From the IMG/VR virus record IMGVR_UViG_3300042332_001537, positions 1-32,182 of that record: a DNA stretch of 32,182 nucleotides; one strand, given 5' to 3'. Below, one piece after another: positions 1-32,182 of this stretch. A program made the translations under genes and the position numbers. Under the pieces are notes generated by a model. The model saw only the letters and a list, made by a program, of their open reading frames with translations. It did no database searches and was not told the DNA's origin. Source of the DNA: a virus. The first letter of the stretch is position 1, and every line of letters starts with the position of its first letter.

Positions 1-2244
1 GGTGATGGAAGGCTCTGAATTATAATTAAGACCGGGATTTATGAGTCTAATCTCTTTCAAAGAACCCGTTACTTCACAATTGGCTATAGCCCCAATTCCA
101 GATTCATCTGTTATTTGAATTACTGGAGGATTCATTACGTCATAGTCGGAACCCGGAGATATGACTGCGAAGGATTCTATCGGGCCATAAAAAACAGCAT
201 CCCGAGATTTGTAGTTTAGAATCTCAACTCCATTGTTTAAAATGCCGGTATTTCCAATAGGAGTTGGAACAACCTTTACGATCGGAACGGCCTCAGAAAT
301 TTTTCTAAAGAGCTTTTGGTGATTTAGGGTTTTACCAGAAAACTCATTGTATGATAACGTATTATTTGTTACAGTACCCTGAACATTAACGAAAATTCCT
401 GCTTTCAGGTTGGTCCTACTTGTTGCGAGGGATAAAGAATCTTTTGAGATCTTTTTGACGTAATAAATTCCCTTTGCAATACCGAGATTGCTCGTTGTGT
501 AATCATAAACTACTACATCGCCACTATAGAAACCGTGATCTGTATAGTTTATTACTGTGCCATCGAAAGAACCATTTAAAATTATCCCTCTGGAATCTAC
601 CAGCAGTGGGGACTGAGAATAACTGGGAAGAGACGGCGCCGAAACATAATAATTTTCAGTAGAATCAACATATACGTTTTGAACATTTGCTGAATAATTA
701 CTAATATCTTGAAAATTTATAGCCGATGCCCCTTTTAATTGATTTTCAATATAATCAATATTTGAGAATATAAGTTGCCCCTGTCCTTGAACTATAAAGG
801 TATTAAAGTTTATCTTTGAATAGATTGTTGTTTGAATAACTGATCCATTTTTATAATATATTCCAATAACATCTCCAGCATTAAGAAAGTTATCGTCAAT
901 TGTTTTAAATTCATACTGGCTTGTGGCTGAATCTAATAGTCTTATTGATTCTAGATTGTAACAATTTGGAATATTGTATAGCCAATTTTTTGAGCGAATA
1001 TTTCTGCTTAATTTTCCCAAAGATTTTGGCCGAATAGTGTCGCCAACATTCAGGTGATAAGCACTTGTGGTTTCTTTAAATTCTCCAATAACACCTGTTA
1101 CGCGAACACTAACAACATCTTCAGTATTTTGGCCGCTATAACCATATGCAAAGGCATTTACTGCAACTGTATCTCCAGAATTAAGAATAAGAGAAACACC
1201 AGAACAACCAAAAAATTGAGTTGTAGATTTTGAAGTATAGGTTATAACCGAATTGTCGCCTAAAAGTAGAGAGCCGCTTTGCGGAAATCCCACAGTTGAA
1301 TCAACATCCAGGGTTTTAGCCCCAATAGGTGCCGAGCTTGTTAGTTGAGTTTTGGGATGAATTGAAAATTCTCCAAACTCGCTCACATTATTGTTAAAAT
1401 CATAATCCAGGCTAATAATATAGTAAGTTCGGTCTCCGCGAATTATTTTTTCTACTTTACTAATTGCCCCAGTGGCCTTTGGGTAATTTTCAGTCTTATC
1501 TTGAAATAATGTTCTATTTTCTAGTAGTGATGGATCTCCAAAAATTGGTTCAACAACTAAATCTCTGGTTACTCTATATTCTGCATCAGATGGTGTGAAA
1601 AGATATTCTCTCGGCTTTACTACTTGTACGGGTTCTCCATAAAGAGCCCCGAAGAGAATTTCAAAGGCTCTATCGGTTCCTTTTGTTGAATAAAAATCTC
1701 TGGATTTTTGAATAAATGTGGTCTGGTTTAAATTATCGGTAAATTCTCTACCTTCAAATCCAGGAATCAATTGTTTCTTTAGCTTAACCAGAAACCTATT
1801 AAGAAAAAGAACACTAAGATTTTCTACTACAGTATTTTCTAAATGACCGGAAGACTCAGATGTTGAAAATTCTAGATCATAATTTGATGTACCACAAAAT
1901 CCCCTGATGCAATCATTGAAAGTCGTATCAGTTTTTGATGTGTAGGTAATAATTTCAGAATCAATCTTTAATAGTCCATAAGAATCTGGAAATCCTCTGG
2001 TTGATGTTACTGAAATATCGGTATCGGTAAATGAAATATCTTCAGATAAAATTGTAGATTGTGTATTGTTTGTTAAATTTTCTAATTTGATATATTGATC
2101 AATATTGGCAATTAAATCAAAGGGTCCTCCTGCATATTCACCGGAAATAAAATATTGGCGTATAAATTCCACCAACAGTGGCGATTCTTCTCTTAGAAAA
2201 GATGGAATTTGGCTTTCAACGATAGAGCTTATTTTAACTTTCAT
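1..2244 (-). CDS. Large virion structural protein in the gp7 position (baseplate wedge), 3' end outside window
   Basis: An open frame of 748 codons runs from the ATG at 2244 off the left edge without a stop. It begins MKVKISSIVESQIPSFLREE, with LVEFIRQYF and GEYAGGPFDLIANIDQYIKL following. I recognise this N-terminus from large cyanomyovirus structural proteins encoded directly after gp6. It then contains repeated beta-rich segments. The start lies 2 nt after the gp6 stop, so it is in the gp25-gp6 late operon. The T4 gene order makes a gp7-like baseplate wedge role likely, but sequence similarity to T4 gp7 itself is not visible. The C-terminal part is missing here. Confidence 0.8.
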   Translation of the reverse strand, partial: MKVKISSIVESQIPSFLREESPLLVEFIRQYFISGEYAGGPFDLIANIDQYIKLENLTNNTQSTILSEDISFTDTDISVTSTRGFPDSYGLLKIDSEIITYTSKTDTTFNDCIRGFCGTSNYDLEFSTSESSGHLENTVVENLSVLFLNRFLVKLKKQLIPGFEGREFTDNLNQTTFIQKSRDFYSTKGTDRAFEILFGALYGEPVQVVKPREYLFTPSDAEYRVTRDLVVEPIFGDPSLLENRTLFQDKTENYPKATGAISKVEKIIRGDRTYYIISLDYDFNNNVSEFGEFSIHPKTQLTSSAPIGAKTLDVDSTVGFPQSGSLLLGDNSVITYTSKSTTQFFGCSGVSLILNSGDTVAVNAFAYGYSGQNTEDVVSVRVTGVIGEFKETTSAYHLNVGDTIRPKSLGKLSRNIRSKNWLYNIPNCYNLESIRLLDSATSQYEFKTIDDNFLNAGDVIGIYYKNGSVIQTTIYSKINFNTFIVQGQGQLIFSNIDYIENQLKGASAINFQDISNYSANVQNVYVDSTENYYVSAPSLPSYSQSPLLVDSRGIILNGSFDGTVINYTDHGFYSGDVVVYDYTTSNLGIAKGIYYVKKISKDSLSLATSRTNLKAGIFVNVQGTVTNNTLSYNEFSGKTLNHQKLFRKISEAVPIVKVVPTPIGNTGILNNGVEILNYKSRDAVFYGPIESFAVISPGSDYDVMNPPVIQITDESGIGAIANCEVTGSLKEIRLINPGLNYNSEPSIT

Positions 2245-2246
2245 TT

Positions 2247-4139
2247 TTATCGTGTATTATTTCCGTTTAGATAACTTGAAGAAGAAATATAACTGGAGCC
2301 GGATATATCACCGCCTGATGATATATCATCAGAAACCATATTAACCGTAGAATAATTTAGGTCCATTTGAAGATAAAGATCCTGTAGACCTATAACATCG
2401 TTTGATTTTGGAATTACTGAAATTTCAATGATATTATTCTTAACTGTTGATAAAATATTTATTGAACTTATTTTAATCTCTCCTAAAACATAATCAATGG
2501 TCCCGACATTATTGCGGATAACTGAAGGTGCATCTTTATTCGTGAATAGAAATAAAGAGCCGGTGGTCTCATTAAGGGGTTTGTCTGATAGGTAAACTGT
2601 ATCAGAAATGCCACTAACGGTGAATCCTGACGACTTTATGTTATAACCATTGATATTTTTAATATGAAATGAATTCCCAAAGCATGTTTCATAATTTGCA
2701 AAGGTATTTAACACTACTCTCACATCTCTTCTTAACTGAATTTTTGTTATATTAGATGTTATAGCGGCATGACTATCATCAATTAATTTTTGAAATCTGC
2801 TATACTTAAATCTGGCACCGAAACTGTTCAAATCATAAGATTTTGAATAACTCTGTAGGTTGTTTAATACTACGCTCTGAACAAACTCGGGCGATGGAGC
2901 AAGATTTGGATTATAATATACTTCGCTGAACACTTCAAGAAAAAGATATTTTAAATCAATAATCTCTGGAACTATTCCACTTACCGCATAACGTTTTAAC
3001 TTATTTTTAAGATTATCTTTAATGCTATTTGGCACAAAATTGCCATAAAACGGCTTGATTGTGATAAAAACTTTACCATATTGAGGTGGAGATAAAGTTT
3101 CACCGCCATATGCAGCAACGCTTTCAGCTTCTGGATATATTCTTGGAATTATTGATTCATAATCTTCTGGAGTTACACATCTCCCCTGAGCAGCATAGTT
3201 TTTGGGGGCCAGATTCTTGATTGAATTTATTGATTCAATTTCTTTACCGCCACTGGAAGCAATATTTGTTGTGACTACAGACACCCCAGATGTTACAGAA
3301 TTGTTGTTATTGTCTACAAGTCGCCCAATAAACGAAAAAGAAGATACACCATTAGCAGTAGATTCATTAGTAGTAACATAAGAGACTTCAATATAATTTT
3401 GATTACTTAAGCTAGCTCCAAAGATTTCGTCTCCGAAAATGAGTTCATATCTTTGATCCTCAATTTCACGGATAAAGAATATTTTTGAGGTTGAATTTAC
3501 GTTAAAAAGATTATCCGCAAATGTGAATTTATTTGATGTTGATACATTAGCACTATCTCTTACGGTCACTCTAATGGTTGAAGTATCAATTTTCGGATTA
3601 TCTAAAATAAATTTTTGATTTGGATTCAAAGAATCTACAGTGAAAGTATCAATTACGAATGAGCCTTCAATAATCTCAATTGAATCAAAAAGAGCAATAT
3701 TATTTACAACCGGCACGGTTATGTCGTTGGCAATAGAAAAGGTATAAGATTCATTTCCAAATGCCAGAGAAGAGCAGACAAGGCCCTTCTTTAGAGTTAA
3801 TGAAATTGGGCTGCTAGAAAAAGATGAAGTATCAACGAAAAAAGAAATATTAGCCCGTGCTGCAGTAGAACTCCTCGGCAAGTAGCCGATTTCTCTGGCA
3901 GCGGAAACGACATTTTCTCTTAAAGTTGCACTATCAAGAAATGCTTCATTGGAAAGCATATTTCCAATGAAGGCATTTGTGTAGGTATTATATGCAAGAA
4001 CGTCTATAATTGCCGATAGATTTGAGCCTTCAAAATCATAATCGGTAAAGTTTGAATTAGACCTTAGATACTCTTTTAGAGCTATCCTAATTTGGTCATA
4101 ATCTAATGTGGTGAAATTGACTATGGGTGATGTAGCCAT
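2247..4139 (-). CDS. 6: Baseplate wedge subunit gp6
   Basis: A 630-residue protein, close to T4 gp6 (660 residues), with the N-terminal pattern of T4-like gp6: ALKEYLRSNSNFTDYDFEGS, then SNEAFLDSATLRENVVSAAREIGYLPRS. A baseplate J-like middle region contains AAQGRCVTPEDYESIIPRIY around residues 315-335. gp6 dimers join the six wedges into the continuous ring of the baseplate and of the contractile tail. The start codon overlaps the gp25 stop by one base (TAATG), so the two are translationally coupled. Expression should be late, from the promoter before gp25. Confidence 0.93.
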   Translation of the reverse strand: MATSPIVNFTTLDYDQIRIALKEYLRSNSNFTDYDFEGSNLSAIIDVLAYNTYTNAFIGNMLSNEAFLDSATLRENVVSAAREIGYLPRSSTAARANISFFVDTSSFSSSPISLTLKKGLVCSSLAFGNESYTFSIANDITVPVVNNIALFDSIEIIEGSFVIDTFTVDSLNPNQKFILDNPKIDTSTIRVTVRDSANVSTSNKFTFADNLFNVNSTSKIFFIREIEDQRYELIFGDEIFGASLSNQNYIEVSYVTTNESTANGVSSFSFIGRLVDNNNNSVTSGVSVVTTNIASSGGKEIESINSIKNLAPKNYAAQGRCVTPEDYESIIPRIYPEAESVAAYGGETLSPPQYGKVFITIKPFYGNFVPNSIKDNLKNKLKRYAVSGIVPEIIDLKYLFLEVFSEVYYNPNLAPSPEFVQSVVLNNLQSYSKSYDLNSFGARFKYSRFQKLIDDSHAAITSNITKIQLRRDVRVVLNTFANYETCFGNSFHIKNINGYNIKSSGFTVSGISDTVYLSDKPLNETTGSLFLFTNKDAPSVIRNNVGTIDYVLGEIKISSINILSTVKNNIIEISVIPKSNDVIGLQDLYLQMDLNYSTVNMVSDDISSGGDISGSSYISSSSYLNGNNTR

Positions 4140-4540
4140 TAACGTGTTGGTTGAAGAGCAAAGGTTAATTGTTGGGGCTGGGCATCAATTCCGATAATAT
4201 CATATCTTATGACAACATCGTAGGCATTTTCATCATAATTAGGATTTACGTCAACAGATGATAATGATACTCTAGGCTCATAGTTTCTTATCGTATTATC
4301 AATTTCACTTTGAATATTAGAAGCAGTGGATTCGGTTAGGTTTTCAAATAGGCTTCTAGAAACACTACACCCAAGATTACTTTGAAAAAATCTCTCACCT
4401 TGCAGAGTATAGACTAGATTACGAATAGAGCGAGATATTGCTGTTTCATTTTTTATGACAATTAGATCAAACGTTAAAGGGCTAACCTTAAAGGAAGAAG
4501 AAATGTCTTTGAAAGATTGTCTTTTTCGCTCTACTGCCAT
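4139..4540 (-). CDS. 25: Baseplate wedge subunit gp25
   Basis: 133 residues, against 132 for T4 gp25. It carries the GPW/gp25 family landmarks: SISRSIRNLVYTLQGERFFQ-like text near residues 34-53, SNLGCSVSRSLFENLTE after it, and the family's conserved EPR (NYEPRVSLSSVDV, about residues 88-100). gp25 is the sheath-nucleating wedge component of contractile tails; the old lysozyme label for the family is not supported by any catalytic motif here. It is the first gene of the late gp25-gp6-gp7-position operon and sits 24 nt downstream of a T4-type late promoter. Confidence 0.93.
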   Translation of the reverse strand: MAVERKRQSFKDISSSFKVSPLTFDLIVIKNETAISRSIRNLVYTLQGERFFQSNLGCSVSRSLFENLTESTASNIQSEIDNTIRNYEPRVSLSSVDVNPNYDENAYDVVIRYDIIGIDAQPQQLTFALQPTR

Positions 4541-4563
4541 TATTATAAAGTAATCATTATATC

Positions 4564-4571
4564 TATTTATT
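4564..4571 (-). promoter_or_regulatory. T4-type late promoter for gp25 operon
   Basis: On the minus strand this reads AATAAATA, one mismatch from the T4 late consensus TATAAATA, and ends 23 nt before the gp25 ATG. It overlaps the end of the small upstream ORF. Confidence 0.7.
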
Positions 4572-4695
4572 AGCCCAATAAAACTTTTTCTTTATCTTTA
4601 GTTTCACTGCGTTCAAATAACTCTGTTTCTTCTTCTAGAGAAGATTCCATGAACTCTTCACTATCTACTTCTCGGATTAATTTTGGTTGTTCCAT
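4570..4695 (-). CDS. Small acidic protein, unknown function
   Basis: A 41-codon ORF, ATG at 4695 to TAA at 4570, beginning MEQPKLIREVDSEEFMESS and very rich in Glu. No known family is recognised. It starts 22 nt downstream of the minus-strand half of the palindromic late promoter at 4718-4731, which is the same spacing as the other late genes and the main support for it being real. Its end overlaps the gp25 late promoter. Confidence 0.6.
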   Translation of the reverse strand: MEQPKLIREVDSEEFMESSLEEETELFERSETKDKEKVLLG

Positions 4696-4717
4696 TGTAT
4701 TATCAATTGACTGAACC

Positions 4718-4731
4718 TATTTAGCTAAATA
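4718..4731. promoter_or_regulatory. Bidirectional palindromic late promoter
   Basis: TATTTAGCTAAATA is a perfect 14-bp palindrome. It presents CTAAATA on both strands, 21 nt before the plus-strand ATG at 4753 and 22 nt before the minus-strand ATG at 4695. Confidence 0.75.
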
Positions 4732-4752
4732 ATGTTACATTGATAAACTAAA

Positions 4753-5496
4753 ATGGAAAGCGTAGATTTTAAGGGTTTGTATGAATCTTATAGAAGTGTT
4801 TATACTGAAGAAGTAGAGGAGCTTGATGAGATGAAAGAGGGCTATACCGATCCAAAATTCAATAGAAAAGAATATTTAGCCAAACTCTCAAAACGGGGTG
4901 GCATGGGGATGGGCACGAAAGAAGATCCTCATGGTTATAGAGACCCTAAAATGGCTAAAGTTGGTGCAGAATTTGTAAAAAGGACAACTGCACGATCCAA
5001 GTCAAAAAAGTCTGGAGAGCCCGATGAATATAAAACTGAAAAGGAATCACAATCAAAACTGAGATCTACCAATGAATCCACCGATCTATATGATCTAGTT
5101 CTAGAATATCTTCTTGATGAAGGTCTTTGCGAATCCGTTGAAAATGCTGAGATTATGATGGCCCACATGAGCGAGAGTTGGGTTGATGCTATTGTTGAAG
5201 AAAAGAAAAGTGATTTAGATGAAGAATTAACTGGGGAGAGAAGAAGAAGAGCTGTTAAGAAAAACTCTGAATTGCGGCGTTCTGGGGAGTCTTTTGGATC
5301 CAATACCAGGTCTACCTTACTTAACTTAATGAGGGGTAGTGAAGACCAGACAAGTTTTGGTAAAGGGAATAAAGCAAACCGCAGGCGCGGTTATAATGTT
5401 CGCGACACTTCTAATGCTCCATATCAAGATGAGTGGAGAAGTAGTCACAATAAAAATCGTGGGGTAAAAAATAAAAAATCTGGAAACTACAATTAA
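4753..5496 (+). CDS. Late protein with MS-x-x-W module and basic C-terminus, probable virion protein
   Basis: 247 residues. The N-terminal motif LYESYRSVY (9-17) lies at the same position as LYESYASIY in the gene at 8829. Residues 112-149 form a module, LLDEGLCESVENAEIMMAHM followed by SESWVDAIVE, shared with the genes at 6755 and 8829. After it comes a basic tail (GERRRRAVKK, then Arg/Lys/Asn-rich to the end). The layout, an acidic front, an IVE site like those cut by T4 prohead protease, and a basic tail, suggests a head or core protein, but this is inference. It is followed by a strong terminator. Confidence 0.85.
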   Translation: MESVDFKGLYESYRSVYTEEVEELDEMKEGYTDPKFNRKEYLAKLSKRGGMGMGTKEDPHGYRDPKMAKVGAEFVKRTTARSKSKKSGEPDEYKTEKESQSKLRSTNESTDLYDLVLEYLLDEGLCESVENAEIMMAHMSESWVDAIVEEKKSDLDEELTGERRRRAVKKNSELRRSGESFGSNTRSTLLNLMRGSEDQTSFGKGNKANRRRGYNVRDTSNAPYQDEWRSSHNKNRGVKNKKSGNYN

Positions 5497-5519
5497 TAAA
5501 ACATTTTTTAAACTACATT

Positions 5520-5546
5520 AAAAAGCCCCCAAATCGGGGGCTTTTT
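5520..5546. terminator. Bidirectional intrinsic terminator
   Basis: AAAAGCCCCC AAATC GGGGGCTTTT: a GC stem flanked by A and T tracts. It can end the plus-strand gene at 4753-5496 and the convergent minus-strand gene ending at 5551. Confidence 0.92.
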
Positions 5547-5550
5547 GTTG

Positions 5551-5685
5551 TCAACCTTGACCTCGATAACGCTTTCGGGCCTTATTTGAGCTAGTAGAAG
5601 CATATTTTGTATGCTTTCCATCACCCTGTCTGGACTTCTTTGGTCTAGATTGAATGTCGCTTGAACTCTTTGTCTTTGCTGCCAT
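5551..5685 (-). CDS. Small basic conserved cyanophage protein
   Basis: 44 residues beginning MAAKTKSSSDIQSRPKKSRQ and ending ARKRYRGQG; strongly basic. I recognise this form, with GDGKHTKYAST in the middle, from small late proteins of cyanomyoviruses; its function is unknown. It has a strong ribosome-binding site, AGGAGA, 6 nt before the ATG, which overlaps the stop of the preceding gene. It is third in the glycosyltransferase operon and directly before the terminator. Confidence 0.85.
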   Translation of the reverse strand: MAAKTKSSSDIQSRPKKSRQGDGKHTKYASTSSNKARKRYRGQG

Positions 5686-5696
5686 GGTTTTTTCTC

Positions 5697-5837
5697 CTAA
5701 ACGTAATTAAAATCTACTTTGTCTTCGTCAATTTCGCCTTTATAGGCTTTTTCGGCTAATTCAACTAGTATAACAAGAGATTCCTCCTCTGTTACTTGTT
5801 TGTGAATTATCTTACCGTCGTATAGAATGTTAATCAT
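5697..5837 (-). CDS. Small protein of unknown function
   Basis: 46 residues beginning MINILYDGKIIHKQVTEEES and ending DKVDFNYV. It begins 2 nt after the glycosyltransferase stop and ends just before the next gene, so it is translated from the same message. Acidic; no family recognised. Confidence 0.8.
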   Translation of the reverse strand: MINILYDGKIIHKQVTEEESLVILVELAEKAYKGEIDEDKVDFNYV

Positions 5838-5839
5838 TT

Positions 5840-6676
5840 TTAAATTGCGAAAGTTTTTTCGTGGCCAACTCTAATTCGTGGATCTACCCACACCGGAATC
5901 CCTTTTTCTTTTGCAGTCAAGCAGAAGCCAACATCTTCACCGCAATAATCAACAATCTCACCATTATTAAAGGTCTGGAGCAATGGCGGCCACCAAGGGT
6001 ATTCCATACTCTCAAATACACCTTTTTGAACCATCAGCCAGCCCCCACCAACATAATCACAAGTAAATGGCTTCTTGCGTGCTAGCATCGTTTCAATCTT
6101 TTCCATATTCATCATTCCTTTATTCTTGACAAATTCATCAGATTCTAACCAAAATGCACATGCGGTATGTTCGCGGTCTTCGGTTGAATACCAACCGGAT
6201 GCAATAGCCCTAGTCTTAGATTGATCAATATGTTGATGTAATCCTAGTAGTTTACCTTCATCATCTCGCACCTCATCATATGTAACCGCCTCATCTGGTA
6301 GAGCAAGATCACATAACTGCCAAAAATTCTCTGGAGTGAATGCAATATCGCTATCAATCCACATTTGATAATCATATTCTATTTGGCCCTGCCAGGGAAC
6401 CTGATGTGGACCAGCGAGTACATTAGCCCCGAGAACCTTACAACGGGCAAAATTTACCATACTGCTATAATCTTGTTGAATATGCAATTGCATATTATTC
6501 TGGGCAATTTGAAAACACAACTGCACGAAATTTTTTAGAAAGTTATAAGAGCAACCTCTTCCAGGTAGACATAAAACTATAGATTTACCCTGCATCTTTT
6601 GCTTGATTTTATTATAATCCCATTCAGGCTCAGCAACTGTTGGTTGCCTCTCCTTAATTTGAAACCCCTTTGCCAT
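5840..6676 (-). CDS. GT-A-type glycosyltransferase
   Basis: 278 residues from the ATG at 6676. The frame runs upstream to 6850, but that part overlaps the opposite gene at 6755 and looks non-coding. SIVLCLPGRGCSYNFLKNF (32-50) is the first strand and nucleotide-binding loop. YQMWIDSDIAF (103-113) holds the DSD that corresponds to the metal-binding DxD, and CGEDVGFC (245-252) supplies a GED acceptor-side motif. The type is common in cyanomyoviruses. Likely acceptors are DNA bases or virion or host surface glycans; none can be chosen from sequence. It leads a three-gene operon. Confidence 0.85.
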   Translation of the reverse strand: MAKGFQIKERQPTVAEPEWDYNKIKQKMQGKSIVLCLPGRGCSYNFLKNFVQLCFQIAQNNMQLHIQQDYSSMVNFARCKVLGANVLAGPHQVPWQGQIEYDYQMWIDSDIAFTPENFWQLCDLALPDEAVTYDEVRDDEGKLLGLHQHIDQSKTRAIASGWYSTEDREHTACAFWLESDEFVKNKGMMNMEKIETMLARKKPFTCDYVGGGWLMVQKGVFESMEYPWWPPLLQTFNNGEIVDYCGEDVGFCLTAKEKGIPVWVDPRIRVGHEKTFAI

Positions 6677-6722
6677 ATTGTTTGCTTTTGCAATAATGCG
6701 TCCTATATAGGTGCTCTTCAAA

Positions 6723-6730
6723 CATAAATA
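6723..6730 (+). promoter_or_regulatory. T4-type late promoter
   Basis: CATAAATA, 24 nt before the ATG at 6755; it serves the coupled genes 6755-8782. Confidence 0.75.
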
Positions 6731-6754
6731 ATTTGAAGAACGTAGAGTAAATGA

Positions 6755-7030
6755 ATGTCTATTGATACTGCCGAACTGAAGAAGCTCATTGCAAAGAAGT
6801 CCGCTAAATTGAGTAAACCACCAGCTCACGGAAAGACAAATAGAACCCAAACAGATGAGGCTGAAAGAGAATTTAAGAGTGAACGTGATAAGTTAATGAA
6901 AGAATACAAAGAAATCGTTGCAGATATTTTATTCAATGAGGGTTTTGTTGATTCTCAGGAATCTTTGAATGTGATTCTTAATGTTATGAGCGAGAGTTTT
7001 ATTGAAAACTTAGCCAGGAATTCTAAATGA
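6755..7030 (+). CDS. Late protein with MS-x-x-(W/F) module
   Basis: 91 residues. Residues 1-50 are Lys-rich and helical. Residues 53-87 (ADILFNEGFVDSQESLNVIL, then NVMSESFIENL) repeat the module seen at 4753 and 8829, with Phe instead of Trp after MSES. The ATG at 6755 is chosen over the out-of-frame ATG at 6751. Its TGA overlaps the next ATG (ATGA), coupling it to the capsid-cargo cassette; it may be a scaffold or core partner, which is inference. Confidence 0.85.
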   Translation: MSIDTAELKKLIAKKSAKLSKPPAHGKTNRTQTDEAEREFKSERDKLMKEYKEIVADILFNEGFVDSQESLNVILNVMSESFIENLARNSK

Positions 7031-7665
7031 AAACTTTTGATGAATTTATCAATGAAGCTAAGCACGGAGCGAGTAGTTCAAGAGAAAGAAGGCAACAAAG
7101 GGGTGAAAATCTTTCAAAAATTCTAAAGAGAAGAATGGGGACTAGGGCCAAAATCCGGGGTGGAAGTGATGAACATATTCACACAACTTCTGATCCAGAT
7201 GATGTCTCAATAGAGATTAGAAAATATAAAAATCCCGCGCATTATGCGGCAGGAGAAACTCCAAAAGTCAATACTATTAATGGTAAAAACGTAGTCGTTA
7301 AAAATTCGGAAAGAGCATTTAGGGCAAATCAACTAAGAAAGCAAGTAACCAAGAATCGTAGAAACCCAAAGGGCGCAGTATTTACCACTGATATTGTTCC
7401 AAATTTAGAAAGAGGTCACGGGGATTTTGAGAATATCAAAAAGAGAACTCAAAATCTCAAAAAGGCTGTTGAAAATGTTCCAAGAGAAATTAAAAAGGCC
7501 GGGGCAAAGTCTGGTGATGTTGTTATTGGAAAACCCGGTCAAACTCAAAGTGGTGGTCCAGAAAAAGCCGGAAGAAATTCCAGAGCTAAGTTATATAAAA
7601 AGCTACTTCCCAATGCCAGTAAAATGAGCCCCGTTACAAATCGTATGATGGGTAAAGTAGAATGA
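7027..7665 (+). CDS. Putative capsid-targeted internal (injected) protein, basic
   Basis: 212 residues. The N-terminus MKTFDEFINEAKHG closely resembles the capsid-targeting tag of T4 internal proteins (MKTYQEFIAEA type). I-N-E before A fits the T4 gp21 prohead-protease rule (L/I)-x-E|A, so a mature protein would start at residue 12. The remainder is very rich in Lys and Arg, with no recognised fold; RSRAKLYKKLL-like basic helices suggest nucleic-acid contact. It is coupled to both neighbours by ATGA overlaps. The targeting role is inferred from the tag. Confidence 0.85.
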   Translation: MKTFDEFINEAKHGASSSRERRQQRGENLSKILKRRMGTRAKIRGGSDEHIHTTSDPDDVSIEIRKYKNPAHYAAGETPKVNTINGKNVVVKNSERAFRANQLRKQVTKNRRNPKGAVFTTDIVPNLERGHGDFENIKKRTQNLKKAVENVPREIKKAGAKSGDVVIGKPGQTQSGGPEKAGRNSRAKLYKKLLPNASKMSPVTNRMMGKVE

Positions 7666-8044
7666 AAACATTTGAAGAATTTTTGTTTGAGGCAAATCAA
7701 CCAAACCCGATGCACTAAAAACTATCAGCAAAAACTGGGAAAGAAGACCAAATTATAAAGGCGTCAACGTATATGCAACTCAAAATAAAGATCATATAAG
7801 AGTTCACGACTTATTTGTGCCGTCTCATTTGAGGAGTAAAGGTGTTGGCGGTAGAGTTATGAAAGGAGTCACAAAATTAGCAGATAAACAGGGCTCTAAA
7901 GTATCTTTAAATCAGGCCCCAGCTCCAGGTTATAAGAAAAAGTTGGACACATTTTATAAAAATTTTGGGTTCAAGCCCAATAAAGGAAGAAACAAAGACT
8001 TTACCACAAGAGATACACATATCAGGCAACCAAAAGATAAATAA
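7662..8044 (+). CDS. Capsid-tagged GNAT acetyltransferase, interrupted by a -1 frameshift
   Basis: The first frame gives MKTFEEFLFEANQPNPMH and stops at 7716. The -1 frame, open from 7691 to the TAA at 8042, gives PDALKTISKNWERRPNYKGV onward, with LFVPSHLRSKGVGGRVM (R-x-x-G-x-G acetyl-CoA loop) and FYKNFGFKP near the end, both GNAT hallmarks. The joined protein is about 127 residues and carries the same tag and L-F-E|A cleavage site as its neighbours. At 7703-7709 the bases are A AAC CCG, a textbook X XXY YYZ heptamer in the correct phase, with GAGG ten bases upstream. The alternative is a one-base deletion or sequencing error. Confidence 0.75.
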
Positions 8045-8054
8045 AATAAAAAAG

Positions 8055-8339
8055 ATGCAACCAAACAAGACATTTGAAGAATTTCTTTCTGAGGCCATTG
8101 CAGCCACTAGAGCTACAACTAGAGGCAGAAAAATTACAGGTGCAGCACAGAAAATAACTGCTCAAAACGACCGCAGGGAAGAGGCCCGAGCCCGTCAGCG
8201 TGAAAGAGAGGCTCAACGGCAGAGAGATATTGAATATGCTCAAGAGCGAAGAGCTAATCCAGAACTTATTAAAAAGGAAGCACGAAAAAGAACCCTTCCC
8301 AGTAGAATGGAAAGAGCCGCACAAAAGTTGGGACTATGA
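8055..8339 (+). CDS. Putative capsid-targeted internal protein, charged helical
   Basis: 94 residues from the ATG at 8055; a frame extension to 7965 overlaps the GNAT gene and is ignored. The tag is displaced by four residues: MQPNKTFEEFLSEAIAA, with L-S-E|A as the probable cleavage site. The rest is a long Arg/Glu/Gln helix, probably coiled coil, ending SRMERAAQKLGL. It is coupled to the next gene by ATGA. No enzymatic motif is visible. Confidence 0.8.
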   Translation: MQPNKTFEEFLSEAIAATRATTRGRKITGAAQKITAQNDRREEARARQREREAQRQRDIEYAQERRANPELIKKEARKRTLPSRMERAAQKLGL

Positions 8340-8782
8340 AATCTTTTAATCAGTTTATAAACGAGGCACCTAAAAAATTACGTTTTACTAGGCTGTATCA
8401 CGGAACGTCTCCAGAATCTGCTGAGAAAATTAAAAAGCATGGATTTAAGTCACCAGAGGTTTATGCTTCAACATCAAGAGGAATTGCATCGGGATTTGGG
8501 GCAAGATATAGCGAAAAGCCGAAGACTTTAGAACTCTTGGTTCCAACTAAAAGTATTAAGCCGAATGTTCCGGCAAAAGCCGTTAAAACTGATGGACAGA
8601 GAGGAACTGATATTTGGGGAAAAGATCACTTTTCAGTTGCAATGGATAGAGATTATGCCACAAAGAAAAGAGTGAAAGATTCATCTGGGATTGTTAGGGC
8701 GCCCAAAACGGAAAAGGAATTTCATCATTTATTGCCAAAGGCTTTTCAGAGGAAAACCAAAACTCAACCAAAACGAAAATAG
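8336..8782 (+). CDS. Capsid-tagged putative ADP-ribosyltransferase
   Basis: 148 residues. After the tag MKSFNQFINEA (I-N-E|A cleavage rule) the protein reads LYHGTSPESAEKIKKHGF (20-37), then VYASTS (42-47), ASGFGARY and TLELLVP. HGT in the first strand, the Ile-Lys-x-x-Gly helix and a Tyr plus STS in the second strand are the usual front half of the ADP-ribosyltransferase fold. The catalytic Glu cannot be assigned with certainty. T4 packages and injects the ADP-ribosyltransferase Alt, so a similar role on host RNA polymerase or ribosomes is plausible but unproven. It has a basic C-terminus. Confidence 0.72.
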   Translation: MKSFNQFINEAPKKLRFTRLYHGTSPESAEKIKKHGFKSPEVYASTSRGIASGFGARYSEKPKTLELLVPTKSIKPNVPAKAVKTDGQRGTDIWGKDHFSVAMDRDYATKKRVKDSSGIVRAPKTEKEFHHLLPKAFQRKTKTQPKRK

Positions 8783-8798
8783 TATAAATTAAGACCGG

Positions 8799-8806
8799 GA
8801 TAAATA
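8799..8806 (+). promoter_or_regulatory. T4-type late promoter
   Basis: GATAAATA, 22 nt before the ATG at 8829. Confidence 0.78.
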
Positions 8807-8828
8807 GACTTAGTAAGTAATTTGTGAA

Positions 8829-9077
8829 ATGGACATTAGAGAACTTTCTAATTTGTATGAATCTTATGCGTCCATTTACGAGATGAAATCTACTGGTAAT
8901 CTAGGGTGTCAAGATAAAGAAACTGATATGCGTGAGCACGTCTTAGATTATCTTGTAAATGAAGGCTACGTTGATTCTTATGAGTCGGCTGAATGTGTTT
9001 TAGAGGCTATGAGTGATGAATGGTTGGAAAGTATTGTCGAGGCAAAGAAAGATGAAGTTAAGCGTCCGGTAGAATAA
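8829..9077 (+). CDS. Small late protein with LYESY and MS-x-x-W modules
   Basis: 82 residues, acidic. It has LYESYASIY at 9-17, then VLDYLVNEGYVDSYESAECV (38-57) and EAMSDEWLESIVEAKK (59-74). The I-V-E before A again matches the T4 prohead-protease rule. It is the shortest member of the family with 4753 and 6755 and is almost only the module, so it shows the domain borders. Own late promoter; no clear terminator follows. Confidence 0.85.
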   Translation: MDIRELSNLYESYASIYEMKSTGNLGCQDKETDMREHVLDYLVNEGYVDSYESAECVLEAMSDEWLESIVEAKKDEVKRPVE

Positions 9078-9156
9078 AAAATCGCGGATATTGGTGCTAA
9101 TAAAAAGGAATACAATATAAAAACTTCTAAAGACTAAATTGTAAAAGACTGCAATA

Positions 9157-9996
9157 TTAACAATAAGGCGAAATAACCTGAATATTACTAAAATTACGGT
9201 TCTTTATGCCATGGTTTTTATATCTATCTTCCGCCGAACCATAACGTTTAAATGCCTCTAAAGGACTTTCTCCGTTTTCAATATCAACAGAATGTCCTGT
9301 AGTTCCACCTTTCCATGAACCTTTCTCGTAGCCAACTTCTTTATTGAAATCTATATCAAGACTACGATAAATTTCAGGTTTTATGAAGTATTTCAGCCAT
9401 TTAAACCAACCGGTTCCGTGTTCATATTGCCGCTCCTCAATATAACAAGTTGCAATAATTTCTTCGCCGTCAAAATCATTGAACTTAAATTTTATCTTGG
9501 GGACAGCTTCTTGTGCCCATCCGACAAACTTTAAATAATTTGGCCGCAATAATTCAGGATTTAGCGAACAATACAAGTTCCATGTTGGAGTCATAAAAGA
9601 ATGGTGAGCCAGACGTTTAATTTTCCATGGAATTTCAAATAATTTGGTATGGTCTGAGTTTTTCTTATCGGTGCTAGACCAACAACCGGGTTGAATGCCA
9701 TAATGAACGTGAACGTATTCATCTTGTATATGAAATCCATATTGATATTGAATGTATTCCCAATATCCTTTGTTTTCTGAAGTGCTCCAGGCGTATTGTG
9801 ATGTGTCTACCCATTCTTTTTTGGGTTTAAAGAATTCTGGAATCTGCCACCACCAAGAGCGCGATCCAAGTCTGATATTCAATTGACAATATCTTGTGGC
9901 ATTCTCTCCGGTCTCGTAGTATTCGTCTGGATTGGATACCGTAAATGAATATCCAATATAGTTCTTATCGTCAGAGTAATTTGTTAGTTTAAACAT
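9157..9996 (-). CDS. Conserved phage protein of unknown function, Trp/Tyr-rich
   Basis: 279 residues with unusual aromatic content. Landmarks are RYCQLNIRLGSRSWWWQIPE (35-54), VHYGIQPGCWSSTDKKNSDH, FNDFDGEEIIATCYIE, then DFNKEVGYEKGSWKGGTTGH. I recognise this pattern as a protein conserved in many tailed phages but know no function for it. No signal peptide or membrane segment. It is convergent with the plus-strand late gene at 8829. No clear promoter was seen directly upstream, where only 24 bases separate it from the Lar-like gene. Confidence 0.88.
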   Translation of the reverse strand: MFKLTNYSDDKNYIGYSFTVSNPDEYYETGENATRYCQLNIRLGSRSWWWQIPEFFKPKKEWVDTSQYAWSTSENKGYWEYIQYQYGFHIQDEYVHVHYGIQPGCWSSTDKKNSDHTKLFEIPWKIKRLAHHSFMTPTWNLYCSLNPELLRPNYLKFVGWAQEAVPKIKFKFNDFDGEEIIATCYIEERQYEHGTGWFKWLKYFIKPEIYRSLDIDFNKEVGYEKGSWKGGTTGHSVDIENGESPLEAFKRYGSAEDRYKNHGIKNRNFSNIQVISPYC

Positions 9997-10019
9997 GTGT
10001 TTTATTATCTGGTGTGAGT

Positions 10020-10254
10020 TTACTCGGGCTGCCTGGCAGTGCGATGGTTCCAGGCCGCATCTATCGCTTCAAGTTGCTTCTTCCCTTCAAGGTCGAGAAA
10101 GAAATTGATACCATCCCATGGTTCCTTAGTTGGTGTCTTCCGTGGGCCATACCCCCCAGCAAGCACGACAAAAAATGCTGTCCATAGAATCGTTTTGTCC
10201 GCCATATGCGAGGTCGTTTGAGCCACAAAAGGGGCAGGGTAGCAATTCAGACAT
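10020..10254 (-). pseudogene. Lar-family restriction-alleviation-like protein, split by a frameshift at a G6 run
   Basis: From the ATG at 10254 the frame reads MSELLPCPFCGSNDLAYGGQ and SIFCRACWG, the two CxxC zinc knuckles of Lar-like proteins, then stops at 10126. Beyond six consecutive G (plus-strand C at 10152-10157) the +1 frame continues as YGPRKTPTKEPWDGINFFLD to QLEAIDAAWNHRT, the usual AxxAWN-R-like Lar C-terminus, and stops at 10020. Removing one G restores a protein of about 77 residues. Lar proteins relieve host type I restriction. The break may be mutation, phase variation or sequencing error. It lies 28 nt after the DUF551-like gene. Confidence 0.7.
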
Positions 10255-10282
10255 AATATTTTGAGGGTTATTGGAGTCTTAT

Positions 10283-10939
10283 TTAGCGGCGAGGGGCGCC
10301 CGCCCACATGGTTCCCGCTTCATAGCCACCGTCTGAAGATAACACTTCCACATTCTGAGGTAGAGGAATGGCATCGTGGGGGAGCCAGTGGGTTTGGAAA
10401 AATACTCCACCCTGATCATTTTTAATGGAAGATAAACCAAACACCCAGGATGGTGAAGCCGTAGCCGCAAGGGGTTGCATCAACCACCAGCAGCGTCCCT
10501 CATTATCACAATCCTCTCTTCCTGGCATCCGCTCGGATACCGATACCGGCGCTACGGTGCTTGATGGGCTATGCTTTCCGATTTCGTGTCGTTTGATCAC
10601 CGACCTTATATTTTCCAGTAGTTCTTCACATTTTTCAAGACCTGCTTCAAGGTGACCACATTGTTCGGCAAAATAATTATGAGCATTGCTGGGACCGCAA
10701 TCAACAGGGGACTTCCCCTCAACTACATCTGTCAAGGTGGCCTCAGCTTTAATCAGTATATCAATCAGTTCTTCTTCAACTCGCGGCTCAGCTTCCAGCG
10801 CAGCGGCAGCGCGAGTCATTAGAACGTGGTCAGCGTTGCCACGGATAGTTCCGCCATCACTGTAAAGATCGTCAGCCTGTTGCCAGGCCACTAGCTCATC
10901 GACAAGCTCAGCACACAAGGCGCGAAAGTTGGTGGTCAT
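10283..10939 (-). CDS. DUF551-like protein with cyanobacterial/cyanophage N-terminus
   Basis: 218 residues. The N-terminus MTTNFRALCAELVDELVAWQ, then QADDLYSDGG, is a form I know from Synechococcus-type genomes and phages. The C-terminus SVSERMPGREDCDNEGRCWW, later THWLPHDAIPLPQ, matches DUF551 (V-x-E-R-x-P ... THW-x-P). Codons are clearly GC-richer than in the surrounding genes, which points to recent transfer. It has its own promoter with both an ACCGACACAA box and TTGACG. Confidence 0.82.
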   Translation of the reverse strand: MTTNFRALCAELVDELVAWQQADDLYSDGGTIRGNADHVLMTRAAAALEAEPRVEEELIDILIKAEATLTDVVEGKSPVDCGPSNAHNYFAEQCGHLEAGLEKCEELLENIRSVIKRHEIGKHSPSSTVAPVSVSERMPGREDCDNEGRCWWLMQPLAATASPSWVFGLSSIKNDQGGVFFQTHWLPHDAIPLPQNVEVLSSDGGYEAGTMWAGAPRR

Positions 10940-10963
10940 AAAGTTTCAGGTTTGTATGTGTGT

Positions 10964-11007
10964 AGCATATCACAAAACCCCTCGTCGTCAAGGCGGGTTG
11001 TGTCGGT
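10964..11007 (-). promoter_or_regulatory. Class B promoter (box-N28-TATGCT)
   Basis: Box ACCGACACAA at 10998-11007 and -10 TATGCT at 10964-10969, 28 nt apart. TTGACG lies 16 nt before the -10. It drives the gene starting at 10939. Confidence 0.7.
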
Positions 11008-11009
11008 TC

Positions 11010-11240
11010 TTAAAGTGTCTCTTCGTCTTTGATTTCTTGAATAACTTCTCTTATTAATCTTTTAATTCTTCTATCTTCTAGTATTCTATCAAGTTTTCTT
11101 TTTTGCTCTTTAAATTTTCGGTTTCCTTCTCTGATTTTTTCAGTCTCTTCTCTGATTTTTTCAGTCTCTTCTCTGATTTTTATGTTTTCCTGTCTTATCC
11201 TTTCGGTATCTTGTCTGAGGGGTTCTAGCCAGTCAATCAT
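11010..11240 (-). CDS. Small coiled-coil protein
   Basis: 76 residues from the ATG at 11240; a TTG five codons earlier is possible. REETEKIREETEKIREGNRK is a tandem seven-residue repeat (IREETEK), also visible as a DNA repeat near 11120-11180, so the core is a coiled coil. No enzyme motif. Its stop region, CACTTTAAGAACCGACACA, is repeated at the end of the next gene (11256-11283) and carries the class B box for the downstream gene. Confidence 0.78.
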   Translation of the reverse strand: MIDWLEPLRQDTERIRQENIKIREETEKIREETEKIREGNRKFKEQKRKLDRILEDRRIKRLIREVIQEIKDEETL

Positions 11241-11273
11241 AATGTTTTGTGTCAATGCGGGTTGTGTCGGTTC

Positions 11274-11528
11274 TTAAAGTGTCTTATATTTTTTACTTAA
11301 GTCAAAAATTTTCCCAGTAGGAGGACCCGGTGTTTCAACTTGGGCTTCCAAAATTGCCATTCCAATCAGTTCATAGAGTTTTTGTTTACCAATAGATGAA
11401 ACAGTTGCGGGTTCCAAAGGAAGTTCCAATACAATCTTCATTACTGGTTGAAAACTAACAGCATCAATTATAAGTTTTTTTTCTTTGATGGAATTCTTGA
11501 TTTTTTGATAAAATTGTTCTTCGGTCAT
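11274..11528 (-). CDS. Small protein of unknown function
   Basis: 84 residues, beginning MTEEQFYQKIKNSIKEKKLI and ending FDLSKKYKTL. A Lys-rich helix is followed by a mixed region; no family is recognised. It starts 18 nt after the endonuclease stop, so it probably shares that transcript. It ends in the same 3' repeat as the gene at 11010. Confidence 0.78.
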   Translation of the reverse strand: MTEEQFYQKIKNSIKEKKLIIDAVSFQPVMKIVLELPLEPATVSSIGKQKLYELIGMAILEAQVETPGPPTGKIFDLSKKYKTL

Positions 11529-11546
11529 AATGTTGGAGTGGGTTTC

Positions 11547-12194
11547 TTATTTGGATGGGTCAAGAGGCGTTTTTAATTTTGAAAATACCTCTAAAATATG
11601 GGGAATACCTTCAGGTTTTATGAGTTCAGTTGTTGAATGACTTGAATATCTCCACCCATTATCTTTTGCATATTTAAGTTGCTGTTGTTCTATATCAAAA
11701 CATTCACCCAATGTAGATTTATAAATATTTACTATTGAAATTAGATGCTTTTTTAGTCTTTCTTGTGGACTTCGTACTGTTATACCTAATTTAAAATGAG
11801 TTCCTTCATCATCAATATAACGAACCAGATATAAAAAGCAAGGAAGTTCCCTTTGCTCTTCTCTGGGCAATCTGCCATATCCACCGAAACCAACCCAACC
11901 TTCATCAAGTTTCTTCTTCCAAGAATTTCTGATTTTCTTTGCCTTTTCGGGTGAGCAAGGAACTCTTGCCGCTGGATTTGGTTTTCCTTTTTGGGGGGAT
12001 GAATAAGCACCTTTCATTCCTTTATTCCAAGGAATTTGCGCCCCCTTTAATCCCTTATTCCAAGGTTCTTTCCCCCTTTGCCATTCGGACCAGTTTCTTG
12101 TAATACCACATTTTTGTAAATGTTTATATACAGTTGGTTTGGGGATATTAAGTTGTCTTGCAATTTCGTGGGATGATAATCCAGAAATATACAT
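11547..12194 (-). CDS. GIY-YIG/NUMOD3 homing-type endonuclease next to psbA
   Basis: 215 residues from the ATG at 12194. There is a helix-turn-helix (GLSSHEIARQLNIPKPTVYK, 5-24) and three NUMOD3-like units (GKEPWNKGLKG 41-51, IPWNKGMKG 54-62, SPQKGKPNP 66-74). A GIY-YIG-like nuclease follows: FLYLVRY (120-126), FKLGIT (134-139), Arg146 and Glu169. The same frame is open and protein-like 15 codons further up (NSKYTDEDRKIWEE before the Met), to an ATT at 12239 that lies 22 nt after a late promoter. Translation may therefore begin at a non-AUG codon. Likely role: spreading the neighbouring psbA region by homing. Confidence 0.87.
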   Translation of the reverse strand: MYISGLSSHEIARQLNIPKPTVYKHLQKCGITRNWSEWQRGKEPWNKGLKGAQIPWNKGMKGAYSSPQKGKPNPAARVPCSPEKAKKIRNSWKKKLDEGWVGFGGYGRLPREEQRELPCFLYLVRYIDDEGTHFKLGITVRSPQERLKKHLISIVNIYKSTLGECFDIEQQQLKYAKDNGWRYSSHSTTELIKPEGIPHILEVFSKLKTPLDPSK

Positions 12195-12261
12195 TTCTTC
12201 CCAAATTTTTCTATCTTCGTCTGTATATTTTGAGTTAATTTTTGCCGCTCACGGTTATTTC

Positions 12262-12269
12262 TATTTATG
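12262..12269 (-). promoter_or_regulatory. T4-type late promoter for the endonuclease
   Basis: CATAAATA on the minus strand, immediately after the psbA terminator stem and about 68 nt before the first ATG (22 nt before ATT at 12239). Confidence 0.6.
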
Positions 12270-12298
12270 TAAAAGGAACTCTTCGGAGTTCCTTTTAC
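12269..12298. terminator. psbA terminator
   Basis: A perfect 13-bp stem, GTAAAAGGAACTC, closed by a TTCG loop, 24 nt after the psbA stop. Symmetric, so it works in both directions. Confidence 0.9.
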
Positions 12299-12321
12299 TA
12301 TACCATTATTCCAGTTTCAAA

Positions 12322-13401
12322 TCAACCAATATCTGGAGACTTTAAAGCGACTTCATAAGAAGAAGATTTAGCAAGATCCAATGGAAATTGATGTGAATTT
12401 TTTTCGTGAACGGTTTCAATTCCCAAATTGGCCCGATTTAATACATCGGCCCAGGATGGAATGGTTCTTCCTTGATTATCCTGAATGCTATGGACAAAGT
12501 TAAATCCATTGACATTGAAGGAGAAACACATAACGCCAACGGAGGCAAGCCAGATTCCTACAACAGGCCAGGCTGCCAATAGAAAGTGCAAAGAGCGAGA
12601 GTTATTAAATGAGGCGTATTGCCAGAATAGCCTACCGAAATACGCATGAGCATTTACAATTGAATAAGTCTCTTCATTCTGGCCAAATTTGTAACCATAA
12701 TTTTGAGACTCAGTTTCAGAGGTTTCACGAATAATAGAACTTGTGACCAATGAACCGTGTTGTGCTGCAAAAAGAGCACCACCAAAAACTCCAGCAACCC
12801 CAGCCATGTGGAATGGTGAAAATAGTACATTATGCTCAGACTGTAGCACCATCATAAAATTAAACGTACCACTGATTCCAAGAGGAAGTGCATCACTCCA
12901 AGAACCCTGCCCAAAAGGATAGATGAACAATACTGAAGTTGCGGCAATTGCAGGAGCAGAATAAGCAACTGCAATCCACGGCCTCATACCCAGTCGAAAT
13001 GATAGTTCCCATTCGCGTCCAAGGTAAGTCCAAATACCAATAAGAAAATGGAATACAATAAGTTGCCAACTTCCTCCATTGTATAACCATTCTTCAATAC
13101 TTGAGGCTTCCCAAATTGGGTAAAAATGAAGACCGATAGCATTTGATGTGGGCAAAACTGCAGCGGAAATAATATTATTTCCATACATAAGTGAACCGGC
13201 AATTGGTTCTCTTACCCCATCTAAATCTACTGGCGGATTTGCAATAAATGCAACAATAAAACAAATAGTAGCAGCGAGCAATGTTGGAATCATAAGAACT
13301 CCAAACCATCCCACATATAAACGATTGTTCGTTGAAGTAACCCAGGAACAAAATTGCTCCCAGAGATTACTCTCCGAACGTGTAGCAATTGTAGCAGTCA
13401 T
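12322..13401 (-). CDS. psbA: Photosystem II D1 protein
   Basis: 359 residues, full length, five transmembrane helices. All key D1 residues are in place: Tyr161, Asp170, Glu189, His190, His198, His215, Ser264, His272, His332, Glu333, His337, Asp342 and Ala344, followed by a 15-residue tail for CtpA-type processing. Residue 130 is Glu (LGREWEL), the D1:2 high-light form rather than Gln. There are several unusual substitutions, for example [11 protein letters not shown] at 194-204. It replaces photodamaged host D1 during infection so that photosynthesis continues. No intron. It has its own promoter and terminator and no Shine-Dalgarno. Confidence 0.98.
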
Positions 13402-13452
13402 ATTTGAAAAAAGGGTAGAAAAAGTTCGTAGGGACGAATGTGATTATTATTT

Positions 13453-13471
13453 CTTCTCTCCCCCAGAGAAG
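13453..13471 (-). promoter_or_regulatory. Hairpin in the psbA leader
   Basis: CTTCTCT, five-base G loop, AGAGAAG: a 7-bp stem in the predicted 5' leader of psbA, about 50 nt before the start codon. There is no T tract after it, so a stability or translation role is more likely than termination. Confidence 0.5.
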
Positions 13472-13550
13472 ATATGAGAGACGTATTTGATGTGCAAAGT
13501 CTCGGTAAGCACGGGAGCAAGTTAGGAATCCCTGGCCTGCTTGTGTATGT

Positions 13551-13594
13551 ATGGTAACACTTTTTGTGGATTAGTCAAGGGGTGTTGTGTCAGT
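13551..13594 (-). promoter_or_regulatory. psbA: psbA promoter, class B (box-N28-TACCAT)
   Basis: Box ACTGACACAA at 13585-13594, -35 TTGACT at 13573-13578 and -10 TACCAT at 13551-13556 (16-nt spacer). The box-to--10 distance is 28 nt, as in the early genes. It overlaps the stop of the upstream gene. Predicted leader about 140 nt. Confidence 0.68.
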
Positions 13595-14236
13595 TGAGGG
13601 AGTGTCCAGGTTATCAAACATAGGAAAGAAAACTAGTTGCTGGCCCCGATTTTCTAGAATATGCCTCCCAATTAATTCACATGATGCTGCTACTACGGCA
13701 GAGGTGACAGGTAGTGTTAAAGAAGACCAACAACTATTGGCTGGGTTATAGCCGTAAGATGATTGCAATAGTGCATCATACTGGTCATTAACATTATTAA
13801 TCGGTGAAGGGTTTACATTTGAACATGGATAATCAACAAAGACAGCATCTGCTACCTCTTTTGCATTATTTTCTGCTTCTTGTCTAGTATTCCAAGAAAC
13901 ACTTTCAGCGGCTTTTCTAGAATTTAGCCAGGTTAAAAGTTTGGCTGCGCTCAAGTTATTTGTTCCAATAGCATCATCTAAGGCTGCATCTGCAGCAGAA
14001 AGCATTCTACGGCGCTCGGAAAAATTATTGAACCGTATTTCTACTTCATCCCATTGTTTTTCCGTAAGAGTATCAATATATTTCCAAAAGTCAATAACAG
14101 ATTGATAGTTTGGTCCAAGATAATATTGAGGATACCACAATATTTTGGGATCATTTATTTTTTCGCTAAATTTACTATGAGTATTAGAAAACGGATAATG
14201 TTGTAGTAAATAAGAAGGTAGTTTTAAGTCGTTCAT
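13571..14236 (-). CDS. Unknown phage protein, Ala-rich centre
   Basis: 221 residues. The centre (MLSAADAALDDAIGTNNLSA and following) is helical. The C-terminal VAASCELIGRHILENRGQQL, VFFPMFD, is a pattern I have seen at the ends of cyanophage hypotheticals. It has an AAGGAAAA ribosome site before the ATG and is last in the long minus-strand operon. Its tail DTPSTDT repeats the end of the next gene up, the same DNA as the class B box. Confidence 0.82.
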   Translation of the reverse strand: MNDLKLPSYLLQHYPFSNTHSKFSEKINDPKILWYPQYYLGPNYQSVIDFWKYIDTLTEKQWDEVEIRFNNFSERRRMLSAADAALDDAIGTNNLSAAKLLTWLNSRKAAESVSWNTRQEAENNAKEVADAVFVDYPCSNVNPSPINNVNDQYDALLQSSYGYNPANSCWSSLTLPVTSAVVAASCELIGRHILENRGQQLVFFPMFDNLDTPSTDTTPLD

Positions 14237-14257
14237 AATTTTCCTTGTGTTAAATGT

Positions 14258-14575
14258 TTATTTTGTGTCAGTTGAGGGAGTGTCCTGGACATTTTCTTTT
14301 ACATATAAACCATATCTAAACAAATAACGTGAAACCTCTTTCAAAATACTATTGTCGTCGTTCTCTATTTTCCTATAAATTAATTCAGTGAAAAATGATC
14401 TCTCAATATTAGAACCCGACATTCTTGCGAGGACAGTGCGTATAAACTCTAGCAAATATTCTCGGTCATTAATACCATCTAGGCATCTACAGAAAGTTTC
14501 ATAGGTAAATAAATTACTAAGAGATTTTAAAGGAAAGTCGTCTAGGTTTAATAAAGGTTCCATAAATTTAATCAT
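14258..14575 (-). CDS. Small protein of unknown function
   Basis: 105 residues, helical, beginning MIKFMEPLLNLDDFPLKSLS; a second possible start is the Met at residue 5. It overlaps the upstream stop by 8 nt. Ends NVQDTPSTDTK, a tail shared with the neighbour downstream. No family recognised. Confidence 0.8.
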   Translation of the reverse strand: MIKFMEPLLNLDDFPLKSLSNLFTYETFCRCLDGINDREYLLEFIRTVLARMSGSNIERSFFTELIYRKIENDDNSILKEVSRYLFRYGLYVKENVQDTPSTDTK

Positions 14576-15116
14576 ATTGGATAGAGTTTATTGGTGGGAC
14601 ACTCCCACCAAATTTTGGAATACTATCATAAAACATAAACCAATTATGGTCGTGATAGATATTTGTATCCATAACACACAATTCAACTTTTGATGTATTA
14701 TAACGTTCGGCAAAAGAATGAAATTCTTTGAAGTTATAAGTTCTATCGGTAGAAATAATTTCATTAGTAATAATGTTTCTACTTTTTGGTAGATTATTAT
14801 CTAAAGAATTTAAATGGGTCTCAATATATTTAAATTCTTCCATAATCAAAGAATTATCGTAAGGAGTTTCCACTTTTACTCTATAAATGGGAGTAAAATT
14901 AATTTTTTTCAAAAGCACTCCAATATAATTAATTGCAGATTCTTGTGAATAAAAAAAGTCTGTATAGGAAGTCATCCAATCCAATTGAACTGCGTAACCG
15001 CTTGGGGCAAGTGCTTCAATTCCAATGATAGGAATATCATTCTTTGATAGTTCCTGGATTGAAGATTCATACGCGGTAATATGAAATTCATAAAGTCTTT
15101 CTTGTGTAATATTCAT
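14568..15116 (-). CDS. Protein of unknown function
   Basis: 182 residues, mixed alpha/beta, beginning MNITQERLYEFHITAYESSI. GIEALAPSGYAVQLDWMTSY lies around 32-51 and Tyr/Asp-rich segments follow. No motif points to an enzyme. It starts 11 nt after the ribbon-helix-helix gene. Confidence 0.82.
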   Translation of the reverse strand: MNITQERLYEFHITAYESSIQELSKNDIPIIGIEALAPSGYAVQLDWMTSYTDFFYSQESAINYIGVLLKKINFTPIYRVKVETPYDNSLIMEEFKYIETHLNSLDNNLPKSRNIITNEIISTDRTYNFKEFHSFAERYNTSKVELCVMDTNIYHDHNWFMFYDSIPKFGGSVPPINSIQYD

Positions 15117-15127
15117 CTGTTTACGAT

Positions 15128-15307
15128 TTACTCTTTTGGTACAAACACAAATCCTTTTCCTTCGCGATCTGCGGCTACTACCAGCTCAAGGGTATCAATT
15201 GCGGCTCTAATTACCTCCTCTTTCGGTACTTTCATGCTTGCTGATAGCTCTTCTATGCGATCAACAAAATCGCTACTGGCATTAAATTGAATCCGTTTTA
15301 TTGTCAT
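15128..15307 (-). CDS. Ribbon-helix-helix (CopG/Arc-type) regulator
   Basis: 59 residues. KRIQFNASSDFVDRIEELSA, then SMKVPKEEVIRAAIDTLELV, gives one beta strand followed by two helices, the RHH pattern. A dimer would bind DNA through the strand (Lys4, Arg5, Gln7). It is the only recognisable DNA-binding regulator in this operon and a candidate to read the repeated operator-like sequences around the early genes; that link is speculation. ATGA overlap with the upstream gene. Confidence 0.8.
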   Translation of the reverse strand: MTIKRIQFNASSDFVDRIEELSASMKVPKEEVIRAAIDTLELVVAADREGKGFVFVPKE

Positions 15308-15606
15308 AGCTTAAACATATCGGGAAACTCTTCTGGCTTCAACTCTACTACATTGCAACTGGAAACGCCTTCATGTTCCCCTAAACCAAAACCATCAGCT
15401 ATATGGTCGTACAGGTGAACGCCAAAATAATCACTAAAAGTATTCGGCCCGCATAATTCATCATTTGTGTGTTCTTTTGCAATAAACCCAACATAAAAAG
15501 TAACCTTATAACATCTCATATCTTTACGAGATGTTATATGGGTTTCAATGTCTGTTTGAAGTTGTTGCAGCTCCGCAAAGGAGAGTTTACTTAAATCAAT
15601 TTTCAT
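15304..15606 (-). CDS. Small protein, paralogue of the gene at 18401
   Basis: 100 residues from the ATG at 15606; the frame extends ten codons upstream into the preceding gene. MKIDLSKLSFAELQQLQTDI, then YKVTFYVGFIA, aligns with MIDISTLSGAELRQLKREIA, then YEITFTVEFFA, of the gene at 18401: a helix-plus-strand domain duplicated in this genome. Function unknown. Confidence 0.8.
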   Translation of the reverse strand: MKIDLSKLSFAELQQLQTDIETHITSRKDMRCYKVTFYVGFIAKEHTNDELCGPNTFSDYFGVHLYDHIADGFGLGEHEGVSSCNVVELKPEEFPDMFKL

Positions 15607-15781
15607 TGTGAGGCGCCTCCATATAACTCCTTTCAATTAATGTCCTATAGTAAATAATTCTCTCAAATACCTCCCCAAGGCTATTCGCCTGTCCGCAATA
15701 ATCATCAATACCATCAGGTCCATCATACAATACCCATTCATAAGAATCGGTTTCAGATCTGTACTCAATTTTAATGTTCAT
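15596..15781 (-). CDS. Small protein of unknown function
   Basis: 61 residues from the ATG at 15781, whose ATGA overlaps the upstream stop. It begins MNIKIEYRSETDSYEWVLYD and ends YMEAPHNEN. A short beta-rich start is followed by a helix. No family recognised. Confidence 0.75.
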   Translation of the reverse strand: MNIKIEYRSETDSYEWVLYDGPDGIDDYCGQANSLGEVFERIIYYRTLIERSYMEAPHNEN

Positions 15782-16008
15782 TTTAATTCTGGCCAAGTAT
15801 GGCCCAAAAGGTCAATTGAAAGCCCAACTTTCCAAAAATAACAGAAGAAGCTAAGAATTTGATTTCCACCCATGCTTATCTGCCAATAGGGCCAGAGCGC
15901 GGGTTTAGTATCATAGCCAAAAGAAATTTGAATTAGAGTTCCCCAAGAAGTATGTAAAAATCCGAAAGAGTAATCGTCGGCCTTATTAAAGGTGAATAGT
16001 TTAATCAC
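15778..16008 (-). CDS. Small aromatic-rich protein, GTG start
   Basis: 76 residues beginning (GTG)IKLFTFNKADDYSFGFLH and including PALWPYWQISMGG. The GTG start forms a GTGA overlap with the stop of the preceding gene, the same coupling as its ATGA neighbours, so GTG is accepted. The hydrophobic segment ILSFFCYFWKVGLSI could be membrane-associated. Unknown function. Confidence 0.72.
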   Translation of the reverse strand: MIKLFTFNKADDYSFGFLHTSWGTLIQISFGYDTKPALWPYWQISMGGNQILSFFCYFWKVGLSIDLLGHTWPELK

Positions 16009-16352
16009 TGTAAAAGGTCCTCAAGATCATCAAAGAAATTTTCATCCAATGGAACACAGTCGTCCAGATTAATGTTTGCGGTCATTTCCATTAAATCCTC
16101 TAAAAATTCTTTAGGATAGGTGTCATCGTCATTCAAATCGTACCAGAAGGTTAAATAGCATTCTTCAAAAGGGTTATCCTCATCCTGAAGAGCATAATTC
16201 TTTTGATTTTCAGGAAACCATACAAGATCCATCCAGGTATGAAAATTATTATAAATGGATGTCCATCCGGTCTTCCGACAATGTTCAATCCAATAATTCC
16301 ACCAATTTAGTTTGGTCTTGTCTGTTGCTAAAATAGGTCTTGAGAATGTCAT
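16005..16352 (-). CDS. Small acidic protein of unknown function
   Basis: 115 residues. Trp-rich N-terminal half (LNWWNYWIEHCRKTGW) and very acidic C-terminus (LDDCVPLDENFFDDLEDLLQ). Coupled to the upstream LRV gene by ATGA. No family recognised. Confidence 0.8.
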   Translation of the reverse strand: MTFSRPILATDKTKLNWWNYWIEHCRKTGWTSIYNNFHTWMDLVWFPENQKNYALQDEDNPFEECYLTFWYDLNDDDTYPKEFLEDLMEMTANINLDDCVPLDENFFDDLEDLLQ

Positions 16353-16654
16353 AATGTTGGATGTTGTAGGTAGAACTCGTAGGCTCTTACAGTTTGAATG
16401 ATTTCTCTTGTTGAATTTGGGTTTCTTTCAACCCAATAGCGAACATTCCAATCCTTATCTCGGGCAAGGAGTGTTAGAGTTTCTAGTGGAGTGTTAAGAT
16501 TTTCTGCAACATAACAGCGAACAACAACATTCTCATCTCTGGCAAGAATTGATAGGATTTCTGGAGGTGTGTTGGGGTTTTGTGCAACTCTACAGCGAAC
16601 ATTCCAAACCTTATCTCGGGCAAGAATTGTTAGAGCTTCTAGTGAAGAAGTCAT
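16349..16654 (-). CDS. LRV-repeat protein, three repeats
   Basis: 101 residues built from 24-residue units of the form LTxLARDxxxxVRxxVAxNxNTPxE, the leucine-rich-repeat variant (LRV) pattern, which stacks like HEAT repeats and usually binds proteins. Units begin near residues 6, 30 and 54. The tail NSTREIIQTVRAYEFYLQHP is nearly the same as in the next gene up, so the two are recent duplicates. Coupled by ATGA at both ends. Confidence 0.87.
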   Translation of the reverse strand: MTSSLEALTILARDKVWNVRCRVAQNPNTPPEILSILARDENVVVRCYVAENLNTPLETLTLLARDKDWNVRYWVERNPNSTREIIQTVRAYEFYLQHPTL

Positions 16655-17109
16655 AATGTTGGATGCTCCTTATAAAACTCATAGGCTCTTACAGTTTGAA
16701 TGATTTCTCGGGTTGCGTTTGGGTTGTTTGCAACATTCCAGCGAACCCACAAATCTTCATCTTGGGCAAGAATTGTTAGAGTTTCTGGTGGTGTGTTGGA
16801 GTTTTGTGCAACACCACAGCGAACATTCTCATTCTCATCTTGGGCAAGAATTGTTAGGATTTCTGGTGGTGTGTTGGGGTTGTATGCAACACCGCTGCGA
16901 ACATCCCCATCCTCATCTCGGGCAAGAATTGTTAGGATTTCTGGTGGTGTGTTGGGGTTGCGTGCAACTCCACAGCGAACACCCCCATCCTTATCTCGGG
17001 CAAGAAGTGTTAGGATTTCGGGTGGTGTGTTGGGATTTCGGGCAACAGTCCAGCGAACAATAAAGCACTCATCTTGAGCAAGAATTGTTAGGTTTTCTGG
17101 GGGTGCCAT
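16651..17109 (-). CDS. LRV-repeat protein, five repeats
   Basis: 152 residues from the ATG at 17109 (the frame has an unlikely TTG two codons earlier). It has five 24-residue LRV units, for example LTLLARDKDGGVRCGVARNP, whose DNA forms near-identical 72-bp direct repeats. Such repeats can gain or lose units by slippage; the three-unit neighbour and the fragment at 28225 show this has happened. Probably a protein-binding scaffold; partner unknown. Confidence 0.88.
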   Translation of the reverse strand: MAPPENLTILAQDECFIVRWTVARNPNTPPEILTLLARDKDGGVRCGVARNPNTPPEILTILARDEDGDVRSGVAYNPNTPPEILTILAQDENENVRCGVAQNSNTPPETLTILAQDEDLWVRWNVANNPNATREIIQTVRAYEFYKEHPTL

Positions 17110-17111
17110 AA

Positions 17112-17315
17112 TCAATAAATGTAAATTGCATCAGTATCTCCATCTTTGTCGACTTCATGTGGCGCCAAGTCATTATCATAGAGGTTGACATTGAGTTCTA
17201 ACTTCACCATTTCAACATCCAAATTAGTAGTACAACCACCCCCATAGCCCCGAATTACTATCATAATATCATCGGGATATTCGCTCAAGGCTTCAATCAA
17301 TTCGGCTTTTGTCAT
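17112..17315 (-). CDS. Small protein, tandem paralogue of 17324
   Basis: 67 residues from the ATG at 17315, chosen because MTKAELIEALSEYPDDIMIV aligns residue for residue with the start of the gene at 17324. Both end with TDAIYI followed by an aromatic residue or His. IVIRGYGGGC and acidic turns suggest a small beta-rich domain common in phage hypotheticals. Function unknown. Confidence 0.82.
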   Translation of the reverse strand: MTKAELIEALSEYPDDIMIVIRGYGGGCTTNLDVEMVKLELNVNLYDNDLAPHEVDKDGDTDAIYIY

Positions 17316-17323
17316 TTGGGTAA

Positions 17324-17530
17324 TCAATGAATGTAAATTGCATCAGTGTATCCTTTATCATCCCTGTAGTAATCATATTCCACTAAAAGGTTTCCATTTA
17401 CTATAAAGTGGGTACTATTACTATTCAATTTAACTTCTTCGACACAAACATCACCATCATAGTCTCTTACAACTATTTTAATATCATCTGGAAATGGGCT
17501 CAAGGCTTCAATCAATTCTGCTTTTGTCAT
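17324..17530 (-). CDS. Small protein, tandem paralogue of 17112
   Basis: 68 residues beginning MTKAELIEALSPFPDDIKIV and ending GYTDAIYIH. A duplicate of the downstream gene. It has an ATGA overlap with the upstream 140-residue gene. Function unknown. Confidence 0.82.
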   Translation of the reverse strand: MTKAELIEALSPFPDDIKIVVRDYDGDVCVEEVKLNSNSTHFIVNGNLLVEYDYYRDDKGYTDAIYIH

Positions 17531-17949
17531 TTTGTATTACCATACTCAGATAGGAGTTTAGTGGCGAAGTCAATTATATTGGAACTAATGTTAGTGTCTT
17601 CGAGGAAAGGTGAGGCGTAACCATCATAACCCATATGATAACATAGCTCGGTTGATTCGGCCAGCTCCAGGATCTGCTTTTCAGATGGCATAGCTTTAAC
17701 TGGGATAGTGTACTGCTCAGACACCGCAACTTTTCTATCTTCGGTGAGGTACAGCTTCCGGTCTGCAAGCAACTGTAGAGTTACCCTACCAGCATCTAGG
17801 GGTAGCTCCGTGTCGGCAAAGTAGTCCGTGAGTTCTTGAATATATACTGGTTGAGATTTTCCTTTTAGGAACTCTATAACTGCGACAGATACCGTGTTAA
17901 AGTCTTCCTGAGTGGTTTTCCTAGGCTCGGCAACAAATTTGGATTTCAT
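17527..17949 (-). CDS. First gene of the 13-gene operon, unknown function
   Basis: 140 residues from the ATG at 17949. The frame runs back to 18030, but that stretch is the promoter element 17974-18018, so the inner start is chosen. KTTQEDFNTVSVAVIEFLKG, then PVYIQELTDYF and RVTLQLLADRKLYLTEDRKV, reads like a winged-helix DNA-binding fold (helix, helix, wing); this is a tentative fold guess. Acidic C-terminus. Confidence 0.8.
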   Translation of the reverse strand: MKSKFVAEPRKTTQEDFNTVSVAVIEFLKGKSQPVYIQELTDYFADTELPLDAGRVTLQLLADRKLYLTEDRKVAVSEQYTIPVKAMPSEKQILELAESTELCYHMGYDGYASPFLEDTNISSNIIDFATKLLSEYGNTK

Positions 17950-17973
17950 GGAGTGGTAGTTTAACCGTGTAGT

Positions 17974-18018
17974 ATTATGGAACAATTTCTGCATAATGGG
18001 AAAATGAGTGGACAGTTT
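17974..18018 (-). promoter_or_regulatory. Repeated 45-bp promoter, copy 1 (ACTGTCCACT-N27-CATAAT)
   Basis: -10 CATAAT at 17974-17979, 24 nt before the ATG at 17949. The box ACTGTCCACT is 27 nt further up. Nearly identical to copies at 18355 and 18667. Confidence 0.7.
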
Positions 18019-18079
18019 ACTGACCGGCAATCTGTTCAGATAATCTCTTAAGTTTAGCCTCAGTCCTGGCTTTTACTTT

Positions 18080-18331
18080 TCATAAACTTTCTATCCGTTG
18101 TGAATGTTCTGCGTCCGTTTCAATTCGCTCGTAGTATAGAGAAGTTCCGAGTCCTGATGGTCCACCATATCCTATGCCGATGTATTTAATTCCATCTGGA
18201 TCGGGTTTATCGGTAATGGGATCTCTTGGCGTTTGAGACCATTCCTTTAGCTGTTGAAGTCTTTTGATTATTTCGTCAAAGGTTCCTTCTAGATTATCAA
18301 TTTCAAGACCATACTCTATCTTTGTTAACAT
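18080..18331 (-). CDS. Small protein of unknown function
   Basis: 83 residues beginning MLTKIEYGLEIDNLEGTFDE; Gly-rich centre (IKYIGIGYGGPSGLGTSLYY). It sits alone between two copies of the 45-bp promoter. No family recognised. Confidence 0.78.
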   Translation of the reverse strand: MLTKIEYGLEIDNLEGTFDEIIKRLQQLKEWSQTPRDPITDKPDPDGIKYIGIGYGGPSGLGTSLYYERIETDAEHSQRIESL

Positions 18332-18354
18332 AGTAGTTTTTATAAGGCTTTCTT

Positions 18355-18399
18355 ATTATGAACCAATTTCTGCATAATGGGGAAATGAGTGGACAGTTT
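18355..18399 (-). promoter_or_regulatory. Repeated 45-bp promoter, copy 2
   Basis: -10 CATAAT at 18355-18360, 23 nt before the ATG at 18331; box ACTGTCCACT 27 nt upstream of it. Confidence 0.7.
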
Positions 18400-18400
18400 T

Positions 18401-18643
18401 TTAACTGGGCAACTCCTTGGAGCTAGTAATTTTAAATTCATGTATTGGATAAGTATCTAAGAATACATCGGGGAATGAACTACAAAACCCATCAATATCA
18501 TCTAAATCGGATTCTTCTTGAATAGCAAAGAACTCAACCGTAAAGGTAATTTCATACCTACGAGTCTTCTTTGATTCTATCGCTGCAATTTCACGTTTTA
18601 GTTGGCGTAATTCAGCACCACTAAGAGTTGATATGTCAATCAT
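18401..18643 (-). CDS. Small protein, paralogue of 15304
   Basis: 80 residues. The first 40 (MIDISTLSGAELRQLKREIA, then RRYEITFTVEFFA) match the gene at 15304; the C-termini differ. Helix-strand domain of unknown function, with its own promoter. Confidence 0.82.
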   Translation of the reverse strand: MIDISTLSGAELRQLKREIAAIESKKTRRYEITFTVEFFAIQEESDLDDIDGFCSSFPDVFLDTYPIHEFKITSSKELPS

Positions 18644-18666
18644 TTTATTTTTTATGAGGCTTTTTT

Positions 18667-18711
18667 ATTATGGACCAATTTTCAGATTAATGGAAAAATG
18701 GTGGACGGTTT
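18667..18711 (-). promoter_or_regulatory. Repeated 45-bp promoter, copy 3
   Basis: -10 CATAAT at 18667-18672, 23 nt before the ATG at 18643; the diverged box ACCGTCCACC lies 27 nt upstream. Confidence 0.65.
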
Positions 18712-18960
18712 TTTCTTTGGCCCCTTTGGGGAAATTTTTTTGGCGGGAAAATTTTTAATGGATGAGGGGTGTCTTAAAACATATGGGACCCATTGACTTT
18801 TTATTTAAAACGCACTTGGGGGAATGGGGGCGGTTCTTATCGCTAGGCCCAGAGGCCAGGCCCCAATGGACGGCTAGGCTACTGTCCCCAGTACGGGCAT
18901 ACTATAGTACAACTGTCCTATAAACCTTAAATATAACCAACTGCTCCAACTCTTAAACAT
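18712..18960. other. Gene-free stretch separating the operon from the early array
   Basis: No credible ORF. It holds a short C4-TTT-G4 hairpin followed by T-rich sequence (near 18720-18740), a GC-rich inverted repeat around GGCCCAGAGGCC (18846-18857) and the palindrome TACTATAGTA near 18900. No gene start is close enough to assign a promoter. Confidence 0.4.
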
Positions 18961-18985
18961 AAGAAAAGGCCCCCGATTGGAGGCC
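18961..18985 (-). terminator. Terminator of gene 18991
   Basis: GGCCTCC AATC GGGGGCC followed by TTTTCTT on the minus strand. Confidence 0.85.
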
Positions 18986-18990
18986 ATTAA

Positions 18991-19212
18991 CTATACTAAA
19001 CGGCGTCTTCTTAATTCATCGCCGAATGTACTGGCCTGGTCCGAATAATAACCCTCTCTTACGGGATTCCATCCCCTCATTGCTTGCTCAGCCTTGCGAC
19101 AATCTTGTGCCGCAAACAGTAATTGCTCATCGGTCATTTTCGATGCTTGTTCACTCCAACGGGCGAAGTCTTCGGCAGTAGCATAACCTTGTGTTGCTGA
19201 GAGGTAGGCCAT
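18991..19212 (-). CDS. Small conserved cyanophage protein
   Basis: 73 residues. MTDEQLLFAAQDCRKAEQAM, RGWNPVREGYYSDQ and DELRRRR are a pattern I recognise from small proteins of cyanophages. Mostly helical; function unknown. It follows gene 19283 and its terminator, and no clear promoter is seen between them, so it may be read by readthrough. Confidence 0.82.
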   Translation of the reverse strand: MAYLSATQGYATAEDFARWSEQASKMTDEQLLFAAQDCRKAEQAMRGWNPVREGYYSDQASTFGDELRRRRLV

Positions 19213-19242
19213 CTTAATGGGGGAGGATTGGGGTTGGAAGTG

Positions 19243-19270
19243 TAAGAAAAGGCCCCCATCTTAGAGGGCC
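19243..19270 (-). terminator. Terminator of gene 19283
   Basis: GGCCCTC TAAGAT GGGGGCC then TTTTCTTA. Confidence 0.82.
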
Positions 19271-19282
19271 CCTTAAGTATAA

Positions 19283-19507
19283 TCAGATCAGGGAAAGAAT
19301 CTCCGTCCCTCGCATATTCTTTATGACACGTTTCCGACGGCTAGAATCACGCCAACCGTCCGATGTAAAATATAGATAATCCCGGTGTTGGGAACAAACT
19401 ACACTATCTGAAGAATAATTCCATCCACCTACAACATTCCAGTCTGAAGTAAAGTTACCGCTGATAGCATTCTGGATGGCGGTCTGGATCTCAGTTTGGC
19501 TGAACAT
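19283..19507 (-). CDS. Small early protein, distantly like the 26480/28407 family
   Basis: 74 residues from the ATG at 19507. The frame extends to 19534, but those bases match the untranslated leader GGTCCCAAAGCA of neighbouring genes, so the inner Met is used. MFSQTEIQTAIQNAISGNFT and a later TSDGW segment resemble in layout the paralogues at 26480 and 28407 (AISSGQNF-SGNT, FDGGW), suggesting a diverged copy. Function unknown. Confidence 0.75.
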   Translation of the reverse strand: MFSQTEIQTAIQNAISGNFTSDWNVVGGWNYSSDSVVCSQHRDYLYFTSDGWRDSSRRKRVIKNMRGTEILSLI

Positions 19508-19534
19508 CGGTCTGGTTTGCTTTGGGACCATCAT

Positions 19535-19540
19535 ATCCTA
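19535..19540 (-). promoter_or_regulatory. -10-like TAGGAT before gene 19283
   Basis: TAGGAT, five bases before the GGTCCCAAAGCA leader, exactly where TATTCT stands in the other early promoters. No good -35. Confidence 0.45.
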
Positions 19541-19600
19541 CACCACCTAGGACCGGTTTAGGATGATTGATTCATTAGGATTGCTTATGTGCGTATAAGC

Positions 19601-19628
19601 ATAATTAAAGGCCCCCAATAAGGAGGCC
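19601..19628 (-). terminator. Terminator of gene 19641
   Basis: GGCCTCC TTATT GGGGGCC then TTTAATTAT. Confidence 0.8.
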
Positions 19629-19640
19629 ATTAAGTTTAAC

Positions 19641-19877
19641 TCACATATGTTGAATTTCAATATCAAGAGCTAAGGTAGAATTGGGCTGCTTAAGTCTAAT
19701 AATATCACCCATATCTTCACGCCGGCAAACTACACCAGTCCAACCCATAATTGACTTTGAGAGTCTAACAATTTGTATATCAGTTAGACAATCTGTTCTG
19801 ATAATCTCCTGCCTGTTATAACAGTCGTTAACACTGTTATCAATAAGGCCGACTTTTTCAACTATAATCTTAATCAT
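19641..19877 (-). CDS. Small early protein, paralogue of 27717
   Basis: 78 residues. IIRTDCLTDIQIVRLSKSIM, then GWTGVVCRREDMG, aligns with the gene at 27717 (ERQVIIKAKKAFGWSGIRCN). A strand-helix-strand unit with a conserved G-W-(S/T)-G turn and a Cys. Unknown function. SD-less leader. Confidence 0.82.
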   Translation of the reverse strand: MIKIIVEKVGLIDNSVNDCYNRQEIIRTDCLTDIQIVRLSKSIMGWTGVVCRREDMGDIIRLKQPNSTLALDIEIQHM

Positions 19878-19915
19878 GGCCGGGGTGTTGCTTTGGGACC
19901 TTCATATCCTACATC

Positions 19916-19921
19916 ATCGGA
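19916..19921 (-). promoter_or_regulatory. -10-like TAGGAT before gene 19641
   Basis: Same TAGGAT-N5-GGTCCCAAAGCA arrangement as at 19535. Confidence 0.45.
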
Positions 19922-20005
19922 TGCCCTACAACCGACCAACCATTGATGATCTTATCTTATGTGTCCGATAAGCAACGCTAATGTTCCAAACTGCTCCAAC
20001 CATGC

Positions 20006-20077
20006 TAGGATAGTTTCAAGAACAAAATAAGAGCGAACGACTCGCGTTTATAGAAAATGCCACGCTAATCCTGCTCT
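20006..20077 (+). ncRNA. Structured repeat element, copy 1
   Basis: -10-like TAGGAT at 20006; stem GCGA-ACGAC-TCGC at 20033-20045; core CCACGCTAATCCTGCTC. AAGAGC upstream can pair with GCTCTT downstream. Confidence 0.5.
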
Positions 20078-20100
20078 TAACTAATAATATAAAGATATAA

Positions 20101-20130
20101 GAAAAGGCCCCCCCCCCCCAATAAGGGGGC
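20101..20130 (-). terminator. Terminator of gene 20137, with a C12 run
   Basis: GCCCCC TTATT followed by a 12-base G run (minus strand) and TTTTC. The homopolymer at 20108-20119 is far longer than in sister terminators. Confidence 0.78.
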
Positions 20131-20136
20131 AATTAA

Positions 20137-20568
20137 CTATGCAAGATCGCTCACAACTTCTGTACCATCCAGATAATGTGGCACACCGGTAATATAGTCA
20201 ACTGGTTCAAAGTTTCCAACTACATCCCACGTCTCAGTGGTGAGATAATTCTTTAGGGCAAACTCCGCAAACTTCTTTGCACCTTCATTAGTCTTAAACT
20301 CACCAAAACAATAATTTAATTCATAACTACTGGAATGGACAGACGGAGTTTGTATAATTTTAGCAAATAGTAGCCCCAATTCTCTACCCTCACCCACTGT
20401 AAAGGATACCTCATAAACATAATCATCGTGAAAGGATGTTTTGATTATATCTGAGTAAATGCCGCCTACAGTCTGTTCATAATTGCCTAGCAGATTCCAG
20501 GCCAAAGTAACCACACTAGCTCTATATTCTGGTTTTAGAACGGTGAGATCCTGATTCAGATTGGCCAT
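20137..20568 (-). CDS. Early protein of unknown function
   Basis: 143 residues from the ATG at 20568. The longer frame to 20625 contains the promoter and leader, so it is rejected. MANLNQDLTVLKPEYRASVV is followed by a helix-rich middle; VYEVSFTVGEGRELGLLFAK is a strand-turn-helix. No family recognised. Confidence 0.8.
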   Translation of the reverse strand: MANLNQDLTVLKPEYRASVVTLAWNLLGNYEQTVGGIYSDIIKTSFHDDYVYEVSFTVGEGRELGLLFAKIIQTPSVHSSSYELNYCFGEFKTNEGAKKFAEFALKNYLTTETWDVVGNFEPVDYITGVPHYLDGTEVVSDLA

Positions 20569-20596
20569 TTGATCGGGGTTGCTTTGGGACTCTTTA

Positions 20597-20651
20597 AGAA
20601 TAAACCGGTTTGGCCAGTCTGTCAAGCCTTGACCGATAAGCGTTTCTTATC
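20597..20651 (-). promoter_or_regulatory. Class A promoter plus palindrome (gene 20137)
   Basis: -10 TATTCT at 20597-20602, spacer 17, -35 TTGACA at 20620-20625; GATAAG-N5-CTTATC at 20635-20651. Confidence 0.88.
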
Positions 20652-20664
20652 ACTTAATAAGCAT

Positions 20665-20688
20665 AAGAAAAGGCCCCCGAAGGAGCCT
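20665..20688 (-). terminator. Terminator of gene 20703
   Basis: AGGCTCC TTCG GGGGCCT then TTTCTTA. Confidence 0.82.
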
Positions 20689-20702
20689 CTTAAAATACTA
20701 AT

Positions 20703-21026
20703 TTATTCACCAAACCTTCTAGGATTTCTTTCTACAATATCGCCCCAACAGGATATAAAGATTCTTCCTGAACTGTGATCATAACATAGCGTTGGAATAT
20801 ATGTGTCGCCCATGTTTATATAAGTGATACCTTTACTTTCAAGAAAATCATCTTGTTTTGATTGAATATATTCTTTGCCATGTGCTCTTAGAAAGTTATT
20901 AACCTTACTCAACATCCTCCCTGGGGAATAACTTTCCTTCTCCATTATTTTTCTGATAGCTATTGCATCTTCTCTGCAATCTGCTAAAGATTCTTCAATG
21001 GTCTTGACAGATGGGAGGCGAACCAT
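20703..21026 (-). CDS. Early protein of unknown function
   Basis: 107 residues beginning MVRLPSVKTIEESLADCRED, helical to about 60, then ITYINMGDTYIPTLCYDHSS, which is beta-like. No family recognised. Leader GGTCCCAAAGCAACCCC directly before the ATG. Confidence 0.8.
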   Translation of the reverse strand: MVRLPSVKTIEESLADCREDAIAIRKIMEKESYSPGRMLSKVNNFLRAHGKEYIQSKQDDFLESKGITYINMGDTYIPTLCYDHSSGRIFISCWGDIVERNPRRFGE

Positions 21027-21052
21027 GGAAGGGGTTGCTTTGGGACCTTTTA

Positions 21053-21107
21053 AGAATATACTGGTTTGGCTGGTTTGTCAAGCCTTGACCGATAAGCGTT
21101 TCTTATC
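21053..21107 (-). promoter_or_regulatory. Class A promoter plus palindrome (gene 20703)
   Basis: TATTCT at 21053-21058, spacer 17, TTGACA at 21076-21081; palindrome 21091-21107. Confidence 0.88.
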
Positions 21108-21120
21108 ACCTAATAAGCAT

Positions 21121-21145
21121 AAGAAAAGGCCCCCCGAAGGAGCCT
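21121..21145 (-). terminator. Terminator of gene 21152
   Basis: AGGCTCC TTCG GGGGGCCT then TTTTCTT. Confidence 0.82.
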
Positions 21146-21151
21146 ATAAGA

Positions 21152-21448
21152 TTAGAAAGCTAGTATGGAGATACGTTGTATTTCGTTATGCTTTGCTGGA
21201 TTAAAGTCCAGGAAGTCAGTATCATGGAAATGATAAGTTTCCCCACAAACTTTAATCCATGTTGATTGACAGTTACTGTAACAAGTGTTGTAAACACGGC
21301 GCCATTGATCGCCAACTCTACCCCTTACCATAAAATTGGTGGGTATTTTGCTACCATATCCTGTTACAGACCGCCCGGATTTAGGCGCAGAAACTACTTT
21401 AACGTCAATTGTTGACGTTAATTCAGAGATGTATTTAATGGTGACCAT
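21152..21448 (-). CDS. Early protein of unknown function
   Basis: 98 residues beginning MVTIKYISELTSTIDVKVVS. RGRVGDQWRRVYNTCYSNCQ and ICV-like Cys pairs (Cys56, Cys60, Cys68) could hold a metal, but the spacing is not a standard zinc ribbon. Beta-rich. Unknown function. Confidence 0.78.
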   Translation of the reverse strand: MVTIKYISELTSTIDVKVVSAPKSGRSVTGYGSKIPTNFMVRGRVGDQWRRVYNTCYSNCQSTWIKVCGETYHFHDTDFLDFNPAKHNEIQRISILAF

Positions 21449-21474
21449 GGAAGGGGCTGCTTTGGGACTCTTTA

Positions 21475-21503
21475 AGAATATACTGGTTTGGCTGGTATGT
21501 CAA
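21475..21503 (-). promoter_or_regulatory. Class A promoter (gene 21152)
   Basis: TATTCT at 21475-21480, spacer 17, TTGACA at 21498-21503. Only a degraded palindrome upstream. Confidence 0.87.
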
Positions 21504-21539
21504 GCCATGACCCATAAGTGTTGCTAATGGTCCGAAGGC

Positions 21540-21630
21540 TTGACATACTACTAAGAATGGCCCATAATAAAGAAAATGAGACAGCGGGCGAACCGCATTT
21601 ATAGAAAATGCCACGCTAATCCTGCTTGTT
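21540..21630 (+). ncRNA. Structured repeat element, copy 2, with a full promoter
   Basis: Plus-strand TTGACA at 21540, spacer 17, CATAAT at 21563; then stem GCGG-GCGAA-CCGC at 21584-21596 and core CCACGCTAATCCTGCTT. Confidence 0.6.
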
Positions 21631-21643
21631 AATAAAAATATAC

Positions 21644-21673
21644 AAAAAAAAAAGAAGAGAACCGAATCCCTTC
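21644..21673 (-). terminator. Terminator of gene 21687
   Basis: Stem GAAGGGA/TTCTCTTC around TTCGG, followed by ten T on the minus strand. Confidence 0.8.
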
Positions 21674-21686
21674 TTATATCTTTATA

Positions 21687-21992
21687 TCAGTGCTTAGAAC
21701 TCCAGGCTATAATCTTATTGGCTGCTTCTTCAATTGATTTTGCATTACATTTACGAAACTTTTCTGTTTTTGATCTACTGAATTGTTCAATCTTGCCTGC
21801 TCCGATATGAAACATAGCATAACGGGAGTTATGATAAATCCCGTTAATCCATTGTTCCTTTGAATCTAACGAAACCTTGACGATTAGACTGGCTTTCTCT
21901 TCTCCACCTAGTGTGGAACTTTCCACATAATAATAAGGAAAGATTCCATTCAATAGATCAACCAATTTGGTCTTATCTTCGGTGGTGGTCAT
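21687..21992 (-). CDS. Early protein of unknown function
   Basis: 101 residues. KTKLVDLLNGIFPYYYVESS, then beta segments (SLIVKVSLDSKEQWINGIYH) and a C-terminal helix EEAANKIIAW. Likely one small alpha/beta domain. No family recognised. Leader ACAAACCACC before the ATG. Confidence 0.8.
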   Translation of the reverse strand: MTTTEDKTKLVDLLNGIFPYYYVESSTLGGEEKASLIVKVSLDSKEQWINGIYHNSRYAMFHIGAGKIEQFSRSKTEKFRKCNAKSIEEAANKIIAWSSKH

Positions 21993-22019
21993 GGTGGTTT
22001 GTGGGCTGGTGACTTTTTA

Positions 22020-22075
22020 AGAATATCAGGCTTGACAGTAGTTGTCAAGCCCCTGAATGATAAGCAGTTCTTATC
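22020..22075 (-). promoter_or_regulatory. Class A promoter plus palindrome (gene 21687)
   Basis: TATTCT at 22020-22025, spacer 17, TTGACA at 22043-22048; palindrome 22059-22075. GGCTTGACA-N5-TGTCAAGCC spans the spacer. Confidence 0.9.
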
Positions 22076-22091
22076 ATTGACAATCTATACC

Positions 22092-22286
22092 CTAGAAGCC
22101 TGGATTTAGATAATTTCCATTACGTGCATCGTAAACAATGATTAGTCTGCAAGCTAAATCTGATAATACTTGCTGACGATTACCAGTAACCCGGCAAAGG
22201 TTTTGATTACACCAGTTGCGGGCATCTTGCAGTGTGCGGGCTTGATGTAATGTTTCTTTAGTGTAGAAATTGCGAATAGTAAACAT
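22092..22286 (-). CDS. Small early protein of unknown function
   Basis: 64 residues: MFTIRNFYTKETLHQARTLQ, a helix with NWCNQNLCRV, and IIVYDARNGNYLNPGF at the end. A compact strand-helix-helix-strand unit. No family recognised. Confidence 0.8.
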   Translation of the reverse strand: MFTIRNFYTKETLHQARTLQDARNWCNQNLCRVTGNRQQVLSDLACRLIIVYDARNGNYLNPGF

Positions 22287-22316
22287 GTTGGCTCGGGGTT
22301 GCTTTGGGACTTTTTA

Positions 22317-22345
22317 AGAATATACCATCTACAAGGGTATGTCAA
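22317..22345 (-). promoter_or_regulatory. Class A promoter (gene 22092)
   Basis: TATTCT at 22317-22322, spacer 17, TTGACA at 22340-22345. Confidence 0.88.
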
Positions 22346-22381
22346 GCCTTGACTGATAAGCATTGCTGATGGTCCGAAGGC

Positions 22382-22475
22382 TTGACAAACCAACTTCACT
22401 GCTGCTATACTTTAAGAAAGAAAATAAGCGAACGACTCGCGTTTATAAAAAAGGCCACGCTAATCCTGCTCTTAA
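22382..22475 (+). ncRNA. Structured repeat element, copy 3, with a full promoter
   Basis: Plus-strand TTGACA at 22382, spacer 18, TATACT at 22406; stem GCGA-ACGAC-TCGC at 22428-22440; core CCACGCTAATCCTGCTC. Confidence 0.6.
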
Positions 22476-22492
22476 ATAAAAATATAAGAATA

Positions 22493-22519
22493 TAAGAAAA
22501 AGCCTCCAATTAAGGAGGC
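22493..22519 (-). terminator. Terminator of gene 22535
   Basis: GCCTCC TTAATT GGAGGC then TTTTTC. Confidence 0.88.
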
Positions 22520-22534
22520 ATAAGAATATGTTTA

Positions 22535-22819
22535 TCAATCAATAATAAATCCTATTTTGTGTACCCCATCAGGAATTTCTCCAAGTATAACTTCATATTT
22601 GCGGCCATATTCTGTGCTTACCTCATAAAATGGGATCTCAACTTCTAGTAAATCGTCGGGATCAATACATTCAATTCTAATATCATCTCCAAAATACTTG
22701 GCAGTTTCCTCCGGTAAGGAAACCTTCATTTCCTTACAAAATTGTAGCACTTTAATGTGTTTTTGGTGCTCCTGATCTAAAGGTGAGCGAAAACCCTTTA
22801 CACTGATTGACAATGACAT
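22535..22819 (-). CDS. Early protein of unknown function
   Basis: 94 residues, acidic, beginning MSLSISVKGFRSPLDQEHQK; a helix KVLQFCKEMKVSLPEETAKY, then a beta-rich half. No family recognised. Confidence 0.8.
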   Translation of the reverse strand: MSLSISVKGFRSPLDQEHQKHIKVLQFCKEMKVSLPEETAKYFGDDIRIECIDPDDLLEVEIPFYEVSTEYGRKYEVILGEIPDGVHKIGFIID

Positions 22820-22845
22820 TGTTTTGATTGGTTGGGGACTTTTTA

Positions 22846-22900
22846 AGAATAACAGGAGTTTAGGCGGTTGTCAATGGTTGATTGATAAGAACTGCTTATC
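22846..22900 (-). promoter_or_regulatory. Class A promoter plus palindrome (gene 22535)
   Basis: TATTCT at 22846-22851, spacer 17, TTGACA at 22869-22874; GATAAGAACTGCTTATC at 22884-22900. Confidence 0.88.
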
Positions 22901-22901
22901 G

Positions 22902-23123
22902 TTACCAATTCGCTGCAATTTCCTTGGCATTATCGCCAAGGAAACTATAACAAGCATCGGGAACTGGCCTACCCAAAATTTGACAACAACGCACCAATTC
23001 ATCGCCGTCTGCCTGTATCCTGACCATGCCGTAGCAATTTACATTTAACCATTTCTTGGGGTCTTCGCTGGGAGTGGCTGGAATGTAGGCCATGGCGCCA
23101 TTCTCATTTTGGGCAATTAACAT
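22902..23123 (-). CDS. Small early protein, paralogue of 26884
   Basis: 73 residues. RIQADGDELVRCCQILGRPV, then FLGDNAKEIAANW at the C-terminus, is shared with the gene at 26884. The two Cys in RCC are conserved. The N-termini differ. Function unknown. Confidence 0.84.
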   Translation of the reverse strand: MLIAQNENGAMAYIPATPSEDPKKWLNVNCYGMVRIQADGDELVRCCQILGRPVPDACYSFLGDNAKEIAANW

Positions 23124-23149
23124 GGTTGCGGAGATCGGTTGACTTGTTT

Positions 23150-23194
23150 AGTATAGGGGCAGTTCTGGCTGATACTGGTTGGTGGTGTGCCGGT
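23150..23194 (-). promoter_or_regulatory. Class B promoter (gene 22902)
   Basis: -10 TATACT at 23150-23155; box ACCGGCACAC at 23185-23194, 29 nt upstream. No TTGACA. Confidence 0.75.
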
Positions 23195-23238
23195 TGTAGA
23201 AGTGTCCTAGAGGCGTCTGGAAGGGTCTGTAAGGTGCC

Positions 23239-23310
23239 TAGAATACTCTTAACAACATGACACAGCGTAAGAAGCGCCTAAACATAAACGGGCACGCTAA
23301 TCCTGCTTTT
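23239..23310 (+). ncRNA. Structured repeat element, copy 4
   Basis: TAGAAT at 23239; stem GCGT-AAGAA-GCGC at 23265-23277; core GGCACGCTAATCCTGCTT. Confidence 0.5.
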
Positions 23311-23331
23311 ATTAATTATATAAATAATACC

Positions 23332-23352
23332 AAAAAACCTCCAATAAGGAGG
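23332..23352 (-). terminator. Terminator of gene 23360
   Basis: CCTCC TTATT GGAGG then TTTTTT. Confidence 0.85.
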
Positions 23353-23359
23353 CTATTGT

Positions 23360-23686
23360 TTATACTGACTGTAAGAACTGTAAAGACTTAACTAAATCTC
23401 TTTTTACCCATGTTGGTAGATTATTATACTGATCACTTTCAATAATATCTTCATGGATGATTAGACATCCTTTGATATAACAATTACCTTTCCGACCTTT
23501 CATTTCATTTACATTATTTACGGTTATTGCGGCTTGCATATTCCAAAAGAAAGAGGAAACATTGTCAGCCAGTTTCTGGCTTCCACTACCCTTAAGGTTT
23601 AGCCTATTAGCTAGTCTCCTGCCCGTCATTGTTGAAAAATGACGTAGAAACGGGATCTGTTCATTGGTGGGGAAGGGGCAGATCAT
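23360..23686 (-). CDS. Early protein of unknown function
   Basis: 108 residues, basic N-terminal half (MTGRRLANRLNLKGSGSQKL) and amphipathic helix WVKRDLVKSLQFLQSV at the end. No family recognised. Confidence 0.8.
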   Translation of the reverse strand: MICPFPTNEQIPFLRHFSTMTGRRLANRLNLKGSGSQKLADNVSSFFWNMQAAITVNNVNEMKGRKGNCYIKGCLIIHEDIIESDQYNNLPTWVKRDLVKSLQFLQSV

Positions 23687-23714
23687 CGGCTTGTCTGGGG
23701 CGGTTGACTTGTTT

Positions 23715-23744
23715 AGTATAGGGCATCCATTGCCGTTCTGTCAA
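23715..23744 (-). promoter_or_regulatory. Class A promoter, 18-nt spacer (gene 23360)
   Basis: TATACT at 23715-23720 and TTGACA at 23739-23744; downstream AAACAAGTCAACC is shared with class B promoters. Confidence 0.82.
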
Positions 23745-23836
23745 GCCTTATTTTTCCCCAATTCTGGCAGACTGGATGGGACATAATACCTTAAAAGCGA
23801 AAATGCAGGAAAAACACAAAATATAATTGCAGGCAT

Positions 23837-23872
23837 CAAAAAAGCCGGGAGAGCTTTTATACCCTCCCCGGC
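23837..23872 (-). terminator. Terminator of the 24133-23886 operon
   Basis: GCCGGGGAGG...CTCTCCCGGC then TTTTTTGA; strong stem. Confidence 0.88.
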
Positions 23873-23885
23873 CTGTTATACTCAG

Positions 23886-24131
23886 TTAAAACATAAGAAT
23901 TAAAGAACAAATAATAGTAACAGCATCCCAATTCATCCCCGTACTAATTAAACTAACACTAAGAAAAACAAGGTTGATTACACCCATAATAAACCACCAA
24001 TCTTTTTTGCGTGGTTTATTCAATAGGCGTTTCAATTTGATGTTTTCCTCTCTTAATTCTTTAACACATTCTGGGCACCCCCACTGGTTTTGTGGAATAT
24101 CTCCATGTGTTGGACATTTAATGTTATTCAT
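23886..24131 (-). CDS. Zinc-ribbon-like small membrane protein
   Basis: 81 residues from the ATG at 24131, one base after the stop of the preceding gene; the longer frame overlaps that gene. Cys6-x-x-His9 and Cys19-x-x-Cys22 (IKCPTHGD, WGCPECVKEL) form a probable zinc knuckle. A short charged coil follows, then two hydrophobic helices (about 46-62 and 67-81). Likely anchored in the host membrane with the zinc domain in the cytoplasm; function unknown. Confidence 0.78.
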   Translation of the reverse strand: MNNIKCPTHGDIPQNQWGCPECVKELREENIKLKRLLNKPRKKDWWFIMGVINLVFLSVSLISTGMNWDAVTIICSLILMF

Positions 24132-24132
24132 A

Positions 24133-24822
24133 TCAATGACCACCGCACAATGCAAGGGTTTTGCTACCGGATGCCTGACGATAAAGACTCGCATTAGCTC
24201 CAGCATTAGAGCCAATCACCGCACCATTGCCTGTGGCACCGCCCAGCTTTACCGATCTAAACCTCTTTTTTGCTACCTCAATAGCAGTAATTTCTTTATG
24301 CTCATGGTCTCCCCTTTCTTTCTTCATCTCTTCTAAACGTTCCCGAACCTTAAGAACAAATGCCTTATTAAAATTGGGCTTAAATCCCGCCGTATTAAAC
24401 TCCACACCTTGAAGTTCTGCTAGTAGTTTTTCACCTTGAAGAGCAGCATTACATTCTTTTTGCATAGTCTCTAGTAGAAACTCATAGTATAGTTTAGTCT
24501 GAATTTGTTGAGCTTCGGTTCCTATACACTTAAATGTTGAGGTCTTACGGCCAGTAGACTTAGAAGTGTAGACATATCCACAGGCATCATAGAATCTTGC
24601 AACCGCACAGAATAGCATAAATTCTGCATCATTCATTCTGCCAGTAGTAAGATAGTCTTCTTCTAAGACTTGAGGCGTGGTAGCATCATCTACTGTAACG
24701 CCATATTGTTTACACAATTTATCAATCATTGCAGCAGCCGCTGATGATTCGCCTTCAAATGTAGACGACTCCTGCAAGCGGAGCATTGTGGCGATCTTGT
24801 CTAGGATTGCTTGGCGGTCCAT
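24133..24822 (-). CDS. DUF2786-family protein
   Basis: 229 residues. The N-terminal ILDKIATMLRLQESSTFEGE, with AAAAMIDKLCKQYGV (6-41), is the DUF2786 domain signature (helical, found in phages and plasmids). A central region with FYDACGYVY, and a Gly/Ala-rich tail (GGATGNGAVIGSNAGANASL) follow. The DUF2786 role is not established. First of a two-gene operon. Confidence 0.87.
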   Translation of the reverse strand: MDRQAILDKIATMLRLQESSTFEGESSAAAAMIDKLCKQYGVTVDDATTPQVLEEDYLTTGRMNDAEFMLFCAVARFYDACGYVYTSKSTGRKTSTFKCIGTEAQQIQTKLYYEFLLETMQKECNAALQGEKLLAELQGVEFNTAGFKPNFNKAFVLKVRERLEEMKKERGDHEHKEITAIEVAKKRFRSVKLGGATGNGAVIGSNAGANASLYRQASGSKTLALCGGH

Positions 24823-24848
24823 TGTGGTTTGGATCGGTTGACTTGTTT

Positions 24849-24893
24849 AGTATAGGAGCAGTTCTGGCCGATGCTGGCTGGTAGTGTGCCAGT
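24849..24893 (-). promoter_or_regulatory. Class B promoter (gene 24133)
   Basis: -10 TATACT at 24849-24854; box ACTGGCACAC at 24884-24893, 29 nt upstream. Confidence 0.76.
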
Positions 24894-24937
24894 CTTAGAA
24901 GTGTCTGGAAGGGACCTAGAAGCGTCTACAATGACCT

Positions 24938-25010
24938 TAGAATAGTCAAGACACCATAAGACAGCGGACGAACCGCGTTTATACAAACTGGCACGCTAAT
25001 CCTGCTCTTA
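24938..25010 (+). ncRNA. Structured repeat element, copy 5
   Basis: TAGAAT at 24938; stem GCGG-ACGAA-CCGC at 24964-24976; core GGCACGCTAATCCTGCTC. Confidence 0.5.
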
Positions 25011-25029
25011 AATAAAAATATAAAAATAT

Positions 25030-25052
25030 AAGAAAAGACTCCCGAAGGAGCC
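25030..25052 (-). terminator. Terminator of gene 25065
   Basis: GGCTCC TTCG GGAGTC, one mismatch, then TTTTCTTA. Confidence 0.78.
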
Positions 25053-25064
25053 TTATTAAATCAA

Positions 25065-25481
25065 TCAACAAGGTTGAAAGTATATCTTATCGGTTGGAGT
25101 CATAATTGTTGTAATAACTCCATCATCACTTACTGTAGTCTTTTCTTCTAACCAATAAAATGCAGATTGAAGTATGCCGCCCTCTTTTATTAAGGTTCTT
25201 TCTTCATCGGTTAGAGTATTCCATTTGTTTATGAATTTACGACCATCCAGGCCGATTGTGAGTAGTAGAGTATATTTATCAAGCATTGATTGCCATTTAG
25301 CGTAAGCATAAGACGTTAATGCCTCTTGCTTATATTTTGGGAGCCTCTTAAAGGCTGGCTCCGCGTATAGAAGATTCAGACCATCTTGAGCTTTGCTCAT
25401 CACTTGTTTGTAATGAACTGCTGCACTTATGGCTCCATTGATTCTGGCCTGATAGTGTGAATAAACATCGGTGGTGGCCAT
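25065..25481 (-). CDS. Early protein of unknown function, helical
   Basis: 138 residues, nearly all helix up to residue 95 (MATTDVYSHYQARINGAISA, YKQEALTSYAYAKWQSMLDK), then a short beta end with TTIMTPTDKIYFQ. No motif recognised. Confidence 0.82.
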   Translation of the reverse strand: MATTDVYSHYQARINGAISAAVHYKQVMSKAQDGLNLLYAEPAFKRLPKYKQEALTSYAYAKWQSMLDKYTLLLTIGLDGRKFINKWNTLTDEERTLIKEGGILQSAFYWLEEKTTVSDDGVITTIMTPTDKIYFQPC

Positions 25482-25511
25482 GGTGGTTTGTGGGGCTTTG
25501 GGGACTTTTTA

Positions 25512-25567
25512 AGAATAACAGGAGCTTGAGAGGTTGTCAAGCCCCTGAACGATAAGCAGTTCTTATC
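25512..25567 (-). promoter_or_regulatory. Class A promoter plus palindrome (gene 25065)
   Basis: TATTCT at 25512-25517, spacer 17, TTGACA at 25535-25540; palindrome 25551-25567 contains the TAA of gene 25563. Confidence 0.9.
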
Positions 25568-26012
25568 GGTTTACAAAGGGTAGAATCTTATCACGTAGGG
25601 CATAAATCTCATTGTCTAATTCTTTGATTCTATTAATTGTGGCTTCAACTTCATCTAGTGTGTATTCTGTATATTCTTCCGGTTCTTTAAGACTGCTAAG
25701 ATCATCAAAATTAATCCTTGCAATATCGAAATGTTTAGTTGCTCTTTCGGTTCTGTGTTCTGATACTGAATACCTATAAGAAACTTCTGCAGATATACTA
25801 CAAGAATAAAAGTGAAATATAATAGAACACCCGTAACCAGCTCTGAGAATGTCCATCTCATCACTGATCTTCTTAATAAAAGTTCTATAAGGAGTGGTCT
25901 TGATTACCTTCTTACCGATATAGGGTTCTAGAATTGTGTTTATCTTATCGTTAATTTCCCTGGCCAGTTTGTTGACTAAATTGGTGGCTTCAACTTTGGC
26001 AGCGAGAGTCAT
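25563..26012 (-). CDS. Early protein of unknown function
   Basis: 149 residues. A long N-terminal helix (EATNLVNKLAREINDKINTI), a beta centre (CSIIFHFYSCSISAEVSYRY) and a C-terminal coiled coil (LDEVEATINRIKELDNEIYA). Helix-sheet-coil layout suggests an oligomer. No family recognised. Confidence 0.82.
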   Translation of the reverse strand: MTLAAKVEATNLVNKLAREINDKINTILEPYIGKKVIKTTPYRTFIKKISDEMDILRAGYGCSIIFHFYSCSISAEVSYRYSVSEHRTERATKHFDIARINFDDLSSLKEPEEYTEYTLDEVEATINRIKELDNEIYALRDKILPFVNR

Positions 26013-26039
26013 GGTGGTTTGTGGGCTGAGGACTTTTTA

Positions 26040-26095
26040 AGAATAACAGGGGCCTGAAAGGTTGTCAAGCCCCTGAACGATAAGCAGTTCTTATC
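26040..26095 (-). promoter_or_regulatory. Class A promoter plus palindrome (gene 25563)
   Basis: TATTCT at 26040-26045, spacer 17, TTGACA at 26063-26068; palindrome 26079-26095 overlaps the stop of gene 26094. Confidence 0.9.
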
Positions 26096-26402
26096 ACTCA
26101 AAAACGATGTCTTCGTCTAAAGAATTAAACCCGGTTAATTCCTTAAAAGAATTTTTAAGATACTTAATGAGTGTGGTTATATTTTTACCCTTAAACTGAC
26201 CCAGATCAATTATATCATCGCCATATTCAATCTCATCGGGAATCTCTAGAATTTTGATCTTACCGGTTACAATACGAATAGGATAGAAATACCATCTGCT
26301 ACCCATAAACTCGCTTCGGTGTTGAGCATCTGAAACTGTAGGAAATTCGCCTTCAATTACCTTTTCGCCATCAAGAGCGACGCAGACGAGTTTGTAAGAC
26401 AT
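26094..26402 (-). CDS. Early protein of unknown function
   Basis: 102 residues beginning MSYKLVCVALDGEKVIEGEF. Three beta strands, then LIKYLKNSFKELTGF helix and an acidic end. No family recognised. Confidence 0.8.
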   Translation of the reverse strand: MSYKLVCVALDGEKVIEGEFPTVSDAQHRSEFMGSRWYFYPIRIVTGKIKILEIPDEIEYGDDIIDLGQFKGKNITTLIKYLKNSFKELTGFNSLDEDIVFE

Positions 26403-26428
26403 TTGTGGGTTGATGGGTGGACTTTTTA

Positions 26429-26484
26429 AGAATAACAGGGACCTGAAAGGTTGTCAAGCCCCTGAATGATAAGCGCTTCTTAAT
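26429..26484 (-). promoter_or_regulatory. Class A promoter with imperfect palindrome (gene 26094)
   Basis: TATTCT at 26429-26434, spacer 17, TTGACA at 26452-26457; GATAAG-N5-CTTAAT at 26468-26484 overlaps the TAA of gene 26480. Confidence 0.88.
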
Positions 26485-26803
26485 GAATATATTGAAGAAT
26501 CATTCCACTTTCAAAGGGTATATTTTCACCATTATAGTTAACGAACCATTCATAATCTTTTTGAAAGATACCCCAACCGAGTGGTTGAAGAATAGCATTT
26601 AGCCGGCTCTTAGTGGTCTTTGATTGCCATCCGCCATCAAAGATTCGGAGAGTGCCTCCATAAAACTCGGCAATCTTATTGCCGTGAAGTAGAACTTCAA
26701 CAATTTCACCTTCACCTTGGGTGATTACGGTAGTGTTACCGCTGATGAAGTTCTGGCCACTTGAGATAGCCTTGTTCATCTTTTGTTCAATGATGCGGGC
26801 CAT
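26480..26803 (-). CDS. Early protein, recent duplicate of 28407
   Basis: 107 residues. MARIIEQKMNKAISSGQNFI, SGNTTV, LLHGNKIA, IFDGGWQSKTTKSRLNAILQ and WGIFQKDYEWFV match the gene at 28407 almost throughout. I recognise this family from cyanobacterial plasmids and phages, as a beta-rich protein of unknown function. The pair shows gene duplication within the early array. Confidence 0.87.
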   Translation of the reverse strand: MARIIEQKMNKAISSGQNFISGNTTVITQGEGEIVEVLLHGNKIAEFYGGTLRIFDGGWQSKTTKSRLNAILQPLGWGIFQKDYEWFVNYNGENIPFESGMILQYIH

Positions 26804-26829
26804 GATTGGATTGCTTTGGGGACTTTTTA

Positions 26830-26885
26830 AGAATATCAGGGGCCTGAAAGGTTGTCAAGCCCCTGAACGATAAGCAGTTCTTATC
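26830..26885 (-). promoter_or_regulatory. Class A promoter plus palindrome (gene 26480)
   Basis: TATTCT at 26830-26835, spacer 17, TTGACA at 26853-26858; palindrome 26869-26885. Confidence 0.9.
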
Positions 26886-27117
26886 AATACCAATTCGCTG
26901 CAATTTCCTTGGCATTATCACCAATAAAAGTATAAACACGATTGTCTGGCCGCCGCCTACCTAAAATGGCGCAACAACGCTCCAATTCGTCACCATCTGC
27001 TTGTACTTTTACGATGGCTTCATATCCATAATTAACGGCCAGGGCCAAATCGGTGTCTCCAATGTGGCCCTTGCCAATCCATTCCGGATTGCTTAATGAT
27101 GCAGTGAAGAAAATCAT
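26884..27117 (-). CDS. Small early protein, paralogue of 22902
   Basis: 77 residues. KVQADGDELERCCAILGRRR and FIGDNAKEIAANWY are shared with gene 22902; the first 30 residues are unrelated. This suggests a conserved C-terminal domain on swapped N-termini. Function unknown. Confidence 0.84.
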   Translation of the reverse strand: MIFFTASLSNPEWIGKGHIGDTDLALAVNYGYEAIVKVQADGDELERCCAILGRRRPDNRVYTFIGDNAKEIAANWY

Positions 27118-27149
27118 TGAAGAGAAGCGATTGGGTTGTGGACTTTTTA

Positions 27150-27205
27150 AGAATAACAGGGACCTGAAAGGTTGTCAAGCCCCTGAATGATAAGCAGTTC
27201 TTATC
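27150..27205 (-). promoter_or_regulatory. Class A promoter plus palindrome (gene 26884)
   Basis: TATTCT at 27150-27155, spacer 17, TTGACA at 27173-27178; palindrome 27189-27205. Confidence 0.9.
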
Positions 27206-27637
27206 CTAAGGTCCCGGTCTTAAATAACGCTTAACCGGGCCCACACATATCTTATCAGGCCAGTTATACTCATCTCCATTAGTGGGAGTAACATGTGTTA
27301 CAATCACTTCTCTGTCCTCATGGTCACTATAGATGTCGGTTCTAAACCGGTTTGCGGCAGTTTGGCTATACCATCCAGTTAGAGTTGTGGGTAAGGTGGA
27401 TTTTAGTTTATTCAATTCTTCCTTGGTTTCCTTAAGTTGTTTCAGAATATGATTAAATGCTCGTTTCATATCATCGGATGATACCTCTACTTCCACTAAC
27501 TTTTCTTCTGTATCAAACATATGACTACATGTATTACAATAATACCGACGCACGGTTGTATCACCCAATGGTGAAAGTTTATGTGTTATTAAACAGTTGG
27601 TGGGATTGTAATCGTGACAGATTGGACATTGATTCAT
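27206..27637 (-). CDS. NrdR-like zinc-ribbon protein
   Basis: 143 residues. Cys4-x-x-Cys7 (CPIC) and Cys34-x-x-Cys37 (RRYYCNTCSHMFDTEEKLVE) give a zinc ribbon laid out as in NrdR, but the ATP-cone that follows in NrdR is absent. Instead there is a coiled coil (KQLKETKEELNKL) and an unrelated C-terminus. It could be a nucleic-acid-binding protein made early to redirect host transcription; that is a guess. Confidence 0.82.
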   Translation of the reverse strand: MNQCPICHDYNPTNCLITHKLSPLGDTTVRRYYCNTCSHMFDTEEKLVEVEVSSDDMKRAFNHILKQLKETKEELNKLKSTLPTTLTGWYSQTAANRFRTDIYSDHEDREVIVTHVTPTNGDEYNWPDKICVGPVKRYLRPGP

Positions 27638-27663
27638 GGAAGTTGAGAGCGGTTGACTTCTTA

Positions 27664-27718
27664 AGAATAGCAGGTTTTTAAGGGCCTGTCAATGGTTGAA
27701 TGATAAGCAGTTCTTATT
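27664..27718 (-). promoter_or_regulatory. Class A promoter with palindrome (gene 27206)
   Basis: TATTCT at 27664-27669, spacer 17, TTGACA at 27687-27692; GATAAG-N5-CTTATT at 27702-27718. Confidence 0.88.
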
Positions 27719-27983
27719 AATAGAGGAAGTATAACAGAAGAGCATACTTAGAGGAAACTGCGCACAGTGTTGTATGATATTTAATGGACAATCCATTATG
27801 AAGAGATGCCGCCTGTTTATCTGTACGATTACAGCGTATGCCAGACCATCCAAACGCTTTCTTTGCCTTAATTATAACTTGCCTTTCGGTTAAATCTTTA
27901 GAATCAAACTCATCGGATCTGTGAATTTGTTCTACTTCACCATTAGGAAGAAGACTAACCTCTTCAACATAAACTTTTTTCAT
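27717..27983 (-). CDS. Small early protein, paralogue of 19641
   Basis: 88 residues. IHRSDEFDSKDLTERQVIIK, then AFGWSGIRCNRTD, matches gene 19641. The C-terminal SSKYALLLYFLY is hydrophobic and unlike the paralogue, and may be an altered 3' end. Function unknown. Confidence 0.82.
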   Translation of the reverse strand: MKKVYVEEVSLLPNGEVEQIHRSDEFDSKDLTERQVIIKAKKAFGWSGIRCNRTDKQAASLHNGLSIKYHTTLCAVSSKYALLLYFLY

Positions 27984-28009
27984 GGAAGTAGTGAGCGGAA
28001 GACTTTTTA

Positions 28010-28053
28010 AGAATATACCATTTTCGGGTTCGCTGTTGTGGTGGTGTGCCAGT
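28010..28053 (-). promoter_or_regulatory. Class B promoter (gene 27717)
   Basis: TATTCT at 28010-28015; box ACTGGCACAC at 28044-28053, 28 nt upstream; no TTGACA. Confidence 0.76.
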
Positions 28054-28097
28054 CTTAGAAGTGTCCCAGAGGCGTCTGGAAGGGACTGTAAGGTGCC

Positions 28098-28170
28098 TAG
28101 AATACCTTAGACAACCCTACACAGCGTAAGAAGCGCCTAAACATAAACCGGCACGCTAATCCTGGGCTCT
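28098..28170 (+). ncRNA. Structured repeat element, copy 6
   Basis: TAGAAT at 28098; stem GCGT-AAGAA-GCGC at 28124-28136; core GGCACGCTAATCCTG. Closest to copy 4. Confidence 0.5.
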
Positions 28171-28195
28171 TATAAAAATATAATGAATACAAAAT

Positions 28196-28221
28196 AAGAC
28201 TCCCCCGAATGAGAGAGTCTT
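28196..28221 (-). terminator. Terminator after the LRV remnant
   Basis: AAGACTC...GAGTCTT with ATTTTG after it. Confidence 0.7.
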
Positions 28222-28224
28222 ATT

Positions 28225-28326
28225 TTAATGGATTAGGGCATGTTGAGGGCCTCTTATTGATTGGAAACCATCTCGGGCAAGAATTGTTAGAGTTTCTGGT
28301 GGAGTGTTGTGAGTGGATTAGAGCAT
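28225..28326 (-). pseudogene. Remnant of an LRV gene behind an intact promoter
   Basis: From the ATG at 28326 the frame reads Met-Leu-stop, then NTPPETLTILARD, exactly one LRV unit with DNA nearly identical to 16651-17109, then unrelated residues to a TAA at 28225. The in-frame stop and single unit mark a decayed or collapsed repeat gene. The class A promoter in front and the terminator behind are still intact. Confidence 0.8.
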
Positions 28327-28356
28327 GGTGGGAACCTCTTGTTTGGGGTCTTCTTA

Positions 28357-28411
28357 AGAATAACAGGGGCTTGAGAGTTTGTCAAGCCCTTAATGATAAG
28401 TGTTTCTTATT
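28357..28411 (-). promoter_or_regulatory. Class A promoter with palindrome (LRV remnant)
   Basis: TATTCT at 28357-28362, spacer 17, TTGACA at 28380-28385; GATAAG-N5-CTTATT at 28395-28411 contains the TAA of gene 28407. Confidence 0.88.
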
Positions 28412-28715
28412 GGAGAATCATTCCACTTTCAAAGGGAACATCTTTACCATTATCATTTACGAACCATTCAAAGTTCTTTTGAAAGATACCCCAACCACGA
28501 GATTGAAGTATAGCATTTAGCCGGCTCTTTGTGGTTTTTGTTTGCCAGCCGCCATCAAAGATCTGGATAAAAGTATCTCCAATTGTTGCAATCTTATTCC
28601 CGTGAAGTAGAACTTTAGCCTTCTCTTCAGTGAAGATTACAGTAGTGTTACCACTGGTGAAGTTCTGGCCACTTGAGATAGCCTGATTCATCTTCTGTTC
28701 AATGATACGGGTCAT
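28407..28715 (-). CDS. Early protein, recent duplicate of 26480
   Basis: 102 residues. MTRIIEQKMNQAISSGQNFT, LLHGNKIA, IFDGGWQTKTTKSRLNAILQ and WGIFQKNFEWFV align with gene 26480; the longest difference is in the middle (residues 28-50). Family of unknown function. Confidence 0.87.
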   Translation of the reverse strand: MTRIIEQKMNQAISSGQNFTSGNTTVIFTEEKAKVLLHGNKIATIGDTFIQIFDGGWQTKTTKSRLNAILQSRGWGIFQKNFEWFVNDNGKDVPFESGMILQ

Positions 28716-28741
28716 GTGTCTGGGGGGTGGTTGACTTTTTA

Positions 28742-28747
28742 AGAATA
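28742..28747 (-). promoter_or_regulatory. Degraded class A promoter (gene 28407)
   Basis: TATTCT and the CAAGCCCCTG arm are kept, but TTGACA is replaced by ATGTCC and the palindrome is gone. Confidence 0.5.
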
Positions 28748-28795
28748 CCAGGGGCTTGAGAGGAGGACATTTGTTTGTTGTGTAAAGAATAGCAA

Positions 28796-28978
28796 TCAGA
28801 ATCGGGATCGTGTGGTGATATATGCTTCCCCATCAACGGTTCTTACGCCAACACCGGAAATGCAATCATCACTTGAGCGCCACGCCATTCCACTGGGTGG
28901 GGTGACAAGAACAACTTGTTTTCGTTGTTCTGGAGACATATTTAGAATCTCAATCAAAAGATCGTTGTATGTAATCAT
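28796..28978 (-). CDS. Small early protein of unknown function
   Basis: 60 residues from the ATG at 28978; the longer frame includes the promoter and is rejected. MITYNDLLIEILNMSPEQRK, then VVLVTPPSGMAWRS and GVGVRTVDGEAYITTRSRF. The opening helix, strand and Thr-rich end resemble small phage proteins with a LLxxLxxLxPEQ start. Function unknown. Confidence 0.8.
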   Translation of the reverse strand: MITYNDLLIEILNMSPEQRKQVVLVTPPSGMAWRSSDDCISGVGVRTVDGEAYITTRSRF

Positions 28979-29000
28979 TGGATTGGTTGAGGACTTTTTA

Positions 29001-29055
29001 AGAATACCAGGGGCTTGAGAGTTTGTCAAGCCCCGAATGATAAGAACTTCTTATT
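29001..29055 (-). promoter_or_regulatory. Class A promoter with palindrome (gene 28796)
   Basis: TATTCT at 29001-29006, spacer 17, TTGACA at 29024-29029; GATAAG-N5-CTTATT at 29039-29055. GGGGCTTGA-N7-TCAAGCCCC spans it perfectly. Confidence 0.9.
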
Positions 29056-29057
29056 GG

Positions 29058-29207
29058 TCAATTATCTATTTCCAAAATGGGCCAAAGTAAACCGCCAATA
29101 ATTCCAAAAGGAATGGCGAATAGGATAACACCTACGGGGCCAAGATAAAAACCAGCAAGACCACTAATAGTCATAACAAACAGCAGATTGAAGTAATTGA
29201 TTTTCAT
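29058..29207 (-). CDS. Small two-helix membrane protein
   Basis: 49 residues: MKINYFNLLFVMTISGLAGF, then a second hydrophobic stretch PVGVILFAIPFGIIGGLLWP and a charged end EIDN. Two transmembrane helices with almost no loop. It has its own class B promoter. Possible host-membrane effector; function unknown. Confidence 0.72.
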   Translation of the reverse strand: MKINYFNLLFVMTISGLAGFYLGPVGVILFAIPFGIIGGLLWPILEIDN

Positions 29208-29229
29208 GTTGAGGGTTGTTGATTTTTTA

Positions 29230-29272
29230 AGAATACCCCATTTTATGTGGTGTGGTGAATGTGTGTGCCAGT
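29230..29272 (-). promoter_or_regulatory. Class B promoter (gene 29058)
   Basis: TATTCT at 29230-29235; box ACTGGCACAC at 29263-29272, 27 nt upstream, overlapping the end of gene 29275. Confidence 0.72.
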
Positions 29273-29274
29273 TC

Positions 29275-29499
29275 TTAAGGTGTCTCCTGAGAGTAGATGA
29301 ACTTAACGAATTCTCCTACACTCTGCTTCTTATCGTCATACAAAAGATCAGTTCTTAATGTGACGGGCGATTGAACATAAATCTCAATATAGTGTTCGCT
29401 TAAGTAAGTTAACAAAAAATAACCGTAACTAATATTTCGTGAATCATGGCAGTATGAGCTATTGGCCTCTGCAAAGAACCTATCGGGACAGAATGACAT
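29275..29499 (-). CDS. Small early protein of unknown function
   Basis: 74 residues from the ATG at 29499. The frame begins with a TTG at 29541 inside the previous gene, so the inner ATG is preferred, though coupling from 29541 is possible. MSFCPDRFFAEANSSYCHDS, then beta-rich GYFLLTYLSEHYIEIYVQSP. The ending SQETP carries the repeated stop-region motif. Confidence 0.72.
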   Translation of the reverse strand: MSFCPDRFFAEANSSYCHDSRNISYGYFLLTYLSEHYIEIYVQSPVTLRTDLLYDDKKQSVGEFVKFIYSQETP

Positions 29500-29521
29500 T
29501 TGTTTTGGTGTTGTGGAAGAA

Positions 29522-29785
29522 TCAATTAACAGTGTAGCCAATATAACCGTATGCTACTGCAATACCAGCAGCAACGGGAACCTTTAATGCCCGACATTTA
29601 CAAGCCTGCCATAAAGGTTTTAATTTGGGTTCATACATTAACACATGCCAATCTACTGCATCCGATAATGTCGGTAGACCGTCTAAATCCATTTCAAGAC
29701 TATGACGTTTTACGAATCTTAGTGCAGATTCGTTTAGTCTCTCCTTATCGGATTTGGTGAATGAACGAATAATAGAAAGGGACAT
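29522..29785 (-). CDS. Small early protein of unknown function
   Basis: 87 residues. A basic helical front (SFTKSDKERLNESALRFVKR), a middle with YEPKLKPLWQACKCRALKVP, and a hydrophobic end VAAGIAVAYGYIGYTV that could be a membrane anchor. No family recognised. Confidence 0.78.
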   Translation of the reverse strand: MSLSIIRSFTKSDKERLNESALRFVKRHSLEMDLDGLPTLSDAVDWHVLMYEPKLKPLWQACKCRALKVPVAAGIAVAYGYIGYTVN

Positions 29786-29808
29786 CGGTGGGATCGGTTG
29801 ACCTTCTT

Positions 29809-29853
29809 ATTGTAGTGGTGGATGTGGAGTCTGTCGGGTGGGCGTGTGCCAGT
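29809..29853 (-). promoter_or_regulatory. Class B promoter (gene 29522)
   Basis: TACAAT at 29809-29814; box ACTGGCACAC at 29844-29853, 29 nt upstream. Confidence 0.75.
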
Positions 29854-29939
29854 TGTTGAGGTGGTTAGCTATATTTTGATATTTTCGTGCGTTTTTATTT
29901 GTGTTTATGGTGTTTGTGTTCTTACGGGCCAAGTCCCTT

Positions 29940-30110
29940 AAGACGGGGCACATAATAAGACCTTAATATGCTCAATATACTTAATAAGACCTTCCATTAC
30001 TCAATATGCTTAATATGCTCAATATACTTAATAAGACCATTCCTTTATGCTTTCATACGCATATCCATTCAATAAGACCTTAAGACTTATTCCTTTATGC
30101 TTTTAGACAC
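29940..30110. repeat. AT-rich direct repeats in a 290-bp gene-free stretch
   Basis: An identical 28-bp sequence occurs at 29964-29991 and 30011-30038, with AATAAGACC repeated again near 30071. TTCCTTTATGCTTT occurs at about 30040 and 30090. Between 29854 and 30150 there is no credible gene. It could be a replication-related or recombination sequence; there is no direct evidence of either. Confidence 0.6.
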
Positions 30111-30149
30111 ATATTTGTTTAAAATGATTAAAATACGTTTTTTTAATAC

Positions 30150-30428
30150 TCATAGAGATTTTTTGAATAGTTTAATGGGACCATCTTCGCTCCAATGGGG
30201 ATTTGAAACAAATAACATATCATCAGTATAACTGGTTATATCTCCAACGAATGCGGTAAACTTATCTGGAGCAATACCACTGGGAGCAGTAACAAAACCA
30301 ATATCTCTTAATTCTTCAATCTTATAACAATATTCTTCGGGATCTTTAAGTTCTTTATTAAGTTTCATAAAATCTTTCTTTGTCATTACTACTTCTTCAA
30401 AGGAAGTAATCTTTCTAACAACATTCAT
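30150..30428 (-). CDS. Small early protein of unknown function
   Basis: 92 residues beginning MNVVRKITSFEEVVMTKKDF; a second possible start is the Met at residue 15. Lys-rich helix, then IGFVTAPSGIAPDKFTAFVG. It overlaps the end of the upstream small gene by 14 nt, so the two are coupled. No family recognised. Confidence 0.76.
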   Translation of the reverse strand: MNVVRKITSFEEVVMTKKDFMKLNKELKDPEEYCYKIEELRDIGFVTAPSGIAPDKFTAFVGDITSYTDDMLFVSNPHWSEDGPIKLFKKSL

Positions 30429-30543
30429 CCTCGTTTAATAAAAATACATTACAAGATAATGTATTTTTTAGTTCATAAAGTTCTTGCCTAACTTTTTCAA
30501 GTTCTTTTTCTTTGTTGCGGATTTCATCTGGAATTGTGGTCAT
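30415..30543 (-). CDS. Small coiled-coil protein
   Basis: 42 residues: MTTIPDEIRNKEKELEKVRQ, ELYELKNTL, then a short end with Cys-Cys. The heptad pattern suggests a dimeric coiled coil. It starts 25 nt after a class B promoter, which supports it being expressed. Confidence 0.7.
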   Translation of the reverse strand: MTTIPDEIRNKEKELEKVRQELYELKNTLSCNVFLLNEDECC

Positions 30544-30568
30544 TTGTTTTGGGCTGAGTGTCTTTTTA

Positions 30569-30612
30569 AGAATAACAGGTTTTTGGCTGTTGAGTGGTGT
30601 TACTGTGCCAGT
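30569..30612 (-). promoter_or_regulatory. Class B promoter (gene 30415)
   Basis: TATTCT at 30569-30574; box ACTGGCACAG at 30603-30612, 28 nt upstream. Confidence 0.75.
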
Positions 30613-30662
30613 TGTTCAGGTGTCCTCTGAGGATATATTATCTTCCAAGGGGAAACGTATCA

Positions 30663-31070
30663 CTATTCCCAAACTCCTTTATGGTGAATATAACAAAACT
30701 TTGGTCCTGTTTTTAATGATGCAAACATTCCTTGGTCATCATCAGCCATTGCAACAATTTCCACAAAGGAATCGCCAGCATTTCGTTTTTCGGATGCAGT
30801 TGTATTTGGAAAATCACAATACTCGTTTTCCCAATATTGACAAGATTCACAGTATCTCTCTGCCGGAGGAACATACTCTTCAATTTTTACAATATCCTGT
30901 GGGCATTTCTTATTACTAATCCATTTACCGTCTGGTTCGTAATCTATGTCGTTTATTGTATAAGGATACTCTCCAAATTTATTATATTGTACCGGCCCGA
31001 CTAATGTTGAACTATTGCGGGTTGTGGCGGTTACAACCTTATTAACATAGTCTGCAAGATTGATGGTCAT
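30663..31070 (-). CDS. Early protein with a Cys cluster, unknown function
   Basis: 135 residues. NKKCPQDIVKIEEYVPPAER, then YCESCQYWENEYCDFPNTTA, gives Cys52, Cys73, Cys76 and Cys83 and looks like a small metal-binding knuckle. N-terminal NLADYVNKVVTATTRNSSTL; C-terminal GPKFCYIHHKGVWE. It resembles the Cys-rich small proteins of phages that bind zinc; partner unknown. Confidence 0.8.
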   Translation of the reverse strand: MTINLADYVNKVVTATTRNSSTLVGPVQYNKFGEYPYTINDIDYEPDGKWISNKKCPQDIVKIEEYVPPAERYCESCQYWENEYCDFPNTTASEKRNAGDSFVEIVAMADDDQGMFASLKTGPKFCYIHHKGVWE

Positions 31071-31097
31071 TGACTTTGGTGTTTGGGTGACTTTTGT

Positions 31098-31142
31098 ATT
31101 CTAGAGGAAGAGTTGTCCTCTGTAAGGTGCTAGTGTGCCAGT
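31098..31142 (-). promoter_or_regulatory. Class B promoter (gene 30663)
   Basis: TAGAAT at 31098-31103; box ACTGGCACAC at 31133-31142, 29 nt upstream. Confidence 0.76.
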
Positions 31143-31156
31143 TGTTGAAGTGGCCA

Positions 31157-32182
31157 CTAACGTTTCAATAAAAATGGACTAACACCTAACCAGTCGGTTC
31201 TTTGTGTATATCTGGAATGGCGAAAACACAACCTCCGGCAAAATTCGTTGAAAAAGTGAATATTATTTGTTTTCATTGATTCATTAAAAATTGAGATAAA
31301 GGACTCGGAATCTGGACGAATTACTGCATTAATGTAACGTGGGTAATCACTCATTATCATAATTGCCAAATCGTTCTTATTAACCGTCCAGGGATGTTCC
31401 TTAAGGTACACCAAAAGCCGTTCTAGTTCGTAAACCTCATCATCAAAACTCGGACTAATTCCATCAAAATTAAAACATATTGGTGCTGCTATGGGTGTGC
31501 CAAAATTATCAAAAATCATTCCACATGAATGTTTCCATATTACACTTTTCTCGTTCAACTCTGCCGAACAATTAAGATCAATACCTCCATGACGAATGGC
31601 ATAACCAACCGATTTGGTTTCTATGAGCTTATAGAAAATGCTATCAATTAAAACTGGCTCGCAATGCCTTAAAGGGGCTTTTGTTTTATTTGTGAAGTTC
31701 GGAATCAGCTTAATTCTCTTTTTTTCGCTAACAATGCCATCTACATTCTTTAAGATAGTTTCTATATTGACCGTGACAATATTGGGAATGGCCCCGTTCA
31801 ATTGATAAGAATCAATAGTAGTTGTAGTCTTGCAAAAAGATTCTAATGTGGTTGTTGATGTTGGAAGTAGTTCGGGTGGAGCATATGATTCAACATTGTT
31901 GCCAAAATAAACTTCACGTCTAATTTCATTCCTTAAGACCTTATACAAATCCTTAAGCTCTTCAACAAAGGAAGAATCTTGAATAAGTGGATTATTTGCA
32001 TCAATGTATTTCTTATCGATTAAAGATCCAGGAATTGCAGTATAAAATTCATAAGAACCAGACCAGTCTATATCAATGATCTTATCGGTTGCCATATCAA
32101 TAAACCACAGGCACGGATAAGAAACATAAGATACATTATACTTTTTACAGAACGGTTCAATATACGCATTCCTAAATTTTCT
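31157..32182 (-). CDS. Protein of unknown function, 5' end outside window
   Basis: The frame from the Met at 32095 (312 codons) is open for 29 more codons to the right edge, and those read as real protein (RKFRNAYIEPFCKKYNVSYV, SYPCLWFID), so the true start lies outside. Visible text includes DWSGSYEFYTAIPGSLIDKK and HGGIDLNCSAELNEKS. The Asp/Tyr-rich opening and mixed alpha/beta body match no family I know. No late promoter is visible within the window. Confidence 0.82.
   Translation of the reverse strand, partial: RKFRNAYIEPFCKKYNVSYVSYPCLWFIDMATDKIIDIDWSGSYEFYTAIPGSLIDKKYIDANNPLIQDSSFVEELKDLYKVLRNEIRREVYFGNNVESYAPPELLPTSTTTLESFCKTTTTIDSYQLNGAIPNIVTVNIETILKNVDGIVSEKKRIKLIPNFTNKTKAPLRHCEPVLIDSIFYKLIETKSVGYAIRHGGIDLNCSAELNEKSVIWKHSCGMIFDNFGTPIAAPICFNFDGISPSFDDEVYELERLLVYLKEHPWTVNKNDLAIMIMSDYPRYINAVIRPDSESFISIFNESMKTNNIHFFNEFCRRLCFRHSRYTQRTDWLGVSPFLLKR

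What the first reader, a model, noticed from the sequence alone, without database searches (positions are those of the whole stretch)
7027..8782. A cassette of four proteins carrying a T4-like capsid-targeting tag: probable injected effectors
Four consecutive genes start MKTFDEFINEA, MKTFEEFLFEA, (MQPN)KTFEEFLSEA and MKSFNQFINEA. Seen directly: near-identical 11-residue N-termini on otherwise unrelated proteins, ATGA coupling, one late promoter. Established: T4 internal head proteins carry an MKTYQEFIxEA-type tag that is removed by gp21 at (L/I)-x-E|A; all four tags fit this rule. Inference: these are packaged into the head, trimmed, and delivered with DNA into the next cyanobacterium. Their bodies (GNAT, ADP-ribosyltransferase-like, two basic proteins) suit immediate host takeover.
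Basis: partly seen in the sequence, partly recalled or inferred. Interest (0 to 1): 0.9.

Follow-up and report, generated by a model that had tools for sequence, protein, structure and literature searches.

The report
Head-packaging tag on cyanophage effector genes
A virus of cyanobacteria carries a row of four otherwise unrelated small proteins that share the 'address label' phage T4 uses to load proteins into its head, so the virus probably injects them with its DNA to disarm or reprogramme the host at once; labelled relatives have been found in purified virus particles, but these four have not yet been looked for.

Summary
The tag is real: four consecutive ORFs (7027-8782) begin with a T4-type capsid-targeting sequence, and motif controls give almost none by chance. 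One correction: gene 2 is frame-displaced in this record (18 codons, then stop). Near-identical contigs carry it intact as tag + GNAT.

The tag conserves the residues that T4 mutants tie to targeting (4, 7) and processing (8, 10). In Synechococcus phage S-CREM2, whose virion was analysed by mass spectrometry, every protein with the tag in its first 15 residues was detected (3 of 3 strict motif, 5 of 5 broad), including SAM hydrolase, kinase and cytidylyltransferase. Tagged cytidylyltransferases were also detected in S-SM1 and S-SZBM1 virions.

Gene 4 has an ADP-ribosyltransferase-like fold (Tpt1/PARP-like, unlike T4 Alt). GNAT+ART is a pairing known from injected 'polyvalent' proteins; here the domains are mostly separate, individually tagged, exchangeable genes.

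Best explanation: a cassette of injected effectors, loaded by a T4-type tag and trimmed by gp21. Packaging of these four proteins, tag cleavage and all targets remain untested. The principle is known in T-even phages; its cyanophage use on enzymatic, polyvalent-type payloads is the new variant.

The parts
6724..6730 (+). ATAAATA, candidate T4/cyanophage-type late promoter element upstream of the operon
   Evidence: position; not enriched over chance in the window; motif NATAAATA published for cyanophages (PMC2984593)
6755..7030 (+). First ORF of the operon, 91 aa, no tag; C-terminal LisH-like 'EGFVDSQESLNVILNVMSESF' module shared with ORFs 4753 and 8829; TGA overlaps the ATG of gene 1
7027..7665 (+). 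Gene 1: tag MKTFDEFINE|A (codons 1-10) plus basic 202-aa body; homologues in S-SRM01 and IMG/VR; fold unresolved
   Evidence: pN/pS 0.02-0.08 against relatives
7662..7718 (+). Gene 2, 5' fragment: tag MKTFEEFLFE|A, then stop after 18 codons in this record
   Evidence: intact tag+GNAT frame in L020-L028
7706..8044 (+). Gene 2, GNAT acetyltransferase body, in a frame displaced by one base from the tag
8055..8339 (+). Gene 3: MQPN-KTFEEFLSE|A (tag shifted by three residues) plus 81-aa basic, charged body; real gene by purifying selection
   Evidence: pN/pS 0.02-0.05
8336..8782 (+). Gene 4: tag MKSFNQFINE|A plus ADP-ribosyltransferase-like body (YHGT...VYAST)
8800..8806 (+). ATAAATA, candidate late promoter of the next unit
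8829..9077 (+). Next unit: 82-aa ORF with leader MDIRELSNLYESYASIYE, a possible second leader class

Best explanation
The four genes form a late-expressed, exchangeable cassette of internal head proteins of a T4-like cyanophage. Each has an 11-residue N-terminal capsid-targeting sequence that binds the prohead core; the gp21 protease then cuts after (L/I)-x-E, the mature bodies stay in the head with the DNA, and they enter the next cyanobacterium with it. The bodies act before phage genes are expressed: gene 2 (GNAT) and gene 4 (ART-like) most likely acetylate and ADP-ribosylate host proteins or nucleic acids; genes 1 and 3 are basic proteins of unknown target. Shown here: the tag, its residue pattern, its spread over unrelated bodies, purifying selection on the bodies, the ART-like fold, and a link between tag and virion detection in related phages. 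Inferred: packaging, cleavage and injection of these four proteins, and what they do in the host.
For: T4 rule: T4 IPII/IPIII start MKTYQEFIAE|A; residues 4/7 target and 8/10 process. In 11 GNAT relatives chosen by body, residue 4 is F/Y, 7 is F, 8 is I/L, 10 is E, 11 is A/G, while 5 and 9 vary; 28 distinct cassette tags agree (about 12 of them were found by the tag scan itself). Among the window's four tags, key residues show 10 synonymous against 4 replacement codon differences, so the protein is constrained, not the DNA. Virion proteomics (PMC10665884 Table 3): in S-CREM2 the strict motif [FY]..F[LI].E in the first 15 residues marks 3 of 219 CDS, all detected (p=0.013; 0.0027 among non-structural proteins); a broader motif marks 5, all detected (p=6.5e-4; 4.4e-5), including SAM hydrolase, kinase and cytidylyltransferase. 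S-SM1 and S-SZBM1 cytidylyltransferases start MKKFSAFLNEA and MRFRQFIIEA and were MS-detected. Modularity: of 22 GNAT loci, 20 carry the tag in frame and two (L029, L039) have it beside an interrupted frame; neighbours vary. L036/L037 fuse gene 1-like and GNAT bodies and keep an internal tag, TFEEFMVE|S, at the junction. Machinery: relative G001 encodes gp21 and a gp23 whose N-terminus fits MLFE|AP. Function: GNAT matches DarB-like/PLxRFG phage proteins; ART-like model matches Tpt1/KptA, PARP, DarT1.
Against: No mass spectrometry exists for these four proteins or their close relatives. The S-CREM2 test rests on few proteins and one phage, and the broad motif was set after seeing the data; if the search is widened to 30 residues one undetected protein (gp71) joins. 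The authors warn that non-structural proteins may be carry-over after CsCl purification. A tagged S-SZBM1 protein (ORF192) is not in its list of 30 detected proteins. Gene 2 is broken in this record. Gene 3's tag is shifted by three residues. ART fold matches have low TM-scores (0.3-0.4, best E 1.8e-3), and one relative has His for the catalytic Tyr. Gene 1's fold search gave nothing reliable.
Confidence: 0.82

Rival explanations
1. The four are packaged by the tag but act inside the head, as prohead core or DNA-condensing proteins, and are not effectors.
For: Bodies of genes 1 and 3 and most tagged bodies are very basic (median pI 10.1), as T4 internal proteins are. T4 IPIII mutants show head-assembly defects.
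Against: GNAT and ART-like bodies are enzyme folds; tagged relatives include SAM lyase, cytidylyltransferase and P-loop kinase. Content changes between close relatives, unlike core head genes. T4 Ip1-3 are anti-restriction proteins.
Confidence: 0.12
2. The shared N-terminus is a DNA-level device (recombination or translation-start cassette) and does not direct packaging.
For: Bodies are shuffled between relatives; tags sit at ATGA junctions.
Against: Codons differ synonymously among the four tags while key residues hold; the conserved positions match T4 targeting/processing residues; tags are associated with virion detection in S-CREM2; an internal tag survives at a fusion junction.
Confidence: 0.04
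3. The tag marks proteins for some other site (membrane or tail), and virion detection of tagged proteins reflects co-purification.
For: The authors of the S-CREM2 and S-SCSM1 proteomes raise co-purification of abundant proteins. Some tagged bodies are cell-wall hydrolases.
Against: Only 28 of 195 non-structural S-CREM2 CDS were detected, yet all those with the N-terminal tag were; the tag matches an experimentally defined T4 head-targeting sequence.
Confidence: 0.06

Closest known systems
T4/T-even internal proteins IPI, IPII, IPIII with capsid-targeting sequence (PMC9026906, PMC12373910)
   Same: Same N-terminal sequence logic and cleavage rule; small basic proteins with unrelated bodies; genes vary between relatives
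   Different: Cyanobacterial virus; four tagged genes in a row near baseplate genes; bodies include predicted enzymes (GNAT, ART-like) rather than only small inhibitors; packaging not yet shown
Polyvalent proteins of phages and conjugative elements, including DarB-like/PLxRFG giants (PMC5512222)
   Same: GNAT and ART domains occur side by side and are predicted to be injected with DNA; P-loop kinase-like and metallopeptidase-like relatives also present
   Different: Here each domain is mostly a separate short gene with its own tag; only L036/L037 fuse two, keeping an internal tag
T4 Alt, injected ADP-ribosyltransferase
   Same: Predicted head-packaged ADP-ribosyltransferase-fold protein
   Different: Fold matches Tpt1/KptA and PARP-type proteins; YHGT motif, not the R-S-E site of Alt; cyanomyoviruses were reported to lack alt, modA and modB (PMC2984593)
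Virion-associated SAM hydrolase, kinase and cytidylyltransferase of Synechococcus phage S-CREM2 (PMC10665884)
   Same: Carry the same type of N-terminal tag and were detected in virions
   Different: Their authors did not link them to a targeting tag in the text read here; bodies unrelated to genes 1-4

Membership tests
T4-type internal head proteins (capsid-targeting sequence) | N-terminal sequence with aromatic residue 4 and Phe 7 (targeting) | tested here: met
   All four genes; gene 3 shifted by three residues; T4 residues
T4-type internal head proteins (capsid-targeting sequence) | (L/I)-x-E at residues 8-10 for gp21 cleavage | tested here: met
   INE, LFE, LSE, INE; rule L/I-X-E from PMC9026906
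T4-type internal head proteins (capsid-targeting sequence) | Unrelated bodies share only the leader | tested here: met
   Four dissimilar bodies in the window; 38 clusters (BLAST E 1e-4) among 83 tagged proteins
T4-type internal head proteins (capsid-targeting sequence) | Phage encodes a gp21 protease and a gp23 with the same cleavage type | tested here: inconclusive
   Window is a 32-kb fragment without them; present in relative G001 (gp21 homologue; gp23 MLFE|AP)
T4-type internal head proteins (capsid-targeting sequence) | Protein present in mature virions with the leader removed | not testable with these tools
   Only indirect: tagged proteins of S-CREM2, S-SM1 and S-SZBM1 detected in virions
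Polyvalent proteins | Two or more effector domains in one polypeptide | tested here: not met
   Separate genes in the window; a fusion occurs only in relatives L036/L037
GNAT acetyltransferases (gene 2) | Acetyl-CoA-binding motif (Q/R)-x-x-G-x-(G/A) | tested here: met
   R58-x-x-G61-x-G63 invariant or nearly so in 11 sequences; Pfam GNAT 4.7e-6 for intact L020 copy
Tox-ART-HYD2 ADP-ribosyltransferases (gene 4) | His in strand 1, Tyr in strand 2, Asp in strand 5 | tested here: inconclusive
   H22 in strand 1 and Y43 in strand 2 of the model; D92 invariant but just before strand 5; L030 has His at position 43
T4 Alt family | R-S-E active site, Alt/VIP2-type ART | tested here: not met
   Fold search finds Tpt1/KptA, PARP, DarT1, not Alt; YHGT motif

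The most novel reading that the evidence does not exclude
T4-like cyanophages use the capsid-targeting tag as a general, open delivery code: a large and fast-changing set of effectors, including the domain kit of polyvalent proteins split into single tagged genes, is loaded into heads and injected, with an ART of non-Alt type standing in for the missing Alt. A second leader (MDxxELxNLYESYxxIYE) seen here on the same body type may be an alternative head-targeting label.
Probability: 0.4. Interest if true: 0.78.

Novelty: new variant of a known kind. Interest (0 to 1): 0.62.

Why it matters
It gives a simple sequence rule that predicts which of the many uncharacterised cyanophage genes encode injected proteins, and ties existing virion proteomes (SAM hydrolase, kinase, cytidylyltransferase) to one delivery mechanism. 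It offers a concrete candidate for how cyanophages, reported to lack T4 Alt/ModA/ModB, could act on their host before phage genes are expressed.

Tried and rejected
Gene 1 fold: AlphaFold2 pLDDT 70.6; Foldseek best E 0.03 (RNase E DNase I-like domain, TM 0.27); not used. Pfam, PHROGs and PADLOC gave nothing firm for genes 1, 3 and 4. phmmer of gene 4 against PDB: no hit. tblastn of gene 4 in the phage collection: no hit. The idea that the LisH-like module of flanking ORFs marks virion proteins found no support in the S-CREM2 proteome. The late-promoter motif is not enriched in the window. A ribosomal frameshift in gene 2 was considered and dropped, because close relatives encode the gene in one frame. 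Library searches found no paper that combines the capsid-targeting sequence with cyanophages beyond a reference-list mention; this covers open-licence papers only.

Full report
What is there. The window is a 32,182-base virus record with T4-type baseplate genes (gp25 at 4139-4540 minus), psbA (12322-13401 minus) and a PhotoRC-II RNA: a fragment of a T4-like cyanophage. Four consecutive plus-strand ORFs start MKTFDEFINEA, MKTFEEFLFEA, MQPN-KTFEEFLSEA and MKSFNQFINEA. ATGA overlaps join ORF 6755 to gene 1, gene 1 to gene 2, and gene 3 to gene 4; genes 2 and 3 are 10 bases apart.

A correction. In this record gene 2 stops after 18 codons and its GNAT body lies in a frame displaced by one base. 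Eight near-identical contigs and the 89%-identical L028 hold the gene in one frame.

More than chance. A tag-type DNA pattern hits the window three times and its reversed control not at all; a stricter pattern hits six of seven other phage records 15 times in all, control none. In S-CREM2 the strict protein motif is expected about 0.08 times at 219 N-termini. At the key residues the window's tags differ synonymously 10 times and by replacement 4 times, so the protein, not the DNA, is constrained. Bodies are under purifying selection (pN/pS 0.00-0.08 for genes 1, 3 and 4, apart from one near-identical pair with only two differences, 0.28; 0.07-0.22 for GNAT relatives).

Match to T4. T4 IPII and IPIII start MKTYQEFIAE|A. 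In IPIII, residues 4 and 7 govern targeting, 8 and 10 processing, and gp21 cuts after L/I-X-E (PMC9026906). The cleanest test is the GNAT set, because the scan that found most of it used body peptides only: in 11 sequences residues 1, 2, 3, 7 and 10 are invariant, 4 is F/Y, 8 is I/L, 11 is A/G, 6 is E/Q, and 5 and 9 vary. A wider set of 28 distinct tags, about 12 of which were found by the tag scan itself, agrees: 4 is F/Y in 27, 7 is F in 27, 8 is I/L in 26, 10 is E in 27, 11 is A/S/G in 25. The same residue types appear at the N-terminus of gp23 in relatives: GLLTE|AP (S-CREM2), ILTE|AAP (S-SZBM1), MLFE|AP (G001); these gp23 sites are inferred, not measured.

Link to virions. S-CREM2 has a published virion proteome with coordinates (PMC10665884 Table 3). 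The strict motif, defined from T4 and the window, marks three of 219 CDS in the first 15 residues: SAM hydrolase, an APH/ChoK-like kinase and cytidylyltransferase. All three were detected (p=0.013; 0.0027 among non-structural proteins). A broader motif, set after seeing the data, marks five, all detected (4.4e-5 among non-structural proteins). If the window is widened to 30 residues, Cas9 (detected) and gp71 (not detected) join. Cytidylyltransferases of S-SM1 (MKKFSAFLNEA) and S-SZBM1 (MRFRQFIIEA) were also detected by mass spectrometry (PMC3037559 names T4-GC190; PMC9146016 Table 1; sequences). Against this, tagged S-SZBM1 ORF192 is not in the list of 30. The S-CREM2 authors caution about co-purification.

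Spread and modularity. Recognised bodies include SAM lyase, cytidylyltransferase, glucosaminidase and lytic transglycosylase. Of 22 GNAT relatives, 20 carry the tag in frame, and L029 and L039 have it beside an interrupted frame. Neighbours vary: ART-like, a second 'AHYT' family that may be ART-like, P-loop kinase, a metallopeptidase-like protein. L036 and L037 fuse a gene 1-like body to the GNAT and keep TFEEFMVE|S at the junction, a would-be second cleavage site. B23 has two tagged genes (one GNAT) in the corresponding place beside gp25; the gp46-gp25 interval is a published variable region of Synechococcus phages.

Bodies. Gene 2: GNAT by Pfam (4.7e-6 in intact L020) with a conserved acetyl-CoA motif; its phage matches are DarB-like/PLxRFG giants and S-CRM01 acetyltransferase g185, itself tagged. 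Gene 4: model with a confident core matching Tpt1/KptA, PARP and DarT1, best E 1.8e-3, TM 0.3-0.4; His22 and Tyr43 sit in strands 1 and 2, the Asp is uncertain. In polyvalent proteins one GNAT family typically neighbours an ART in one polypeptide (PMC5512222); here the pair is split into tagged genes. Genes 1 and 3: no function assigned.

Interpretation. The cassette is best read as injected internal head proteins. T4 Ip1-3 share only the leader and each blocks a different type IV restriction enzyme (PMC12373910), so anti-defence is as good a guess as host takeover for genes 1 and 3. Cyanomyoviruses were reported to lack alt, modA and modB (PMC2984593); an injected ART of another type could fill that gap, which is inference.

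Novelty. The tag, its cleavage and its use on varied small proteins are known in T-even phages, and reviewers proposed it as a general device of T4-like phages. The cyanophage use, the link to existing cyanophage proteomes, and the split polyvalent-type payload are new as far as the open-licence library shows.

Noticed in passing
window 9157-9996, minus: Next to the cassette: 279-aa protein matching Pfam Acb3 (CBASS inhibitor), E 5e-49, so two kinds of candidate anti-defence genes lie side by side.
   Followed up: no
window 20574-30607, minus: About 14 copies of a 55-77-base intergenic repeat between small minus-strand ORFs; read on the minus strand many copies hold TTGACA-17-TATTCT, a sigma70-like early promoter.
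   Followed up: partly
window 16349-17115, minus: Two ORFs made of about 26-residue repeats (PPEILTILARDEDGDVRxxVAxNPNT), 78-base spacing.
   Followed up: no
window 4753-5496 and 8829-9077, plus; L028 4913-5623; L006 7600-7812: A second leader type (MDxxELxNLYESYxxIYE). The L028 protein with this leader shares its body with B23 gp253, which carries the capsid-targeting tag; IYE|A also fits the cleavage rule.
   Followed up: partly
L036 and L037, 3194-4231: Fusion of gene 1-like and GNAT bodies with an internal tag at the junction.
   Followed up: partly
T4 NC_000866 18966-19130, minus: T4 gene 61.1 (54 aa) starts MKTFKEFIKED, fitting the strict tag motif; annotated only as hypothetical.
   Followed up: no
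L007 7704-10313, minus (S-CREM2 gp12): Virion-detected Cas9-like protein with a tag-like stretch RFASFMAEA starting near residue 18, a possible longer leader.
   Followed up: no
window 13439-13524, minus: PhotoRC-II RNA just upstream of psbA.
   Followed up: no
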